Assembly: GCA_903862935.1 (NCBI GenBank)
Contig: CAIOZY010000057.1
Span: 1-64,000, forward strand
Length of the DNA stretch: 64,000 nt
Source: an uncultured Opitutaceae bacterium
GTDB taxonomy: Bacteria > Verrucomicrobiota > Verrucomicrobiia > Opitutales > Opitutaceae
Direction: 5' to 3'
Numbering within the stretch: the stretch's first letter is position 1; the number at the start of each line of letters is the position of its first letter. Both the position numbers and the translations under genes were made by a program. The notes under the pieces are model-generated. The model was given only the letters and a program-made list of their open reading frames with translations. It did not search any database and was not told the DNA's origin. Shown piece after piece: positions 1 through 64,000 of this stretch.

Positions 1-15
1 CCCCCCCCCCCCCCC
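1..15. other. Poly-C run at the contig edge
   Basis: The first 15 bases are all C and directly precede the first coding sequence. In a window that starts inside or at the very front of a gene this is best read as a contig end or assembly artefact, not a biological element. It means the true 5' end of the first gene may be missing. Confidence 0.6.
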
Positions 16-19
16 AGCC

Positions 20-3000
20 GTGCGTCTGATCGGTTTCGTGGCCGCAGGAATTGCCGCGGTACCCGCCGTCATCATGGGCCTTCAGCATGTGACCGGTGTT
101 GAGCTGGCTTGGGAACATTGGTTGCCGCGCACCGAGGACACTGTGCGCGGCATTCCGGTCGGACATATGTCGCCGCTTTCAGCCGGTGCGTTCCTGTTCG
201 CAGCCGTCAGCCTGGCCGCGCTTCTCCCACCGCTGGCTAAATACAGATTGCTCCATCGCGCGGGGCTGGTCACGGCTTCACTTGGCGCAGCGTTGAGCAT
301 TGTCGTTATCCTGGCGTATGCCTCAGGCGCGCTGCTGTTTTACAGCGAGAACACGATCCGGATGTCGATGCTAACGGCCGTCGGCCTCGCGGCGCTCAAT
401 CTTGCGCTGCTCACGGCCGCAGTCTCGCGAGTCCGCCGGAGGGCCGAAGGTGCCGGCGCCCCACACCTTCATGCAGCGCCCTTATGGCGCGGAACGGAAT
501 GGAAGCTGCTCATTGTCATCGGCGTGCTGGCGTTCGGGGTTGCGCTGACTGGTCTCGTTTTCCTCCGCGTGCAACAGGCGGCGCTGCGTGAGCGGATTGC
601 CGACCAACTGGGCGCGATTGCCGACCTCAAGGTCAGCCAGATTGTGAACTGGCGAAACGAGTGGCTAGAGGATGCGCGACTAATGCAAACACCGTTACTG
701 GCCCGGAGCGCCACCACTTTTCTTGCCAACCCGGATTCCGCCGCTCGTGGAGAAATACTCGCCTTTATCGGCTCTCTGCAACGCAGCCGTCACTACGAGG
801 CGGTGGTTTTGTTCGACAATCGGATGAATCCCCGGATCGCGGTGCCGCCGGCGGCGGAGACTTCCAGCCCTCGATTGCGCGCGCTGCTGGAGGCTGTCCC
901 CAGGGCCAGCGACGTCCTGACGTCTGATCTTCACCGCGGAGTCAACGGCGACATTCATTTGGACATGATTGTTCCGATCCGGGACTTGGTCGCCAGGCCA
1001 ACGGGCCGGAATCCCGATTCGCCGCAATCCGCCGCTTCGCCTGTTGGGGCGATGCTGCTGCGGATAAACCCGCGGGATTTTCTTTACCCGCTGATCGAGA
1101 AATGGCCGGTGCCGAGCAAGACCGGCGAAACCCTGCTGGTGCGCCGCGAGGGCGATGAGGTGGTCTATTTGAACGATCTCCTGCACCAGCCAGGTGCCGC
1201 GCTGACGCTGCGCCGCTCCATCCGCGACTTGCAGCTACCGGCGGCCATGGGGGGCCACGGGTTTTCCGGCGTGACCGAGGGAGTGGACTATCGCGGTGTT
1301 GCAGTACTGGCGGCAGTCCGGGCTGTCCCGGGATCGCCGTGGATCCTGGTGGCGAAGCAGGATGAGACGGAGATCTACGCGCCTTTGCACCAGCAGGCTT
1401 GGGCCGTGAGCACAACCTTGGTGGCGCTGCTGCTGGGGGCCGCGCTCGCTGCGACTTATTTGTGGCGGCAGATTACCACGACTTTCCTGCGACGGGAGCT
1501 TGCGTCGGAAACAGCGCGTAGTGCCTTGGCTGAACGCCTGGCTCTGGTCACCCAGCACGCGAACGATGTCATCCTGCTGATGGACGAAACTAGGCGGATC
1601 GTAGAAGCCAACGACCGCGCGCTCAAAACCTACGGTTACACGCTCGACGAACTGCGCCAGTTGCCGCCCGGCGCCCTCCGGTCTCCGGCCGCGATGGACC
1701 GGCTGCCCCAACAACTCGACTTGTTCGACTCAGCGGACGGCGCCGTATTCGAGACGGTGCACCAACGCAAGGACGGCACCATTTTCCCGGTGGAGGTCAG
1801 CGTCCGGTCCATCGAAGTTGGGGGCCATCATTTCAGCCTGGGGATCTACCGCGACATCACCGAGCGCAAGCAGGCGGAGCGGGAATTATTGGAATCGCAT
1901 GGGATGCTGCAGCGCGTGATCAACAACATCCCTCAGCATGTCTTTTGGAAGGACAGGAACCTCTATTATCTGGGTGCCAACACCGTTTTTGCGCGGTCGG
2001 GCGGCCTCGACAAGCCAGAGGACATCATCGGCAAGAGCGACTCTGATTTGACATGGAAAGAATCCGCCAATGCGTACCAGGCGGATGACCGGGCGGTGAT
2101 CGAAAGTGGCGTTCCCAAGCTGAACTACGAAGAATGCCAAAAGCGGCTCGATGGAAGCCTTCGGTGGCTTCGGACCAGCAAGATTCCGCTGCCCGACGAT
2201 GCCGGAAAGATCATCGGCGTCCTCGCCATCTATGAAGACATCACGGAGCGCAAGCTCAACGAGCGCCAGCTTATCGAGCAAAATGAAATCATCCGTAATG
2301 CGCACGAAGGCTTGATGATCGTGAACCAAGCCAACGAAGTCTCGTTGTGGAGCCGCGGGGCCGAGCAGATATTCGGGTGGACCGCAGCCGAGGCGCTGGG
2401 CCGTCAGCCTGAGCAACTGCTCGGCACCGAATATCTCGGCGTCATGGCCGGGTTGCGAGCGGCAACTGAGCGCGACGGATTTTGGAATGGCGAGATTCGG
2501 TTGCAAACTCGCGACGGTCGCAAACTCGCGCTGGACTTTCGTGTCACGCTGGTTCGCGACGAGGCAGGACAGCCGCGCGCCCGGCTCAACTTCATTGCCG
2601 ACATCACGGAGAAGAAACTGACTGAGGAGAAATTCCTCCATGCCCAGCAGCTCGAGAGTATCGGCATGCTCTCTGCGGGCATTGCTCACGATCTCAACAA
2701 CGTGCTCGCCCCGATCCTGTTTGCCGCGCCGATGCTGCGCACCAACCTCTCATCTCCAGCCGACCGGAAATTGATAGACACGCTTGAACGCTGCGCGCAG
2801 CGCGGGGCTGGGCTCGTAAGGCAAATTCTTGGGTTTGTGCGAAGTACGACTGGCGAATTCAGTCCTACGCAGGTGAAGCATCTCGTGAACGACGTGATCG
2901 GCGTCATCGAACAGACGTTTCCCAAAGCCATCCAGCTTGAGCACCAGATTCCGTCCGACCTCTGGCCGGCATTGGGCAACGCCACGCAGATTCACCAAGT

Positions 3001-3784
3001 GCTCTTGAATCTCTGCGTCAATGCTCGCGATGCTATGCCGCAGGGTGGCACGCTGCGGATCGCTGCGACCAATCGCCAGATCGATGCGAAGGGATTTGGC
3101 GCGGTTCCGGGAACTCAGCTGGGTGCCTGGCTCGAGATTGACGTCTCAGACACTGGCACTGGCATTCCACCCGAGGTGCTCGAACACATCTGGACGCCGT
3201 TCTTTACCACCAAGGGGGTGGGAAAAGGGACGGGCCTGGGGCTTTCCACGATTCGCAGCATCATTGCTAATCACCATGGTTTTGTCGATTTGCAGACCGT
3301 GGTCGGCCAAGGGTCCACCTTCCGCATATTCCTTCCTGCCGTCGTTGGCGCGGCATACCGGCCCAGCAACGCCTCGCCTTCGGAAATTCCCGGCGGCCAC
3401 GGCGAACTCATTCTCGTCGTGGACGACGACGCGCCCATCCGCGACACCCTCACAAACATCCTCGAGCGGAATGGCTATAACGTCTTGAGCTGTGTCGATG
3501 GCATGGAGGCGATCATCTTGTTTAACGCCCATCCCCGCGCAATCTCGCTCGTCGTCACCGATGTTGATATGCCCCGTCTCGGTGGCGTGGGGCTCGCCGG
3601 CGCGCTGTTGCAGATTCGCCCCGATATCCGGCTGCTCGCCATCAGCGGATTGTCTAGCGGTGAAGGCAGCAGCCCCGATGTCGCAGCGATTCAGAAGCTG
3701 GTGCACGCGTTTCTCGTCAAACCTTTCACCGCCGAAGTCCTGTTGGGCACTGTGCACGGGCTGCTGTTCCCTAAAAGCCTTTAG
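20..3784 (+). CDS. Hybrid sensor histidine kinase with PAS repeats and C-terminal receiver
   Basis: A 1254-residue membrane sensor. The N-terminal third has several hydrophobic segments (about residues 1-140 and 160-185), then a probable periplasmic sensing domain up to a further membrane segment near 460-485. Three PAS/PAC-type modules follow (about 510-620, 630-745, 755-870), each ending in an ITE(R/K)K-like linker. The dimerisation domain carries GIAHDLNN with the phospho-acceptor His near residue 890; N, G1 and G2 boxes of the ATPase domain are present (DTGTGIP, GTGLGLS). The receiver domain (about 1130-1254) has the acidic pair DDD, phospho-acceptor Asp near 1181 in VVTDVDMP and the KPF lysine. 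The GTG at 20 is the first available start, but the gene begins against a poly-C run, so it may be 5'-truncated. The signal sensed is unknown. Confidence 0.85.
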   Translation: MRLIGFVAAGIAAVPAVIMGLQHVTGVELAWEHWLPRTEDTVRGIPVGHMSPLSAGAFLFAAVSLAALLPPLAKYRLLHRAGLVTASLGAALSIVVILAYASGALLFYSENTIRMSMLTAVGLAALNLALLTAAVSRVRRRAEGAGAPHLHAAPLWRGTEWKLLIVIGVLAFGVALTGLVFLRVQQAALRERIADQLGAIADLKVSQIVNWRNEWLEDARLMQTPLLARSATTFLANPDSAARGEILAFIGSLQRSRHYEAVVLFDNRMNPRIAVPPAAETSSPRLRALLEAVPRASDVLTSDLHRGVNGDIHLDMIVPIRDLVARPTGRNPDSPQSAASPVGAMLLRINPRDFLYPLIEKWPVPSKTGETLLVRREGDEVVYLNDLLHQPGAALTLRRSIRDLQLPAAMGGHGFSGVTEGVDYRGVAVLAAVRAVPGSPWILVAKQDETEIYAPLHQQAWAVSTTLVALLLGAALAATYLWRQITTTFLRRELASETARSALAERLALVTQHANDVILLMDETRRIVEANDRALKTYGYTLDELRQLPPGALRSPAAMDRLPQQLDLFDSADGAVFETVHQRKDGTIFPVEVSVRSIEVGGHHFSLGIYRDITERKQAERELLESHGMLQRVINNIPQHVFWKDRNLYYLGANTVFARSGGLDKPEDIIGKSDSDLTWKESANAYQADDRAVIESGVPKLNYEECQKRLDGSLRWLRTSKIPLPDDAGKIIGVLAIYEDITERKLNERQLIEQNEIIRNAHEGLMIVNQANEVSLWSRGAEQIFGWTAAEALGRQPEQLLGTEYLGVMAGLRAATERDGFWNGEIRLQTRDGRKLALDFRVTLVRDEAGQPRARLNFIADITEKKLTEEKFLHAQQLESIGMLSAGIAHDLNNVLAPILFAAPMLRTNLSSPADRKLIDTLERCAQRGAGLVRQILGFVRSTTGEFSPTQVKHLVNDVIGVIEQTFPKAIQLEHQIPSDLWPALGNATQIHQVLLNLCVNARDAMPQGGTLRIAATNRQIDAKGFGAVPGTQLGAWLEIDVSDTGTGIPPEVLEHIWTPFFTTKGVGKGTGLGLSTIRSIIANHHGFVDLQTVVGQGSTFRIFLPAVVGAAYRPSNASPSEIPGGHGELILVVDDDAPIRDTLTNILERNGYNVLSCVDGMEAIILFNAHPRAISLVVTDVDMPRLGGVGLAGALLQIRPDIRLLAISGLSSGEGSSPDVAAIQKLVHAFLVKPFTAEVLLGTVHGLLFPKSL

Positions 3785-4168
3785 GAGCCCGAAGATGATT
3801 CATGGCCGGGTCTAAGAAACGCCGCCGCGATACGTCCGGTATCACTGGGTGTTACGGCGATAGCAGAAAGAGCCTGTTCCAAGCCGTCGATAGAAAGTAT
3901 GTGCTCATTTCCCGCAGGATGATGTGAAAAAAGCACGCTTACCCCCATAGCAAAGGCGGCATTTCCCAATCATCAAGTCTTCCTCCGACTGGCTGTCGCG
4001 CCGGGCACCGGGTAGCGCTCCAGAAGTTGTCCTTTGCTGCGGCTCGAAGCGGCGTTCTGCATCGAAATGTTCCGGCAGGGTGCCATAACGGTGAAATCAA
4101 TGGAAGGGTATCGCCGAACAACGACCGGATCGCCTGCCTCCGTCACCCGACGAGTCAAGTTCGCCATA
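3785..4168. other. 384-bp stretch with no confident gene
   Basis: Between the converging hybrid kinase and receiver genes. I see no recognised domain, tRNA or convincing terminator. The only candidate is a 64-codon minus-strand frame at 3973-4167, listed separately. The stretch could hold the decayed end of the leftward accessory operon. Confidence 0.4.
3973..4167 (-). CDS. Possible small hypothetical protein coupled to the receiver gene
   Basis: A 64-residue frame whose ATG comes one base after the stop of the upstream receiver gene (TGA-T-ATG), an arrangement typical of translational coupling. The product is basic, starts MANLTRRVTEAGDPVVVRRY and matches no family I recognise. The coupling is the only positive evidence; it could equally be a chance frame or a remnant of a longer gene. 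Confidence 0.25.
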   Translation of the reverse strand: MANLTRRVTEAGDPVVVRRYPSIDFTVMAPCRNISMQNAASSRSKGQLLERYPVPGATASRRKT

Positions 4169-4648
4169 TCATTTCAGTCCGGCAATCAACTCTCTTATGA
4201 AGTCTGGATGGAGTGTCTTCCCCACAATTCGATCAACTCGCAAGGCAAGGTATGCCTTCTCGATCTCCGGCGTCAGATTGCCGCTCTCAACAATGATCCG
4301 CCCAGAAAACACGGTTGCCCGAGTCTTTTTCACCAGGCCCAAGCCGCTCAGGCGGGGCATCTGGTGGTCAGTGATCAATAGGTCGAAAGCCGATGGATCA
4401 ACAGAAAGGCGATCCCAGGCCGCTTGGCCGTCAAGAACGCATTCGACTTCGTGCCCTGCGTCCGAGAGCACCTTCTTCAGTATTTCCGCGATGTGCTCGT
4501 TATCCTCGGCGCAGAGAATTCTCAAAAATCGGCCTCTCGCCGCTCTGCTTCCCTTTCCAAGAAACCACTTGGGTGTCGTTGGCGCCGGCTTTTCCAGGAG
4601 CTTATCGTCCGTCATGTTATGGGTCTTCATGAGAGTGTGGTCGCTCAT
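4169..4648 (-). CDS. CheY-like single-domain response regulator
   Basis: A 159-residue protein: about 40 residues of unassigned N-terminal extension, then one receiver domain. Visible are the acidic pair AEDN, the phospho-acceptor Asp in LLITDHQMP and a lysine in VGKTL near the C-terminus. There is no output domain, so it probably passes phosphate to, or binds, another protein. The start is supported by an AGAGGTG ribosome site a few bases upstream. Its ATG overlaps the stop of the preceding ORF3-like gene as ATGA, so the two are probably translated together. The hybrid kinase at 20-3784 is a plausible but unproven partner. Confidence 0.8.
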   Translation of the reverse strand: MSDHTLMKTHNMTDDKLLEKPAPTTPKWFLGKGSRAARGRFLRILCAEDNEHIAEILKKVLSDAGHEVECVLDGQAAWDRLSVDPSAFDLLITDHQMPRLSGLGLVKKTRATVFSGRIIVESGNLTPEIEKAYLALRVDRIVGKTLHPDFIRELIAGLK

Positions 4649-5127
4649 ACGCTCACCTCTTGCAGAGCGCGGTTAACCGCCGACAGTAGGAACCTCGTTT
4701 TGCGGCGGTCGGGTCCTGACGGTTTTCGACCATTACGCGAAATGCACGTGGCGCGACTTGCTCGGCTAAACGTCTTCGTGATCTTCAGAAGCTCAATCGA
4801 CTGTTCCCATTCGTGACTGTCGCCGCAGTAGTATGCCAGCCGGTCGCCCGATCTCTGAAGAACCCGCTCCAGCCTCACGTCGCGATCCGAGTTGATCCGC
4901 GGAAGATCCTCCCACACTGGGTGTCCATAGATGGCCTTCTTGTTGTCGATGAAGAAATGCTGGGTGGAATCTGGAGCGCCCATGGCGATCTGGATTACGG
5001 CATGCAGCCGGTAAAGCGTGATGTCGGCGGGAACGAGAATCCGCCGCCATTTGATGGGGCGAACGAGGATGGCTGTGATCTTGAGGAGGTATCATTGTCG
5101 ATAGCCATCGGAGTGAAGGGTAGGCAT
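4645..5127 (-). pseudogene. Plasmid pRiA4b ORF-3-like gene with an in-frame TGA at codon 12
   Basis: Reading from an ATG at 5127, preceded by a textbook TAAGGAG site with six-base spacing, gives eleven codons, a TGA at 5094-5092, then an open frame to 4645. The frame after the TGA matches the PRiA4_ORF3 family (found in plasmids and as IS1096-type passengers): KWRRILVPADITLYRLH, then AVIQIAMG and GDRLAYYCGDSHEWEQSIEL. Conservation begins just after the TGA, so the stop sits inside or at the edge of the family domain. The C-terminal part diverges from family consensus. It ends in a 4-bp ATGA overlap with the receiver gene. It could be a nonsense mutant, or be expressed from a downstream start such as the ATG at 4983. 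Family assignment is from motif memory. Confidence 0.6.
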
Positions 5128-5208
5128 CGGTTGCTCCTTACAACGGAGGTCCTCACTAGGCCCCCCTTAGGGCGCCCTCCGGGCCGGTGAGTCAGTCCGG
5201 CCGTAGAT

Positions 5209-6411
5209 TCACTTGGGATCGAGCCACGCCCAGGCGGGTACCACCTCGACCTCCAGCCCGCTGGCGTTTAACCGGTCCGTCTGGTCCATCGTCACAACGA
5301 GTGCCTTGCGCTGGCCTGGGAGCGCGCACGCCTGGCGCAAACCGACCAACTCCCGGGCGCTGTTGGCCGACGTCAGTTTCGCACAGACCTGGATCGCCCA
5401 CTCGTCGGTCACAAAATCGCATTCCCAGGAGTCCTTCTCCCCGGCGTAGCAGGGCTGCAGACCCCGCTGCCTCAGCGACAGGTAGACGGCGTTCTCCAGC
5501 CGGTGGCCAACGTCAGGGCTCAAATTCGGCGAATTCGCCGCGCGCAGGCCGTTGTCGACCGCATAGTATTTCTTCGGCGCCACGACCCTCTTCTTGAAGG
5601 ACGCGCTGAACTTTGGCACGGCGAACAGGAGGTAGGCGTCCTCCAGGAAGCCGACATAGTCGGAGGTCTGCGAGACGGCCGGAACGGCAAGGGCCTTGGT
5701 GAGGCCCTGGTACGAGAGGGGCTGGCCGGTGTTGGCCAGCAGGAAGAGGGCGAGGTTCATGACGTGCCGCGCCTCCCTCAGCTGGTGGCGCTGGGCGATG
5801 TCGCGCTCGACGATGTCGCGCAGCAGCTGCCGGAGTATCCCCGGGTCGCTCTCGCGCAGGTAGCCCGGGAACCCGCCCTCGTCCAAATAGGCCCTCAGGG
5901 AGTCCGGGCCTGCCTTGGCCGACCGGAAGGTGAGGTATTCCGGGTAGGAGAAGGGAAACACCTCGAACGAGCGGTGCCGGCCGGTCAGCTTGGCTCCCAT
6001 CTCCCGGTGAAGGAGCGAGGCGTTCGATCCGGTGACACAGAGGGGGTGGCCGCGGTCCAGAAGGGCCCGCACAAGCCTCGGCCACTCGGAAAACTCCTGG
6101 ATTTCGTCCAGGAAGACCGGCCGGTCACCTGCCAGCTCTGCCACGACCTCCATCAGCTGGGGATAGTCCTCCGGGGTGATGCCATACAGGCGCGTGTCCT
6201 CGGCGTTCACATAGAGCGCTCCAGGGTGGGCCCGCAAAAGCTGGGCCTGGAGGACACTCTTCCCGCACCGCCGGACTCCCGTCAGAATCAAGGCGTGCTG
6301 CGAGGAGGCCTCAGGCAGCCTTTTGGCAAGGGCGCGTGCGACCTCATGGTCCGGTGCCGTCGGCGGACGCTGGTCCTTCAGGACCTCAAGTAGTGTAGTT
6401 CGTAGTAACAC
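5209..6411 (-). CDS. AAA_14-type ATPase with DUF4143 C-terminal domain
   Basis: A 400-residue protein of the AAA_14/DUF4143 family, ATPases of unclear function common in genomic islands and sometimes grouped with toxin or defence genes. Walker A is GVRRCGKS near residue 45, Walker B is VFLDEIQEF near 100, followed by the sensor-like CVTGSNASLL. The C-terminal half (about 205-400) has the DUF4143 pattern including YYAVDNGLR, RLENAVYLSL and the nuclease-like WECDFVTDE. Length is normal for the family, so the gene appears intact. The GTG start lies inside a palindrome (6394-6435), which may regulate its expression. It is a single gene between an ORF3-like pseudogene and a broken tRNA. Confidence 0.85.
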   Translation of the reverse strand: MLLRTTLLEVLKDQRPPTAPDHEVARALAKRLPEASSQHALILTGVRRCGKSVLQAQLLRAHPGALYVNAEDTRLYGITPEDYPQLMEVVAELAGDRPVFLDEIQEFSEWPRLVRALLDRGHPLCVTGSNASLLHREMGAKLTGRHRSFEVFPFSYPEYLTFRSAKAGPDSLRAYLDEGGFPGYLRESDPGILRQLLRDIVERDIAQRHQLREARHVMNLALFLLANTGQPLSYQGLTKALAVPAVSQTSDYVGFLEDAYLLFAVPKFSASFKKRVVAPKKYYAVDNGLRAANSPNLSPDVGHRLENAVYLSLRQRGLQPCYAGEKDSWECDFVTDEWAIQVCAKLTSANSARELVGLRQACALPGQRKALVVTMDQTDRLNASGLEVEVVPAWAWLDPK

Positions 6412-6435
6412 AGAAGTGTCATATTACAAACTACA
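6394..6435. repeat. Imperfect palindrome covering the start of the AAA_14 ATPase gene
   Basis: The arm TGTAGTTCGTAGTA (6394-6407) matches the reverse complement of TATTACAAACTACA (6422-6435) at 12 of 14 positions. The 14-base centre itself contains ACAC...GTGT. The ATPase GTG start (6409-6411, minus strand) sits in the centre. It could be an operator, an RNA hairpin hiding the start codon, or an end of a small mobile element. Confidence 0.6.
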
Positions 6436-6567
6436 CCCATGGATCAAGTCATTTCCCTCCGCCGTCCAAACCCTGGTTTTGCCAGAAATCCCGGTATTAT
6501 TTCACAGTTTTCGATCACGTATTTCACAGTCGAGTTTGCAAGTGATTGATAAACAACAGATGGTTTA

Positions 6568-6610
6568 TACGTCCCGAACGTAGCGCGCTACCAGGCTAAG
6601 CTACGCCCCG
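6568..6610 (-). pseudogene. Truncated tRNA-Pro(CGG), 5' half only
   Basis: On the minus strand from 6610 the sequence reads as the front of a tRNA-Pro: acceptor strand CGGGGCG, the D arm, anticodon stem CTACG, loop TTCGGGA (anticodon CGG) and four of five bases of the 3' anticodon stem. After 6568 the match stops abruptly and no variable loop, T arm or acceptor return follows. Breaks at this point are typical of integrase or excision scars in tRNA genes. The fragment cannot make a functional tRNA. Confidence 0.8.
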
Positions 6611-7020
6611 ACTTAACTTCGCGAAGGGTCGGAAAGCGCCAGCCCGCGGGGATTCGCAAGCAGAAAAGGCGATGGGGGTTTCTCTGCCCGTCCGGAGGGA
6701 GGGTGAAGCGGATTCACCCCGCATCCCCTGTCTCCCATGATCGCTGTTAGAGCCAACGCCTCCCGGTTGCTTGATTGGACAATACCCAGCGTATCGGTGC
6801 TGAAAGCTGCATCCATCGTTACCAGCCCCGGCGCCCATCTGGAGAAGCTCGGGTTTGTCATTCTAGCCCCGCGATCCAGCGCATTTCCACAAGACGACCT
6901 TTGTCGGCTGCTTGACCCTGCGCTACGCTTGTCCTTTATCGACTGAGGTTGGGGCTTCTCAGGGCAACGCTAGGGTATCCGACATATCAGGCGCCGTGGT
7001 CTCCGACCTCCAAAAACCCC
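6611..7020. other. 410-bp non-coding stretch before the C1/deoxysugar cluster
   Basis: No open frame here has recognisable protein features. A perfect 7-bp hairpin GGGTGAA-GCGGA-TTCACCC lies at 6701-6719, without a T-run. I looked for a cobalamin riboswitch in front of the methyltransferase gene and saw no B12-box-like sequence. The promoter of the cluster should lie in this stretch but I cannot place it. Confidence 0.5.
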
Positions 7021-8124
7021 ATGACATCCCGGGAGAGAATGAGATTGGTTTTAAGCGGAAAGCTTCCCGATCGGGTTCCGTTCTTCCCCACGATCTTCAC
7101 CGATCATGCCTGCATCGCCTCGGGCAAGAGGTTCGAGGATGCACTCATCAATCCCGCGGTCGGGGCGGATTGCATGCTGTCCGCTGCCTTGCGCTACCGG
7201 ACGGACGTCGTGCGCTTTCCGTTCGGACCCGCGTCGGCCTGGTACGAGGAGAAGTTTGTCGCCGAGCTCGACGGGAGGCTAACCCAGTTCTCTCGTGCAA
7301 CTGGGAAGGCCGAGGGGCGTTTCGACGTAGAGGGCGGTGGGATGTTTATACCGCTGAATCCGCCGCCCCAGGTCCGCACGGCCGCGGATGTCGCCTCAAT
7401 CCCCGTCCCCACGGCGGAGGAATACCTCCAGCGGGGATACCTCAAAGATGTCATCCGGTGCGCCCAATCCGCCCATGACAGCGGGCTGTTCACGGTTGGC
7501 ATGTGCGCGGGGCAGACCATCAACTTCATGGTGGAGAAGATGGGAGGCACAGAGCCGGCTCTGCTCCTGTTCTACGACGATCCCGCGCTCGCCCGAGCCC
7601 TTATCGACAAGGCCGTGGCGATCTCGATCGAAAAGGCCAAGGCTTTTGTGCGGGCTGGCGTGGACTGCCTCTACATTGGCGACTCTTACGCGTCCGCAAG
7701 CGTCATCTCCCCGGACTTCTACCGAGATTTCTGCAAGCCGGCATACACCATTCTCGCCCACGAGGTCCACGGCATGGGCGTGTTCTGTTACAAGCACTGT
7801 TGCGGCAACTACAATCCCCTGCTCGACGAACTTCCGTCCGTGGGGCTCGACGCCATGGATGGAATCGATCCTACGAGCGGGATGAGCGTGAAGCACACCA
7901 AGGAGAGGGTAGGCGGCAGCCTAACGCTCATGGGGGGATTGAGCTGCCTGACGCTCCTCAAGGGGACCCCGGCGGCAGTTCGCGACGAGGCCATGCGTTG
8001 TGTCTTGGACGGGAAGCCCGGTGGCCGTTATGTCTTGGGCAGCGCGTGCGCGGTGCCCCGTCACACCCCAGCGCAAAACCTGATGGCCGCGAGGGACGCG
8101 GCGGTCGAGTTTGGCGCTTACTAG
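7021..8124 (+). CDS. UroD/MtaA-family corrinoid-dependent methyltransferase
   Basis: A 367-residue protein of the uroporphyrinogen decarboxylase superfamily, in the branch of methylcobalamin methyltransferases (MtaA, CmuA) and not of haem synthesis. The N-terminus MTSRERMRLVLSGKLPDRVPF is typical and fixes the start. The zinc-thiolate pattern of MtaA-like enzymes is visible: H259-x-C261 in KHCCGN and C343 in GSACAVPRHTP. It probably moves a methyl group between a substrate or thiol and a corrinoid protein. It opens a co-directional run of one-carbon genes, 30 bp ahead of the homocysteine-methyltransferase-like gene. The methyl donor cannot be read from sequence. A role in haem synthesis is unlikely given the Cys ligands and neighbours. 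Confidence 0.8.
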   Translation: MTSRERMRLVLSGKLPDRVPFFPTIFTDHACIASGKRFEDALINPAVGADCMLSAALRYRTDVVRFPFGPASAWYEEKFVAELDGRLTQFSRATGKAEGRFDVEGGGMFIPLNPPPQVRTAADVASIPVPTAEEYLQRGYLKDVIRCAQSAHDSGLFTVGMCAGQTINFMVEKMGGTEPALLLFYDDPALARALIDKAVAISIEKAKAFVRAGVDCLYIGDSYASASVISPDFYRDFCKPAYTILAHEVHGMGVFCYKHCCGNYNPLLDELPSVGLDAMDGIDPTSGMSVKHTKERVGGSLTLMGGLSCLTLLKGTPAAVRDEAMRCVLDGKPGGRYVLGSACAVPRHTPAQNLMAARDAAVEFGAY

Positions 8125-8154
8125 TCTTCTGCCGAGGTTGAGGAGAACACCGCT

Positions 8155-9051
8155 ATGAGCCGGAGCACGATTTTGAGCGCGATCCAGTCCGGGAAAACCC
8201 TGGTCTCCGACGGGGCTTGGGGCACATTCCTTCAAAGTAAGGGACTTCGGCCGGGCGAGTGCCCGGAATTGTGGTGCGTTGAGCGCCCCGCAGACGTGAG
8301 GGATGTGGCCCGAGCGTACGTCGAGGCTGGCGCCGACATGGTGGAGTCGAACAGCTTCGGCGGCACGCGATTCAAGCTCGAGATGTACGGCCTGGAGGCC
8401 CGTGTGGCGGAGATCAATGAGGCTGCGGCACGCCTCTCCCGAGAGGCAGCCGGACCTTCTCGGTGGGTCATCGCCTCAATGGGGCCGACCGGGAAGATGC
8501 TCATCACTGAGGAGGTGACCGAGGGCGACTTGTATGAAGCCTTCAAGGAGCAGGCGGTGGCGCTCGCCCGCGGGGGAGCCGACGCTCTGTGCATCGAGAC
8601 GATGACTGCCCTGGACGAGGCCTCGGTCGCTATCCGGGCGGCCAGGGAGAACACGGCCTGCGAGGTCATCTGCACCTTCACGTTCCAGCCCAGCGGGCCG
8701 GCGGGGTACCGCACGATGATGGGTGTGTCGCCCGCGCAGGCTGCAAGGGCGGCCCTGGAAGCCGGAGCCCACATCGTTGGCACGAATTGCGGCAACGGCT
8801 TGGGGCCGATGATCGAAATTGTGGCGCAGATGCGCGCGGCTGCCGGCTCGGCGCCGATCCTTGTGCACGCCAACGCCGGCTTGCCCAAGATTGTCGAAGG
8901 CGTGGATCTCTTCCCCGAGGGCCCTGAAGACATGGCGGGGAGGGTCGGGGCCCTGGTGACCGCCGGGGCGAACATCGTGGGCGGATGCTGTGGAACTACG
9001 CCAAATCACATCCGGGCGATCCGACGGGCAGTAGACTTATTGGGGGCTTGA
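8155..9051 (+). CDS. Homocysteine S-methyltransferase-family protein
   Basis: A 298-residue single-domain protein of the betaine-homocysteine methyltransferase / MetH N-terminal family. The zinc ligands are present: C212 in GTNCGNG and C278-C279 in GGCCGTTPNHI. It lacks the folate and cobalamin domains of full MetH. It could methylate homocysteine with a methyl group from a corrinoid or another donor, or act as a thiol-activating methyltransferase within the cluster. A GAGGAG ribosome site is about ten bases upstream of the ATG. Genes of this type often sit beside UroD-type methyltransferases. The methyl acceptor is inferred. Confidence 0.8.
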   Translation: MSRSTILSAIQSGKTLVSDGAWGTFLQSKGLRPGECPELWCVERPADVRDVARAYVEAGADMVESNSFGGTRFKLEMYGLEARVAEINEAAARLSREAAGPSRWVIASMGPTGKMLITEEVTEGDLYEAFKEQAVALARGGADALCIETMTALDEASVAIRAARENTACEVICTFTFQPSGPAGYRTMMGVSPAQAARAALEAGAHIVGTNCGNGLGPMIEIVAQMRAAAGSAPILVHANAGLPKIVEGVDLFPEGPEDMAGRVGALVTAGANIVGGCCGTTPNHIRAIRRAVDLLGA

Positions 9052-9253
9052 TCTGTCGTCCGAGCTTCAGGGGGAGGCTGTTCTTACGCTTGTAATGCTA
9101 TTGACGGATAATGGAATAGGATTCTCAGGTTTGGTGTTTATCACCAGATGTCCGATGCGGGTTTGGCGAAAGTGGGCACAATAGTGCTAAAAAACGCATA
9201 GAAATCCAAGCATTCGGGGCGGCCCACCTGCTAGTCTGGCGTCCGTTACTCCG

Positions 9254-10828
9254 ATGCCCACCCTTGCACAGAGGCTCGAATCCTCCACAGACTTCGTCAT
9301 CGGGGTCGAGCTTGTCTCGACCCGCGGCCTACTGACCGAAACGCGCGCCGCCAAGACCCAATCCTTTGCGAGGGATCTGGCGGGCTACGCCAGCGCCGAC
9401 TGGGTCTCGATCACCGACAATGCCGGCGGCAATCCCATGCTGTCACCGCTGGCCCTGGGCCTGCCGCTCAAGCAGGCGGGTCGGAACGTGCTGATCCATC
9501 TTTCCTGCAAGGACCTCAACCGAAACGCGCTCGAGAGCACGGCCTGGCTGCTCGGGAGCGAGGGGCTGCACAACGTCCTCGCGCTGAGCGGGGACTTCGC
9601 CGGGGCCGGCGTGGCTGGTGGTTCGAAGCCCGTGTTCGATACCGACTCGGTCGGGCTGCTCGTTCTTCTCGGGCGGATGAACGCCGGATTGGACGTCACG
9701 CGCTCGCCCGGCACCGGGACCCCGGTCAGGCTCCAGCCGACGCAGTTTTTCCCGGGGGCTGTCGTCAATAACTTCAAGCTGCACGAGAACGAACAGGTGC
9801 CGCAGCTGCTCAAGATGGAGCGCAAGATCGCGGCCGGGGCCCGGTTCATCATCAACCAGATTGGCTACGATGCCCGGAAGACCCACGAGTTGCTCGCATG
9901 GATGAGCCAGAGGGGCCACGCGGGGATTCCCGTCATTGGCAACACGTTCGTCCTCTCCGGTCCGGCGGCCAGGGTATTTCACGCCCGGAGGATCCCCGGG
10001 GTCGCGATCTCTGATGAGCTGGCTGCGCTGTGCGAGCGCCAAGCCGGGGGTGCAGACAAGGGCAAGGCGTTCTTCCTGGAACTTGCCGCTAAGCAGGTCG
10101 CAATTTACCGGGGCCTAGGCTACCGGGGCGCCTATCTGGGAGGCGTGCACACGGTCGCGGACGTCGAGCGCATCCTCCAGCTCGAGAGAGGCTTCTCTCC
10201 CGGAGACTGGCGCCAATTTGCGCGCGAGATCAGGTACTCCCGCAGCGGCGAGTTCTTCATGTACGCCGAGGACGAGGCCACCGGGCTGGCGAACCCCGCC
10301 CAGCGGCACCCAGCCTACGAGGCCTCGCTGCGGAAGAGGCCCGCAAACCGCAACGTCACGCTCAGCTACCGAATTGCGAAGATGACGCACTCGGCCATGT
10401 TCACCCCGGGCAAGGGCCTGTGGAAGCTCGGAGCCGGTCTGTGCCGGAGGGCTTCCAATCCCGCGCAGGGCCCGGCACTGATGCACGCCGTGGAGCGCGC
10501 CGGAAAAAAGATGATGTTCGACTGCCGGGACTGTGGAGACTGCTCGCTTCCCGATATCGCTTACCTTTGCCCGGAGTCGCAGTGCGAGAAGAACCAGCGC
10601 AACGGCCCGTGCGGCGGAACCAGCGACGGCCGCTGTGAGCACAAGGAGGAAAACGAGTGCATCTGGGCGCGGGCCTACGACCGGCTCCGGTACGAGGGCC
10701 GCGAGGAGGAGCTCCTCGCCCACGTTCCGGTTATCCAGGATCAGGCCCTTAGGGGCACCTCGAGCTGGGCCAATACGTGGCTAGGCAAAGACCATTTCTC
10801 AAAGAAACTCTTCTCCAAGACCCCCTGA
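9254..10828 (+). CDS. metF: Methylenetetrahydrofolate reductase fused to MetV-like C-terminal domain
   Basis: A 524-residue fusion. Residues about 10-310 form the MetF TIM barrel that binds FAD and folate. From about 415 onward is the MTHFR_C (MetV-like) domain with a cysteine cluster starting at C424 (CRDCGDCSLPDIAYLC) and the signature KNQRNGPCGG. In acetogens MetV is a separate subunit with zinc/iron-sulfur ligands that supports electron transfer to MetF; here it is fused. It interconverts methyl-THF and methylene-THF. In this cluster the oxidative direction would feed methyl groups toward formate, the reductive direction would make methyl-THF. A 202-bp gap before the gene may hold its own promoter. 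Confidence 0.85.
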   Translation: MPTLAQRLESSTDFVIGVELVSTRGLLTETRAAKTQSFARDLAGYASADWVSITDNAGGNPMLSPLALGLPLKQAGRNVLIHLSCKDLNRNALESTAWLLGSEGLHNVLALSGDFAGAGVAGGSKPVFDTDSVGLLVLLGRMNAGLDVTRSPGTGTPVRLQPTQFFPGAVVNNFKLHENEQVPQLLKMERKIAAGARFIINQIGYDARKTHELLAWMSQRGHAGIPVIGNTFVLSGPAARVFHARRIPGVAISDELAALCERQAGGADKGKAFFLELAAKQVAIYRGLGYRGAYLGGVHTVADVERILQLERGFSPGDWRQFAREIRYSRSGEFFMYAEDEATGLANPAQRHPAYEASLRKRPANRNVTLSYRIAKMTHSAMFTPGKGLWKLGAGLCRRASNPAQGPALMHAVERAGKKMMFDCRDCGDCSLPDIAYLCPESQCEKNQRNGPCGGTSDGRCEHKEENECIWARAYDRLRYEGREEELLAHVPVIQDQALRGTSSWANTWLGKDHFSKKLFSKTP

Positions 10829-10847
10829 ACCCCCCCTCCGCCCCATC

Positions 10848-11711
10848 ATGCCAATCCCCGGCCTCATCATCATTGGGGAATCGATCAACGATTCCGTCCC
10901 GTCAACCCATCAGCTGTTCGAGACCCGGGACATTGCGGGTCTTAAGGAGCTGGCTGTCTCCCAGGATATGGGAGGGGCCGCCTACATCGATGTCAACGTG
11001 GGCCGCAATTCCGGGGCCTTCCTTGCGGAGATGGTGGGCCACGTCCAGAGCGTCACGGTCAAGCCGCTGTCGATCGACACACCCGACCCCGTTATGGCCG
11101 AGGCGGGATTGAAGGCCTATGACCGCGCCCGGGCTGGGGGCCGCATACCCATCCTCAACTCGATCTCGCCCCTGCGGCTCGAGATGCTTGACCTGGTCCG
11201 GATCGGTCCGTTCATGCCCGTCCTTCTCGCCTCGGAGCGCAGTGAGAACGGCGTCGGCATGGCAAACCACACCGCTGAGGAGGTCTATGCGACCGCCAGG
11301 CAGCTGGTCGGGGAAGCGGCAAAGCACGGTATTCCGGTGGAGCACTGCATCATCGATCCGGCGATCGCGCCGATTGGCGCGGATTCGGAAGGGGGCTTTC
11401 GCAGGCTCATGGGGGCCATCCGCATGATCCACGAGGATCCCGCTCTCCGGGGGGTCCACATGTCGGTGGGCCTGAGCAACTTCACCGTCATGATCTCTCC
11501 CAAGCGGGCGGACGGTTCGCCCACCAAGTCCCCGCTCGAGAGTGCGTTCCTGACCTTGGCCATGCCCTTGGGGCTCGACCACGTCATCGGCTCGGTCAAG
11601 CGCAAGTATGAGGTCCTGGCGCCCGACCATCCGGCCCTCGTCTGCCTGAACGACTGCCTGAAGCTAGACGGCTTCGACGTCATCATGCGTGTCCAGGAAT
11701 TCTACTCCTAA
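10848..11711 (+). CDS. AcsE/MtgA-like methyltetrahydrofolate:corrinoid methyltransferase
   Basis: A 287-residue pterin-binding TIM-barrel protein related to dihydropteroate synthase and to the MeTr enzymes AcsE and MtgA. Recognisable points are GESIN near the N-terminus, VKPLSIDT for pterin contact, [10 protein letters not shown] and [10 protein letters not shown]. Length is close to AcsE (about 262 residues). It would move a methyl group between a corrinoid protein and THF, the second step after the UroD-type enzyme. It starts 20 bp after metF and its end nearly touches the formate-THF ligase gene. No corrinoid protein is encoded next to it; the one at 58051-58686 is the only candidate in the window. 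Confidence 0.85.
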
Positions 11712-11721
11712 GCTCAACCCG

Positions 11722-13407
11722 ATGACTGCAAACCCCGTTCCCTCCGACATCGCAATCGCGCGGCAGGCCAAGGCCCGGCCGATCCAAGAAATCGCCGCCC
11801 GGCTGAATATCCCCATTGAGGAGATAGACCTGTTCGGCAAGTTCAAGGCGAAGGTGTCCCTCGATTTCTGCCGGAAAATGGAAAGCTCTGAGGCCGGCAG
11901 GCTGGTGCTTGTAACTGCGATCACCCCGACCCCGGCCGGCGAGGGAAAGACGACGACCACCGTCGGCCTGGGCGACGCCCTGAACCGCATAGGCAAGCGG
12001 GCCGCGATCTGCCTGCGCGAGCCGTCCCTGGGCCCGTGCTTCGGGATCAAGGGTGGGGCGGCCGGGGGCGGCTACGCCCAGGTCATCCCGATGGAGGAAA
12101 TCAACCTCCACTTCACAGGCGATTTTCACGCGATAACCACTGCCCACAACTTGCTGTCCGCCGTGATCGACAACCACCTCGCCCACGGCAACGCCCTGAA
12201 CATCGACCCGGCTCGCATCGTTTGGAAGCGGGTCATGGACATGAACGACCGGTCGCTCAGGCACATCGTAATCGGCCTGGGCGGCACCTCCAACGGGGTC
12301 TGCCGCGAAGGTGGTTTCGACATCACCGTGGCCTCCGAGGTGATGGCGATCCTTTGCCTGTCCCGGTCGGTCGCCGAACTGAGGGAACGCCTCGGGCGCA
12401 TCATCATCGGCTACACGCGGGAAAAGGCGCCGGTCACCGCAGCCCAGCTGAAGGTCCATGGAGCGATGGCGGTCCTTTTGCGCGACGCGCTGAAGCCCAA
12501 CCTCGTCCAATCGCTCGAGGGCACCCCTGCCTTTGTGCATGGCGGCCCGTTCGCCAACATCGCGCACGGATGCAACAGCGTGGTCGCAACCAAGCTGGCC
12601 CTGCGCCTTAGCGAGTATGTCGTCACCGAGGCCGGCTTCGGGGCGGACCTTGGGGCCGAGAAGTTTATCGACATCAAGTGCCGGGCGGCCGGCCTCAGGC
12701 CGAGCGTGGTGGTGATCGTGGCCACGGTTCGCGCGCTCAAGATGCACGGCGGGGTGGCGAAGGCGGATCTCAAGATCCCAAACCCCAAGGCTGTTGGCCT
12801 GGGCTTGGTGAACCTCGAGAAGCACCTGGAGAACATCAAGAGTTTTGGGCTTCCTGCGGTCGTCGCTATCAACCACTTCACCGCAGACACTGCTGAGGAA
12901 GTGGCTCTCGTCGAGGCGCGCTGCCGAGAGCTCGGTGTAGAGGCGGTGGTTGCGAGGCACTGGGCCGAAGGCGGGGCCGGCGCAGAGGGGCTTGCGCGCA
13001 AGGTCGTGGAGCTGGCCAATCGGCCGGCGGGAGCCTTCCGGTTTGCCTATCCGGACGAGATGGAACTCTGGGAGAAGGCGCGGACAATCGCTCGCCAGAT
13101 TTACGGGGCCGACGACATTGTCGCGGATTCAAAGGTGCAGGCCCGCTTCCGGGAGCTGGAGAAGGCCGGATACGGGCGGCTTCCAATCTGCATGGCGAAA
13201 ACCCAGTACTCATTCTCTGCGGATCCGACTTTGCGCGGGCGCCCCCGCGGGTTCACCGTGCCCATCCGCGATGTCGCGGTTTCGGCTGGAGCGGGATTTG
13301 TCGTTGTTTTGACCGGCGACATCATGACCATGCCGGGCCTTCCCAAGGCTCCGGCTGCCGAGCAAATCGACATCAACGAGGACGGGGAGGTCGTCGGTCT
13401 GTTCTAG
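11722..13407 (+). CDS. fhs: Formate-tetrahydrofolate ligase
   Basis: A 561-residue enzyme making 10-formyl-THF from formate, THF and ATP, or running in reverse to yield formate and ATP. The P-loop-like [13 protein letters not shown] is near residues 60-75; [14 protein letters not shown] and the C-terminal [10 protein letters not shown] motif are intact. I start it at the ATG at 11722, just after the previous stop (11711); a GTG at 11689 would add eleven residues that overlap the upstream gene. Full length for bacterial FTHFS. It lies between a folate methyltransferase and a formate-type transporter, which points to a one-carbon pathway ending or starting at formate. Confidence 0.95.
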
Positions 13408-13483
13408 GCCCCTCATGGTCGGGTCGCAGTGGAGCCTGGTGCTCCAGCGTCGATCCTGACCGGACGGGTCTTTCGAAGCGATT

Positions 13484-14752
13484 ATGCGTAACAAAGTACC
13501 GGACCGTCGGCTGATCGCCGTGGCGGGGATCCTGATGCAGGCGGCCATGGGGGCGGTCTATGCGTGGAGCGTCTTCAGGCTTCCTCTAATGAGGAGCTAC
13601 GGGTGGACCGTCTCCCAAGTGACGATGGTCTTCGAATTGGCGATCTTCATGCTGGGCGTTTCGGCCTTCGCTGGCGGATTGTGGATCAAGCGCTCCGGCC
13701 CCCGCCCCGTGGCGATCGCCGGGGGGCTGTGCTACGGCTTGGGAGTGGTGCTTGCGGGGCGAACCGGGGGGCACCTCGCGCTGCTCTACCTGACCTATGG
13801 CGTTTTGGGCGGAATCGGGCTGGGCCTGGGGTACATCGTACCGGTGACGACCCTGCTTCGCTGGTTTCCGGACCGGCGCGGGATGATCACCGGGCTTGCC
13901 GTGGCCGGGTTCGGCTCGGGGGCCCTCGTGACCGCACCGGTCGCGCAGGCCCTTATCTCGCGGATCGGGGTCGCGGACACGTTCACGGTCCTGGGCGTAC
14001 TCTATCTTGCCATGGTCTGCGGCTCGGCTGCCCTCATGAGGAACCCCCCCGAGGGATACAGCCCGGCCGGATGGAAGCCGCTGTCGGAAGGCAGCCAGGG
14101 GAGCGGGGGGAAGGACTTCGCGCTCGGGGAGGCCCTGAGGACCTGGCAGTGGTACGCACTGTGGGCGATCTTGTTTCTCAACACGCTTGCGGGCATCGCC
14201 CTGATTTCCCAAGCGTCCCCCCTCGCTCAAGAACTGACCCACGTGTCCGCGGCCGCGGCCGCTGGCCTGGTGGGAATTATCTCGATCGCAAACGGAGCGG
14301 GCCGATTTCTGTGGTCGTGGGCTTCCGACTTTATTGGGCGCAGGCGAGTCTTCATAATCATGTTCATCCTGCAGGCCATCGCCTTCGCGCTGCTCGCTCG
14401 GACCCACAGCTTTGCGGGGTTGACGGTTCTGGCGTTCGCTGTGCTGCTCTGCTACGGCGGAGGCTTTGGAACGATGCCGGCTTTGACGGCCGACTATTTC
14501 GGCACCCGCAACGTCGGCTCGGTCTATGGACTGATGCTCACGGCGTGGGGTTGCGCCGGGCTGGTGGGCCCAGCCCTAATCGCGTTCGTGCGGGAGGCCA
14601 CGGGATGTTATACGTGGGCCTTCGTCCTGACTTCCGGGATCCTCGTCGCTGGCGCCGCCCTGACCCTCGCAATCCGGCGGCCTCGCAGCGAGGAACAGGA
14701 AGCCACCCCGGCTGGGAACCCGTCCGCGAGGCTTGCAATGCCGCTGAGGTAG
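13484..14752 (+). CDS. OFA-family MFS transporter (oxalate/formate antiporter type)
   Basis: A 422-residue major facilitator with about 12 membrane helices. The start MRNKVPDRRLIAVAGILMQ, then GAVYAWSVFRLPL and GLGLGYIVPVTTLLRWFPDR, are characteristic of the oxalate:formate antiporter family. Substrates across this family include oxalate, formate and other small monocarboxylates. Directly following fhs, export of formate is the simplest reading, but lactate export (made by the nearby rhamnose genes) or formate uptake fit as well. Confidence 0.8.
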   Translation: MRNKVPDRRLIAVAGILMQAAMGAVYAWSVFRLPLMRSYGWTVSQVTMVFELAIFMLGVSAFAGGLWIKRSGPRPVAIAGGLCYGLGVVLAGRTGGHLALLYLTYGVLGGIGLGLGYIVPVTTLLRWFPDRRGMITGLAVAGFGSGALVTAPVAQALISRIGVADTFTVLGVLYLAMVCGSAALMRNPPEGYSPAGWKPLSEGSQGSGGKDFALGEALRTWQWYALWAILFLNTLAGIALISQASPLAQELTHVSAAAAAGLVGIISIANGAGRFLWSWASDFIGRRRVFIIMFILQAIAFALLARTHSFAGLTVLAFAVLLCYGGGFGTMPALTADYFGTRNVGSVYGLMLTAWGCAGLVGPALIAFVREATGCYTWAFVLTSGILVAGAALTLAIRRPRSEEQEATPAGNPSARLAMPLR

Positions 14753-14770
14753 GGGACAGTTCTAGGCGAA

Positions 14771-15445
14771 ATGCCTATCGAAGCCCCGACTGACCTCGCA
14801 GAGTGGCGCAAGCAGCAGAGGAGAATCCTGCTCGCCCGGAGGCTCTCCATTAGTTTCGAGGACCGTGTCCGCTGGAGCCAGACGATCGCACTATTCTTGC
14901 AGCAGGGATTTCCCTTGCTCAGCCGGATGGCGGTCGGCTTCTGCTGGCCCTACAAGGGCGAGTATGACGCGAGGCCTCTGATGCGGATCTTGCTCAGCCA
15001 GGGCGGGCGGGCTGCCCTTCCGGCGGTTCACGCGAAGGGCGAGCCCCTGCAGTTCCGCGAATGGACGCCGGGGGCCGCGATGAAGCCGGGGGCTCTGGGT
15101 ATCCCAGTGCCGGAAGGCACCCGGGTTCTGGTTCCGGACGCCCTCCTGATCCCGCCGGTCGGTTTCGGGGAAAAGGGGGGACGCCTGGGATACGGCGGCG
15201 GCTACTTTGACAGGACGCTGGCGTCGCTTTCACCCCAGCCACTGAAGATCGGGGTAGCGTTCGAGGTTTCCCGGATGCCGACCATTTTTCCCCAGCCCCA
15301 CGATGTGCTGATGGACTTCATCATCACGGAAGCCGGGATCCACGCTGTCGGGTTGGACGGCCTGCGGGTGATTGACCCGGCCGAGTGCGCTCGCATGGAG
15401 GCGAGGATCATTCAGGAGCGCGGCCTTCCCCGAGCCCAAGCCTAG
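14771..15445 (+). CDS. 5-formyltetrahydrofolate cyclo-ligase family protein
   Basis: A 224-residue protein with the family signature GGRLGYGGGYFDR near residue 140 and an N-terminal basic helix WRKQQRRILLARR. It converts 5-formyl-THF to 5,10-methenyl-THF with ATP, recovering a dead-end folate that builds up where serine and one-carbon flux are high. Its place at the end of the one-carbon run supports a dedicated folate role. It converges with the DeoR gene, 19 bp apart. Confidence 0.9.
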   Translation: MPIEAPTDLAEWRKQQRRILLARRLSISFEDRVRWSQTIALFLQQGFPLLSRMAVGFCWPYKGEYDARPLMRILLSQGGRAALPAVHAKGEPLQFREWTPGAAMKPGALGIPVPEGTRVLVPDALLIPPVGFGEKGGRLGYGGGYFDRTLASLSPQPLKIGVAFEVSRMPTIFPQPHDVLMDFIITEAGIHAVGLDGLRVIDPAECARMEARIIQERGLPRAQA

Positions 15446-15464
15446 TCGGGACCTGGCGAGCCGC

Positions 15465-16271
15465 TCAGGGCGAGGGCTTGCGACGTGTGAGCGGGTTTGC
15501 GGTGAAGATCTTGCTCCCGGGGAGGATGATGCCGGCTTCTCTAAGCTCCCGCGCCGTCGCCTCCGTAAGGAGTCCGTCCACACGAGACCAAGGCAGGAGG
15601 AAAGCGGGGGTTTTGCGGCCGAGCTTAGTGGCGTCCAGGCAGCAGACAACGCGGCGGCTCCGGGTAGCGACCTTCCGCTGGAAAGCCACGATGTCGGCCT
15701 GGGAGTTCCACAAGCCGGCCGGCGTCATCCCCTCGGCGCTGAGCAGGGCAAGGTCAAAGCGCCACAAAGCGGCGCTTCGCTGCGCTTGTGGCCCCACAAG
15801 GATCGACTGCCGAGCCAGAAACTCGCCGCCCACCAACTGGACCGTGATAACTTTAGAGCCCCCTAGAGCCTCGGCGAGATGTAAGGCGTTAGTGACCGCT
15901 GTGATTCGAGAAACAGGATGGCTGGCCAACGCCTCGCCGATGGAATATATCGTGGTTCCGGCATCGAAAAACACCGTCATTCCCGGCCGCAGCATTCTGA
16001 GCGCCGCCTGGGCAAGCCGCCGCTTCGAGGCCTGCGCCTTGCGCTGCCGCGCCCGGAACGATGGGAAGCGGCGGTCGTAGTCGCCGAGGGCCCCACCGTA
16101 GGTGCGGGTGATAATGCCCTCGCGCGCTAGGGCCGCCAGGTCGCGGCGGGCTGTGGCGGGGGAGACCCCCAGGCGGCGGCACACCCGCGCCAGGGTGAGG
16201 TAGCCGTGGCGCCGGAGTTGGCGCGCGAGGGCGTTGCGGCGCGCCTCGACCACGTGAAACGCCACTCTCAT
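15465..16271 (-). CDS. DeoR-family transcriptional regulator
   Basis: A 268-residue regulator if started at the ATG at 16271; a longer frame starts at 16307. The N-terminal helix-turn-helix is ARVCRRLGVSPATARRDLA with the DeoR-type continuation ALAREGIITRTYGGAL. The C-terminal part is a sugar-phosphate sensor domain with FFDAGTTI, VTNALHLAEAL and LVGGEFLARQS, typical of DeoR/GlpR proteins. It is transcribed away from the class II aldolase gene, and the shared 98-bp gap carries an inverted repeat. It likely represses the deoxysugar genes until a sugar phosphate binds. Confidence 0.9.
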   Translation of the reverse strand: MRVAFHVVEARRNALARQLRRHGYLTLARVCRRLGVSPATARRDLAALAREGIITRTYGGALGDYDRRFPSFRARQRKAQASKRRLAQAALRMLRPGMTVFFDAGTTIYSIGEALASHPVSRITAVTNALHLAEALGGSKVITVQLVGGEFLARQSILVGPQAQRSAALWRFDLALLSAEGMTPAGLWNSQADIVAFQRKVATRSRRVVCCLDATKLGRKTPAFLLPWSRVDGLLTEATARELREAGIILPGSKIFTANPLTRRKPSP

Positions 16272-16302
16272 GGGTACGGAGTCACGTCTGTATATGAGCG
16301 AG

Positions 16303-16339
16303 GTCAATCATAAATGGATGGATCAGCGTTAGGATTGAC
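16303..16339. promoter_or_regulatory. Inverted repeat in the deoR/aldolase intergenic gap, candidate operator
   Basis: GTCAATC (16303-16309) and GATTGAC (16333-16339) form a perfect 7-bp inverted repeat with 30 bp from one arm start to the other, about three helical turns. It lies between the divergent DeoR and aldolase genes. The right arm contains TTGACG, a possible -35 element for the rightward operon. Function is inferred from position. Confidence 0.4.
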
Positions 16340-16369
16340 GTCGATCTTAGAGAGCTCATTGCTGAAGGC

Positions 16370-17125
16370 ATGTCCGACCATGCTTCTATTGAAGGAGCCC
16401 TGTTGACACTCTCCCGGGAGCTCGGCCGAGAGGACCGCGGTCTCGCCATCCTAGGAGAGGGTAACACGTCAGCCCGGCTCACTGAGGAGACATTCCTGGT
16501 TAAGGCGAGCGGTTCGAGCTTAGGAACTCTGTCGCCGGCAGACGTCACAGCGTGCCGCTTCGACCGGCTTGTCCCGCTCCTGCAGAGGAAAGGCATGACG
16601 GATGCGGCGATTGACGCGGCCCTCTTGGAGGCCCGGGTCGACCCGACTTCCCGTAAGCCCTCGGTCGAGGCCGTCTTTCACGCTTATCTGCTCTCCTTGC
16701 CGGGGGTGAACTTCGTCGGGCACACCCATCCAATCAACGTCAACAGCTTGCTCTGCTCGGATCAGGCAAGGACTTTTGCTAAGCGCCGGATCTTCCCGGA
16801 TCAGGTGGTGTGCTGCGGGGTGGAAAGCGTCTTTATCCCCAACACGGATCCTGGGCTCAGATTGGCGCAGGCAATCGAGAAGGCTGTCACCGCCTTCCTA
16901 GGCAGGCTCTCCCGGTTGCCCCGGGTGATCCTGTTGGAAAACCACGGACTGATCGCGATGGGGAGCACCTCGGCGGCGGTCCTTGCGGCAACGCTGATGG
17001 CTGAGAAGTCTGCCCGGATTTTCGCCTCAGCCCCCGGCGGGCCCCGGTTCTTGACACCGGCCCAAGTGGCGCGGGTGGCAGACCGTCCCGACGAACTCTA
17101 CCGCCAACGGGTCCTCGGAATCTGA
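16370..17125 (+). CDS. Class II aldolase/adducin-family protein
   Basis: A 251-residue zinc-dependent class II aldolase relative (fuculose-1-phosphate aldolase/RhaD superfamily). The substrate motif GEGNTSAR near residue 30, metal ligands in GHTHPINVNSLL and the third His in LLENHGLIAMG are intact. It would cleave a ketose 1-phosphate to DHAP and an aldehyde, or act as a decarboxylase or epimerase as some relatives do. Next to it is a larger fusion with its own aldolase domain, so the two must differ in substrate or one is regulatory. First gene of the rightward sugar operon. Confidence 0.85.
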   Translation: MSDHASIEGALLTLSRELGREDRGLAILGEGNTSARLTEETFLVKASGSSLGTLSPADVTACRFDRLVPLLQRKGMTDAAIDAALLEARVDPTSRKPSVEAVFHAYLLSLPGVNFVGHTHPINVNSLLCSDQARTFAKRRIFPDQVVCCGVESVFIPNTDPGLRLAQAIEKAVTAFLGRLSRLPRVILLENHGLIAMGSTSAAVLAATLMAEKSARIFASAPGGPRFLTPAQVARVADRPDELYRQRVLGI

Positions 17126-17143
17126 GGCGCAAGATCCTCCGCC

Positions 17144-19336
17144 ATGCCGAAATACCGCCACGTCAGTTACCTATGGGATGAGGCGAAGGCTGCGACCCTC
17201 GATCCGCTGGGGAGGTTGGTCTACCGATCGAACCTTCTTGGAGCTGACCTGCGGATAACCAACACAGGAGGAGGTAACACCTCATCGAAGGTCACTGACA
17301 GGGACCCGCTCACGGGGGAGGCGGTCGAGGTGCTTTGGGTCAAGGGATCCGGGGGAGACCTGCGAACGGCCGGCAGAGGAAACTTCGCCTCGCTTGAGCG
17401 GAAGCGGCTCGAATCGCTGGCGAGGGGTTATTCGTCACGGCCAGACCGCGGGCTGAAGACCGTTGCCGAGGACGAAATGGTAGGCCTTTTCCCCCACTGT
17501 ACGTTTAATCTGAACCCGCGGCCCGCCTCGATCGACACCCCGCTGCACGCGTTTTTGCCCGGGCGCCATGTGGACCACATGCATCCTAACGCGATCATCG
17601 CGATCGCTGCGTCGGCGAACGGCGAGCGCCTTACGCAGGAGATTTTCGGCGGGAAAATGGCCTGGGTTCCGTGGATGAGGCCGGGTTTCGAACTTGGCCT
17701 GGCCATGCAGCGCATTGCCCGGGAACGGCCCGGGATCCGGGCCATCATGATGGGCCAGCATGGGTTCATCTCGTGGGCGGACGACGACCGAGAGTGCTAC
17801 TGCGGGACGCTGGCTTGGATCGAAACGGCCGCAGCCTATATCGAGGGCCAGTATGCGGCTCGCGGGGGCGACGCCGCTGCCTTTGGCGGCGCGAGGCACC
17901 CCATGCTCGGGCCCGAACTGCGCCGGACGACCTTTGCCGCGATCCTGCCTTGGCTGAGGGGGCAACTGTCCAACGATCGACGGCTCATAGCGACAGTCCA
18001 GGACGACGATGCCATCCTCAGGTTCGTCAATTCCGCCGACGCCCAGAGGCTTGCGCAACTCGGCACGTCCTGCCCGGACCACTTCTTGCGCACCAAGATT
18101 AGGCCGCTGTACGTGGACTGGGATCCGCGGTCGGGTGAGTTGGCTGCGTTGAAGCGCAAGCTCGCTGAAGGAATCTCGAGCTACCGGGCCGACTACGAGG
18201 CCTACTATAGGCGGTGTCGCAGGGCGGATTCTCCGCCGATGCGCGACCCCAGTCCGACGGTGACCCTCATTCCTGGCCTGGGCATGATCGGCTGGGGAAA
18301 AGACAAGTCGGAGAGCCGGGTCACGGCCGAGTTTTATCGCTGTGCGGTGGAGGTGATGAGGGGTGCGGAGGCCATCGACCGCTATGTGGCGCTGCCCGAA
18401 CAGGAGGCTTTTGACATCGAGTACTGGGCTTTGGAGGAGGCCAAGCTTCGGCGGATGCCTCAGGAGAAGGAGATGGCCCGCCGGGTGGTGGTCGTCGTCG
18501 GCGCGGGCTCGGGCATTGGGCGGGAGACCGCGTTGCGGCTGTCCAGGGAGGGGGCCCATGTGGCATGCGTGGACCTCGATGGGAATGCCGCCCTGGCTTG
18601 TGCGGAGGCGATCACCGCCGAACGGGGGCAGGGGATCGGGGTCGCCGGGACCGGTCTTTCCGCGTGCGGACCGGCCGTTGGGGTACCGGCCAATATCACC
18701 GACCGAGCCAGCATCCGCCAGGCGCTCGACCAAGTCGTCGTGGCCTACGGCGGCATCGACTCGCTGTGCGTCACGGCGGGCATTTTTGTGCCCTGCGACC
18801 CCCGGGGGCGCATCCCCGACGACACTTGGCAGCTCACCTACGCAATCAATGTGAGCGGAATCTACTTGGTGGCCGACGAGGCGGCGCGTATTTGGAGGGA
18901 GCAGGGACTGACGGGGAGTCTTGTCATCGCAACGTCGGCGAATGCGGTGGTCGCTAAGCGGGGTTCCATCGCCTACGATACATCAAAGGCCGCGGCCAAT
19001 CACCTGGTGAGGGAGCTTGCGATCGAGCTCGCTCCCCTGGTGCGGGTCAATGGCGTTGCGCCCGCGACTGTGGTCCAGGGGTCGGCCATGTTCCCGCGCA
19101 AGCGGATCATCGGCTCGCTGGCCAAGTATCGCATCGCCTACCGGGAGGATGAGTCGACTGCATCCCTCACGGAGAAACTCGCCCAATTCTACGCTGAGCG
19201 CACGCTCACCAAGTCCCCCATTACCCCGGGCGATGTCGCCGAGGCGTGCGTTATGCTGGTCGGAGGAAAGCTCTGCAAGACCACGGGTCAGATCATCGCG
19301 GTCGACGGGGGCCTTCCGGAGGCGTTCCTGCGGTGA
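17144..19336 (+). CDS. rhaD: Bifunctional rhamnulose-1-phosphate aldolase/short-chain dehydrogenase
   Basis: A 730-residue fusion known from non-enteric rhamnose pathways (RhaEW/RhaDA type). Residues about 1-420 are a class II aldolase with TNTGGGNTSSK, the metal-binding VDHMHPNAI and MMGQHGF. Residues about 440-730 are an NAD-dependent short-chain dehydrogenase with VVGAGSGIG and the catalytic Y-x-x-x-K in AYDTSKAAA. The pair splits L-rhamnulose 1-phosphate to DHAP and L-lactaldehyde and oxidises the lactaldehyde to lactate. Its stop overlaps the GTG start of rhaB as GTGA. Activity on L-fuculose 1-phosphate is possible. Confidence 0.9.
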   Translation: MPKYRHVSYLWDEAKAATLDPLGRLVYRSNLLGADLRITNTGGGNTSSKVTDRDPLTGEAVEVLWVKGSGGDLRTAGRGNFASLERKRLESLARGYSSRPDRGLKTVAEDEMVGLFPHCTFNLNPRPASIDTPLHAFLPGRHVDHMHPNAIIAIAASANGERLTQEIFGGKMAWVPWMRPGFELGLAMQRIARERPGIRAIMMGQHGFISWADDDRECYCGTLAWIETAAAYIEGQYAARGGDAAAFGGARHPMLGPELRRTTFAAILPWLRGQLSNDRRLIATVQDDDAILRFVNSADAQRLAQLGTSCPDHFLRTKIRPLYVDWDPRSGELAALKRKLAEGISSYRADYEAYYRRCRRADSPPMRDPSPTVTLIPGLGMIGWGKDKSESRVTAEFYRCAVEVMRGAEAIDRYVALPEQEAFDIEYWALEEAKLRRMPQEKEMARRVVVVVGAGSGIGRETALRLSREGAHVACVDLDGNAALACAEAITAERGQGIGVAGTGLSACGPAVGVPANITDRASIRQALDQVVVAYGGIDSLCVTAGIFVPCDPRGRIPDDTWQLTYAINVSGIYLVADEAARIWREQGLTGSLVIATSANAVVAKRGSIAYDTSKAAANHLVRELAIELAPLVRVNGVAPATVVQGSAMFPRKRIIGSLAKYRIAYREDESTASLTEKLAQFYAERTLTKSPITPGDVAEACVMLVGGKLCKTTGQIIAVDGGLPEAFLR

Positions 19337-20763
19337 GATTGGTGACCGCCATCCATTGTGTTGCAGTCGACCTGGGCGCCTCGAGCGGGCGTGTTATCGT
19401 CGGTTCGTGGAGCCGGGATCAGCTCGCGCTAAACGAGGTCCACCGGTTTCCCAACCAATTTCATTCACTAGGGGACAACGACTACTGGGACGTGCCCTCG
19501 CTGTGGTCCGAGGTCAGGTCGGGCCTGCTCAAGGCCAGGCACGGCTTCTCACGCCTAGCCTCGGTTGGAGTCGACACCTGGGGGGTCGACTACGCGCTGG
19601 TGGACATAGCGGGTCGACTGGTCTTTCCGGTGCACGCCTACCGCGACCCCAGGACAAAGGCCGGCCTAAGGCGCCTGGCAGCACGGGGTCTTGGCGCCGT
19701 CTACGAGGAGACGGGCGTCGCCAATGTTTTCTACAACACAAGCCTCCAGCTGGAGGAGACGCTGCGCACGTTTCCGGCGATTAAGCGTCTGGCCGACCGC
19801 TGCCTATTCCTGCCCGACTACTTCAATTTCCGACTGTCGGGTCGCATGGTGAACGAGCTGTCGATTGCGAGCACGTCGCAATTGCTCGATGTGTCCGGCA
19901 CCGGCTGGTCAGCGGCGGCCCTTCGGCGCTTTGGGGTGCCGCGCCGCTGGCTTTCTCCTCCGGTCAAGGCGGGAACCCTCCTGGGCCCCGTGCTCGATCC
20001 GCTTGGGATGAGGAACATCCAGGTTGTCGCTGCTCCCGGGCACGACACGGCCTGCGCATACGACGCCATGGTGGCAAGTCCGGACGGATCGGATATCTAC
20101 GTGAGCGCAGGCACCTGGTCGCTCGTCGGCTATGAAAGCGAGGTGCCGCTTCTCGGGCGGAAGGCCCTCAAGGCCGGGATTTCGAACGAACGAACGGGCT
20201 ACGGCCGCTACCGCCCGCTCATCAATGTTGTTGGATTGTGGCTCCTTGAAGGACTCCTGACCGACTTCGCCGTCCGCCCACGGAGGCGCAGCGATTGGAA
20301 CGCGCTGATAACCGCCGCAGAGGGTAGGGCGGCTCCCCAGGCCCTGCTTGACGTGGACGATCCCGCGTTCGCAAACCCTGACTCCATGCGGGAGGCGATC
20401 GATGCTCATCTGCGCAACCGGGGCTGCCGCCCGCCGTCGGACCTAGCCGCTTACCTGAGACTCATCTGTGACTCCCTCGGGAGGGGCCATGCGGCGGCGG
20501 TCGATGTGCTCGAACGGCTGTCTGGCCGCACCTTCAAACGCATTCTGATAGTTGGTGGCGGGGCCAAGAACAGGCTGCTTTGCCAGGCGACCGCAAACGC
20601 CTCCAATAGGCCGGTCGTCGCCTTGACGATTGAGGGGGCGGCGGTGGGCAATCTCGCCGCCCAGCTGATCGCTCTCGGCGCGGTGGGAGACCTCGCGAGT
20701 TTTCGCGAGAATTATGGCCGGCAGGTTCCCCAGCGCGTCTACCGCCCATGCCACGGCGGCTAA
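19333..20763 (+). CDS. rhaB: Rhamnulokinase (FGGY family)
   Basis: A 476-residue sugar kinase of the FGGY family. AVDLGASSGRVIVGSW at the N-terminus is the rhamnulokinase form of the phosphate-1 motif; GVDTWGVDYALVD, APGHDTACAYDA and the ATP-site GGGAKNRLLCQATAN match RhaB. E. coli RhaB is 489 residues, so this is full length. I start it at the GTG that overlaps the rhaD stop (GTGA) since the motif starts soon after. It phosphorylates L-rhamnulose before the aldolase. The isomerase that makes rhamnulose is not in this window. Confidence 0.9.
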   Translation: MRLVTAIHCVAVDLGASSGRVIVGSWSRDQLALNEVHRFPNQFHSLGDNDYWDVPSLWSEVRSGLLKARHGFSRLASVGVDTWGVDYALVDIAGRLVFPVHAYRDPRTKAGLRRLAARGLGAVYEETGVANVFYNTSLQLEETLRTFPAIKRLADRCLFLPDYFNFRLSGRMVNELSIASTSQLLDVSGTGWSAAALRRFGVPRRWLSPPVKAGTLLGPVLDPLGMRNIQVVAAPGHDTACAYDAMVASPDGSDIYVSAGTWSLVGYESEVPLLGRKALKAGISNERTGYGRYRPLINVVGLWLLEGLLTDFAVRPRRRSDWNALITAAEGRAAPQALLDVDDPAFANPDSMREAIDAHLRNRGCRPPSDLAAYLRLICDSLGRGHAAAVDVLERLSGRTFKRILIVGGGAKNRLLCQATANASNRPVVALTIEGAAVGNLAAQLIALGAVGDLASFRENYGRQVPQRVYRPCHGG

Positions 20764-21020
20764 CGTCCTTGCCCCGTATCTGTGAGGAGAGTTCCTGGGC
20801 TGGCTGCCCTGGTTGACCCGCCATGCAGGGCTTCGGGCATGAGAGGATCAACCGCATGGCGGCCTGGGGACTTCGTCCAGTCCCGCAGCGGGAGCCAAGC
20901 ATGCTGGAACAAGGGGCGGACAGAGGCGGGATTATTGCGCTCGCCTGCGGTTTGGGGGTAGGAGATGATCGGGACTGCTCGCCCGGGAGGAACCCGCAGG
21001 GCGGGCTCGGAAAGGCCCCT

Positions 21021-22097
21021 ATGAACAGCAAGCAAAGAGTCATTGCAGCAGCGCGGAGGCAGCCCACGGATCGGCCGCCGACGAGCCTTCGCCTCACACC
21101 GGAGGCGCTCGCCGCCCTGGAGACCCACCTGGGCGTGAAGTCCCAGAACGCCGTCATGGACGCACTCGGCGTCGACCTGCGCTGGCTGCGCCTGCCCTTC
21201 ATCGGGCCCAAGGAACGGTCGGCTGTTCCGCTCGGCAGCGAGGGGACCGACTTCTGGGGATGCCACTTCTGCAAGGTGTCGAACGAGTACAACACCTATT
21301 TTGAGTTCGACCGCCATCCGCTCGCGCAGGCGAAGACCGTCGAGGACGTGCACAACCACGACTGGCCGAGCCTGGACTGGTGGGACTATGCTTCGCTGGC
21401 GGCCACGATCGACGAGGTCAACTGCAAGGAGGAGAGGGCATTCCTTTTCATGGCCGGGGGCGCCTTTGAGACACCGTGGTACATCCGCGGGATGGAGCAG
21501 TTCCTCATGGACCTCTACGAAAACCCCGAGATCGCCGAGGCGATCTGCACGCACGTCGAGGAGTACTACCGGCAGCGCGCCCTTCGGGTCATCGACGCCG
21601 TCGGCGACCGGCTGACGATTGTGGGCTCCGGGGGGGACATTGGCACCCAGCGGGGAATGATGCTCGACCCCGAGCTGTGGCGGGCGCAGATCAAGCCGCA
21701 CAGCACCAAGCTGATCGCGCCCTTCAGGAAACTCGGGTTTGCCACCTTCTACCATTCGGACGGCTCCATCGTTCCGGTGATCAACGACCTGATCGAGATG
21801 GGGCTCGATATCCTCGACCCGATCCAGGTGGGAGCGACGGGAATGAACCCCGAGGAGCTCTTTCCCCTCTTCGGAGATCGGCTGTCGTTCCACGGGGCGA
21901 TCGACGAGGTGGAACTGCTGCCCCACGCGACCCCAAAGCAGGTCTACGACGAGACGACCCGGACGATCGACATCCTGGGCAGGAACAACGGCTACATCGT
22001 GTCCCCGACTCACCAGATTCAGGGGGACACGGCCCCCGAGAACGTGGTCGCCATTTTCGAGGCCGCCCGCAACTACCGCCGGCGCGCGCCGGGCTGA
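21021..22097 (+). CDS. UroD-superfamily methyltransferase-like protein
   Basis: A 358-residue protein. I start it at the ATG at 21021 (MNSKQRVIAAARRQPTDRPP), preceded by GGAAAGG. It belongs to the uroporphyrinogen decarboxylase superfamily, in a branch common in anaerobic and PVC genomes, with GGDIGTQRGMMLDPELWR, YHSDGSI and the C-terminal SPTHQIQGDTAPEN. Where MtaA-type enzymes have H-x-C, this one has H-S-D, so it probably does not bind zinc the same way. It may demethylate a methoxylated compound onto a corrinoid protein. It lies 257 bp after rhaB on the same strand, linking sugar and methyl genes. The substrate is unknown. Confidence 0.7.
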   Translation: MNSKQRVIAAARRQPTDRPPTSLRLTPEALAALETHLGVKSQNAVMDALGVDLRWLRLPFIGPKERSAVPLGSEGTDFWGCHFCKVSNEYNTYFEFDRHPLAQAKTVEDVHNHDWPSLDWWDYASLAATIDEVNCKEERAFLFMAGGAFETPWYIRGMEQFLMDLYENPEIAEAICTHVEEYYRQRALRVIDAVGDRLTIVGSGGDIGTQRGMMLDPELWRAQIKPHSTKLIAPFRKLGFATFYHSDGSIVPVINDLIEMGLDILDPIQVGATGMNPEELFPLFGDRLSFHGAIDEVELLPHATPKQVYDETTRTIDILGRNNGYIVSPTHQIQGDTAPENVVAIFEAARNYRRRAPG

Positions 22098-22295
22098 ATC
22101 CGGCTCGCAACCCCGGGGCAGGCGGCTATCCTCGCTGCTAGGAGCGAAACCCATGCGCCGCAGCGACACCCCATTGGCTGGCCCCGGACGACGCAGCCTG
22201 GCCGGGCTGCAGCGTTCGGAAACCGCCCGCGGCCCCGTTGAGGCGCGGGCTACCCTCGGAGGCCGGCAAGGGCGCAGTTCCGCCGGAGGGTTGCC

Positions 22296-23351
22296 GTGAG
22301 CCCGGCCCGCTGGTGGGCGATGCGCCCCGACGGCCGCATCGAGTGCCGGCTCTGCCCGCGGGCCTGCAAGCTGCGGGACGGGCAGAGGGGCTTCTGCTTC
22401 GTGCGGCGGCGGGTCGGGGATGCGATGGAGCTGTCGACCTACGGCCGCACGAGCGGGCTTTGCGTCGATCCCATCGAGAAAAAACCGCTGAACCATTTCC
22501 TGCCGGGGACAAGCGTCCTGTCGTTCGGAACCGCCGGGTGCAACCTGGGCTGCCGGTTCTGCCAGAACTGGAGCCTGAGCAAGGCCCGGGATTGGGACCG
22601 GATGGGCGAGGCGGCAACGCCCGAGGAGATCGCCGGCGCGGCCGGGAGCCTGGGCTGCCCCTCGGTCGCCTTCACCTACAACGACCCGGTGGTCTTCGCC
22701 GAGTACGCAATCGACACCGCGCGGGCCTGCCGGGCCCGCGGGATCAGGACGGTCGCCGTCACCGCAGGCTACATCACGCCGGAGGCCCGGGCCGACTTCT
22801 TCCGGGAGATGGACGCGGCCAACGTCGACCTGAAGGGTTTCACCGAGGGGTTCTACCGCAGGCTCTGCCTGTCCGAACTCCAGCCGGTGCTGGACACCCT
22901 CGTGTACCTGCGGCGCGAGACCCGCGTCTGGCTCGAGGTCACCACGCTGCTGATCCCCGGGGAGAACGACAGCGCGCAGCAGATCGACCGGGTCTCCGAC
23001 TGGTTTGCGGACAAGCTCGGGGTCGACGTCCCATGGCATTTTACGGCATTCCACCCGGACTTCAGGATGCTCGGGCACCCTCCGACGCCGCCCGAGACCC
23101 TCGCGCGGGCTCGGAAGGTCGCCCGATCCAAGGGCCTGCGGTATGTTTACCTGGGCAACGTCCGGGATTCCGACGGGGGGAGCACCTGGTGCCCGTCGTG
23201 CGGGGATCTGCTGGTGGAGCGGCGCGGCTACGACGTGCGCGTCCGCGGTCTTATTGGGGGCCGCTGCGGACGGTGCGGCTGCGAGATCCCCGGGGTGTTC
23301 GCAGGCAGCCCGGGAGGCAGGCCCGCGGCGGCTACCGGGCGTCGATCTTGA
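22296..23351 (+). CDS. Radical SAM protein of the AmmeMemoRadiSam (AmrS-like) type
   Basis: A 351-residue radical SAM enzyme. The iron-sulfur motif CNLGCRFC gives C82, C86 and C89; an N-terminal Cys cluster (ECRLCPRACKL) and a C-terminal zinc-ribbon-like CPSCG...CGRCGC flank it. VDPIEKKPLNHFLPG and NVDLKGFTEGFYR match the radical SAM partner of MEMO and AMMECR1 proteins. The GTG start has a GGAGG site seven bases upstream. Unlike the paralog at 49014-50309 it has no export leader and no MEMO/AMMECR1 gene beside it. It follows the UroD-like gene by 198 bp and overlaps the end of the DUF192 gene tail to tail. Reaction unknown. Confidence 0.85.
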   Translation: MSPARWWAMRPDGRIECRLCPRACKLRDGQRGFCFVRRRVGDAMELSTYGRTSGLCVDPIEKKPLNHFLPGTSVLSFGTAGCNLGCRFCQNWSLSKARDWDRMGEAATPEEIAGAAGSLGCPSVAFTYNDPVVFAEYAIDTARACRARGIRTVAVTAGYITPEARADFFREMDAANVDLKGFTEGFYRRLCLSELQPVLDTLVYLRRETRVWLEVTTLLIPGENDSAQQIDRVSDWFADKLGVDVPWHFTAFHPDFRMLGHPPTPPETLARARKVARSKGLRYVYLGNVRDSDGGSTWCPSCGDLLVERRGYDVRVRGLIGGRCGRCGCEIPGVFAGSPGGRPAAATGRRS

Positions 23352-23865
23352 GACCGAGCTTGCGGGAGTCGAGTCCGCGTGCGCGCAGGGCCGCTCCCAG
23401 GGCCTTCAGGTCCAGCTTGGCACCGGGGCGCACGCCGCGGCTGGAAAACCATCCCTGGTTCATCTCGAGGGCCAGCTGCAGCCGGGAGCCCCGGGATGAG
23501 ACCGACCGCTCGTCGTAAGGAAACATCGGGTAGACCTCGGCCAGCTCCCCCTCCGGGGTGAAATACCCGATATCCAAGGGGGTTGGGGTGTTGCGCATCC
23601 AGAAACTCAGGCGCTGGGGGGCGGCGAAGACAAAGATCATCCCATCGTCGGGTCCCAGGTCGCGCCGCTGCATGAGCCCCCGTTCGAGCTCGGAGGGAAG
23701 GACCGCGAGTTGCATCATCACGGTCTTGTCGCCGACCGCGATCGGGAAGCGGTCCGCCACGGTCTTCAACTCGGCGGGCGCGCCCGGTACCTCGTCCCGG
23801 CAGGCCGCCGACCCCAGGGTGAGGGCCACAACCAAAGCCCATGAAAGCGGATTTGCGTTTTTCAC
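23332..23865 (-). CDS. DUF192 family exported protein, possible lipoprotein
   Basis: A 177-residue protein when started at the GTG at 23865; this gives a proper leader (VKNANPLSWALVVALTLG followed by SAAC) that could be a signal peptide or weak lipobox. The DUF192 domain covers about residues 50-150: GLMQRRDLGPDDGMIFVF, FWMRNTPTPLDIGYF and ALEMNQGWF are characteristic. The function of DUF192 is not established. It overlaps the radical SAM gene by 20 bp on the opposite strand. Confidence 0.75.
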   Translation of the reverse strand: MKNANPLSWALVVALTLGSAACRDEVPGAPAELKTVADRFPIAVGDKTVMMQLAVLPSELERGLMQRRDLGPDDGMIFVFAAPQRLSFWMRNTPTPLDIGYFTPEGELAEVYPMFPYDERSVSSRGSRLQLALEMNQGWFSSRGVRPGAKLDLKALGAALRARGLDSRKLGLKIDAR

Positions 23866-23934
23866 AGTTTCGTTGGGTAATCGAGGCAAGGCCCCGGTTC
23901 AACCCATCTTCGGGGCTAAAGCCCGAAACAACCC

Positions 23935-25071
23935 ATGCCCTCGAAGCCGCCCACACTGCTGTACACCGATACCGAGCGAAGCGCCGACATGCTCTACTTC
24001 GGCCAGGTCGACGTGGGAGACCCGTTCCTGGCCTTCGAAGCGAAGGGCCGCAAGGTCGGAGTCGTGAGCGCCCTGGAGTTCGGCCGGGTGCGGAGGACCT
24101 CTGGATTCGACCTGGTGCTGCCGCTGGAGCGGTTTGTGGCACAGGCTCGCAAGGCCTGGCCCCGCCGCAAGCCAGGGCCCGCCGAGGTGATCGCGATGGC
24201 CGCCCGCCGCTTCGGGCTCAAGCGCTTCACGGTGCCGGAGGACTTCCCGGCAGGGCTGTACCAGAGCCTGCGAAAACTGGGCTTGGACCTCGAGATCGCC
24301 TCCGGTCCGCTGTTCCCCGAGCGCGAGATCAAGACCCGCGCCGAGGCGGCCGCGGTCCGCGAGGGCAACCGCTGCAGCGCGGTCGGGATCGCCGCGGCCA
24401 GGCGGATGCTCCGGGCGAGCCGGATCCGCGGCGGGCGCCTCTACTACCGCGGGGAGGTGCTCACCAGCGAGCGGCTCCGCGGGGCGATCGAGATCGCTTG
24501 CCTTGAGGCGGGCTCACTGGCCGCCCACACGATCGCCGCCGGCGGAAACCAGGCCTGCGACCCCCACGAGAGGGGTTCGGGCCCCCTGCGCTCGAACGAT
24601 CTGATCATCGTGGATGTATTTCCCCGGGTTAATGCGACGAAGTACTTCGGCGACATGACTCGCACGTTCCTGCGGGGCCGCGCGAGCGACGCCCAGCGCA
24701 GGCTGGTCGCGGCCGTCCGCGACGCGCAGCTTGCCGCCCTGAAGACGGTGCGGGCCGGCGTGGACGGCCGGAAGGTCCACGGGGAGGTGGTGCGGGTCTT
24801 CACGGAACTCGGCTACGTGACCCGGGCTACCGCGAAGGGCTCGGTGGGCTTTTTCCACGGGACGGGACACGGCGTGGGGCTTGCGATCCACGAGCCTCCC
24901 CGCATGAACGCGGTCATCGAGTACCCGCTGAAGCTTGGCTCGATCGTCACGGTTGAACCCGGGCTCTACTACCCGGGCCTGGGCGGCTGCCGAATCGAGG
25001 ATGTGGTCCAGGTGACCGCGGGGGCCCCGCGGATGCTTTCCGAGGCCCCGTACGACTGGGAGTTGCGCTAA
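23935..25071 (+). CDS. M24 family metallopeptidase (Xaa-Pro aminopeptidase type)
   Basis: A 378-residue pita-bread peptidase. The five metal ligands can be traced: Asp in IIVDVFPR, Asp in YFGDMTRTF, His in HGTGHGVGLAIHE, Glu in VTVEPGLYY and Glu in CRIEDVV. The N-terminal ~150 residues form the usual creatinase/prolidase N-domain. It probably trims peptides with proline in position two in the cytoplasm. It is followed after four bases by hldA, so it may share a transcript with the heptose genes although no functional link is obvious. Confidence 0.9.
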   Translation: MPSKPPTLLYTDTERSADMLYFGQVDVGDPFLAFEAKGRKVGVVSALEFGRVRRTSGFDLVLPLERFVAQARKAWPRRKPGPAEVIAMAARRFGLKRFTVPEDFPAGLYQSLRKLGLDLEIASGPLFPEREIKTRAEAAAVREGNRCSAVGIAAARRMLRASRIRGGRLYYRGEVLTSERLRGAIEIACLEAGSLAAHTIAAGGNQACDPHERGSGPLRSNDLIIVDVFPRVNATKYFGDMTRTFLRGRASDAQRRLVAAVRDAQLAALKTVRAGVDGRKVHGEVVRVFTELGYVTRATAKGSVGFFHGTGHGVGLAIHEPPRMNAVIEYPLKLGSIVTVEPGLYYPGLGGCRIEDVVQVTAGAPRMLSEAPYDWELR

Positions 25072-25075
25072 GCCT

Positions 25076-26071
25076 ATGTCGATATCCCCATCCAAGGCCC
25101 GCGCCCTGCTCCGGAGGATCTCCCGCCGGCGCATCCTGGTCGTCGGCGACGTGATGCTCGACCACTACATCTGGGGTGACGCGACCCGCATTTCCCCCGA
25201 GGCCCCGGTGCCGGTCGTCAACGTGTTCAGCGCAAGCGACACCGTGGGCGGGGCGGCCAACGTCGCCCACAATATCGCCGCCCTGGGGGCCTCCGTCGAG
25301 GTCGTCGGAGCGATCGGCTCCGACTACAACGGCGACAAGCTCCGCTCCCACCTCAAGGCCAAGGGGATCGAATTCGACCCCCGATTTGTCCTGAAGGACG
25401 CCCGGACGATAACCAAGACACGGGTCGTTGTGCGCAACCAGCAGCTGTGCCGCCTCGACCACGAGGACGCCCCGGCGACCTACCGCAAGCTCCTGGCGGA
25501 CCCCAAGCGCCTGCAGCTGCTCGAGCGCAAGATCGCTGGGGCCGACGGCGTCATCTTCTCCGACTATGCCAAGGGGGTACTGACGACCGAGTCGATCGCC
25601 CACATCGCGGCGGCCGCCAGGCGGCTGAAGAAGTTCACCGCCCTCGACCCGAAGCCAGCCAGCGGGAACCAGTTCCGGGACCTGGACCTGATCACGCCCA
25701 ACCGCAAGGAGGCGATCGAGCTCGCGGGCCTGCAGCTGTCGGGCGATGACCAGAACGACCACGCGAAGGTCTGCCGCCGGATTTGGGAGGAGCACCGGTC
25801 CGCGAATCTCGTCGTCACGCTCGGGTCCGACGGGATGCTGATCAGCCGCGGCGGCCGTCTCGAGAAAACGATTCCGACTGCGGCCCGCCAAGTCTACGAC
25901 GTTTCCGGGGCTGGGGACACGGTGATTGCCGCGATGACGCTCGCCCTGACCTCGGGGGCGAGCCTGGAGGAGGCTGCCCATTTTGCCAACGCGGCGGCCG
26001 GTGTCGTCGTGGGCAAGCTCGGAACGGCCACGGTGACACCCGATGAACTGCTCGCCTACGTCAAGGGGTAG
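25076..26071 (+). CDS. hldA: D-glycero-beta-D-manno-heptose-7-phosphate kinase
   Basis: A 331-residue PfkB/ribokinase-family kinase matching the first domain of HldE (RfaE). VVGDVMLDHYIWGDATRISP and VGGAANVAHNIAALGA at the N-terminus and VYDVSGAGDTVIAAMTLAL at the catalytic Asp are diagnostic. It lacks the C-terminal adenylyltransferase domain of HldE, so the nucleotidyl step must be encoded elsewhere. It overlaps gmhB by 29 bp, which supports a joint role in making heptose for lipopolysaccharide. Confidence 0.9.
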   Translation: MSISPSKARALLRRISRRRILVVGDVMLDHYIWGDATRISPEAPVPVVNVFSASDTVGGAANVAHNIAALGASVEVVGAIGSDYNGDKLRSHLKAKGIEFDPRFVLKDARTITKTRVVVRNQQLCRLDHEDAPATYRKLLADPKRLQLLERKIAGADGVIFSDYAKGVLTTESIAHIAAAARRLKKFTALDPKPASGNQFRDLDLITPNRKEAIELAGLQLSGDDQNDHAKVCRRIWEEHRSANLVVTLGSDGMLISRGGRLEKTIPTAARQVYDVSGAGDTVIAAMTLALTSGASLEEAAHFANAAAGVVVGKLGTATVTPDELLAYVKG

Positions 26072-26600
26072 CCCCAAGGCGCTGTTCCTGGACCGCGACG
26101 GGACGCTGATAATCGACAAGGTCTACCTGGCCGACCCGGCCGGGGTGGAACTGATCCCGGGCGCGGCCGACGGACTCCGGCGCGCCCGCTCCCTCGGCTA
26201 CCGGCTGTTTCTGTTCACCAACCAGTCGGGCATAGGCAGGGGTTACCACACGATTGAGGACACCCACCGCGTGAACGCCCGGATGGAGGAGCTCCTGGGT
26301 CTGGGGCGCCCGCTCTTCGAGGGGATCTGCATCGCCCCGGAGGGGCCCGGGCAGCCGGTCGCCTACCGCAAGCCCTCGCCCCGGTTCATCCTGGAGACGA
26401 TCAAGCAGGGCGGGCTCGATCCGGCCCTGTGCTGGATGGTCGGCGACTCCGCAGCCGACATCGCCGCCGCCCTCGCGGCGGGCATCCGGGCCGCGGCTGT
26501 GCGCACGGGCCGGACCGACCCGGACTCGAACCCGGATGTCGCCGCCCACCATGTCCCGGTGTTTGCCGACTTCGGGGCCTTCGCGGCGACCCTGACGTGA
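26043..26600 (+). CDS. gmhB: D-glycero-D-manno-heptose 1,7-bisphosphate phosphatase, HAD family
   Basis: A 185-residue HAD-IIIA phosphatase. Motif I is [10 protein letters not shown], motif [12 protein letters not shown] and motifs III/IV KPSPRFI and [11 protein letters not shown]. The loop between motifs II and III lacks the four-Cys zinc site seen in many GmhB proteins, so assignment rests mainly on the overlap with hldA. It removes the C-7 phosphate of the heptose bisphosphate in ADP-heptose synthesis. The stop overlaps the next gene as GTGA. Confidence 0.8.
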
Positions 26601-27355
26601 AGCGGCGCCTCGACGAACTGCTGGTCGAGCGCGGGCTCGCCTCCAGCCGGGCCCAGGCCAAGGGGCTGATCCTGGCCGGCCGGGTCATGCGGGGGACCGA
26701 GCGCTTGGACAAGCCGGGTCGGGAGCTGGCCGAGGAGACGGAGCTTGTGGTGGCGCAGCCGCCCCGGTTTGTGGGCCGGGGCGGGGAGAAGCTCGAGGCG
26801 GCCCTCAAGGCTTTCGCCGTGGACCTGCGCGGGGCGCACATCCTGGACGTCGGGGCCTCCACCGGCGGATTCACCGACTGCGCGCTTCAGGCTGGCGCGG
26901 CCTCGGCCGTGTGCGTGGACGTCGGGCGGGCCCAGCTCCACGCGAGGCTGCGTGCGGACCCGAGGGTCTCGAACTTCGAGAAGACCAATGCGCGGCACCT
27001 GGAGTCCGTACAGCTGCCCCGAAAGGACTTCGACGCGATCGTGATGGACCTGTCGTTCATCTCGCTGCGCTCGGTTCTGCCGGCCGTCTGGCCCAGGCTC
27101 CGGCCGGGCGGCTGCCTGATTGCCTTGGTCAAGCCCCAGTTCGAGGCCGGCAAGGCCGAGGCGGACAGGGGCCGCGGGGTCATCCGAGACCCCGCTGTCC
27201 GCGCAGCGGCCCTAGAGCAGGTGCGCGAGTTCTCGCTTTCTAGGCTTCCCGGAGCGGTCCTGGTAGGCCAGATCGAGTCCCCGATCACGGGGGCCGACGG
27301 CAACGTCGAGTTCCTGCTGGGCTTAAGAAAGCAGGGATTGACCGGCCCGCCCTGA
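26597..27355 (+). CDS. tlyA: TlyA-family rRNA methyltransferase / hemolysin A-like
   Basis: A 252-residue protein: N-terminal S4 RNA-binding domain ([17 protein letters not shown]), then an FtsJ-type SAM-dependent methyltransferase with [15 protein letters not shown] and catalytic-region KPQFEAGK. TlyA proteins 2'-O-methylate rRNA. The GTG start at 26597 overlaps the gmhB stop, so translation is coupled. It precedes nadK by 29 bp; tlyA-nadK neighbourhoods are common in bacteria. Confidence 0.9.
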
Positions 27356-27384
27356 AGGCACCCAATCGAGATCGGCCCAAGCCC

Positions 27385-28224
27385 ATGCCCCCCCTGCGCT
27401 CCATTGCCTTTGTCGTCAACGCGGACAAGACCGGCGCCTCCGGGCTCGCCCGCGAACTGCTGGCGGCCGCCCGCCAGGCGGGAGTCCGCGTCAAGCTGAC
27501 GAGCCGCACCCGCGTTCCCCAGGGGTACCTGCGGGGGTCTGACGCCTGCTGTGTCATTGGCGGCGACGGAACCCTCCTCGGAGTGGCCCGCGAGGCGGCC
27601 CGATGGGGGGTTCCGATCATCGGGGTCAACCGGGGAGGCCTGGGGTTTCTGACGACCTTTTCCGCGGACGAGGCCCGCGTCCATTTCGCGGACATCCTGC
27701 GAGGCAGGTTCCGGGTCGACAACCGGGCCATGCTCGCCTGCACGGTCGGCCGAGGGCCGCAGGAGCTTGCGCTCAATGATGTGCTCATCAAGGCGGAGTC
27801 GAGCACGGGACTGCTGCGCCTGGAGGTTTTCGCCGACGGGGAACTCGTCACCGACTACCTCTGCGACGGGCTGATCTTCTCGACCCCGACCGGCTCGACG
27901 GCCTACAACCTCTCGGCCGGAGGGCCGATCATCCACCCGGCGGCGAAGGCGATTGCGATGACGCCAATCTGCCCGCACACGCTGAGCAACCGCTCGGTCA
28001 TATTCCGGGAGAACGTCTGCCTGCGGGTCCACAACCGCACCCCCGGGGCTCGCCTGCTGGTCGCAGTCGACGGTCAGCCCCATTTGGCTGCAAGGCTCGA
28101 CTTGCCGGTCAGGATCAGCGTTTCAGACCGGCGGCTTCCTCTGGCCCAGACGGTCGACTATTCCCACTTCGCTGTCGTCCGCGCAAAGCTCAAGTGGAGC
28201 GGCGGCTTCTCCGAGAAGAGGTAG
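27385..28224 (+). CDS. nadK: NAD kinase
   Basis: A 279-residue ATP-NAD kinase making NADP. The GGDGTLLG loop (near residue 58), NRGGLGFLTTF, LNDVLIKAESS and the SGS-type STPTGSTAYNLSAGGPI all match. Length is normal. It is the last gene of the rightward set 23935-28224 and converges with the M16 protease gene, 17 bp apart. Confidence 0.95.
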   Translation: MPPLRSIAFVVNADKTGASGLARELLAAARQAGVRVKLTSRTRVPQGYLRGSDACCVIGGDGTLLGVAREAARWGVPIIGVNRGGLGFLTTFSADEARVHFADILRGRFRVDNRAMLACTVGRGPQELALNDVLIKAESSTGLLRLEVFADGELVTDYLCDGLIFSTPTGSTAYNLSAGGPIIHPAAKAIAMTPICPHTLSNRSVIFRENVCLRVHNRTPGARLLVAVDGQPHLAARLDLPVRISVSDRRLPLAQTVDYSHFAVVRAKLKWSGGFSEKR

Positions 28225-28241
28225 TTGACCTGGAGGAGGCT

Positions 28242-30812
28242 CTAGGGCCGGACCACCAGCTGCGTGCGGCGGGACGGTGATAGGTACGTTGCCGCGAAGC
28301 GGGCTAGGTCGGAGGCGCTGACCGCGTCCACCCGGGCGTCGTAGTTTTTCCAGTCGTCGGCGGGCTGGCCCTGCAGGACGCTCAGGCCGGCCTGGAAGGC
28401 CCGGGACGAGTTGGATTGGAGGCTCTGGCGCCGGGCAGCCTTCAGGCGGATCTGGCAGCGCCGCAGCTCGGCCTCGCCGACGCCGCCGCCGGCCACGCGG
28501 GCCACCTCGGAATCGATCTCGGCCAGGACCTCGGCCTCGCGGCCCGGCTGGGTGCCCGCAAGGAAGCAGAACATCGCGACGTCCATGCCGCTCACCCGGG
28601 CCGAGCGGATGAAGTACGCCAAGGCCTTTTCCTCGCGCACGCGCTCAAACAGGCGCGAGGCCATCCCGCTGAAGAGTTCGTCCGCGACGTCGCCGACGTA
28701 GAAGTCCGGGGTGTGAAGCGGCGGCGCCGGAAAGGCCTGCAGGACAACCGCCTGCTCGCGGGGGCGCCGTTCGACGAATTCTCCGGGAGCGGCCGGCAGG
28801 CCTGGGAGCCGCACCGCCCCGAATGAAGCCGGCTTTCCGGTGGGGAGCTCCGCCAAGAAGGCCTCGAGCCTGCGCTCGAGGCCCCGCGGGATGTCCCCGG
28901 CGACCGCCAGGACCACGTTGGGCGCGACTGCGAGCGTTCGGTGCAGGCCGGCCAGATCCTCCGGGCCGAGCGAACGGACCCCGGACTGCTCCCCCTGGGA
29001 GTCGAGCGCAAGGGGGTGCGCCCCGAAGAACATCTTTCGCACGAGCTTGCGAGCCTCGACGACAACATCGTCCAAGTCTTCGGCCAGGGCCGCGAGCTGG
29101 GCGTCGCGCTCGAGTTTGACGGAGCTGCCGCGGAAGGCAGGCCCGAGGGTCGCCTCGGAGATGAGCGCAACCGCGCGGTCCGCGTCGGAGGAGAGCACCT
29201 CGGCCGCCAGGCCGAGGCTGCAGTTGCCGGAGAACGGGTAAAAGGAGCCACCGACCTCCTCGATGAAGCGGGCCACCTCAGAGGCGCTCCTCCTGCGGGT
29301 GTCCTTGGTGAGTAGGTTTGCCAGTAGCGCCGTCGCCCCGCGCTTTCCGGCGGGCTCGTGCGCGGGCCCGCCCGCCATCAGAAGGCGCAGGTTCAGGCTC
29401 GGAAGCCTCGGGTCGCGCTGGATGAGAAGCCGTGCCCCGTTGGGCAGGGTCTGCGTGGAAAAGCCCGCGTCGCGGCCTCCTCCCGTCCGGGTTGCGGGCC
29501 GTTTTGCCGCCTCCGCAGGAGGCGGCGGGCTCACCGAGACCGAGGTCCGCCCCGTGGGGACCAGGTAGAGCTTGAGGGCGCGCTTGAGGTCGCCGGGGGT
29601 GATCGAGCCCAGCCGCTCGAAATAGCTCCGGGCGTGATTCAGGTCGCCGATCACAACCTCGGCCTCCCCTAGGCGGGCCGCCTGCCCGCCCATCGTCTGG
29701 CGCGAGGAGACCTCGCCCGACACGAGCTGGCGGATGGCCTTCCTCAGGTGGGCGGCTCCGAGGCCCTGGGAGGCGAGTTTGTGCAGGATCCGCTCGAGCG
29801 CAGCCTCGGCTGCCTCCCGCTTTCCGGGGTCACAGGTGAACGACACGCAGAACAGCCCGCCCGTGCCCGGGTTCCAGCACGCGGCATCGACCGTGTGGAC
29901 AAGGGCGGCCTTCTCGCGCAACTCCTGCCACAAGATCGAGCTGTCGCCGTGGCCGAGCGCCATCGCGAGCAGATCCAGGATCGGGGCGTCCGGGTGGGCC
30001 ATCCCGGGTATCCTCCAGGCGATGGCAGCCCGGACAATCTCGACCTTCTCGGTCCTGTGCTCGGCCCTCGGGGCCAGTTGGGTCGGCTCGGCCGGGATGA
30101 GCACCGGGGCCAGGGCCGCCCGCGGGGCCGCGCCGAAATGCTGCTGGGCCAGGGCCCGCACCGGGCCCTCGTCGACGTCGCCCACGATCACCACGACCAG
30201 GTTGTCCGGCACATAGCGCGCCCGGTAGTAGCCGGTGAGGTCTGCGGGGGTCGCCGCGGAGAAGATGTCGCGGTGCCCGATCACCGGGTGGCGGTACGGA
30301 TGCTCTCGGAAGGCCGTCGAGAACAGGCCCCGCCAGAGCCGGTCGTCGGGGTCGTCCTCGGTCATGGCGATTTCGCGCAGGATCACGTCCCGCTCCTTGA
30401 CGGCCTCCTCGGCGGGCAGTTTTGAGTGCAGCGCAATGTCGGCCAACAGCTCGATCGCCACCGCGACATGCTCGCTGGGCAGGTCCACGTAGTAGACGGT
30501 CCGATCAAAGGTCGTGTAGGCGTTGATGTAGCCGCCATGGGACTGGACGCACGCGGCGATCTCGCGGCCGGCGCGGCGCTCGGTGCCCTTGAAGAGCATG
30601 TGCTCCAGATAGTGGGACAGGCCCGAGCCGAGGTGGGCCCCCTCGTGGATGCTGCCGGTGCGCACCCAGACCTGGACCGAGGCGAGAGCCGCGGAGCGGT
30701 CGGGCTTGAGAATGAGGGTCGCACCGTTTTTGAGGACGGTGCGGATCACCGGCTCCCTCCAGAAACGGTCGAGCAGGCGCAGGTCGGAGGAGCCGAGGTT
30801 CGAGGTGGGCAT
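28242..30812 (-). CDS. M16 family zinc peptidase, two-module
   Basis: An 856-residue insulinase-family protein with two M16 halves. The first half has the inverted zinc site HYLEHMLFKGT (H-x-x-E-H) and the distal glutamate region further on; the second half (about 450-856) starts KPNGARL-like as TQTLPNGARLLIQRD and lacks the zinc motif, so it is the structural partner. No clear signal peptide is seen at the chosen start (MPTSNLGSSDLRLLDRFW), unlike many periplasmic relatives. It is likely a peptide-degrading protease. It follows the Minf_1886 gene by seven bases on the same strand. Confidence 0.9.
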   Translation of the reverse strand: MPTSNLGSSDLRLLDRFWREPVIRTVLKNGATLILKPDRSAALASVQVWVRTGSIHEGAHLGSGLSHYLEHMLFKGTERRAGREIAACVQSHGGYINAYTTFDRTVYYVDLPSEHVAVAIELLADIALHSKLPAEEAVKERDVILREIAMTEDDPDDRLWRGLFSTAFREHPYRHPVIGHRDIFSAATPADLTGYYRARYVPDNLVVVIVGDVDEGPVRALAQQHFGAAPRAALAPVLIPAEPTQLAPRAEHRTEKVEIVRAAIAWRIPGMAHPDAPILDLLAMALGHGDSSILWQELREKAALVHTVDAACWNPGTGGLFCVSFTCDPGKREAAEAALERILHKLASQGLGAAHLRKAIRQLVSGEVSSRQTMGGQAARLGEAEVVIGDLNHARSYFERLGSITPGDLKRALKLYLVPTGRTSVSVSPPPPAEAAKRPATRTGGGRDAGFSTQTLPNGARLLIQRDPRLPSLNLRLLMAGGPAHEPAGKRGATALLANLLTKDTRRRSASEVARFIEEVGGSFYPFSGNCSLGLAAEVLSSDADRAVALISEATLGPAFRGSSVKLERDAQLAALAEDLDDVVVEARKLVRKMFFGAHPLALDSQGEQSGVRSLGPEDLAGLHRTLAVAPNVVLAVAGDIPRGLERRLEAFLAELPTGKPASFGAVRLPGLPAAPGEFVERRPREQAVVLQAFPAPPLHTPDFYVGDVADELFSGMASRLFERVREEKALAYFIRSARVSGMDVAMFCFLAGTQPGREAEVLAEIDSEVARVAGGGVGEAELRRCQIRLKAARRQSLQSNSSRAFQAGLSVLQGQPADDWKNYDARVDAVSASDLARFAATYLSPSRRTQLVVRP

Positions 30813-30819
30813 AGACGGC

Positions 30820-31251
30820 TTAGCTGGCAGAGGAGGTTCGGGATCCGCCGCGGTGCCCGCGGACCGGCTGGAATGGCTTCACGAAGGCCTCCTCGAACTC
30901 GTAGAGCGATTCAAAATCCTCAGGCCGGTCGCTGTCCGTTTTGCTGAATATCTTGTACTCGATCAGATTGAAGACGATGTCGCCGAAGTCGCGGCAGCGC
31001 TCGATGCCCCACGAGTTGAGGACGGTCTTTGCCATAGGGCCGTACTGGTCCAGGGCGAAACACCGAAAGCCCTCGAGCAGTTCCGGGCCGCTCACGTGGC
31101 GCGAGCGCTCGGCGCGGCCCGCCTCCTTCTTGCGCAACTCCTTCACCGTGTGGTCCAACCCGAGTCTGACGAACTCGTAGGCCTTCGGACTGTAGCGGGT
31201 GTCGTCCTTGCAAATCAGGGCGACGATCTCAGCAAATTCCGAATCTTGCAT
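30820..31251 (-). CDS. Minf_1886 family protein (PVC-conserved, function unknown)
   Basis: A 143-residue soluble protein matching the Planctomycetes/Verrucomicrobia family named after Methylacidiphilum Minf_1886. The features I recognise are YSPKAYEFVRLGLDHTV, HVSGPELLEGFRCFALDQYG and WGIERCRDFGDIVFNLIE. No catalytic site is obvious. It is the best taxonomic marker in the window. It sits directly upstream of the M16 protease gene and divergent from the Fur-type gene. Confidence 0.85.
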   Translation of the reverse strand: MQDSEFAEIVALICKDDTRYSPKAYEFVRLGLDHTVKELRKKEAGRAERSRHVSGPELLEGFRCFALDQYGPMAKTVLNSWGIERCRDFGDIVFNLIEYKIFSKTDSDRPEDFESLYEFEEAFVKPFQPVRGHRGGSRTSSAS

Positions 31252-31340
31252 GTCAGCGATCTAATGACTTGCGATCCATGGATAAATGACTCGCGTGGCG
31301 CAGCTGCCTTGCGTTTTCTTTTCGGAGCACGGTTTCTGGC

Positions 31341-31865
31341 ATGATCGCATCCACCCAGACTAACGACTCGCTGGCAAACGTCAAAACCAGCCCGAAGGGC
31401 CCGGAGCCCGTCGAAATGGCATGCGCCCGGCTCAAGGCGGCGGGTCTGAGGATCACGCGCCCTCGCCTGGCAATCCTCGCGGCCCTCGCGGCAAGGCGGG
31501 AGCCGGCGAGCATCGAGCAGATCCACGAGGAGCTCGGGCCCGCGCGCTGCGACCTGGTGACGGTCTACCGGTGCATCGCAGCCTTCGAGGAGATCAGCCT
31601 GGTTCGCCGCACGTATTTCCTGAACGGAACCTCCCTGTACGAGATCAACCTTGGCGGTGCCGCCCGCTACCATGTCGTCTGCAAGAACACCCGCCGGGTG
31701 GACGACATCGACGAGGCGACGACCGCGGAATTGACCCGGGCCCTCCACGGGGTCGAGGAGCTGCTCCGGACCAAGGGCTACACCGAGGTGAGCCACGTGG
31801 TCGAGTTCATCGGGACGCCGCCTGCGGTCCCAGCCCGGCCCAAGCTCGAGCCGGCCACGGCCTGA
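31341..31865 (+). CDS. Fur family transcriptional regulator, metal-site variant
   Basis: A 174-residue Fur-like protein with the winged helix RLKAAGLRITRPRLAILAAL and recognition helix region CDLVTVYRCIAAFEE. The C-terminal dimerisation domain is short on metal ligands: the usual HHHH-x-x-C-x-x-C stretch is reduced to YHVVCKNTRRVDDID with a single Cys, and no second CxxC follows. It may respond to a metal with fewer ligands, or to something else. It is convergent with gatB and divergent from the Minf_1886 gene. Confidence 0.8.
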   Translation: MIASTQTNDSLANVKTSPKGPEPVEMACARLKAAGLRITRPRLAILAALAARREPASIEQIHEELGPARCDLVTVYRCIAAFEEISLVRRTYFLNGTSLYEINLGGAARYHVVCKNTRRVDDIDEATTAELTRALHGVEELLRTKGYTEVSHVVEFIGTPPAVPARPKLEPATA

Positions 31866-31875
31866 AGCCTCTGAC

Positions 31876-33339
31876 TTAGCCGGCCTCCTTCAGGAGCCGG
31901 CGGAGCATCTCGTCGACGGCCTTGGGGTCCGCCTTTCCCTTGGCCGCCCGCATGACCGGCCCTTTGAAGCCGTTGATCGCGCTGTCCCGGCCCGCCTTGA
32001 AGTCTGCGAGCGCCTTGGGGTTGCCCGCTATGGCCTCGCGGCACCAGCGCTCCAGGTCCTCCCCGGAGCTGCGCTGCGCAAGACCGGCCTTTTCGATCGC
32101 CTGCCTGACGCCGACCGGAGGATCGGCCTGAAAGAGCGCGGCCGACAATCCGGCGACGGCGGTCGTCAGGACCGTTCCCTTGGCGATCTCGGCCACAAGC
32201 TCCGCGGCCGCAGCCGGCGGAACCCGGCGCCTGAGCTCGGCGAAGGAAAGCTTCCCTTCCCCCAGTTCCCTCAGGAACTGGTTCACAACCCAGTTGCCCA
32301 CGGCCAGGGGGTCGGCGGAGAGCCGGGCGGCCTCCTCGAAGTACTCGCTGAGCTCCCGGTCCACCACGAGCACCGAGGTGATCGTGTAGGGTAGGCCGTA
32401 CTCGGAGAAAAACCGGCGCTGCCGCTCGAAGGGCAGCTCCGGGCACTGGGACCGGATTCTCTCCTTCCAGGCTGCGTCGACGGCGACCGGCATCAAGTCG
32501 GGATCCGGAAAGTACCGGTAGTCGTGCTCCTGCTCCTTGGTACGCAGGGACTGGGAGGCGCCCGTCTGCCCGTCGTAGTCGCGCGTCTCCTGCACGATCA
32601 CGCCGCCGGACTGCACGACTGCGAGCTGGCGGCGGATCTCGTGGGCGATCCCGTCGCGGACGAAGGAGATCGAGTTGAGATTTTTCAGCTCGACCTTGGT
32701 GCCCAGCCGGGGGCTGCCCTCGGGCCGGACCGAGATATTCGCGTCGCACCGCAGCTGCCCCTTCTCCATGTCGCAGTCGGAGATGCCCCCGCAGACCATG
32801 ACCGCCCTCAAGGCCGTCAGGAAGGCGAAGGCCTCCTCCGCGCTGCGCAGGGCAGGTTCGGAGACGATCTCCATCAGGGGCGTGCCCGCCCGGTTGAAGT
32901 CGACCAGCGACTCGTTTGCCCCGTGGTTGAGTTTGCCGACATCCTCCTCGAGGTGGATCCGGGTCAGCGGCACCCTGCGGTGCTCGCCCATGACGTTGCG
33001 CGAGGGGCCGGGCAATTCGATCTCGACGGAGCCGCCGCGGCAGAGGGGTTGATCGTACTGCGAGATCTGGTAATTCTTGGGGGAGTCCGGGTAGAAGTAG
33101 TTCTTCCGGTCCCACTTGCACACCGGGGCAATCTCGCAGCCGAGCATGAGCCCCGCCTTGATTACGGCGTCCAGGGCCGCGAGGTTCATCACGGGCAGGG
33201 CGCCCGGAAGCCCGAGGACCACGGGGTCGGTCAGGGTATTCTCGGGCGCGCCGAAGGCCACGGGGACCCGGCTGAACATCTTCGAGCGGGTCTTCACCTG
33301 CACGTGGACCTCAAGTCCGATGACGGCTTCGTAGTTCAT
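31876..33339 (-). CDS. gatB: Asp/Glu-tRNA amidotransferase subunit B
   Basis: A 487-residue GatB. Started at the ATG at 33339 (MNYEAVIGLEVHVQVKTRSK), which is the conserved N-terminus; the frame runs further upstream but into gatA. YFYPDSPKNYQISQYDQPLC and the C-terminal tRNA-binding YqeY-like tail are present. With GatA and GatC it converts misacylated Glu-tRNA(Gln) or Asp-tRNA(Asn). Four bases after gatA. Confidence 0.95.
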   Translation of the reverse strand: MNYEAVIGLEVHVQVKTRSKMFSRVPVAFGAPENTLTDPVVLGLPGALPVMNLAALDAVIKAGLMLGCEIAPVCKWDRKNYFYPDSPKNYQISQYDQPLCRGGSVEIELPGPSRNVMGEHRRVPLTRIHLEEDVGKLNHGANESLVDFNRAGTPLMEIVSEPALRSAEEAFAFLTALRAVMVCGGISDCDMEKGQLRCDANISVRPEGSPRLGTKVELKNLNSISFVRDGIAHEIRRQLAVVQSGGVIVQETRDYDGQTGASQSLRTKEQEHDYRYFPDPDLMPVAVDAAWKERIRSQCPELPFERQRRFFSEYGLPYTITSVLVVDRELSEYFEEAARLSADPLAVGNWVVNQFLRELGEGKLSFAELRRRVPPAAAAELVAEIAKGTVLTTAVAGLSAALFQADPPVGVRQAIEKAGLAQRSSGEDLERWCREAIAGNPKALADFKAGRDSAINGFKGPVMRAAKGKADPKAVDEMLRRLLKEAG

Positions 33340-33343
33340 CGGA

Positions 33344-34810
33344 TCAGAGGCTGGGCACGCGCGTGTGCCAGTCGTGGGCCTGCTCATAGGAGCGCGCGAT
33401 CGAGAGCAGCTCCGCTTCCTTGAACGGCTGACCGATCAGCTGGAGGCCGATCGGCAGGCCGGAGGCGGTGAACCCGCAGGGCAGGCTGATGCCCGGCAGG
33501 CCGGCCAGGTTGACCCCGATCGTGTAGATGTCGCACAGGTACATCGCCAGCGGATCGGCCGACTTCTCGCCCAGCCGGAAGGCCGGAATGGGCGAGGTGG
33601 GGGTCACCAGGGCGTCGACCTCGCGGTAGGCCTCGAGGAAGTCGCGCCGGATCAGGGTCCGGACCTTCTGCGCCCGCAGGTAGAAGGCGTCATAGTAGCC
33701 GCTGCTCAGCACATAGGTGCCGAGGATCACCCGGCGTTTGACCTCGGCCCCGAAGCCCTCCGCCCTCGAGCGGAAGTACAGGTCGACCGCGTCGGTGGCC
33801 TCCCGGCTTCGGTGCCCGTAGCGGACCCCGTCGTAGCGGGCGAGGTTCGACGAGCACTCGGCCGCGGCGATGATGTAGTAGACCCCGATCCCGTAGCGGG
33901 TGTGGGGCAGCGAGACCTCCCGGATCTCGCAGCCCTGCGAGCGGTAGTGGGCGATCGCGTTCTCCACGGCCGCGGCCACCTCCGGGTCGAGGCCCTGCCC
34001 GAAATATTCCTTTGGGATCCCCAACCTCCAGGGGCCCCCGCGCCGCCGGACCAGCCCGGCGTAGTCGGGAACCTCGGAGCGGACCGAGGTCGAGTCCCGG
34101 GGGTCGTGGCCGGCGATCGCCCCGAGCACGAGAGCCGCGTCCTCGACCGTCCGGGTCAGCGGTCCGATCTGGTCCAGGGACGAGGCGAAGGCGGCCAGCC
34201 CGTAGCGGGAGACGAGCCCGTAGGTGGGCTTCAGCCCGACGACGCCGCACAGGGCTGCGGGTTGGCGGATGGACCCCCCGGTGTCGGAGCCGAGGGCGGC
34301 AACCGCCTCGCCCGCGGCCACCGCGGCCGCACTCCCGCCCGAGGAGCCCCCGGGCACCCGCGACAGGTCCCAGGGGTTTCGCGTGGGCCCGAACGCGGAG
34401 TTCTCGGTGGAGGAGCCCATGGCGAACTCGTCCAGGTTGAGGCGTCCCCAGCAGATCGCGCCAGCCGCCTTGAGGCGGGAGGCCACGGTCGAGTCATAGG
34501 GCGAAATGAAATTGGCCAGCATCTTGCTCGAGGCCGTCAGCGGCTGGCCCTCGACGGCGATCACGTCCTTGAGCCCTATCGGAAGCCCGTCCAGGGGCCC
34601 TAGCCTGCGCCCCGCCGCTCGGCGCTCGTCGGAGGCCCGCGCCTGCGCGAGCGCCGAATCGGGGTCCGAGGAGTTGAAGGCCCTAACGGAGGGGTCGACC
34701 GCCTTGACGCGGTCGATCACCGCCTGCATCAGCTCGACCGAGGAGATGGCCCCCGAATCGAGCAGGGCGGACAGTTCCGCTGCGGGTCGATGGAACAGGG
34801 CGGAGGCCAT
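33344..34810 (-). CDS. gatA: Asp/Glu-tRNA amidotransferase subunit A
   Basis: A 488-residue amidase-signature protein. The Ser-cisSer-Lys triad is visible: Lys in GLPIGLKDVI, Ser in PGGSSGGSAAAV and Ser in GSDTGGSIRQPA. It releases ammonia from glutamine and channels it to GatB. Middle gene of gatC-gatA-gatB, with six and four bases between neighbours. Confidence 0.95.
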   Translation of the reverse strand: MASALFHRPAAELSALLDSGAISSVELMQAVIDRVKAVDPSVRAFNSSDPDSALAQARASDERRAAGRRLGPLDGLPIGLKDVIAVEGQPLTASSKMLANFISPYDSTVASRLKAAGAICWGRLNLDEFAMGSSTENSAFGPTRNPWDLSRVPGGSSGGSAAAVAAGEAVAALGSDTGGSIRQPAALCGVVGLKPTYGLVSRYGLAAFASSLDQIGPLTRTVEDAALVLGAIAGHDPRDSTSVRSEVPDYAGLVRRRGGPWRLGIPKEYFGQGLDPEVAAAVENAIAHYRSQGCEIREVSLPHTRYGIGVYYIIAAAECSSNLARYDGVRYGHRSREATDAVDLYFRSRAEGFGAEVKRRVILGTYVLSSGYYDAFYLRAQKVRTLIRRDFLEAYREVDALVTPTSPIPAFRLGEKSADPLAMYLCDIYTIGVNLAGLPGISLPCGFTASGLPIGLQLIGQPFKEAELLSIARSYEQAHDWHTRVPSL

Positions 34811-34816
34811 CCCGCT

Positions 34817-35107
34817 TTACTCCACGACCTTCGGCACCACGACCATGTGGTCGCGCTGGGCCGGAGCGTTGCGCAGCGCCGCCTCGACCGGCAGCCCGGG
34901 GGCGGGCTTGTCCTCGGCCCAGACGTTGAAGACGGGGAAGGCGTGCGCGGTCGGTTCGATTCCGGAGACGTCCACCTCGCTCAGCTGGGCCACGTGGTCG
35001 AGGACTCCCCCGAGTTGGGAGGCGAAGCGGGCCCTCTCCTCGGGGGTGAGGGCCAGGCGCGCCAGGCGCGCGACGTGGTCGATGTCGAGGTCCGCGTGGG
35101 CGCTCAT
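34817..35107 (-). CDS. gatC: Asp/Glu-tRNA amidotransferase subunit C
   Basis: A 96-residue GatC, the small clamp that holds GatA and GatB together. IDHVARLARLALTPEERARF near the N-terminus is the family signature. Its ATG overlaps the pheT stop as ATGA, so phenylalanyl-tRNA synthetase and the amidotransferase are probably made from one message. Confidence 0.9.
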   Translation of the reverse strand: MSAHADLDIDHVARLARLALTPEERARFASQLGGVLDHVAQLSEVDVSGIEPTAHAFPVFNVWAEDKPAPGLPVEAALRNAPAQRDHMVVVPKVVE

Positions 35108-37584
35108 TTGCGGACCTGGTAGGGCGTCCCGGCGGCGATCCCCTCCTGGATCCTCTGAAGGACGGCGTTCACCTCGGAGTCCGTGAGCGTCCGGTCGGCC
35201 GCGCGGAAGGCAAACGAGAAGGCCAGGCTCTTGCGGCCCTCGGGCAGACCCTGGCCGCGGTAGACGTCAAATAACTCCAGGCTCTCCAGGACGAAGGCCG
35301 CGGCGGCCGGCGCTTGGGCGGCGCTGCAGGCCTCGCGGGCGATCCGCTCGAGGTCGGAGCGCACCCGGGCCGCCGGAACGGCCTCCTCGGCGACGAGCGC
35401 CAGGTCGCGCAGCACCGGCGGGAACAGGCTGAAGTCGGCATAGCGCCTCCGAGGGGCCCCCGATTTGAGGCGCTCGGGCAGGATGGCGAAGAGTCCGCCG
35501 TAGACCTTTCCCTCGACGCCCAAGGCCCGCACCAGCGACAGGTTCAGGAGGCCGAACCGGGCGGTCCAACCCTTCTCGGCCAGACCCGCCTCGGCCGAGT
35601 GCCCCTCCTGCCACCCCTGGCTTCCGCCGACCAGCGGCGCCAGAGGCTCGGAGGCCAGGTCGACGCCGGCCATGCCGGCGAGGGCCTCGACGTGGTGCTT
35701 GACGGCGTAGAAGTCGACGGGCTCCCGCTTCAGCCAGCGCCGCGCCGGGTCCACGGCCGCGATGAATGCGGCCGCCGCGCACTCGTGGATCAGGCCGTCG
35801 CGCTCGATGAAGATCCGCCCGACCTCCGCCAAGCGGGAGACGGCCACGCCGCGGGACTGGTTGAGTTTGAGCGACTCCAGCAGGCCGATGATCAGGGTCG
35901 GCCTCAGGTGGGACTGGTCCTCGACGAAGGGATTCGCCAGGTTGAGCTCCTGGGCCGCCGTGGCCGAGACCCACGCGGCGACCTCGCGGGCCGAGCGCAG
36001 CGTCACGTTGGAGCACTCGTGGAAGTCGTGCCCGACCAGGTAGTCGGTGGCGCGGCGGTTGAAGCGCACGACCGGGTCGTCCTCGCCGGGCAGCCCGGGG
36101 GCCGCCACGGCCGCCGGCGGGATTTTCTCGGTGCCGTGCAGCCGCAGGATCTCCTCGACCAGGTCGATCGGGCGGTCCAGGTCGTTGCGCCAGCTCGGGA
36201 TCGACACGGTCAGGGTCATGCCCGGGCCGGGCCCGGCCTCCTCACGGATCACGGGCAGCTCCAGGGCCTCGAGGGCGGCCTTCATCGCTTTGTCCGGGAT
36301 GTCGAACCCGAGGCGCTCGCGCACAAATCCGGTCGAAAGCACGATTTCCCTCTTCCACGGGACGTCCCCGCCCACCGTGAAGGCCGGACCGACAACGCGG
36401 CCCCCGGCCGTCGCCATGATCAGGTCCAGGGCGCGGGCCGCCGCCTCGGCCGCGCAGTGCGGGTCGACTCCCCGCTCGTAGCGGTAGGAGGAGTCCGAGG
36501 ACAGCCCCAGCTGCCGGGACGTCCAGCGGATCGCCCCTGGCCGGAAGATTGCGCATTCCAGGACCAAGTCCGTTGTGTCGTCGGAGACCCCGGAATTCTC
36601 GCCCCCCATGATGCCCGCGATCACGACCGGCTTCTCGCCGTCGGCGATGACGAGCATGCGCCGGTTCAAGGTGCGGTCCACGCCGTCGAGGGTGCGGATC
36701 TTCTCTCCGTCGGCCGCGTGACGGACGATGATCCGTCCGCCGCCCAGGCGCCGGGCGTCGAAGGCGTGGAGCGGCTGGCCGTACTCGAGCATCACATAGT
36801 TGCCGACGTCGACGACGTTGTTGATGGGGCGAAGGCCGGCAGCCTTCAGGCGGGCCTGCATCCAGCCGGGGCTGGGGCCGATCTTCACGCCCGAAACAAC
36901 GTGGGCGGAGTAAAGCGGGCAGTCGTCCGGGGCGTCCACCCTGACGCCCCCCGGCAGGCCGGCGCTCGCCTCTGCCGGCTCGGGCTCGCCTGAGGCGGAG
37001 CGCGCCTCCGGGTACTTCAGGTCCTTTGAAAACCACGCCGCAAGTTCCCGGGCGACGCCGAGGTGGCAGAGGCAGTCGGGCCGGTTTGGCGTGATCTCGA
37101 TGTCGAAGACCGTGTCGCCCGGCGGGAGGACGGCGTTGATCGGCAGACCGATCTCCGGGCGGCTGGACAGGATCAAAAGGCCCCCGGCGTCGTCGCCGGC
37201 TCCGAGCTCCCGGGCCGAGCACATCATTCCGTCGGAGAGCTGCCCGCGGATCTTGGACTGTTTGATGGTGAAGTTTCCGGGCAGGACCGCCCCGGCAAGG
37301 GCCACCGGTACCCGGTCGCCGACCTGGTAGTTCTGCGCGCCGCAGACAATGGTCTTCACTCCGCCTGCCGGTCCCAGGTCGACCTGGCAGATCGAGAGTT
37401 TGTCGGCGTTGGGGTGCTTTTCGCGGGTGCGCACCTCTCCGACAAACACTTTTTCCAGGGCCGGCGCCCCGGTCACCTGGACGCCCTCCACCTCAAAGCC
37501 GAGGAAGGTGATCGCGCGGGTGATCTCCTCGACCGGGGCGTCGAGGGTCACGTACTCTTGGAGCCAGTTCAGGGAAATCTTCAC
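35104..37584 (-). CDS. pheT: Phenylalanyl-tRNA synthetase beta subunit
   Basis: An 826-residue PheT, slightly longer than E. coli's 795. The order is the EMAP/tRNA-binding domain (about 40-150), B3/B4 editing domain, two B5 domains, catalytic-like core and the C-terminal anticodon-binding FDX-ACB domain ending with FAFRAADRTLTDSEVN. MKISLNWLQEYV is the canonical N-terminus. Follows pheS by 13 bp. Confidence 0.95.
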   Translation of the reverse strand: MKISLNWLQEYVTLDAPVEEITRAITFLGFEVEGVQVTGAPALEKVFVGEVRTREKHPNADKLSICQVDLGPAGGVKTIVCGAQNYQVGDRVPVALAGAVLPGNFTIKQSKIRGQLSDGMMCSARELGAGDDAGGLLILSSRPEIGLPINAVLPPGDTVFDIEITPNRPDCLCHLGVARELAAWFSKDLKYPEARSASGEPEPAEASAGLPGGVRVDAPDDCPLYSAHVVSGVKIGPSPGWMQARLKAAGLRPINNVVDVGNYVMLEYGQPLHAFDARRLGGGRIIVRHAADGEKIRTLDGVDRTLNRRMLVIADGEKPVVIAGIMGGENSGVSDDTTDLVLECAIFRPGAIRWTSRQLGLSSDSSYRYERGVDPHCAAEAAARALDLIMATAGGRVVGPAFTVGGDVPWKREIVLSTGFVRERLGFDIPDKAMKAALEALELPVIREEAGPGPGMTLTVSIPSWRNDLDRPIDLVEEILRLHGTEKIPPAAVAAPGLPGEDDPVVRFNRRATDYLVGHDFHECSNVTLRSAREVAAWVSATAAQELNLANPFVEDQSHLRPTLIIGLLESLKLNQSRGVAVSRLAEVGRIFIERDGLIHECAAAAFIAAVDPARRWLKREPVDFYAVKHHVEALAGMAGVDLASEPLAPLVGGSQGWQEGHSAEAGLAEKGWTARFGLLNLSLVRALGVEGKVYGGLFAILPERLKSGAPRRRYADFSLFPPVLRDLALVAEEAVPAARVRSDLERIAREACSAAQAPAAAAFVLESLELFDVYRGQGLPEGRKSLAFSFAFRAADRTLTDSEVNAVLQRIQEGIAAGTPYQVRK

Positions 37585-37597
37585 GGGGAGGGCGGCT

Positions 37598-38641
37598 TCA
37601 GGCGAACTGCCGGAGGAATCTCAGGTCGTTCTGGTAGAAGTACCGGATGTCATCGATCCCGTACAGGAGCATGGCCAGGCGTTCCAGGCCCATGCCGAAG
37701 GCGTATCCGGTCCAGATTGCCGGGTCGTAGCCGACCGCGGTGAAGACGGCCGGGTCCACCATGCCGCAGCCGCCGATCTCAATCCATTCCTTGTTGACCT
37801 TCGGCAGGTGGCGAGCCGAAAGGTCGACCTCGAAACTGGGCTCGGTGTAGCTGAAGTAGTGGGGGCGGAACCGGGTCTTTGTCCCCGGGCCCAGGAGCGC
37901 CGTGAAGATGTAGTCGAGCAGCGCCTTCAGGTCCCGCACCGTGACTCCGCGATCCACGGAGAGGCACTCCAGCTGGTGAAAATTGGCGGAGTGGGTCGCG
38001 TCCGTGGTGTCCCGCCGGTACACGCGCCCCGGGGAGACGATCCGGATCGGGGGAGGGGACTGGAGCATGGTGCGGATCTGGACCGAGGAGGTGTGCGTGC
38101 GCAGCAGGTACTTCTCACCGGCGGTCTTCTTGGTGACGTTGCCGAACCGGGCCGCACTGGGAAAATAGAACGTGTCCTGGGTGTCGCGCGCCGGGTGGTC
38201 CGCGGGGGTGTTCAGCGCGTCGAAGCAGTAAAACTCGGTCTCGACCTCCGGGCCGTCGGCGACGGCAAAGCCGACTTTGCGCAGGATCCTGCACATTTCC
38301 TCCCTGACCAGGGTCAGCGGGTGGTAAGTGCCCGGGCCCGGGTCGGGCGAGGGAAGGGTCGGATCGACCGGTGGGCCGAGCTCGGCGGCCAGCTCGGCCT
38401 CAGTCAGGCGGCGCAGTGCCGCGTCGAACTGCTCCTGCAGGCGGGCCTTGGCCTCGTTGACGGCCCTGCCGGCAGCGGGGCGCTCCTCCTTTGGCACGGC
38501 CCCCATCTGCTTCATCAGCCGGGTGAGGTCGCCGTTCGGGCCCACATAGCGGGCCTTCGCGGCTTCAAACTCCGGACGGGTCCGGACTTGGGGCAGCTCG
38601 GAGGCCGCCCTGGCCACCAGCGTGGAGAGTTCTTCTTGCAT
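37598..38641 (-). CDS. pheS: Phenylalanyl-tRNA synthetase alpha subunit
   Basis: A 347-residue class II synthetase subunit. The ATG at 38641 (MQEELSTLVARAASELP) is chosen over an upstream frame. Motif 2 region THSANFHQLECLSVD and motif 3 GYAFGMGLERLAMLLYGIDDIR are intact. N-terminal coiled coil at about 1-90. The leader between rplT and pheS contains a perfect hairpin. Confidence 0.95.
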   Translation of the reverse strand: MQEELSTLVARAASELPQVRTRPEFEAAKARYVGPNGDLTRLMKQMGAVPKEERPAAGRAVNEAKARLQEQFDAALRRLTEAELAAELGPPVDPTLPSPDPGPGTYHPLTLVREEMCRILRKVGFAVADGPEVETEFYCFDALNTPADHPARDTQDTFYFPSAARFGNVTKKTAGEKYLLRTHTSSVQIRTMLQSPPPIRIVSPGRVYRRDTTDATHSANFHQLECLSVDRGVTVRDLKALLDYIFTALLGPGTKTRFRPHYFSYTEPSFEVDLSARHLPKVNKEWIEIGGCGMVDPAVFTAVGYDPAIWTGYAFGMGLERLAMLLYGIDDIRYFYQNDLRFLRQFA

Positions 38642-38679
38642 CGGCAGGGAGACCCCTAGTCGGAGGCCGAAGGCCCAAA

Positions 38680-38707
38680 GTCGCAAGCCGGAAGGACGGC
38701 TTGCGAC
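38680..38707 (-). promoter_or_regulatory. Perfect 11-bp hairpin between rplT and pheS
   Basis: The arms GTCGCAAGCCG (38680-38690) and CGGCTTGCGAC (38697-38707) are exact reverse complements around a six-base loop. In the direction of transcription the stem is followed by only three T, then GGGCC, so it is a poor intrinsic terminator. It may protect RNA ends, act as an attenuator for pheST, or be an interspersed palindrome. Confidence 0.5.
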
Positions 38708-38737
38708 GGCGAACCCGGCGGGGGCGCGGCTCCGGCC

Positions 38738-39118
38738 CTAGGCCTTGGGAGCGGGCGACTTGGACTTCAGCGCGTCGCGGGACTGCTGGACCAGGGCGTT
38801 AAACGCCACCTCGTCCCTGACCGCGAGATCGGCAAGCACCTTGCGGTCGAGCTCGATGTTGGCGGCCTTGAGGCCCTCGATGAAACGGCTGTAGCTGATG
38901 CCGGCGGTGCGGCAGGCCGCGTTCACGCGGACGATCCACAGCTGGCGCCACTCGGTCTTTTTCTTGCGCCGGTGGCGGTATCCGTACTGCCAGGCGTGCT
39001 GGACGGCTTCCTTGGCGTAGCGGAAGAGCTTGGATTTGTTGCCGAAATAGCCCTTGGCGTATTTCAGCACTTTCTTGCGCCGCTTTCGCGACGCGGGGGA
39101 GTTTGTTGCACGAGCCAT
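38738..39118 (-). CDS. rplT: Large ribosomal subunit protein bL20
   Basis: A 126-residue L20 with the basic N-terminus MARATNSPASRKRRKKVLK and the RNA-binding AKGYFGNKSKLFRYAKEAV, then a C-terminal helical domain. It nucleates large-subunit assembly and in many bacteria represses its own operon. It follows rpmI by 88 bp; that gap carries an 8-bp inverted repeat CAGCGGGT/ACCCGCTG (39147-39154 and 39170-39177), a possible site for such control. Confidence 0.95.
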   Translation of the reverse strand: MARATNSPASRKRRKKVLKYAKGYFGNKSKLFRYAKEAVQHAWQYGYRHRRKKKTEWRQLWIVRVNAACRTAGISYSRFIEGLKAANIELDRKVLADLAVRDEVAFNALVQQSRDALKSKSPAPKA

Positions 39119-39206
39119 GTTGTGGTGTTCCTTTGGGTTAGGCGCCAGCGGGTCGGCTTTAGGATTTCACCCGCTGTGCGCAGTCTAGTATATAGTGGAG
39201 TGTTGC

Positions 39207-39401
39207 TCAGAGGCCGAACGGCAGGCAGCGCTTGAGCGGCGCGGCATGGCCTTCGGCCACAAGCTTGTCCTTGGAGGCCCGGCGCTTTTGCTGGGTGCGC
39301 TTCGAGGCGAGCAGGTGCCTGAACCCGGGGGTCCGGCGGACGAGCTTGCCGCGAGCGCTCAGCTTGAAGCGCTTGGCGACGGATTTCTTTGTCTTTTGCA
39401 T
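39207..39401 (-). CDS. rpmI: Large ribosomal subunit protein bL35
   Basis: A 64-residue L35, started at the ATG at 39401 (MQKTKKSVAKRFKLSARGK). The SKRTQQKRRASKDKLV stretch and overall basic character are typical. The usual upstream partner infC is not adjacent; instead a tRNA-Lys gene lies 117 bp away in the opposite direction. Confidence 0.95.
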   Translation of the reverse strand: MQKTKKSVAKRFKLSARGKLVRRTPGFRHLLASKRTQQKRRASKDKLVAEGHAAPLKRCLPFGL

Positions 39402-39518
39402 GGGCGGAGCGGTCCAAAACAGCTTTCCGAAGCCGATTGGCAAGGGCAAAGTGCACAGCGGCCCCTTAAGCTACTTGACATCATACCTCGGTTTGCGAGC
39501 GTCTAACACTTCCGGTTG

Positions 39519-39592
<74 letters not shown>

Positions 39593-39688
39593 CTTCCTCG
39601 CTCTTCAGACGTCAACCGATAGCTGCCGGGGCCTGTGCCCGGCAGCCCGCTCTTTTCTATCTTCCCCTCTGAGAACGATCCCGTTCCC

Positions 39689-39763
39689 GCCGGCGTAGCT
39701 CAATGGCAGAGCACCTGTTTTGTAAACAGGTGGTTGCAGGTTCGATTCCCGTCGCCGGCTCCA
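39689..39763 (+). tRNA. tRNA-Thr(TGT)
   Basis: Acceptor strands GCCGGCG and CGCCGGC pair perfectly. The anticodon stem CCTGT/ACAGG encloses TTTGTAA, anticodon TGT for threonine ACA. The discriminator T is followed by an encoded CCA (39761-39763). Confidence 0.95.
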
Positions 39764-39771
39764 TGTTTCTT

Positions 39772-39845
39772 TGCCCGATAGTGTAATGGCAGCACAGCAG
39801 ATTCTGACTCTGCTTGTCTAGGTTCGAGTCCTAGTCGGGCAGCCA
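39772..39845 (+). tRNA. tRNA-Gln(CTG)
   Basis: Acceptor strands TGCCCGA and TCGGGCA pair. The anticodon stem GCAGA/TCTGC encloses TTCTGAC, anticodon CTG for glutamine CAG. CCA is encoded at 39843-39845. It starts nine bases after tRNA-Thr, so the two are probably cotranscribed. Confidence 0.95.
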
Positions 39846-39995
39846 TTTTCTCGAGCGAGATTGCCGCAAATGCGCAACGCCGCTTATCGGGCTAGGTTCA
39901 AGTACGCCTTTTGCTGATGACCCGCCAAGAGGAAGTAATTTAACGGACCTTCCGAGAAAGTAAGTTGACAATAAAGTTCCGTTCCGGCCAAGTTT

Positions 39996-40024
39996 TTCAC
40001 TTCGCAGGCATACCAACGTATAAA
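39996..40024 (+). promoter_or_regulatory. Candidate promoter of the exb/ton operon
   Basis: TTCACT (39996-40001) and TATAAA (40019-40024) are 17 bp apart, a sigma-70-like spacing, in a locally AT-richer gap 140 bp before the exbB start. It is the best match I see in the 270-bp stretch between tRNA-Gln and exbB; no gene is convincing there. Confidence 0.35.
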
Positions 40025-40167
40025 GCCCTCACCCCCGACGCCCAACAATCCCTGCGAATCCCCCGCCGAGTAAACCGACTCCCCTTTCACGCAGCCCCTA
40101 AATTCTTTCTCCTACTATGATCACTAACTGCCTCCCCCTCGCGTTCCTCATCGGCGACGAGTCGCCC

Positions 40168-40782
40168 ATGGAACTGTTTAAGCATGGCGGTCCCGTAATG
40201 TGGCCGATCCTGCTCCTGTCGTTCATCGCCCTGACGGTTGTCGTCGAGCGCATGCTCTTCATCGTCCGCGAGAACAGCCACCGCGAGGCTGAGGTCGTCG
40301 AGAAGATGCTCGAGAGTGTCGAAAAGCGCGAGATCGATACCGCCGTTGAGATGGGCAAGAAGAGCAAGGACGCCGTCGCCCGGATCATGGTCTACAGCTT
40401 GACCAACCGCGAGTACTCGCTGTCCAATGCCTTCATCCGCGCCTCCGGCCAGGAGCTGACCCGCTACCAGCAGGGCATGTCGGTCCTCGACACGGCGATC
40501 ACCGCCGCCCCCCTCCTCGGCCTGCTCGGAACCGTCACCGGCATGATGCGCACCTTCGGCGCTCTTGGAACGGGCGACATCGCCGGCGCGGCCGGCCAGA
40601 TCACCGGTGGCGTCGCCGAGGCCCTTATCGCGACGTGCTGCGGTCTGTTTATCGCGGTCTGCTGCTTGCTCCCCTACAACTACCTGAACGCCAGGGCTGA
40701 GCAGGCTAAGCAGGAGATCTCCGACGCCTCCCATGCGCTCGAGATCCTGATCGCCAAGTCAGAGGTCCACAACTCCCGCTAA
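40168..40782 (+). CDS. exbB: MotA/TolQ/ExbB proton channel family protein
   Basis: A 204-residue inner-membrane channel protein starting MELFKHGGPVMWPILLLS; an ATG at 40117 would add 17 residues of uncertain value. Three membrane helices: about 10-30, then the conserved pair in the second half including ITAAPLLGLLGTVTGMM and GGVAEALIATCCGLFIAV. With ExbD it converts proton motive force into work on TonB. First gene of a seven-gene operon. Confidence 0.9.
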   Translation: MELFKHGGPVMWPILLLSFIALTVVVERMLFIVRENSHREAEVVEKMLESVEKREIDTAVEMGKKSKDAVARIMVYSLTNREYSLSNAFIRASGQELTRYQQGMSVLDTAITAAPLLGLLGTVTGMMRTFGALGTGDIAGAAGQITGGVAEALIATCCGLFIAVCCLLPYNYLNARAEQAKQEISDASHALEILIAKSEVHNSR

Positions 40783-40807
40783 ACGGTCCTCTAACCCCCT
40801 ATATACC

Positions 40808-41254
40808 ATGGCCGGCGGTGGCAGTCCAAGAACCAGCGGCGGGAAGAAGCGAGCCCGCATTGAGATCATTCCGCTTATTGACGTTATCTTCTTCCTGCTG
40901 GCGACCTTCGTGCTGTTCACCCTGTCGCTCAACAAGTCGAACGGTCTGCGCGTCAGCCTCCCGCACTCAGAGACGGGAGAGGCGCGCGACCCGGCCGGCA
41001 CAGCGACAGTGACCGTCATGCAGGACGGCACGCCAGCCTGGGACAAGGACCCGGTGACCCTCGACGAGCTGATCGTGCGTCTCAAGACGTTCCACCTTCA
41101 GCATCCCGAGCCCGAGGCAGTGATCCTCATCAACGGGGACACGGAAGCCCCCTTCAGCCAGGTGATCTACGTCTTCAACGAGGCCCGAAAGGCCGGCATC
41201 GCGAAGGTCAAGATCGAGACGCATTCGGTGGTAGCGGGTAAGGAAAGCACCTGA
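40808..41254 (+). CDS. exbD: ExbD/TolR family biopolymer transport protein, copy 1
   Basis: A 148-residue protein with one N-terminal membrane helix carrying the essential Asp (IEIIPLIDVIFFLLATFVLF) and a periplasmic C-terminal domain. The N-terminal tail is Gly/Ser/Lys-rich. It pairs with ExbB. A second, similar exbD follows after 46 bp; the membrane helices are nearly identical while the periplasmic parts differ. Confidence 0.9.
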   Translation: MAGGGSPRTSGGKKRARIEIIPLIDVIFFLLATFVLFTLSLNKSNGLRVSLPHSETGEARDPAGTATVTVMQDGTPAWDKDPVTLDELIVRLKTFHLQHPEPEAVILINGDTEAPFSQVIYVFNEARKAGIAKVKIETHSVVAGKEST

Positions 41255-41300
41255 CGCTGCGTCCAGGCGCTCCAGTCCAACACTCTACACTATTCCCAAC

Positions 41301-41729
41301 ATGGCAGGCAGCAGTCCCAAACCCGAGGAAGGCAAGAAGGCGGCACGTATCGAGATCATTCCCCTGATCGACGTCATCTTCTTCCTGCTCGCCACCTTCG
41401 TATTGTTCACGCTTTCGCTCGAGAGGATTGTGTCGATCCCGGTGCAGCTGCCGGTCGCCAGCGACAATCCGGGCAGGCCTGACGAAACGATGGTTACGAT
41501 CCAGGTCTCCGAGGGCGGAACCTGCTACTGGAACCGCGAGCCGATCGGATACAGCGAGATCCCTCCCCGGCTCGAGAACTACAAGAAGAACGTTACCAAT
41601 CCCCGCATCCTTGTCGCCGGGGACACCAAAGCCAGATTTGGGGCGTGCGTGCTCGTCCTGGACGACATCCGCAAGGCCGGCATCGAACAAGTTTCGGTCG
41701 AGACCCTGGTGACGCCGACTGGCAAGTAA
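41301..41729 (+). CDS. exbD: ExbD/TolR family biopolymer transport protein, copy 2
   Basis: A 142-residue paralog of the preceding gene: same helix with IIPLIDVIFFLLATFVLFTLSL, but a different periplasmic domain (LERIVSIPVQLPVASDNPGR). Two ExbD forms may make a mixed dimer in the ExbB channel, or one may face TonB and the other a different partner. Confidence 0.9.
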   Translation: MAGSSPKPEEGKKAARIEIIPLIDVIFFLLATFVLFTLSLERIVSIPVQLPVASDNPGRPDETMVTIQVSEGGTCYWNREPIGYSEIPPRLENYKKNVTNPRILVAGDTKARFGACVLVLDDIRKAGIEQVSVETLVTPTGK

Positions 41730-41757
41730 CTCCCCAACCCGAAAAAAGACTTCCTCC

Positions 41758-42411
41758 ATGCGTCGTGACTTGATCATCGGAATCCTCGTCTCCGTGCTGG
41801 TGCACGGCGGCAGCGCCTGGGTCGGCGAGCTTGCGTCCCACAAGAAAGCCGCGACGAAAATTAAGAAGGAGGCTCCGGCGATCGAGGTGATCGAGATGCC
41901 GAAGATCGAGCCCGACGAGCCCGATGTCGTGGACGAGAGCAAGTCCACGCAGGCCGCCCAGGACTTCGCCCCTCCCATGCAGAACGACGTCCCGCAGATG
42001 GCGACGGACACCTCGTTTGTGCAGAAGCTGCAGCCCCCGCCCCCCGAGGGAATGCAGGTCAAGAACGCGATTCAGATCCCGCAGGCCAATTCAGGCTGGG
42101 GCAAGGGCGTAGAGGTGTTCGACATCTCCAAGCTTGACCAGGTCCCCGTGCCCGTCCTGCAGACCCGTCCGCAGTACCCCTTTGAGATGCGCCGAGACGG
42201 CATCTCCGGCCAGGTTGTCGTCGACTTCATCGTCGACACGACCGGAACCGTCCGCAACGCCTATGCGGCGAGCTCGAGCCAGCATGAGTTCGAGGCATCG
42301 GCTGTAGAGGCGGTCAGCAAGTGGCGCTTCCGGCCCGGCAAGAAGGGCGGACGTGCCGTCAACACGCACATGCAGGTGCCCATCGTCTTCACCCTCAATT
42401 CCGGAGAATAA
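41758..42411 (+). CDS. tonB: TonB family protein
   Basis: A 217-residue energy transducer. A short N-terminal hydrophobic anchor (LIIGILVSVLVHGGSAWVG), an acidic, Pro-containing linker (about 35-110) less proline-rich than enteric TonB, and a C-terminal TonB domain with RPQYPFEMRRDGISGQVVV and AVSKWRFRPGKKGG. It would couple the ExbB/ExbD motor to outer-membrane receptors; none is encoded in this window. Confidence 0.9.
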   Translation: MRRDLIIGILVSVLVHGGSAWVGELASHKKAATKIKKEAPAIEVIEMPKIEPDEPDVVDESKSTQAAQDFAPPMQNDVPQMATDTSFVQKLQPPPPEGMQVKNAIQIPQANSGWGKGVEVFDISKLDQVPVPVLQTRPQYPFEMRRDGISGQVVVDFIVDTTGTVRNAYAASSSQHEFEASAVEAVSKWRFRPGKKGGRAVNTHMQVPIVFTLNSGE

Positions 42412-42419
42412 TCAGTCCC

Positions 42420-43850
42420 GTGTCCTCACACTCCCAACGCCACACCCTTCTCCGGCCTCTGTTCGGTCTGATTGCTGCCGGAGCCCTCCTCGCCCTCCCG
42501 GCTACCGGGCGCGCTGAAGAGGAGGCCGCTGCCGGCACCGAGGGCCAGCAGCCCGTTTCCCTCCAAGAGCGCACCAGCACCGCATTCCTCCAGCTCAAGC
42601 CCGTGCTTGACGCCAAGAACTGGGACGAGGCGCTGAAGCTGCTCGACGGCGCCAAGGCCGTTGTTCCCGCGAACAGCTACGACATGGCGGTGATCGTGAA
42701 CACCGAGGGCGCGATCTACCTTCAGGGCAAGAACGACGAGAACAAGGCCCTCCAGTGCTGGGAAGTCATGCTCCGGCTCGCCGAGCAGCACCATGAATTC
42801 TTCCCAAAGACAGAGGTCCTCGACCACTACCTGTACGTGGCCAATATTTACATGCAGAAGGCCTCCGGCCTGAAGGCCGGGCCCGAGCAGCGCGAGTACT
42901 ACGACCGGTCGCTCGCGAACATGAAGACCTACCTGGCGGGGACTCCCCGCCCGAAGTCCGACAAGCTGCTGTTCTACGCGAGCCTTCTTTACTACAAGGC
43001 GGTGTCCGACCCGCAGCATATCGACACGGCGATGCTCAAGGAGGCCCATGTGCAGGCCCAGCGCGGGCTTCTCGCCGACGCCCACCCGAAGGACGGTCTC
43101 TACCAGCTGTTGATCGCCGCCCTCCAGCAGGATGGCGACCTCGCCGGCGCCGCCCGTTACATCCAGCTTCTCACGAAGGCCCACCCGACGAACAAGAGCT
43201 ATTGGCAGCAGCTGATGGCGATCTACTACAACCTCGCCGCCACAAGCGAGAAGGACCAAGAGAAGCGCCGCCAGTACTACGCCCGGGCGATCAACACGGT
43301 TGAGCAGGCGCAGAAGCTGGGCTTCCTCAACGGAAGCAAGGAGAATTACGACCTGGTCAGCATGTACACGCAGGTCGGCCAGTACGGGAAGGCCACCGAG
43401 CTGCTCTACACCGGCCTGAAGAGCGGCGCGATCGAGGACACGGTTGAGAACTGGGTCTTCCTCGCCTCATTCTACCAGCAGATCGAGGAGAACGAGAAGG
43501 CGATCGCGGTCCTCAAGGAGGCCGACGATCTGCACCCGGGAACGGGCGAGTTCGACCGCCAGATCGGCCAGATCTACTACGAGCTCGAGAACACCCCCAA
43601 GGTCTACGAGTACTGCAAGCTCGCCGCCGAGAAGGGCAACCTCAAGGAAGGCCACGGCTACGCGGTCTACCAGCTTCTCTCTTTTGCCGCCTACCAGATC
43701 GGCAAGTACCAGGAGGCCCTGGACTCCGTCAACAAGGCCATGTCCTACCCGGACTCGCCCAAGAGCCTCGCCCGTCTGAAGGAAGGCATCCTCGGCGCTA
43801 TCGAAGTCGAGAAGGCCAACCGGGCCGCCGTCCTGGGCAAACCCCTCTGA
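42420..43850 (+). CDS. Exported TPR-repeat protein
   Basis: A 476-residue protein. The GTG at 42420 gives a clean signal peptide (LLRPLFGLIAAGALLALPATGRAEEE). The mature part is alpha-helical with several tetratricopeptide-like repeats, the clearest around residues 340-440. It probably binds other envelope proteins in the periplasm. Its place right after tonB suggests an accessory part of the same machine; similar TPR genes follow ExbB/ExbD/TonB in relatives. Confidence 0.8.
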   Translation: MSSHSQRHTLLRPLFGLIAAGALLALPATGRAEEEAAAGTEGQQPVSLQERTSTAFLQLKPVLDAKNWDEALKLLDGAKAVVPANSYDMAVIVNTEGAIYLQGKNDENKALQCWEVMLRLAEQHHEFFPKTEVLDHYLYVANIYMQKASGLKAGPEQREYYDRSLANMKTYLAGTPRPKSDKLLFYASLLYYKAVSDPQHIDTAMLKEAHVQAQRGLLADAHPKDGLYQLLIAALQQDGDLAGAARYIQLLTKAHPTNKSYWQQLMAIYYNLAATSEKDQEKRRQYYARAINTVEQAQKLGFLNGSKENYDLVSMYTQVGQYGKATELLYTGLKSGAIEDTVENWVFLASFYQQIEENEKAIAVLKEADDLHPGTGEFDRQIGQIYYELENTPKVYEYCKLAAEKGNLKEGHGYAVYQLLSFAAYQIGKYQEALDSVNKAMSYPDSPKSLARLKEGILGAIEVEKANRAAVLGKPL

Positions 43851-43882
43851 TCCTCTAACCCCCTCTTCCACCACCCTCTCCC

Positions 43883-44428
43883 ATGAAGAAAAGCCAAGTT
43901 TACATCATCGCCCCGCTCGTGGCGCTTGTCTGCTTCGTCGCGTACTACCTGAACTTTAACGCGAAGTATGAAAGAGCGGCAGCCGAGAAGGCCGCGACCA
44001 TCCAGAAGGCCAAGGACGATGCGATCCAGGCTCAAAACCGCCTGCGGCTGCGCGCCGTGCAGGACGCCCTTGCCGCCCAGGAGAAGCGCAAAGCCGACCG
44101 GGCAGCCAAGGACGCCGCCGAGCAGAAGAAGCGCGAGGACCGCCAAGCCGCCTACCAGAATCGCGACAAGGCCCAGATCGGCATCGCCAAATGGCGTGAG
44201 CGCTATGAGCGCCTGTCCAAGGAGGCCACCGACACCAAGGAGCAGATCGCCAAGATCGAGCGCGACAAGGTCACCCTCGCCGAGCAGAAGACCTTCCTCG
44301 ACAAGCTGGCCGCCCAGTCCGAGGCCAATACCAAGGCCCTGAGCACCGTCCTCGACAAGATTCAGAAGGCCGATGACGCACAGGCCGCCTACGCCGCTGC
44401 CATGGCCAAGCTGCAGAAGAAGTCGTAA
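43883..44428 (+). CDS. Membrane-anchored coiled-coil protein
   Basis: A 181-residue protein of unknown function. One N-terminal membrane helix (YIIAPLVALVCFVAYYLNF) is followed by ~150 residues rich in Ala, Lys, Glu and Gln with heptad character, so a long coiled coil, probably periplasmic. It is similar in design to the next gene, which looks like a diverged duplicate. Operon position implies a link to the ExbB/TonB motor. Confidence 0.75.
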   Translation: MKKSQVYIIAPLVALVCFVAYYLNFNAKYERAAAEKAATIQKAKDDAIQAQNRLRLRAVQDALAAQEKRKADRAAKDAAEQKKREDRQAAYQNRDKAQIGIAKWRERYERLSKEATDTKEQIAKIERDKVTLAEQKTFLDKLAAQSEANTKALSTVLDKIQKADDAQAAYAAAMAKLQKKS

Positions 44429-44460
44429 CCGCCAACCCCATCTCAATCCTTTATTTGCCC

Positions 44461-44997
44461 ATGAAAAAGTGGATGTACGTGATCTTCCCGGCGATCCTCC
44501 TCGCCATCTTCTTGATGTATTACCGTCAAGAGATGACTGTCCTTATGGCCAAGGAGAAGGCCCGCGCTGAGAACGTGGCCCGTATCAAGGCCGAGGACGC
44601 CCGCAAGAAGAAGGAAACCGAAGAGCGCGCCCGCTCCGACAACGAGAAGCGCATGGCGGAGCAGGCGGCTGAGGACGCCAAGATCGCCAAGGATAAGGAA
44701 GACAAGTGGAACGCCACGGGTCGCGAGATCCAGGCCGACACGGACAAAGCCCTTTCCGAGACCTCCCGCTACCAGAACCAGGACGCGGACTTGGACGTCC
44801 AGCTCGCCGCCCTTCAGAAGGCCAAGGAGAAGGCCAACCGCGAGGACTTTGAGATGCTCAAGGAAGTGGAGCTTTCCCGGGTTGCCTACGAGACAGCCCA
44901 GCTCGAGGTTGAGCGCATGGTGGCGATGATCGCCAGCCGGGCCGACCAGAGCTCGATGACCAAGATGCCTCCGCCCGTTCCGAAGAAGGAGGAGTGA
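44461..44997 (+). CDS. Membrane-anchored coiled-coil protein, second copy
   Basis: A 178-residue protein started at the ATG at 44461 (MKKWMYVIFPAILLAIFLMY). Same design as the preceding gene: one anchor, then charged coiled coil (KEKARAENVARIKAEDARKK). The tail ends in a Pro-rich MPPPVPKKEE. Last gene of the operon; a strong terminator follows 28 bp later. Confidence 0.75.
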   Translation: MKKWMYVIFPAILLAIFLMYYRQEMTVLMAKEKARAENVARIKAEDARKKKETEERARSDNEKRMAEQAAEDAKIAKDKEDKWNATGREIQADTDKALSETSRYQNQDADLDVQLAALQKAKEKANREDFEMLKEVELSRVAYETAQLEVERMVAMIASRADQSSMTKMPPPVPKKEE

Positions 44998-45025
44998 GGC
45001 AAGGCTAGAGCCCCGTTTTTGCACC

Positions 45026-45059
45026 GCGGCCGGAACGAAAGTTCCGGCCGCTTTCTTTT
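45026..45059 (+). terminator. Rho-independent terminator of the exb/ton operon
   Basis: Perfect 11-bp stem GCGGCCGGAAC/GTTCCGGCCGC with a GAAA tetraloop, followed by TTTCTTTT. The GNRA loop and T-rich tail make this the clearest terminator in the window. Confidence 0.9.
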
Positions 45060-45111
45060 GCGCGCTTGAACTTGCCCGGGCCGCGGGGCATCATCCGGAC
45101 AGAGGACGGCT

Positions 45112-46608
45112 ATGATGAGGTTGCTGATCCCGTTGGGCTTGTGTCTGGGCGCTGCGCGGGCCGCAACGCCGGCGGCGGAGCCCGCAAAGGTGCGGGAACC
45201 GGCCGTTGCCGGGCTTTTCTATCCCGCCGATCGTGAGAGGCTCGGCCGGCAGATTGACGCCCTGCTTGCGGCGGGACCCGCGGAAAAGCTTGAGGGCCTG
45301 AAGGCCCTGATCTGCCCCCACGCGGGCTACGACTACTCGGGGCCCGTAGCGGCGACCGCGTTCCGGCTCCTTTCGGGGTGCGACTATGGGACGGTCCTGG
45401 TTATGGGCCCGAGCCACTACGCCGACCTTCAGGGGGGCTCGATCCCCGACGCCACCTGGTTTAGGACGCCCCTGGGCGACGTGCCGATCTCGCCCAAGGC
45501 GCTGGCCCTCGCCCACCTTAGCCCCTTCGCCCTGGAGCCCGCCTGCCTGGTCGAGCGCCCGCCCTGGTCGTCCCAGGCCTCGCGCGCGGCCCCCTACGTC
45601 GACACCGCCGACACCTGGGAGCACTCGGTCGAGGTGGAGATCCCCTTCCTGCAGCGCACGCTCAAGGACTTCCAGCTGGTCCCCGCCGTGCTCGGCCCCG
45701 TCGACCCGGTCCAGGCGGCACGGGCCCTCTCACAGATCCTGGATGATCGCACCCTCATCGTCGCCAGCTCCGACCTGAGCCATTACCACCCCTATGGACG
45801 CGCACGGGAGCTCGACCAGGCCTGCATCGACGCGATCTGCAGGCTGGATTCCAAGGCCATGGAGGGCCAGGAGGCCTGCGGGAGGTATCCGATCCTCACC
45901 CTGATGGAACTTGCCCGCCAGAGGGGCTGGAAGGCCCGCCTGCTCGAATACCGGAACAGCGGGGACACCTCGGGGGACAAGTCCCGGGTGGTCGGCTACG
46001 CGGCCATCGCCTTCTTCGAGCCCCGTGCCCAGGCTGCGACCCTGGCGCGGGACGAGCGCCGAATTCTCCTGGACCTTGCCCGCAGGGCGGTCCGCGAGGC
46101 CGCCGGCAACCGGGCGCCCCCGGCCGCCGAGGCCGGCGGCATGGGACCGAGACTCACCCAGAACCGGGGCTGCTTCGTGACCCTCACCCGAAACGGGGCC
46201 CTCAGGGGCTGCATCGGCCACATCATGCCCCAGGAACCGCTGTACCGGGCGGTCCTCGACAACGCGCGGCACGCCGCCGTGGAGGATCCGCGGTTCCTGG
46301 CGGTCTCCCCGGAGGAGGTCGATGGGCTCTCGATCGAGATCAGCGTGCTGAGCATTCCCCAGCCGCTTGCCTTTGCCACGCCGGAGGAACTGCTCGCCAG
46401 GCTGAGGCCCGGCGAGGACGGCGTGGTCCTGCAAGTCGGACGCCGCGGCGCCACGTACTTGCCCCAGGTCTGGGAGCAGCTCCCCGGCAAGGAGGCCTTT
46501 CTGGACAGCCTTGCGGAGAAGGCCGGATGCGACCGCTCGGCCTGGAGGGAGCCGGGGGCCTCGGTCATGATCTACCACGTCGAGGCGTTCAAGGAGTCCG
46601 ATTTCTGA
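45112..46608 (+). CDS. MEMO-AMMECR1 fusion (AmmeMemoRadiSam proteins B and A) with signal peptide
   Basis: A 498-residue fusion. Residues 1-19 look like a Sec signal peptide (MRLLIPLGLCLGAARA). Residues about 27-305 are the MEMO domain, a non-heme dioxygenase fold, with putative metal ligands in CPHAGYDYSG, GPSHY and SSDLSHYHPY. Residues about 315-498 are AMMECR1 with TQNRGCFVTL, LRGCIGHIMP and the DPRF motif. The biochemical role of MEMO/AMMECR1/radical SAM trios is not settled. The export signal is unexpected for these normally cytosolic domains. It heads a four-gene operon ending in a Tat-type radical SAM gene. Confidence 0.85.
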   Translation: MMRLLIPLGLCLGAARAATPAAEPAKVREPAVAGLFYPADRERLGRQIDALLAAGPAEKLEGLKALICPHAGYDYSGPVAATAFRLLSGCDYGTVLVMGPSHYADLQGGSIPDATWFRTPLGDVPISPKALALAHLSPFALEPACLVERPPWSSQASRAAPYVDTADTWEHSVEVEIPFLQRTLKDFQLVPAVLGPVDPVQAARALSQILDDRTLIVASSDLSHYHPYGRARELDQACIDAICRLDSKAMEGQEACGRYPILTLMELARQRGWKARLLEYRNSGDTSGDKSRVVGYAAIAFFEPRAQAATLARDERRILLDLARRAVREAAGNRAPPAAEAGGMGPRLTQNRGCFVTLTRNGALRGCIGHIMPQEPLYRAVLDNARHAAVEDPRFLAVSPEEVDGLSIEISVLSIPQPLAFATPEELLARLRPGEDGVVLQVGRRGATYLPQVWEQLPGKEAFLDSLAEKAGCDRSAWREPGASVMIYHVEAFKESDF

Positions 46609-46612
46609 GGCC

Positions 46613-48811
46613 ATGAAGCCCCCTGAGGCGGCCGGTCCGTCTCGCCTCGTCGTGCTCCTGGCGATGGGGGGGCTCGGCCTTTCCGCGGTCATGACCCAGC
46701 TGGCGCTCATGCGCGAGCTGCTGCAGGCGTTCACGGGCAACGAGTTGGAATTGGGGATCGGGCTCGGATCCTGGTTCCTGCTGACCGGCGCGGGAACCGC
46801 AGCCGGCCGCTGGGCCCCCCGCCTGGCGCGCCCGGGCCGGGCCCTCGCGGCAGGGCAGGTCCTTATCGCCCTGCTGCCCCTTGCCCAGGTCTTCGCCGTG
46901 CGGGCGGGGCGCGACCTGGTGTTCGCCCACGGGGCCGCGGCCAGCCCGCTCGGAGCCGTGCTGGGCACGACGGCGGTTATGGCCCCCTATTGCGTCGTTT
47001 CCGGGGCGATGCTGGCCACCGCCTGCCACCGCCTCGCGGAAGGGGCCGAGCGCGCGGCGGCCGGATGGGTCTACCTTGCGGACAGCCTGGGCAGCGTGGG
47101 CGGCGGGGTTTTGTTCAGCTTTGTCCTTCTTCCCCGGCTCGACCACCTCGCGCTGCTGTGCGTGCCGGCCTGCCTGAATCTGCTGCTGGCCGCGGGTCTC
47201 GCCTGGCAGACCCGCGCGATGGCGCCGCTTGCGGCGGCGGTGGCCGGAGGGATCGGCCTGGCCGCTGCCGCTCTCGTTGGGAACGCCGACCAGTGGTCCA
47301 CGGCGCTGCAGCATCCCGGCCAGAAAACGCTCCTGAGGATCAATTCCCCCTACGGGCGCCTGGTGGTGACCGAGGAGTCGGGGCAGACCAACTTCTTCGA
47401 GAACGGCGTGCCGCTGTTTTCGACCGGCTCGGTCGAACAGATCGAGGAGACAGTCCACTATCCCATGAGCCAGCGCCCGGACGCGCGCCGGGTCCTGCTG
47501 ATCTGCGGAGGCGCCGCCGGGACCGCGCGCGAGATCCTGCGCTACGGGGTCCCGGAACTCACCTACGCGGAGATCGATCCGGCGATCATCGAGGCCGCCC
47601 GGCGCTTCCTGCCCGAGAACCTCGCCGATCCCCGGATCCGGATCGCCATGGCGGACGGGCGCCGGTACCTCCAGCAGACCCGGGAGCGCTTCGGCGTCGT
47701 CATCGTGGGCGCGGCCGACCCGTCCACATCCCAGTTGAACCGCTTCTACACGGCCGAGTTCTTCGCGGAGGCCAAGCGCGCCCTCGAGCCCGGGGGTGTC
47801 CTCGCGATTGCCTCCGGCCGCTACGAGAACTACGTTAGCCCCGAACTCGCCCGGGTGATCGCCTCCACGCGGCGAACCCTGCGCCGCTCGTTTGCCAACG
47901 TGCTGATGATCCCCGGGGGAAGGGTCTATTTTCTCGCCTCCGACGGGCCGTTGGACCCCGACATCGGCCGCCTCATCGAGCGCGACGGGATCGCCACCCG
48001 GCTCGTGAACCGCCACTACCTCGACGCGATGCTGGCCCCGGACAGGCGGGCCGACCTCGAGCGTGCCGCCTCGCAGCCGGCCGAGGTCAACACCGACTTC
48101 AGTCCCGTGCTCTACTACTACTTCCTTAGGCACTGGCTGAGCCAGTTCCCGCGCGTCAGCGGGCTGCTCGGCGCCGCGCTGCTCGTCCTCACGGCGGCCT
48201 ATCTGGCGCGCCTCAAGGCGGTTCCCCGGATCGTGTTTGCCTCGGGGTTCACGGCGGCGTCCCTTCAGGTTGTCCTGCTTCTGGCATTCCAGGCGCTCTA
48301 CGGCTCGCTCTACAGCGGGGTGGGGCTCCTAGTCACGGCCTTCATGGCGGGGCTGGCCGCCGGGGCGGGCCGGGCCAACCGCCGGGTCGGCGGGGCCGCC
48401 CCCGCTGCCAGGAGGGGACTTATCTTGATTGCGGTCGTCCTCGCCCTTGCCGCGGCAGCGGTGCCCCCGCTGCTGCGCCAGCTCGCCCCCCTGGACGCCG
48501 CCGCCGGCACCTCGCTCGCCGGCGAGGCTGCCCTGCTCGCCCTCACCTTCGGCCTGGCGGCAGCAGTCGGGGCCCAGTTCCCGCTGGCCACGGCGGCCGA
48601 GCCGCGCCCGCCGGGGCCAGCGGCGTCCGCGGTCTACACCGCGGACTTTGCCGGCGCCGCACTGGGGGCCCTTCTGGTGAGCACCGTTCTCATACCCCTG
48701 GGAGGGGTCACGGCTGTTTGCCTTCTCAATGCGGGATTGAACCTGATCGCCGCCGCATTAGCCTGCGGGGGTACCCCCGGCGCATGGGGATCTTCAACGT
48801 CATCTGCCTAA
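46613..48811 (+). CDS. Membrane-embedded spermidine synthase-like protein
   Basis: A 732-residue protein with three parts: about six or seven membrane helices (20-230), a spermidine-synthase/Rossmann methyltransferase-type domain (about 235-490), and six or so more helices (505-725). In the central domain LLICGGAAGTAREILRY, LTYAEIDPAII, IAMADGRRYLQ and DPSTSQLNRFYTAEFF match polyamine synthase motifs, but the Asp that usually precedes the DPS motif is Gly in VIVGAADPS. Function unknown; it might transfer aminopropyl or methyl groups at the membrane. It starts four bases after the fusion gene and overlaps the next gene. Confidence 0.75.
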   Translation: MKPPEAAGPSRLVVLLAMGGLGLSAVMTQLALMRELLQAFTGNELELGIGLGSWFLLTGAGTAAGRWAPRLARPGRALAAGQVLIALLPLAQVFAVRAGRDLVFAHGAAASPLGAVLGTTAVMAPYCVVSGAMLATACHRLAEGAERAAAGWVYLADSLGSVGGGVLFSFVLLPRLDHLALLCVPACLNLLLAAGLAWQTRAMAPLAAAVAGGIGLAAAALVGNADQWSTALQHPGQKTLLRINSPYGRLVVTEESGQTNFFENGVPLFSTGSVEQIEETVHYPMSQRPDARRVLLICGGAAGTAREILRYGVPELTYAEIDPAIIEAARRFLPENLADPRIRIAMADGRRYLQQTRERFGVVIVGAADPSTSQLNRFYTAEFFAEAKRALEPGGVLAIASGRYENYVSPELARVIASTRRTLRRSFANVLMIPGGRVYFLASDGPLDPDIGRLIERDGIATRLVNRHYLDAMLAPDRRADLERAASQPAEVNTDFSPVLYYYFLRHWLSQFPRVSGLLGAALLVLTAAYLARLKAVPRIVFASGFTAASLQVVLLLAFQALYGSLYSGVGLLVTAFMAGLAAGAGRANRRVGGAAPAARRGLILIAVVLALAAAAVPPLLRQLAPLDAAAGTSLAGEAALLALTFGLAAAVGAQFPLATAAEPRPPGPAASAVYTADFAGAALGALLVSTVLIPLGGVTAVCLLNAGLNLIAAALACGGTPGAWGSSTSSA

Positions 48812-49032
48812 GACTCGTCCGCTGGACCGGCTGGCTTCTGCTTCCGGCAGTCCTGGCGTTTTTCCTGACCGGCTGGGCGATGACCGGCCGGCACGGCATG
48901 GCGGGGCTAACCGACGAGAGGACCGCCCTGGCCCTGCACCGCCTGATGCATGTTCCCCTGGCGGCGCTGGTTGTCCTGCACGTGCTCCCCTCCGCCTATC
49001 TGGCCGTGGTCCGATGGAAATGGATAAGATAA
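48784..49032 (+). CDS. Small two-helix membrane protein, possible heme-binding
   Basis: An 82-residue protein starting MGIFNVICLRLVRWTGWLLL inside the end of the previous gene (28-bp overlap). Two membrane helices; several His (TGRHG, ALHRLMH, VVLHV) sit at positions resembling cytochrome b561/DUF4405-type proteins. It could carry electrons through the membrane to or from the radical SAM enzyme that overlaps its 3' end. Too short for certain assignment. Confidence 0.6.
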   Translation: MGIFNVICLRLVRWTGWLLLPAVLAFFLTGWAMTGRHGMAGLTDERTALALHRLMHVPLAALVVLHVLPSAYLAVVRWKWIR

Positions 49033-50309
49033 CGGCCGCTCCGATGAGCCGCCGCCGCGCGCTGGCCTGCGGCGGGGGCGCGGCCCTGGCGGGATTCGCC
49101 TCCTTTTCCGGGCCGGGCTCCTGGCTGGGCAGGCTGGTGCAGCGGGTCGCGGCGGGCGAGGCGCCCTCCGAGGTGTTCCCTGGAGACGCCCCGGACGAGC
49201 GCACCTGGAGCCTGTGGGTCAAGCGCGGCTGGGTCCGGGAGGGCTCCCACTACCTCAAGATCGGAGCCAACGTCCAGTGCAAGATCTGCCCCAACAACTG
49301 CCTGCTCGAGCCCGGAGACCGGAGCCACTGCCGCAACAAGGTCAATCGCGGAGGAACCCTCTACACGATGGCCTTCGGCGACCCCTGCACCTTCCACGTC
49401 GATCCCGTCGAGAAGAAGCCCCTGTTTCACTTCCTGCCGGGAAGCCCGGCCTTCTCCCTGGCCACCTCCGGCTGCGTGTTTCGCTGCCTGAACTGCCAGA
49501 ACTGGGAGATCTCCCAGAAAAGGCCCGAGGAGACCAAGGACCCCGAGGGGCCGGAACTGCGCCTGCGCCCCCCGCTTCCGGCGGCCCTGACCCTGGAGGA
49601 TGTCCGCCGAGCCAGCCTGTTTCCGGAGGATGTCGTCGCCTCGGCCCGGGCGCTGGGCTGCCCGTCGGTCGCCTACACCTACTCGGAGCCGACCGCCTAC
49701 TACGAGTACGCGAGCGAGACCTGCCGGCTCGCCCGGGCGGGGGGCCTGCGGAATATCCTGGTGACGTGCGGATCGATCGAGGAGCGGCCGCTGCGCGACA
49801 TTGCGGCGTGGGTCGACGCCGCCCACGTCGACCTGAAGGGCTTCGACGAGGAGACCTACCAGCGTCTCAACGCGGGCAAGCTCGAGGTGATCCTGCGCAC
49901 CCTGAAGATCTACCGCGAGATGGGGGTGTGGTTCGAGATCATCAACTTGGTGGTGCCGACCTACACCGACAACCGGGACACGATCCGGCGGATGTGCGAC
50001 TGGATCGTGGCAAACCTGGGCCCGGACCGGCCGCTGCACTTTTCGCGCTTCTTCCCCCAGCACCGGCTCGACCACCTCGAGCCGACGCCGGTCGATACGC
50101 TGCTCGCCGCGCGGGATGCGGCGCGGTCGGCCGGACTGCACTACGTCTATGTTGGCAACGTCCGGGGCGTTGAGGACGCCGCGACCACCTTCTGCCCCGG
50201 CTGCAAGAAGCCGGTGATCGAGCGCGACATCTTCGCCGTCACCCGCTTTTCGCTGGTGGACGGCCGCTGCCCCCACTGCCGGACGGTCATTCCCGGAGTC
50301 TGGAGCTAA
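49014..50309 (+). CDS. Radical SAM enzyme of AmmeMemoRadiSam type with Tat leader
   Basis: A 431-residue radical SAM protein. The N-terminus has a twin-arginine leader: SRRRALACGGGAALAGFASF; starts at 49014, 49020 or 49044 all keep it. Then an ordered Cys set CKICPNNCLL, the cluster motif CVFRCLNC (C154, C158, C161 from the first start), VDPVEKKPLFHFLPG and a C-terminal CPGCKK...CPHC zinc-ribbon-like site. It is the longer paralog of the gene at 22296-23351. An exported radical SAM enzyme would need SAM and electrons outside the cytosol, which is puzzling; the leader may instead anchor it to the membrane. Reaction unknown. Confidence 0.85.
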   Translation: MEMDKITAAPMSRRRALACGGGAALAGFASFSGPGSWLGRLVQRVAAGEAPSEVFPGDAPDERTWSLWVKRGWVREGSHYLKIGANVQCKICPNNCLLEPGDRSHCRNKVNRGGTLYTMAFGDPCTFHVDPVEKKPLFHFLPGSPAFSLATSGCVFRCLNCQNWEISQKRPEETKDPEGPELRLRPPLPAALTLEDVRRASLFPEDVVASARALGCPSVAYTYSEPTAYYEYASETCRLARAGGLRNILVTCGSIEERPLRDIAAWVDAAHVDLKGFDEETYQRLNAGKLEVILRTLKIYREMGVWFEIINLVVPTYTDNRDTIRRMCDWIVANLGPDRPLHFSRFFPQHRLDHLEPTPVDTLLAARDAARSAGLHYVYVGNVRGVEDAATTFCPGCKKPVIERDIFAVTRFSLVDGRCPHCRTVIPGVWS

Positions 50310-50312
50310 ACC

Positions 50313-50750
50313 CTACTCCTTGGGGATCTCGTTGTCGGTCTTCAGGACCAGGACAGGGGTCTTCGTCTTCACCCACAAGTCGGCTTCTCGGAAGAACTTG
50401 GCCGAAACGTTCTCGATCGCCTCCCCGACGGTCTTGGCCGGATAGAGCCGGCCCTTTCGGGTCGTGTTGTAGTCATAGGCCCCCTTGAGGATCCGGTCCA
50501 TCGTGGAGGCGGGGCTCTCGGTCTCGGGAATCTGCAGCACCCAGCCCGCAAAGTCGTTCTTGGGCCAGCGGTTCTCGGGATCGCTCACCAGGATCACGAA
50601 CTGCTTCTTGACCGGGGGAGGGGCATCCTCCTCGCCCGGGTCGGGCTGCACGGCGAGGTTGATCTGCTCGATCACCCGGCGCAGCACGGCCGGATCTACG
50701 TTGTTCTGCTTGAGGATCTCGGCGACCTTGCTGATCTCGATCTTGGCCAT
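50313..50750 (-). CDS. Conserved hypothetical protein
   Basis: A 145-residue soluble protein started at the ATG at 50750 (MAKIEISKVAEILKQNNVD). It has a helical N-terminus, an acidic Pro-rich linker (DPGEEDAPPP) and a C-terminal part with KKQFVILVSDPENRWP and KAYDYN-like AYDYNTTRKGR. I do not recognise the family. It converges with the radical SAM gene (3 bp apart) and is divergent from the Nudix gene. Confidence 0.7.
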   Translation of the reverse strand: MAKIEISKVAEILKQNNVDPAVLRRVIEQINLAVQPDPGEEDAPPPVKKQFVILVSDPENRWPKNDFAGWVLQIPETESPASTMDRILKGAYDYNTTRKGRLYPAKTVGEAIENVSAKFFREADLWVKTKTPVLVLKTDNEIPKE

Positions 50751-50802
50751 AAGGGGGTTGATTCCTAACCGGGCCGGGGCAAAAAACACGTTTAAAAGTT
50801 CC

Positions 50803-51342
50803 ATGGACGATGAATTTTTCGATCTGGTGGACGAGGGCGACCGGGTCGTCGGCCGCGCGAGGCGCCGCGAGGTGCACGCCCGGGGCCTGCGGCACCGGGC
50901 GATCCACGTGCTGGTCTTCGATCCCCTGGGCCGGGTCTACCTGCAGAAGCGCTCGATGACCAAGGACGTAGCCCCGGGGGTCTGGGACTCCTCCTGCTCG
51001 GGCCACGTCGGCAGCGGCGAGACCTACGACCAGGCCGCGGTCCGGGAACTGCGCGAGGAGTTGGGGATCAGCCTGGAGTCGCCGCCGGCCCGCTGGTTCA
51101 GGGCCGGGGCCGGCCCGGAGACCGGCGGGGAGTTCGTCTGGGTCTACCGGATGACCCACGACGATCCGGTCCGGCCCAACCCCGACGAGATCGAGCGGGG
51201 CGAGTGGGTCGAGCCCGCGCAGGTCGACGCGCGAATCTCAAGCCGGCCCGGCGAGTTCTCGGGGGCCTTCCGCTTCCTCTGGGCCCGCTCCCGTCAGAGC
51301 GGCGGCGGAATCCTCAGCTCAAAGGGCGCCAGCAGCACGTGA
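50803..51342 (+). CDS. Nudix hydrolase
   Basis: A 179-residue protein with the Nudix box GHVGSGETYDQAAVRELREE followed by LGI. The N-terminus DEFFDLVDEGDRVVGRARR and HRAIHVLVFD resemble the isopentenyl-diphosphate isomerase-like/YfcD Nudix branch, so it may act on a nucleoside diphosphate derivative. Its 3' end overlaps apaG by 49 bp tail to tail. Confidence 0.9.
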   Translation: MDDEFFDLVDEGDRVVGRARRREVHARGLRHRAIHVLVFDPLGRVYLQKRSMTKDVAPGVWDSSCSGHVGSGETYDQAAVRELREELGISLESPPARWFRAGAGPETGGEFVWVYRMTHDDPVRPNPDEIERGEWVEPAQVDARISSRPGEFSGAFRFLWARSRQSGGGILSSKGASST

Positions 51343-51683
51343 ATCTTCCTGCCGAGGTCGTCGACCCCGTGGAAGCTTCCGCAGGTCCGGGCGTCGCATC
51401 CGGTGATGTGGTAGCTGTTGTAGGAGAACTGCTCACCGGGGGCCAGGCGCGGGGTCTCACCGACGATCCCGTCCCCCTCGACTACAAGCTGTGTTCCGTC
51501 GGCGTGCTCGATCACCCACTTGCGGCCCAGGAGGGTAACGGTCCGGTCCGAGCCGTTGAGGATCGTGATGAAGTACACGAACGCATGGGGCCAATCCTCC
51601 GGCAGGCTGGCCCCACCGTGGTGGTAGTGCAGCTTGTCGAGCCGGGCCGTCAGGCCGGGCAGTTCGAGGGATTCTCCGGACAC
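51294..51683 (-). CDS. apaG: ApaG domain protein
   Basis: A 129-residue protein started at a GTG at 51683; close to the usual ~125 residues. [40 protein letters not shown] and [11 protein letters not shown] are ApaG signatures (fibronectin-like fold). Cellular role is poorly known. Divergent from purH and convergent with the Nudix gene, whose coding end it overlaps. Confidence 0.85.
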
Positions 51684-51771
51684 GCCGCAATCTAGCCCAG
51701 GAAGTAAAAGGTTGAAAGCGGAAGTTTTCCGCCTTCCGCCCCGGGCGATTTTCCGCTTCATTTGCGGCGGC

Positions 51772-53370
51772 ATGCCAAAACTCGCTCTGCTCTCGGTCAG
51801 TGACAAACGCGGTCTGGTCGAGTTCGCCTCGGCCCTCATCCGCCGGCACGGGTACACGCTGCTCTCCACGGGTGGCACGGCGAAGCTGCTCTCCGACAGC
51901 GGGCTGGCCGTCACGGAGGTGAGCCGCCACACCGGGTTTCCCGAGATCATGGACGGCCGGGTGAAGACCCTGCACCCGAAGATCCACGGGGGGCTCCTGT
52001 GCCGGCGCGACCTGCCTGATCACCTCGCCCAGGCGGAGAAGAACGGGATCGCCCTGATCGACCTGGTCGTCGTGAACCTGTACCCCTTCGAGCAGACGGT
52101 GGCCCGGCCCGGCGTCTCATTTGAGGAGGCGATCGAAAATATCGACATCGGCGGGCCCTCGATGCTGCGAAGCGCCGCAAAGAACCACGAGAGCGTGACG
52201 GTGGTGTGCGACCCCGGCGACTACGCAGGGGTCCTGGCGGCGCTCGAGGACGGGGAAGGGAAGGGCTCCACCCTGCACACGCTGCGGCGCCGGCTCGCCC
52301 TCAAGGTCTTTCAGCGGACCGCTGCCTACGACGCGGCCATCTCCTCCTATTTGGCGAAGGAGCAAACGCCCGCCGCGGCCCCGGACCTGGCGGCCCTGGC
52401 CGGCTTTCCCCAGGCGTTGAGCCTGTCGTGGAAGAAGGCCCAGTCCCTGCGCTACGGCGAGAACCCCCACCAGAAGGCGGCCCTCTACGGGTCGTTCAAC
52501 GAGCATTTCCGGCAGGTCCAGGGCAAGGAGCTCAGTTACAACAACATCCTGGATATCACCGCGGCCTCCCGGCTGATCGGAGAGTTCGAGCGGCCGACCC
52601 TGGCGATCCTGAAGCACACCAACCCGTGCGGGGCCGCGAGCGCCGAGACCCTGGAGGAGGCATGGGAGAAGGCGTACGCGACGGACCGCCAGGCCCCTTT
52701 TGGCGGGGTCATCATCGTCAACCGCACCCTCGGGGCCGCGCTCGCTGCCACGATCGCGGAGATTTTCACCGAGGTGATCATCGCACCCGGTTTCAGCGCC
52801 GAGGCCCTCGGAATTTTTGCCAAGAAGAAAAACCTGCGGCTGATGGTTGGAACCGGGGGACCTGGCGGGCCCCCGTCCACGCCGGAGGGAGGGATCGACG
52901 AGGAGCTAGTCGAGCTGCGTTCGGTCGTGGGCGGGGTCCTCGTCCAGGACCGGGACCGGATTCTCGGGGACCCCAGCTCCTTCCGCGTGGTGACCCGCCG
53001 CCAGCCCTCGGCGGAGGAATGGGCGGCGATGCTCTTTGGCTGGAAGGTCTGCAAGCACGTCAAATCCAACGCCATCGTCTACTGCCGGGGCGAGCAGACC
53101 CTCGGCGTCGGGGCCGGCCAGATGGCCCGTGTTGACAGCTCCCGAATCGCCGTCTGGAAGGCGGGGGAGGCCGGCCTGGACCTGAAGGGAAGCGTGGTCG
53201 CAAGCGAGGCACTGTTTCCGTTCGCGGACGGGCTGCTGGCCGCGGCCGACGCAGGAGCCTCGGCTGCGATCCAGCCCGGAGGGGCTCTGCGCGACGGCGA
53301 GGTGATCCAGGCCGCCGATGAGCGCGGCATGGCGATGGTCTTCACCGGAATCCGGCACTTCAGGCACTGA
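51772..53370 (+). CDS. purH: Bifunctional AICAR transformylase/IMP cyclohydrolase
   Basis: A 532-residue enzyme doing the last two steps of IMP synthesis, using 10-formyl-THF. The N-terminal cyclohydrolase part has [14 protein letters not shown] and [11 protein letters not shown]; the transformylase part has [15 protein letters not shown] and [11 protein letters not shown], with the catalytic Lys-His pair in the latter. The ATG at 51772 is the conserved start. It draws on the same 10-formyl-THF pool as fhs. Confidence 0.95.
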
Positions 53371-53426
53371 CTAGGACGGGCCTTTTTTCCGTGGCCTAGG
53401 TCGGGGTTTTTACCCAGGGTTGGACC

Positions 53427-54812
53427 ATGTTCGACCCCGTAACCAAGCTGCAGGAATTCATCCGGTGCCCGAGCGTGTCCACCGATTCGAAGTTCGCCGA
53501 CGGGATGCGCGCGGCGCAGGAATTCATGGCCGGGCTGTTCGCCGGCATGGGACTGTCGGTCGAGGTGGTCCCCACCAAGCGAAACCCGATCATCCTGGCA
53601 TCCCGAGGAGGGGATACGTCGTGGCCGCACGTCATCATCTACGGCCACTATGATGTCCAGCCGCCGGACCCGCTTGAACTGTGGCGCACGCCGCCCTTCG
53701 AGCCGACGATCAAGGACGGCAGGATCTACGGCCGCGGCGCCGCCGACAACAAGGGGCCGCTGCTCGCCATCGTGGCCGCCGTGGGCCGCCTGCTCGAAAA
53801 GAGCCCGGCCCTGCCGCTGAGGATCACCTTCCTCGTCGAGGGCGAGGAGGAGATGGGAAGCCCGAGCTTCCCCGATTTTCTGGAGAAGTACCGCGAGCGC
53901 CTCAAGAGCGCCGACTTCGTCTTCCTTTGCGACACGGCCTTACCCAACGACCGGCAGGTCGTCGTCACCTGCGGCCTGCGGGGCCTGACGGCCCTGGAGA
54001 TTCAGGTCAGCGGGCCCAAGAGTGACCTTCACTCGGGCCTCTACGGCGGCGCGCTCCTCAACCCGCTCCAAGCCCTGGCCGAGATCTGCGCATCACTCCA
54101 CACCCCGGAGGGCCGCGTAAACGTGCCGGGCTTCTACGACGAGGTTCGCGACGTGCAGCCGTGGGAGCGCGAAGAACTGAAGAAACTCGGGATGAGCGAG
54201 AAGGATTTTGCCGCCTTCCTGGGGATCGACGCCTTCCACTCTGGTCCGGGCTTCACCCCGTTCGAGGCGATCCGCTTCCAACCCACGCTGGAGTTTAACG
54301 GCATCGGCGGGGGCTACCAGGGGGAGGGGACAAAGACGGTGATCCCGAGCCGGGCGGTGGCCAAGATCACCTGCCGGCTGGTGCCCGACCAGAAGCCGGA
54401 AAAGATCCGCCGGCGCGTGGAGGAGGCTATCCGCGCCCGGATCCCCAAGGGCGTCCGGGTCGAGATCGTCGCCGGCCACAACGCCGACCCCTATGTCGTT
54501 GTGCCCCCCGGCCGGTCTAACACTCCGGCCGGCCAGTCACCGGTGCTTGCACAGGCCTTCCGGGCGGCCGACGAAGCCGTGGCGGGCGTCTGGGGCCGTC
54601 CTCCGATCTACCTGCGCGAGGGCGGCAGCGTACCGATCATCGCCGACATCAAGCGCGTGACCGGGCTCGACTCCCTGATGTTTGGGCTGTTTCTGCCCGA
54701 GGACAATTTGCACGCGCCAAACGAGGGATTCTCGCTGGGCGTTATGCAGAAGGGAATCGAGACGGTCGAACGCATACTCGCCTCGCTCGCAGCGGGGCGG
54801 GGCAAGCGCTAA
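53427..54812 (+). CDS. M20 family dipeptidase
   Basis: A 461-residue zinc peptidase. Metal ligands are in IYGHYDVQPP (His, Asp), GRGAADNKGP (Asp), VEGEEEMGS (Glu) and near the C-terminus in YLREGGSVP. The lid/dimerisation domain lies at about 185-330. No signal peptide, so it probably hydrolyses dipeptides in the cytosol, as CNDP-type relatives do. Confidence 0.9.
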   Translation: MFDPVTKLQEFIRCPSVSTDSKFADGMRAAQEFMAGLFAGMGLSVEVVPTKRNPIILASRGGDTSWPHVIIYGHYDVQPPDPLELWRTPPFEPTIKDGRIYGRGAADNKGPLLAIVAAVGRLLEKSPALPLRITFLVEGEEEMGSPSFPDFLEKYRERLKSADFVFLCDTALPNDRQVVVTCGLRGLTALEIQVSGPKSDLHSGLYGGALLNPLQALAEICASLHTPEGRVNVPGFYDEVRDVQPWEREELKKLGMSEKDFAAFLGIDAFHSGPGFTPFEAIRFQPTLEFNGIGGGYQGEGTKTVIPSRAVAKITCRLVPDQKPEKIRRRVEEAIRARIPKGVRVEIVAGHNADPYVVVPPGRSNTPAGQSPVLAQAFRAADEAVAGVWGRPPIYLREGGSVPIIADIKRVTGLDSLMFGLFLPEDNLHAPNEGFSLGVMQKGIETVERILASLAAGRGKR

Positions 54813-54836
54813 AGATTGTGGGGCAACCCCGCGGGC

Positions 54837-55400
54837 CTACTGGCCCGCGGCCTTGACGACCACAAACTCGACGCGGCGATCCTTGGCCATGGTCGCCTCG
54901 TCGGCATTCTTCTTCGCGTCCTCGAGGCCCTTGGAAAGGGTGTCGATCTTGTCGGGCGTCACACCGAGGGTGAGCATGTACTTCTTGACCTCGTTGGCGC
55001 GCCGGTCGCCCAAGGCCAGGTTGTACTCGGCCGTCCCGCGCCAGTCGCAGTGCCCTTCGAGCAGCATTTTGTACTGGGGATTCTTGTCGAGGTAGGCCTT
55101 GGCGGCCTGGACCTTCGGGCGCTCGGCCTGCTTGACGCTGGACTTGTCGAGGTCGAAGTAGACGGCCTCAACCTGCCCGCGGAGCTGGCCGCTCGCGTCG
55201 AAGCCCGCCATGTCCCGCGACTGCAGGCTGTTGGCATCGGGGCCGGCGCTGACCTGCTCGGGGTTGAGGCTGCTGGCGCCGCCCTGGGGCCCGAGGACCG
55301 TCGCGCTGGGATCCGGGCGCATGGGCTTCTTCGAGCAGCCGGCGAGGACCACCGCGGAACTGAGGATGAGGAGGAAAGTTTTATTCGAGAGCAATTTCAT
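54837..55400 (-). CDS. pal: Peptidoglycan-associated OmpA-family lipoprotein (Pal-like)
   Basis: A 187-residue protein started at the ATG at 55400: leader MKLLSNKTFLLILSSAVVL with lipobox LAGC. A ~60-residue linker is followed by an OmpA/Pal domain with VYFDLDKSSVK, LLEGHCDWRGTAEYNLALGD and RRANEVKKYM, which bind peptidoglycan. It tethers the outer membrane to the wall. No tolA/tolB genes adjoin it; the ExbB/ExbD operon 10 kb upstream is separate. Confidence 0.9.
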   Translation of the reverse strand: MKLLSNKTFLLILSSAVVLAGCSKKPMRPDPSATVLGPQGGASSLNPEQVSAGPDANSLQSRDMAGFDASGQLRGQVEAVYFDLDKSSVKQAERPKVQAAKAYLDKNPQYKMLLEGHCDWRGTAEYNLALGDRRANEVKKYMLTLGVTPDKIDTLSKGLEDAKKNADEATMAKDRRVEFVVVKAAGQ

Positions 55401-55484
55401 GGAAATACTGGAGTCAACGTGGTTCATGGCCGCACGGGCGGCAAGGATATAGTTGGGCGTGCGTGACGCTCCGGATGATGTCGA

Positions 55485-56132
55485 CTAGGGGTTGCCCTTC
55501 GACTCGATCAGGCCGATCTCAAGGGCGTAGCGCGTGAGGCTCGCGACATCGTGCAAGTTGAGCTTTCCCATGAGGTTAGTGCGGTGGTTGTCGACCGTCT
55601 TCATGCTGATTCCCAGCTTGCTGGCGATCTCCTTGGTGCTGTGACTCTCGGCGATCAGCTGCAGGATTTCCCGCTCCCGGTCGGTGAGGAAATCGGGGGT
55701 GTTGCTGGCTCCCCGGTTGGCGACGACGCTGCGAAGAAGCGCTGCCACGGCCGGGCCGAAATAGGTGCCGCCGGCGGCGACCGTGTCCAGTCCCTTCCTA
55801 AGTTCGACTAGCCCCGCTGTCTTCTCGACGAACCCGTGCGCCCCGGCCTCGATCATCTCACGGACTAGGACGGGGTTCTCGTGGCCGGAGAAGATGAGCA
55901 CCCTGACATGGGGCAGGCGCTTCCCGAGACGGCGCAGGATGTCCACCCCGTTGAGCCCGGGGAGCTTGGCGTCGAGCACGATCACGTCGGGCTTGGCGTC
56001 CAAGCAAAGCTGGACTGCTGCCTGCCCGTCTCCGGTTTCCCCAACCAGCTGGTAGTGGTTGTCCAGCCGCAGAATCTCGGCCAACATTTCCCGGATGGCG
56101 GTTTGATCCTCGATGAGGACGATGCGTTTCAT
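55485..56132 (-). CDS. NarL/FixJ-family response regulator
   Basis: A 215-residue two-domain regulator. The receiver has ED near the N-terminus, phospho-acceptor Asp in VIVLDAKLPG and Lys in FVEKTAG. The LuxR-type helix-turn-helix is LTDREREILQLIAESHSTKEIASKL (written in two parts in the family consensus) with the recognition helix ISMKTVDNHRTNLM. No kinase gene is adjacent, so its partner is unknown. A tRNA-Lys gene lies 27 bp upstream. Confidence 0.9.
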   Translation of the reverse strand: MKRIVLIEDQTAIREMLAEILRLDNHYQLVGETGDGQAAVQLCLDAKPDVIVLDAKLPGLNGVDILRRLGKRLPHVRVLIFSGHENPVLVREMIEAGAHGFVEKTAGLVELRKGLDTVAAGGTYFGPAVAALLRSVVANRGASNTPDFLTDREREILQLIAESHSTKEIASKLGISMKTVDNHRTNLMGKLNLHDVASLTRYALEIGLIESKGNP

Positions 56133-56158
56133 GGCGTAAGATGGGAGGGGTTAGGGGG

Positions 56159-56233
56159 TGGTGGGTTGGCAGGGATTCGAACCCTGAACCAACGACTTAA
56201 AAGGACGCTGCTCTACCATTGAGCTACCAACCC
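56159..56233 (-). tRNA. tRNA-Lys(TTT)
   Basis: Acceptor strands GGGTTGG and CCAACCC pair fully; the loop CTTTTAA gives anticodon TTT for lysine AAA. CCA is encoded (56161-56159). The anticodon stem GCGTC/GTCGT has a T-T mismatch at the second pair from the loop, which is unusual but need not abolish function. T arm GGTTCGAATCC is standard. Confidence 0.9.
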
Positions 56234-56461
56234 AAATACCCCGTAAGTTGGGGAGTTACGTGATGATGGTGAAAAGATCAAGAAAACCCTAGCGGAGGCG
56301 GGGCGAAGAAGCAATCCCCGAGCCGGGCCTGAGAAGGCCGTTGCGGGGCTGGGAGAGCGCTGCGGCGGCGGGCGGGACGAGGGGGCGCCCGACCGGAGAG
56401 CGGAACGTTTGGCTCGCCAGAGGTCCGGTTCTGGCATTCGTCTTGCTCCCACCCAGAATAG

Positions 56462-57904
56462 ATGAGCAAACCCGCCGCCGAGAAGCCCGTCCAGAGTTGT
56501 CGCCTGACGAAGATCGTCTTCACGCTCGGACCGGCGACCCAGGAGCCTGCCGTCCTCGAGACCCTGGTCCGCGCCGGAGTGGATGTCTGCCGGATCAACA
56601 TGGCCCACGCCGACCACGCTTGGACGCGGGCGATGATCCGCCGGGTCCGGGAGGTGTGCCAGCGGGTAGGGCGCCACATCGCGATCCTGATGGACGTGAA
56701 GGGCCCGGAAATCCGCACCGGGGACATCGCCCATCCGATCGACCTCAAGGCGGGCCAGCTGATCGACCTGCTCTCCGAACCCGGCGCCTCCGAGGGCGGC
56801 GTCCCGGCGGTCGGAGTCAACTATCCGGGCCTGGGTTCCGACGTTTCCAAGGGCACGACCATCCTGGTCGACAGCGGCCTGATCCGACTCGAGGTCGTGA
56901 GTACCTCGCGGGCCCGGGTGCGCTGCCGGGTCGTCGTCCCCGCCCGGCTCACCAGCCGGCGCCACCTGAACCTGCCCGGGGTGCAGATCCGGCTGCCAGC
57001 CCTCACCGCCAAGGACCGCTCGGACATCGCCGTCGGGGTCGCCGAGGGGGTGGACTTCTTCGCCCTGTCGTTTGTGCGGGAGGCCGACGACGTGGACATC
57101 CTCAGGCGCCTGCTGTCCCGGGCCAAGAGCCATGCCCGGATCGTCGCCAAGATCGAGGACCAGTCCGCGATCGCGAACCTCGACGAGATCATCGTCGCCT
57201 CGGACGCCCTGATGGTGGCCCGCGGCGACTTGGGGATCGAGGTTCCGATGGAGGATCTGCCCCTGATCCAAAGGAGGGTGGTCGAGGCGTGCATCCGCTT
57301 GCGAAAGCCCGTGATCGTCGCAACGCACATGCTCGAGTCCATGATCACCTCCCCGGTGCCGACCCGGGCGGAGGTGAGCGACGTCGCCACGGCTGTCGAT
57401 TCCACGGCCGACGCGATCATGCTCTCGGGCGAGACAAGCACCGGTCTGTACCCGCTTGAGTGCGTCGAGATGATGAAGCGCATTGCCGGAAAGGTCGAGG
57501 GCAGCGCCCCGAGGCACCACAACGCGGAGCTTCCGCTCAAGAGCCACAAGGATCGCATGCTGCGCTCGGCGGCTCTCCTGGCCCAGGAGCTGGGCGAGGC
57601 CGGCATCGTCGTGTTCACGCGCAACGGGGTCCTGCCCCAGACCTTGTCGGCGCTGCGCGCGAGCCACTGCCCGATCTATGCCTTCACCGACCGCCCGCAG
57701 GTCTTCCGGCACCTGCTCCTGTCTTGGGGCGTGGAGCCGTTCCTGATGGAGTTCTCCTCCGAGCCCGAGCACACGATCCGGGATGCCTTAGCCTACCTCC
57801 TGCGCCGGGGCTGGGTGCGATCCGGGGAGTGGATGGTGGTGGCGACCAACGCCCTCGCCGGGGAAAAGATCGTCGACACCGTCCAGATGAGGCCGGTGGA
57901 CTAG
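56462..57904 (+). CDS. pyk: Pyruvate kinase
   Basis: A 480-residue enzyme making pyruvate and ATP from phosphoenolpyruvate. Motifs: KIVFTLGPATQ, RINMAHADH (usually N-F-S-H-G), DVKGPEIRTG, VAKIEDQSAI with the catalytic Lys, ARGDLGIEVPMEDLP and ATHMLESMI. The C-terminal domain is present. The changed substrate-loop residues suggest a divergent form; relatives in this phylum often look so. Confidence 0.9.
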   Translation: MSKPAAEKPVQSCRLTKIVFTLGPATQEPAVLETLVRAGVDVCRINMAHADHAWTRAMIRRVREVCQRVGRHIAILMDVKGPEIRTGDIAHPIDLKAGQLIDLLSEPGASEGGVPAVGVNYPGLGSDVSKGTTILVDSGLIRLEVVSTSRARVRCRVVVPARLTSRRHLNLPGVQIRLPALTAKDRSDIAVGVAEGVDFFALSFVREADDVDILRRLLSRAKSHARIVAKIEDQSAIANLDEIIVASDALMVARGDLGIEVPMEDLPLIQRRVVEACIRLRKPVIVATHMLESMITSPVPTRAEVSDVATAVDSTADAIMLSGETSTGLYPLECVEMMKRIAGKVEGSAPRHHNAELPLKSHKDRMLRSAALLAQELGEAGIVVFTRNGVLPQTLSALRASHCPIYAFTDRPQVFRHLLLSWGVEPFLMEFSSEPEHTIRDALAYLLRRGWVRSGEWMVVATNALAGEKIVDTVQMRPVD

Positions 57905-58050
57905 CAGGACCGCGCCCGATTTCCCGTGAAGAGCGGATCCGGAGGTTGCCATTTCAAGCACGAAAGTGCTAAGTAAAGAGCACCGGAATCCAAGCCTCTG
58001 CCGGCCCCGGCATGATAAGCTATCGATAAATCTCCCCCACAATCATCCCC

Positions 58051-58686
58051 ATGACCACGCTCGAACTCCTCTCCCAGGCCGTCGGTGCCGGGAAAAGCAA
58101 AGATGCCAAGGCCCTTACCCAACGCGCCCTCGATGAGGGCGTCGGCCCCGGTGAAATCGTCAACCAGGCCCTGGTCCCCGCGATGGCTGCGGTCGGCGAA
58201 AAGTTCAAAAACAACCTGATCTTCGTGCCCGAGATGCTCGTCTCGGCCCGCGCGATGAAAGAGGCGATGGTGCTCCTCGAGCCCCGGCTCGTTGCGGCCG
58301 GCATCACCCCGAAGTACACCGCGGTCATCGGCACCGTCCAGGGCGACCTGCACGACATCGGCAAGAACTTGGTGGCCATCATGTGGAAGGGCGCCAACTT
58401 CAAGGTGATCGACCTGGGCACGAACGTGCCCCCGACCAAGTTCATCTCCGCGATCAAGGAGCACCAGCCCCATGTCGTGGGCCTGTCGGGCCTGCTCACC
58501 ACTACGATGCCGGCTATGGTCGAGACAGTTAAGGCGATACGCGCCAGCGAATACAAGACGGTGAAGATCATGGTGGGCGGGGCTCCGGTGAGCCAGCAGT
58601 TCGCCGACGAGATCGGAGCCGATGGCTACGCGCCCGACGCGGGTGCCGCCGTTGACCGCGCCCTTGCCCTGGTCGGGGCCGCCTGA
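58051..58686 (+). CDS. Corrinoid (B12-binding) protein of methyltransferase systems
   Basis: A 211-residue protein of the MtbC/MtmC/MetH-B12 type. Residues about 1-85 form the helical cap domain; about 88-211 are the Rossmann cobalamin domain with D-x-H-x-x-G in GDLHDIGKN, the S-x-L motif in GLSGLLTTTM and GG in VGGAPV, including the lower cobalt-ligand His. It would carry a methyl group between a substrate methyltransferase and a folate methyltransferase. It stands alone between pyk and a hydroxyacid dehydrogenase, 36 kb from the UroD/AcsE-like genes. Confidence 0.9.
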   Translation: MTTLELLSQAVGAGKSKDAKALTQRALDEGVGPGEIVNQALVPAMAAVGEKFKNNLIFVPEMLVSARAMKEAMVLLEPRLVAAGITPKYTAVIGTVQGDLHDIGKNLVAIMWKGANFKVIDLGTNVPPTKFISAIKEHQPHVVGLSGLLTTTMPAMVETVKAIRASEYKTVKIMVGGAPVSQQFADEIGADGYAPDAGAAVDRALALVGAA

Positions 58687-58958
58687 ACCCAACCGCGACC
58701 CCTTCGGGGCTGCCGCCTCGGTGTTCTTCTACGTCGTGGCGAACACGGACGCTTGGATCGCGGCCCCGCAGAATGCGCACAACCTCGCCGGATGGATCCA
58801 GGCCCAGACGGCCGTGTTCGCCCGCTTTTCGCGGTCAACGGGCCTGAGGGCCCTTCGAGACTTACCCGAGGGGCCGTAGCGGTGCAAAGCGCGGACGGCC
58901 CAAAGACGGATTGACCGCCGCCGGGCCGCTGCTGTGATGGGCGGTCCATTTTTCCCCT

Positions 58959-59912
58959 ATGAAAATCGTTGCCCTCGACGGAGCCACCCTCAATCCCGGC
59001 GACAACCCCTGGGAGGACGTCGCCCGCCTGGGCAGCTTCGTCTGCTACGAGCGCACCGCCCCCGGCCAGCTCTTGGAGAGGGCCTCGGATGCGGAGGTGC
59101 TCCTGGTGAACAAGGTGGCGATCTCGGCCGAGTCGATCTCCCGCCTTCCGAAGCTGAGGTTCATCTCTGTCACGGCGACCGGCTACAATATGGTCGACGT
59201 CAAGGCCGCCCGGGCCCGCGGCATCACAGTTTCGAACGTTCCGATCTACGGAACGGACACGGTGGCCGAGTACGTGTTCGCCCTGATCCTCAACTTCTAC
59301 CGCCAGCCCCAGCTCCACAGCGAGCTGGTCAAGGCCGGTGAGTGGACCCGGTCGGCCGAGTGGACCTTCTGGCGGTCTCCGCTTGCCGAGCTTGCCGGCA
59401 AGACGATCGGCATCGTCGGCTTTGGCCGGATCGGCAGGCGGGTGGGGGAGCTTGCGGCGGCCTTCAAGATGAAGGTCCTCGCGAACGACACCTTTAAGGG
59501 GAACCCACCCTCCTACGGCTTTGGGTGGTGCGAGGTTCCGGAGCTTTTCGCCCAGTCCGATGTCGTGAGCCTGCACTGCAACCTGACCCCGGAGAACACC
59601 CGGATGGTGAACGCCGCCCTCCTCGGGCGGATGAAGAAGTCGGCCTACCTGATCAACGCCGCTCGAGGCCCCTTGGTGGACGAGGCCGCCTTGGTGTCGG
59701 CCCTCAAGGGGGGCGCGATCGGCGGGGCTGCCCTGGACGTTGTATCGGCCGAGCCGATCGCCGCCGACAGCCCCCTTCTCTCCGCCCCGAACCTGACCCT
59801 GACCCCCCATATCGCCTGGGCTACCCTTGAGGCCCGGCGCCGCTTGATGCGCCAGACGGCCGAGAACGTGGCCGGATTCCTGGCAGGCAATCCCATAAAC
59901 ATCGTCAACTGA
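58959..59912 (+). CDS. D-2-hydroxyacid dehydrogenase (glycerate dehydrogenase/hydroxypyruvate reductase type)
   Basis: A 317-residue NAD(P)-dependent dehydrogenase. Rossmann motif GFGRIGRRVG, catalytic Arg in INAARGPLVDEAAL, Glu in VVSAEPIAAD and His in LTPHIAWAT. The closest type by motif is HprA-like glycerate dehydrogenase. It probably interconverts hydroxypyruvate and D-glycerate, but other 2-keto acids are possible. A 272-bp gap before it holds no gene I trust. Confidence 0.85.
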   Translation: MKIVALDGATLNPGDNPWEDVARLGSFVCYERTAPGQLLERASDAEVLLVNKVAISAESISRLPKLRFISVTATGYNMVDVKAARARGITVSNVPIYGTDTVAEYVFALILNFYRQPQLHSELVKAGEWTRSAEWTFWRSPLAELAGKTIGIVGFGRIGRRVGELAAAFKMKVLANDTFKGNPPSYGFGWCEVPELFAQSDVVSLHCNLTPENTRMVNAALLGRMKKSAYLINAARGPLVDEAALVSALKGGAIGGAALDVVSAEPIAADSPLLSAPNLTLTPHIAWATLEARRRLMRQTAENVAGFLAGNPINIVN

Positions 59913-60049
59913 GGATCCTAGGGAATACAGGGGCGGGCTGGCGGGCGCGAACCGTTGACCGCCGGCACGCGTCTGACTAATCTGGCGAGGATTTCGCAAC
60001 TATCTTGGGAACAATTCAACAGTACAGCCATCAGAGCGGGGTAGATCGT

Positions 60050-60652
60050 ATGTCTACCAAAGCGCAGGAAGTCACCATGGACCGTATTCTGGTGGACCGT
60101 TTCAAGAACGGGGATGCTGCGGCTTTTGACGAGATGGTCGCCCGTTACTGGACCCGGATCTATTCCATGGTCAACCAGCTCCTGCGCAACCCCCAGGATG
60201 CCGAGGAGGTCACCCAGGATGCGTTCATCCGGGCACACCGCGGCCTGGAGAATTTCCGCGGAGACTCCGCCTTCTCGACCTGGCTTTACCAGATCGCTAC
60301 GAACCTCGCCCGCAACCGCTACTGGTACTGGTGGCGCCGCAAGCGCGACAAGTCCGTCTCGATCGATGCGCCCCTCGGCGGGGACGGCGATGCGACGCTT
60401 GCCGACATCATCCCGGCGGAGGTTGAGACCCCGGATGACATCGCCGTGACCCAGGAATTCGTCGCGCGGATCGCGCGGGGTATGGAGCGGCTCGGGGCCA
60501 AGCACCGCGAGATCCTGATCCTGAGAAACGTCAAGAACCTCTCCTACGAGGAGATCGCCGACATCCTGGGCATTTCCATCGGGACGGTGAAGAGCCGCAT
60601 TGCCCGCGCGCGGGAAAGCCTGCGCGCCAAGATGGGAGACGACTTTAAGTAA
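60050..60652 (+). CDS. ECF RNA polymerase sigma factor, RpoE-like
   Basis: A 200-residue extracytoplasmic-function sigma factor started at the ATG at 60050, with AGAGCGGGG upstream. Region 2 has DAEEVTQDAFIRAHRGLENF and FSTWLYQIATNLARN; region 4 has LSYEEIADILGISIGTVKSR. It overlaps nothing and is followed after 42 bp by a membrane anti-sigma gene, the usual pairing. Confidence 0.9.
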   Translation: MSTKAQEVTMDRILVDRFKNGDAAAFDEMVARYWTRIYSMVNQLLRNPQDAEEVTQDAFIRAHRGLENFRGDSAFSTWLYQIATNLARNRYWYWWRRKRDKSVSIDAPLGGDGDATLADIIPAEVETPDDIAVTQEFVARIARGMERLGAKHREILILRNVKNLSYEEIADILGISIGTVKSRIARARESLRAKMGDDFK

Positions 60653-60694
60653 ACCAACACCACCAAGCAAAGCGGGGACCGCCGCGACCGAGCC

Positions 60695-61384
60695 ATGAAA
60701 GAACGCGAATTCATCGAACTACTTAACCTTTACGTCGACCATGAGATCAGTGCGGAGGACGCCGCGCGACTCGAGGCGGAGGTTGCTGCCAACCCGGAGC
60801 GCCGCCGCATCTACCGGCAGTACTGTCAAATGGACCGGGCCTGCGCCCAGCTGGCCGAGAAGTTCCACGGGACCGTCCCGACCTCCAGGACCGTTGTGGC
60901 CCGCGCCCGCCCGAGGCGGAACTGGTCGACTGCAGCCTACGCCGCCGGCCTTGCGGTCGCGGCCTGCGTGGCCGCCGTCGCCATTTTGCGCACTCGCCCC
61001 AGCGGCCCGGCGCCCGCGGCCCTGGCGAAGGCGGATGCCCCGGCCGAGCAGCGTGTCATTCTCGATCAGGTTCGCGCCCAGGCAGCCCTGGCCTCCTACG
61101 ATCGGCAGCTGCAGCCTGTCCTCACCGTCCACGATCTTTTCCTCGACAACGCGGACGGAGCCGCAGCTGCGCTGCCGGTGTCGTTCATGACGGTCGCAAA
61201 CCAGAACGATCCGCTGGCCTGGATCGCCCGCATGCAGGCCGCATCCGTTCCCGCGACCCCTTCGGGCCGATTCATCTTTAGCCCGTCGCCCGCCCTCTCC
61301 GCCCCGGACACCCGCTCACCCGGCCGCCAGGGCCAGGGGCTGCAGGTGCCGGCCGAAATGGCGGCCTTCCGGTTCCAGCGCTAG
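60695..61384 (+). CDS. Putative membrane anti-sigma factor
   Basis: A 229-residue protein. The N-terminal ~60 residues (LLNLYVDHEISAEDAARLEA) resemble the anti-sigma/zinc-finger-like head of RsgI/FecR-type proteins, without a clear HxxxCxxC motif. One membrane helix at about 80-100 (TAAYAAGLAVAACVAAVAIL), then ~130 periplasmic residues. It likely holds the ECF sigma factor at the membrane until an envelope signal frees it. Its stop overlaps the ruvA stop. Confidence 0.75.
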   Translation: MKEREFIELLNLYVDHEISAEDAARLEAEVAANPERRRIYRQYCQMDRACAQLAEKFHGTVPTSRTVVARARPRRNWSTAAYAAGLAVAACVAAVAILRTRPSGPAPAALAKADAPAEQRVILDQVRAQAALASYDRQLQPVLTVHDLFLDNADGAAAALPVSFMTVANQNDPLAWIARMQAASVPATPSGRFIFSPSPALSAPDTRSPGRQGQGLQVPAEMAAFRFQR

Positions 61385-61977
61385 GTTAGCGCCTTCTTGA
61401 TCAGGGCCTCGGTGCTTGCGCCGGGCCCCAGGGCGAGCATCGCCCGACGAGTGGCTTGGTCGGCGTCTTGCGTCCGGTATCCCAGGGCCACCAGGGCCGC
61501 CACGGCGTCGCGCAGGGCGCCGCCTGCCGAGGGATCCCCCTCCGCGCCGCCAACGGGAGCCAGGGCCTCTCCTGCGCCCATGCGGGCCCTCAACTCGACC
61601 ACCAGCCGCTCCGCGGTCTTCTTTCCGATTCCGGGGCACTTCGAGAGGGTCCCCACATCGCCGGCGCGGATCGCCCCCTCGAGTAGCGGCAGGGAAAGCC
61701 GGCTCATGATGCTCAGGGCGACCTTTGGCCCTACGCCCGTCACGTTCTCGATCATCAGGCGGAAGAAGTCCCTCTCCGCCGCGGTCGCAAACCCGTAGAG
61801 GGTCTGCGCGTCCTCGCGGTACACGACGTGCGTGTGGAGCTTCACCGGGGCCCCCAAGGGCCCGAGGCGCTCCGAGGTCGTCACCGGGACATTCACCTCG
61901 TAGCCGAAGCCGCCCACCTCGATGACGGCGCGAAGAGGCCCCGAGGAGGACAGGATTCCCTGGATGGAGGTGATCAC
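61381..61977 (-). CDS. ruvA: Holliday junction DNA helicase subunit RuvA
   Basis: A 198-residue RuvA. The GTG start at 61977 gives VITSIQGILSSSGPLRAVIE, the conserved start of domain I; a longer in-frame reading upstream is only a shadow of dapB. Helix-hairpin-helix motifs LSKCPGIGKKTAERLVVEL and VTGVGPKVALSIMS in domain II, and the C-terminal domain III that contacts RuvB. The start overlaps the dapB stop as GTGA. Confidence 0.9.
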   Translation of the reverse strand: MITSIQGILSSSGPLRAVIEVGGFGYEVNVPVTTSERLGPLGAPVKLHTHVVYREDAQTLYGFATAAERDFFRLMIENVTGVGPKVALSIMSRLSLPLLEGAIRAGDVGTLSKCPGIGKKTAERLVVELRARMGAGEALAPVGGAEGDPSAGGALRDAVAALVALGYRTQDADQATRRAMLALGPGASTEALIKKALT

Positions 61978-62714
61978 TTGAGGCCCAGCACGTCCTGCAT
62001 GTCGTAGAGGCCCGCCGGCTTGCCCACGACCCACTGCGCAGCCCGGACGGCCCCGCGGGCAAATATCGCCCGGTCGCTCGCCTTGTGGGTGAGTTCGATC
62101 CGCTCTCCGAGCCCCGCAAACATGACCGTGTGGTCGCCGACAACGTCGCCGCCGCGCAGGGCGTGCACGCCGACCTCGCCTTTCTTGCGCTCGCCCGTCA
62201 TCCCGCTGCGCCCGTGCCGCAGGGCCTGGGGCCCGAGCTTGCGCTCCTCGAGGATGATCTCCAGCAGGCGCGCCGCGGTCCCGCTCGGGGCGTCCTTCTT
62301 GAACCGGTGGTGCATTTCGACCACCTCGGCGTCGTAGTCCTCGCCGAGGATCCGGGCCGCCTGGCGGCAGAGGGCAAAGAGCAGGTTCACTCCGACCGAG
62401 AAGTTCCCGGCCCAGACGCACGGGACGCGCGCGGCGAGCCGGCGCAGGGCCTCCCTCTCGGCCGCCGGGTGGCCGGTGGTCCCGATGACAATCGGCTTGT
62501 TGTGGGCGGCCGCGAGCTCCAGCAGGGCGCGGGTTGCCTGCGGGGAGCTAAAGTCGACGATGACGTCGCAGGAGCCGATCGCGGCGGCGGGGTCGCCGCC
62601 CAAGTCGATCGCGGCGCCGATCCGGACGCCGAGTTCCCGGGCGGCCTGGGTCACGGCCTGGCCCATGCGGCCCTTGGCGCCGGTGAGGAGAACGGACAGA
62701 GGGGTGGCGGGCAT
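61974..62714 (-). CDS. dapB: 4-hydroxy-tetrahydrodipicolinate reductase
   Basis: A 246-residue DapB started at the ATG at 62714 (MPATPLSVLLTGAKGRMGQA). NAD(P) site GAKGRMG; catalytic EMHHRFKKDAPSGTA; VWAGNFSVGVNLL. Second step of the lysine/diaminopimelate branch, right after dapA (16 bp). Confidence 0.95.
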   Translation of the reverse strand: MPATPLSVLLTGAKGRMGQAVTQAARELGVRIGAAIDLGGDPAAAIGSCDVIVDFSSPQATRALLELAAAHNKPIVIGTTGHPAAEREALRRLAARVPCVWAGNFSVGVNLLFALCRQAARILGEDYDAEVVEMHHRFKKDAPSGTAARLLEIILEERKLGPQALRHGRSGMTGERKKGEVGVHALRGGDVVGDHTVMFAGLGERIELTHKASDRAIFARGAVRAAQWVVGKPAGLYDMQDVLGLK

Positions 62715-62730
62715 CGGGGAGGGTTTCGTC

Positions 62731-63618
62731 CTAGCGCCCCAGGGCCTTGAGCGCCTGCTCAAGGACGGAGCGGTTTGCCGGGCTCATCTCGCACAGGGGC
62801 AGCCGCACCTCGGGGAGCCCGATGATGCCCTCGCGGGCGAGGGAGGCCTTGATCGGGACCGGATTCGGCTCGACGAAGATCGCCTTGAAGAAGGGGTAGA
62901 GCCGGCGGTGGATCCGGCCTGCGGCGGCGTAGTCGTTGGAGCGGGCCAGCCGGACCATGCGGGACACCTCCCGCACGAGCAGGTTCGAGGCGACGCTGAT
63001 CACGCCCTCGGCCCCCGCGGCCATGAAGGGAAGGGTCAGGGAGTCGTCCCCGCTGAGCACGGTGATGTCGGAGCCCAGCGCCTGCTTCAGTTGGTCGACG
63101 CGGTCGACGTTCCCACCGGCCTCCTTGATCCAGCGCACGTGGGGGTAGCGGGCGCGCAGCCGGACGACCACCGGGACACCGATCTCGATCCCGCAGCGGC
63201 CGGGGATCGAGTAGAGCACGATCGGCCGGTCGGTTGCCTCGGCGATTGCGGAGAAGTGCCGGAACAGACCCTCGGGGCTGGGCTTGTTGTAGTAGGGGGC
63301 GACGACCAGCATCCCCTGGGCCCCGGATTCGTGCGCCAGGCGGGTCAGGGAGACGGCCTCGTCGGTTGAATTCGAGCCTGTGCCCGCGATCACGGGGACC
63401 CGGCCACGGGCCCCCTCGATCACCGCGCGGACGACGTCCATGTGCTCCTCGTGCGAGAGGGTCGGGGACTCCCCGGTCGTCCCTACCGGGACCAGGCCGT
63501 CGATTCCGCCCTTGATCTGGTGCTCAACCAGTTTGCGCAGGTCGGCGAAGTCGACCTTCCCCTTTCGGAAAGGTGTGACCAAGGCGGTGAGCGTGCCGGC
63601 GATAGAACGGGGCTTCAT
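62731..63618 (-). CDS. dapA: 4-hydroxy-tetrahydrodipicolinate synthase
   Basis: A 295-residue DapA started at the ATG at 63618 (MKPRSIAGTLTALVTPF). GTTGESPTL, Tyr in VVAPYYNKPSPEG and the Schiff-base Lys in RWIKEAGG are present. It condenses pyruvate with aspartate semialdehyde. Head of dapA-dapB-ruvA, divergent from fabD across a 156-bp gap. Confidence 0.95.
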   Translation of the reverse strand: MKPRSIAGTLTALVTPFRKGKVDFADLRKLVEHQIKGGIDGLVPVGTTGESPTLSHEEHMDVVRAVIEGARGRVPVIAGTGSNSTDEAVSLTRLAHESGAQGMLVVAPYYNKPSPEGLFRHFSAIAEATDRPIVLYSIPGRCGIEIGVPVVVRLRARYPHVRWIKEAGGNVDRVDQLKQALGSDITVLSGDDSLTLPFMAAGAEGVISVASNLLVREVSRMVRLARSNDYAAAGRIHRRLYPFFKAIFVEPNPVPIKASLAREGIIGLPEVRLPLCEMSPANRSVLEQALKALGR

Positions 63619-63774
63619 GGGCGGGGAAAAGGATAGGGGAGCGTTCCGGACTGGCAATCCCCAAGCGAGGAGGCAGGGCTCGGTCCCGACGGTTGCGCTT
63701 CACATCTGACCGTCCCGCCTATTTCATGCTTGGATTCCCCGCTGCCGGGCGGTTGTCTAGTCGGTTTCCACATC

Positions 63775-64000
63775 ATGTCCCTAGCACTCCTATTCGCCGG
63801 GCAAGGCGCCCAGAAGGTGGGCATGGGCCGGTCGCTCCATGCCGGCTCGGCCGCCGCGCGGGCGCTCTACGAGCAGGCGGACGGCATCCTCGGCTGGAGC
63901 CTGACCCGGGTGTGTTTCGAGGGCCCCGAGGCCGAGCTCACCCAGACCCAGGTCTGCCAGCCGGCCCTTTATGTGCACGGGATGGCCCTGGCCGCAGCCC
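63775..64000 (+). CDS. fabD: Malonyl-CoA:ACP transacylase, 3'-truncated by window end
   Basis: The first 75 codons of a FabD gene: MSLALLFAGQGAQKVGMG is the family N-terminus and TQTQVCQPALYVHGMAL matches the start of the catalytic domain. The active-site GHSLGE lies beyond the window. It loads malonyl groups onto ACP for fatty acid synthesis. Start ATG at 63775 fits the conserved N-terminus exactly. Confidence 0.85.
   Translation, partial: MSLALLFAGQGAQKVGMGRSLHAGSAAARALYEQADGILGWSLTRVCFEGPEAELTQTQVCQPALYVHGMALAAA

Follow-up and report, generated by a model that had tools for sequence, protein, structure and literature searches.

Neighboring C1 and deoxysugar operons with UroD-type proteins in an uncultured Opitutaceae bacterium

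Bacterial O-demethylase systems, such as those of Desulfitobacterium and Acetobacterium, consist of an MT-I, a corrinoid protein, an MT-II and an activating enzyme. Plant and algal polymers commonly contain O-methylated sugars, such as 4-O-methylglucuronate, 2-O-methylfucose and methyl-rhamnoses, and in the literature that we searched we found no description of an anaerobic route that removes methyl groups from these sugars. Two further systems are relevant here. In Acetobacterium woodii engineered for homoformatogenesis, a methyl group is converted to formate with ATP formed at the formate-THF ligase Fhs; this is reported to have needed deletion of hdcr, and caffeate for formate to be the sole product (PMC10284823). 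Three clostridial type 1 mlp clusters are described as being without a folate methyltransferase, and such clusters are read there as serving methyl-S/Se metabolism (PMC10418091).

The window, that is, the whole 64,000-nucleotide stretch analyzed here, comes from an uncultured Opitutaceae bacterium, and a first-pass annotation had joined its genes between positions 7,021 and 22,097 into one pathway that would demethylate a methylated 6-deoxysugar, oxidize the methyl group to formate and degrade the sugar. We think it fairly probable that these genes make up two neighboring, separate systems: a central methyl-oxidation operon and a DeoR-controlled deoxysugar-phosphate operon.

Gene content and transcription units of the window

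All of the genes named in the first-pass annotation were found, in the order given there, and all lie rightward except the gene for the DeoR-family regulator (15465..16307, − strand), which runs leftward. Because the DeoR gene lies on the opposite strand, converging with the last C1 gene across a gap of 19 nt and diverging from the class II aldolase gene across one of 62 nt, the set comprises at least two transcription units, a C1 operon (7.0–15.4 kb) and a deoxysugar operon (16.4–20.8 kb). A scan for promoters and terminators returned sites no more numerous than in shuffled sequences.

The C1 operon begins with UroD1 (7021..8124, + strand), an MtaA/SCMT-like methyltransferase of the UroD superfamily (Pfam URO-D, 131 bits), whose start matches that of its orthologs, alignments to the three closest beginning at residue 1 or 2. 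UroD1 matched MtaA (PDB 4ay7) with an E value of 3.7e-17, the H-x-C-G-N motif and a later Cys being aligned; this alignment and a census of UroD proteins place it among those that conserve the H-x-C...C zinc ligands of MtaA and SCMT, the H,C,C ligand class accounting for 12 of the 143 proteins in the census. Its score against TIGR01463 (99.5 bits) is below the curated cut-off of 235.4. There follow HcyMT (8155..9051, + strand), a MetH-N/BHMT-like thiol methyltransferase (Pfam S-methyl_trans, 230 bits) with PDB matches to methionine synthase (1q7m and 8g3h); a MetF-MetV fusion of methylene-THF reductase and DUF5981 (9254..10828, + strand; MTHFR 39 bits, DUF5981 89 bits); and an AcsE-like methyl-THF:corrinoid protein methyltransferase of the MT-II type (10848..11711, + strand; Pterin_bind, 49 bits). 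The last scored 113 bits against NCBIfam PRK07535, under the cut-off of 259, and its profile matched PDB entries 4o0q, 2yci and 2e7f, the first two most closely. Entry 4o0q, which is labeled in the PDB only as 'dihydropteroate synthase DHPS', is a protein that we take to be an O-demethylase methyltransferase. By homology, the AcsE-like protein is predicted to be an MT-II, moving the methyl group of a corrinoid protein to THF.

The operon continues with Fhs (11722..13407, + strand; 913 bits against NF010030, above the cut-off), an OFA-superfamily MFS monocarboxylate transporter for formate or lactate (13484..14752, + strand) and a 5-formyl-THF cyclo-ligase (14771..15445, + strand; 134.5 bits against TIGR02727, above the cut-off). 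The transporter scored 426 bits against the NCBIfam 'L-lactate MFS transporter' model NF049980 (cut-off 320) and stayed under the cut-offs of the oxalate/formate models. Its best curated name is that of an L-lactate carrier, which counts against the methyl-oxidation reading.

The deoxysugar operon holds the class II aldolase Ald2 (16370..17125, + strand), with similar sequences in 10 of the 20 rhaD loci that we fetched; a fusion of rhamnulose-1-phosphate aldolase and dehydrogenase, RhaD-ADH (17144..19336, + strand; NF006189, 1063 bits); and a RhaB-type FGGY kinase (19342..20763, + strand; Pfam FGGY_N/C). The operon thus has both the bifunctional RhaD-ADH and the RhaB of RhaD-ADH-type rhamnose operons. 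RhaD was found in 58 of 141 relatives, and DeoR accompanies Ald2-RhaD-RhaB at the same-genus loci L108 and L109; in the isomerase place L108 has a Fucose_iso_C-like protein (26.4 bits, below the cut-off of 29.3). Behind rhaB lies UroD2 (21021..22097, + strand; URO-D, 75 bits), a protein of the UroD/MtaA fold from the H-x-[CD]-G...P-x-H subgroup. Its start is most likely 21021 rather than 20823 because the majority of homologs begin there, which leaves a 257-nt gap behind rhaB. UroD2 is without the H-x-C...C zinc ligands, having H-S-D...H in their place, and its AF2 model (pLDDT 95.7) gave a VIA Z of ~29 against MtaA and HemE alike.

The C1 core in other genomes and the direction of C1 flux

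The MetF-MetV/AcsE-like/Fhs core recurs in Verrucomicrobiota and Planctomycetota. Among 80 loci kept from the 216 AcsE-like relatives of a contig search, many of which had short flanks, Fhs was present in 52, MetF-MetV in 48, an HcyMT-like protein in 24 (fusions counted), MtaC in 20, any UroD in 15, an OFA-like transporter in 14, a PocR-like protein in 11 and RamA in 3. The best counterpart, L221, reads RamA-DUF1638-PocR-like / MtaC-MetFV-AcsE-Fhs-OFA-HcyMT-UroD and holds in one cluster all four O-demethylase components, which the window does not. The C1 half of the pathway first proposed thus has counterparts elsewhere, in which the same core is found with a corrinoid protein, an activase, a UroD and an OFA-type transporter. 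UroD1 itself has orthologs (66%, 52% and 52%) none of which adjoins C1 genes, a point against the methyl-oxidation reading.

Between 5 and 26 kb of the window there is no gene for a corrinoid carrier or RACo, a further point against that reading; both are encoded elsewhere in the host genome, as an O-demethylase would need. A candidate carrier, an MtaC-like corrinoid protein (58051..58686, + strand; B12-binding, B12-binding_2), lies 36 kb from the cluster and the host has five B12-binding_2 proteins, three of them MtaC-like; RACo is on contig 43 (C43:50124). A FolD-like gene adjoins a second MetF-MetV and an MtaC in the host (L028). (Note that the names LigM, PocR, FolD and MetH in the host and its relatives were given by eye or from mutual similarity; a family model backs only the L029 gene, by GCV_T, and the MetH frame, by B12-binding_2.)

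Fhs and MetF also work in the anabolic direction, and sequence alone gives no flux direction. A search with PF03598 (CODH/ACS, CdhC) found no match in any of 57 genomes, the host included, with a control that was positive only in two archaea, and methyl oxidation to formate is therefore the natural reading and the likeliest role of the C1 operon; the direction of flux, the substrate and the formate product we infer. Dispersed UroD-type methyltransferases would load methyl groups onto MtaC-type corrinoid proteins (that at 58051 and two more copies), with RACo supplied from another contig, and the AcsE-like protein would pass the methyl group from the corrinoid protein to THF. MetF-MetV and FolD would then oxidize methyl-THF to formyl-THF, from which Fhs would yield formate and ATP, the acid leaving through the OFA-type transporter; HcyMT and UroD1 would be accessory transferases.

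A purely anabolic operon, running from formate through methyl-THF to methionine with HcyMT, the AcsE-like protein and MtaC as a split methionine synthase, seems to us quite improbable. These three proteins do jointly match the domains of MetH, and the cyclo-ligase would be folate housekeeping; however, a probable separate MetH in two open frames on host contig 33 (L186) lessens the need for a purely methionine-forming role, full-length relatives of MetF-MetV occur in just 18 of 115 genomes (host counted), and the transporter gene at C1 loci, like the several UroDs, PocR-like regulator or RACo at some cores, also argues against it.

Service to methoxylated aromatics, by O-demethylation of the lignin type, or to methanol, with the sugar genes irrelevant, is in our view a rather doubtful role for the C1 operon. 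The AcsE-like protein and RACo presumably resemble components of aromatic O-demethylation systems, at L029 MetF-MetV stands beside a GCV_T-domain gene that looks LigM-like by eye, and the congeners G003 and G006 have MtaB methanol systems. In contrast, the host has no MtaB, it carries an MtaC and a UroD within a uronate cluster, and we recognized no aromatic-catabolism genes in the window cluster.

Linkage of C1, UroD and sugar genes

We ran the linkage test in relatives that the first-pass annotation had named for its join of the C1 genes to rhamnose catabolism, and the join was not supported. RhaD, RhaB, Ald2 and DeoR were found in none of the 80 C1 loci, whose flanks are often short, and C1 or UroD genes in none of the 20 fetched rhaD neighborhoods of relatives. 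Across genomes, RhaD co-occurred with MetF-MetV in 10 of 18, compared with 37 of 97 for the remainder, which is not significant (p = 0.20, taking the 115-genome set to be G000–G114). RhaD had no match in three of five relatives (host counted) with the C1 core, and none came from G033, G045 (83% complete) or G050, which carry UroD1 orthologs as well as the C1 core. Moreover, the closest ortholog of UroD2 (77%, G050) has no rha genes beside it on its 16-kb contig, and host searches with PF06134 and PF05336 found no RhaA or RhaM.

A linked O-methyl-rhamnose pathway is thus not supported as one unit, and we consider it unlikely that corrinoid demethylation of an O-methyl-6-deoxysugar, oxidation of the methyl group to formate and breakdown of the sugar by RhaB and RhaD form a single system. 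In its favor are the adjacency of the C1 and rha genes in the window, with UroD2 behind rhaB, and, in the same-genus G010, a UroD-MtaC-MetFV-AcsE-RACo cluster that has RhaA and ABC transporter genes next to it. MetF-MetV and RhaD also lie within 35 kb of each other in 3 of the 10 genomes that have both (nominal p ~0.001, random placement assumed), although two of the three, alike in their surroundings, have another type of MetF-MetV cluster, which adjoins a LigM-like gene. Two observations on UroDs at sugar loci, given below, fit the single system as well. Under the two-system reading, the 16.4–20.8 kb stretch would be a DeoR-controlled Ald2, RhaD-ADH and RhaB operon resembling those of close relatives.

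Part of the first proposal, the demethylation of a methylated deoxysugar by a UroD, may survive. UroD and rhamnose mutarotase (RhaM) genes are paired on the same strand in six of the class's genomes, including one that has MtaC and MtaB alongside as well, and in G164 a stretch of ~1.6 kb separates a UroD2 ortholog (64%) from DeoR and a BMC operon that includes a class II aldolase. The G164 protein is one of the two closest orthologs of UroD2 outside the family. Seen from the RhaM side, a UroD lies within 1.5 kb in 3 of the 30 best RhaM loci and in 1 of 54 control stretches, an enrichment that is suggestive only; one of the three, L330, has a gene between UroD and RhaM and is excluded from the six. 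UroD2, a UroD paralog, may demethylate a sugar handled by the deoxysugar operon.

No sugar role common to UroDs at large was established. We tallied by Pfam family 119 of the 126 immediate neighbors of 102 UroD genes, islands included (7 longer than 900 aa were dropped), against 119 random proteins from 178 of 181 control genes, a weak test in that it covers the 25 most frequent families out of 128 and 168. Among those families only corrinoid parts were in excess (S-methyl_trans 4, B12-binding 4, RACo 3), and sugar-type families were not clearly above the control (Aldo_ket_red 3, GH127 2, Sulfatase 2). A narrower proposal is possible, if on balance doubtful: that large families of H-x-[CD]-G...P-x-H UroDs at sugar loci in Verrucomicrobiota and related bacteria are O-methyl-sugar demethylases feeding a shared CODH/ACS-free methyl-to-formate operon. 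The loci meant are those of the UroD-RhaM pairs, one that is RG-II-like and, in the window, that of RhaB with UroD2 behind it; the uronate locus has other UroDs.

Comparison with known systems

Were the narrower proposal true, H-x-[CD]-G UroDs and the formate operon would amount to an undescribed anaerobic 'methyl-sugar methylotrophy', for which the UroD-RhaM pair would offer a small and directly testable enzyme set. Such an operon would make its Verrucomicrobiota and Planctomycetota carriers suppliers of formate to methanogens and other partners.

With bacterial O-demethylase systems the host appears to share UroD-type MT-I candidates, an MtaC-type carrier, an AcsE-like MT-II and RACo; unlike them, its parts are dispersed, CODH/ACS was not found, and Fhs and a transporter are within the operon. 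The same PF03598 result (0/57, with its two-archaea control) sets the host apart from Wood-Ljungdahl acetogenesis. As in L-rhamnose catabolism with a RhaD-ADH fusion, RhaB, RhaD-ADH and DeoR are present, whereas a class II aldolase is added, the genome is without RhaA and RhaM in the searches above, and UroD2 lies downstream. Like the type 1 mlp clusters, islands in G027, G033, G050 and G010 combine several UroD/SCMT-like proteins with a corrinoid protein and RACo; unlike them, G027, L216 and L218 have several UroDs and MtaC adjoining MetFV-AcsE-Fhs, and the window cluster differs in having neither carrier nor RACo within it (PMC10418091). Compared with the engineered A. woodii, the window would hold an operon that occurs naturally, in bacteria where we detected no CODH/ACS, and a CODH/ACS-free methyl-to-formate operon would be the natural counterpart of the formatogenic growth engineered in that acetogen (PMC10284823).

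Arrangement and products of the C1 and deoxysugar genes

Gene calls and family models confirmed the genes that the first-pass annotation had listed at 7021–22097. The C1 genes, from UroD1 (7021–8124) to the 5-formyl-THF cyclo-ligase, all point rightward, with successive intergenic gaps of 30, 202, 19, 10, 76 and 18 nt. The cyclo-ligase gene is convergent with the leftward DeoR gene (15465–16307), 19 nt away, which is in turn divergent from Ald2 (62 nt); Ald2, RhaD and RhaB (16.4–20.8 kb) are separated by 18 and 5 nt, and UroD2 (21021–22097, rightward) lies 257 nt beyond RhaB. The region therefore contains at least two transcription units.

By established biochemistry, UroD/MtaA, MtaC (the corrinoid protein), MT-II (the methyl-THF:corrinoid protein methyltransferase), MetF, FolD and Fhs would form a coherent methyl-to-formate route, with ATP made at Fhs. 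In alignment to the MtaA structure, UroD1 keeps the zinc ligands; the nearest PDB entry to the AcsE-like protein is 4o0q, and that to HcyMT is the MetH N-domain. The L-lactate model is the only one on which the transporter exceeds the cut-off, and the transporters adjoining Fhs at L200 and L221, two loci in other genomes, score 320.5 and 315.5 on that model (cut-off 320). Formate-only growth of an engineered acetogen on methyl groups, with caffeate, is reported in PMC10284823.

The host genome (3.35 Mb, 62 contigs, 95.6% complete) encodes one RACo (corrinoid activase) and five B12-binding_2 proteins, one of them in the window at 58.1 kb. It yielded no match to MtaB, RhaA or RhaM, and CdhC/ACS was not found in any of the 57 genomes searched, the host included. 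The host has another MetF-MetV on contig 16, accompanied by MtaC and by a gene judged FolD-like by eye. Contig 25 carries UroD genes and an MtaC 82% identical to the window copy, among UxaC, altronate dehydratase, MR_MLE, ADH, SDR and MFS genes. Contig 33 (L186, 8854–12623) encodes a probable methionine synthase as two open frames that overlap, one HcyMT-like (362 aa) and the other holding the remainder (894 aa). On contig 41 (L100, 9802–19358) a complex-I/group-4-hydrogenase-like operon, a possible electron sink, has two UroD genes a few kb upstream.

The window also holds an AmmeMemoRadiSam set, comprising an AmrS-type gene (22296–23351; Pfam Radical_SAM, named by eye) and a Memo-AMMECR1 fusion (45112–46608), the latter followed by genes for a spermine-synthase-domain protein (46613–48811) and a further radical SAM protein (49014–50309).

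The C1 core in other genomes

Relatives of MetF-MetV were found in 18 of 115 genomes, and sorting by neighbouring genes gave three kinds. The first lies beside a LigM-like protein, in some cases also with UroD; the single LigM-like protein scanned (L029) has a GCV_T domain. The second lies beside RACo, UroD, MtaC and a distant AcsE (29–36%), not every part being seen in every locus. The third, beside a close AcsE and Fhs, occurs in the host, G027, G033, G045 and G050. In G027 this core borders an island in which 12 UroD genes are grouped with HcyMT, MtaC and RACo (L047/L094); similar islands occupy contigs separate from the core in G033 and G050, and in G050 the core contig stops after UroD and HcyMT. 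At four loci (L094, L096, L126 and L191), UroD-superfamily genes from several subfamilies, as many as 12 of them, surround one MtaC and one RACo.

With a profile built from five AcsE-like proteins, 216 relatives were recovered from named genomes and 80 of them retained; 63 of the 80 are from Verrucomicrobiota or Planctomycetota according to their records. Within flanks of at most 10 kb, often shortened by contig ends, and with at least four loci, judged by length, on the same contigs as the G027, G033, G045 and G050 cores, AcsE was accompanied by Fhs (52), MetF-MetV (48), HcyMT-like proteins (24, HcyMT-MetF fusions included), MtaC (20), any UroD (15), an OFA-like transporter (14), a PocR-like protein (11) and RACo (3). 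The clearest counterpart of the window operon, L221, reads MtaC-MetFV-AcsE-Fhs-OFA-HcyMT-UroD rightward, with RamA, DUF1638 and a PocR-like gene leftward.

In the RACo-UroD-MtaC-MetFV-AcsE clusters at L040, L041 and L042, MtaC and MetF-MetV are separated by a gene whose product carries an alpha-L-arabinofuranosidase C-terminal domain (scanned in L041, recognized by similar sequence in the others). An MtaB/MtaC/RACo/DUF1638 cluster in G003 and G006 includes a Sugar_tr family transporter and a 764-aa fatty-acid-desaturase/Rieske/NAD-binding fusion (L188, scanned for domains; L189, matched by gene order and similar sequence starts).

Linkage of rhamnose and C1 genes

The first-pass annotation had joined both operons in one pathway, in which an O-methyl-6-deoxysugar is demethylated through a corrinoid, the methyl group oxidized to formate and the sugar degraded, and had proposed conserved C1–rha linkage in relatives as a check. 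Such linkage was not borne out. RhaD, RhaB, Ald2 and DeoR were found at none of the 80 AcsE loci, within those often truncated flanks. RhaD is present in 58 of 141 related genomes. In 20 of these RhaD loci, taken with about 8 kb per side (contig ends shorten L107, L110, L114 and L124), neither gene calls nor tblastn and a six-frame UroD profile revealed any UroD, MetF-MetV, AcsE, Fhs, HcyMT, MtaC or RACo. DeoR, Ald2, RhaD and RhaB stand together at the same-genus loci L108 and L109; L108 also encodes a Fucose_iso_C-like protein, scored below cut-off, which has no counterpart in the window. RhaD occurs in 10 of 18 genomes with MetF-MetV versus 37 of 97 without (p = 0.20), and in two of the five with the close core (the host and G027; G045, among the five, is 83% complete).

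Two observations count against independence of the operons. MetF-MetV and RhaD lie within 35 kb in three of the ten genomes that hold both (the host, G027 and G060; nominal p ~0.001, assuming random placement), and in G010 RhaA and ABC-transporter genes adjoin, convergently, a UroD-MtaC-MetFV-AcsE-RACo cluster. The G027 and G060 cases may not be independent, because both involve the LigM-like kind in similar surroundings. We retain the methyl-oxidation part of the proposal and favour, with moderate confidence, a reading in which a central operon for methyl oxidation stands next to a deoxysugar operon that is independent of it.

UroD2 and UroD genes at sugar loci

UroD2 does not retain the MtaA zinc ligands, its site being H-S-D ... 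H. Among 143 distinct UroD proteins collected here (>270 aa), 12 have H,C,C, 35 H,C,H and 33 H,D,H. In the 35 aligned sequences D206, Q210, H245 and N341 are among eight invariant positions, with conservation of at least 90% at H331. A search of the PDB with the UroD2 sequence gave no match. Its fold, predicted from that alignment (pLDDT 95.7), matched HemE and MtaA equally (Z ~29, rmsd ~3 Å, 307–314 residues aligned, among the best 20 matches listed), so fold alone does not separate decarboxylase from methyltransferase. UroD2 is a plausible candidate for a methyl-deoxysugar demethylase. Searches of the open-licence PMC literature listed no title about corrinoid-dependent demethylation of sugars, nor any about the window's C1 operon.

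At E 1e-55, UroD2 occurs in 14 of 384 genomes of the class, host counted. In G164, about 1.6 kb separates the ortholog (64%) from DeoR and a BMC operon that encodes class II aldolase, aldehyde dehydrogenase and PTAC, and this interval holds a frame judged regulator-like by eye; the G180 ortholog (63%) is at a contig edge, and the contig of the G050 ortholog (77%) has no rha genes.

Six genomes have UroD and rhaM next to each other on the same strand (L164, 5954–7311, in G057; L302, L304, L305, L318 and L321); in three of the six, G174, G215 and G180, the pair involves other UroD genes than that of G057. The G057 UroD matched in six of the 384 genomes at E 1e-60. The pair is kept in G393 (65% RhaM) and in G404 (55% RhaM), there with MtaC and MtaB upstream; a Bac_rhamnosid6H gene adjoins this UroD in G386, a weak GH78 match lies near it in G279, and G166 and G175 (UroD ~40% identity) have no RhaM within the stretches examined. 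Neighbour tallies for UroD genes showed no clear sugar excess. Associations of UroD with sugar genes recur in these gene neighbourhoods, but do not prove a substrate.

In G057, which is not among the MetF-MetV matches, UroD and rhaM overlap by 4 nt. GH106 and GH42 genes border the pair on one side; on the other are genes for a FucP-like MFS, which falls just short of the fucP cut-off, an SDR and an apiosidase-like protein. Genes for GH78, GH127 and OiaK/OiaX-like proteins, the last below cut-off, are found within 40 kb. This gene set recalls a rhamnogalacturonan II locus, and 2-O-methyl-fucose is named as a constituent of that polysaccharide in PMC12282258.
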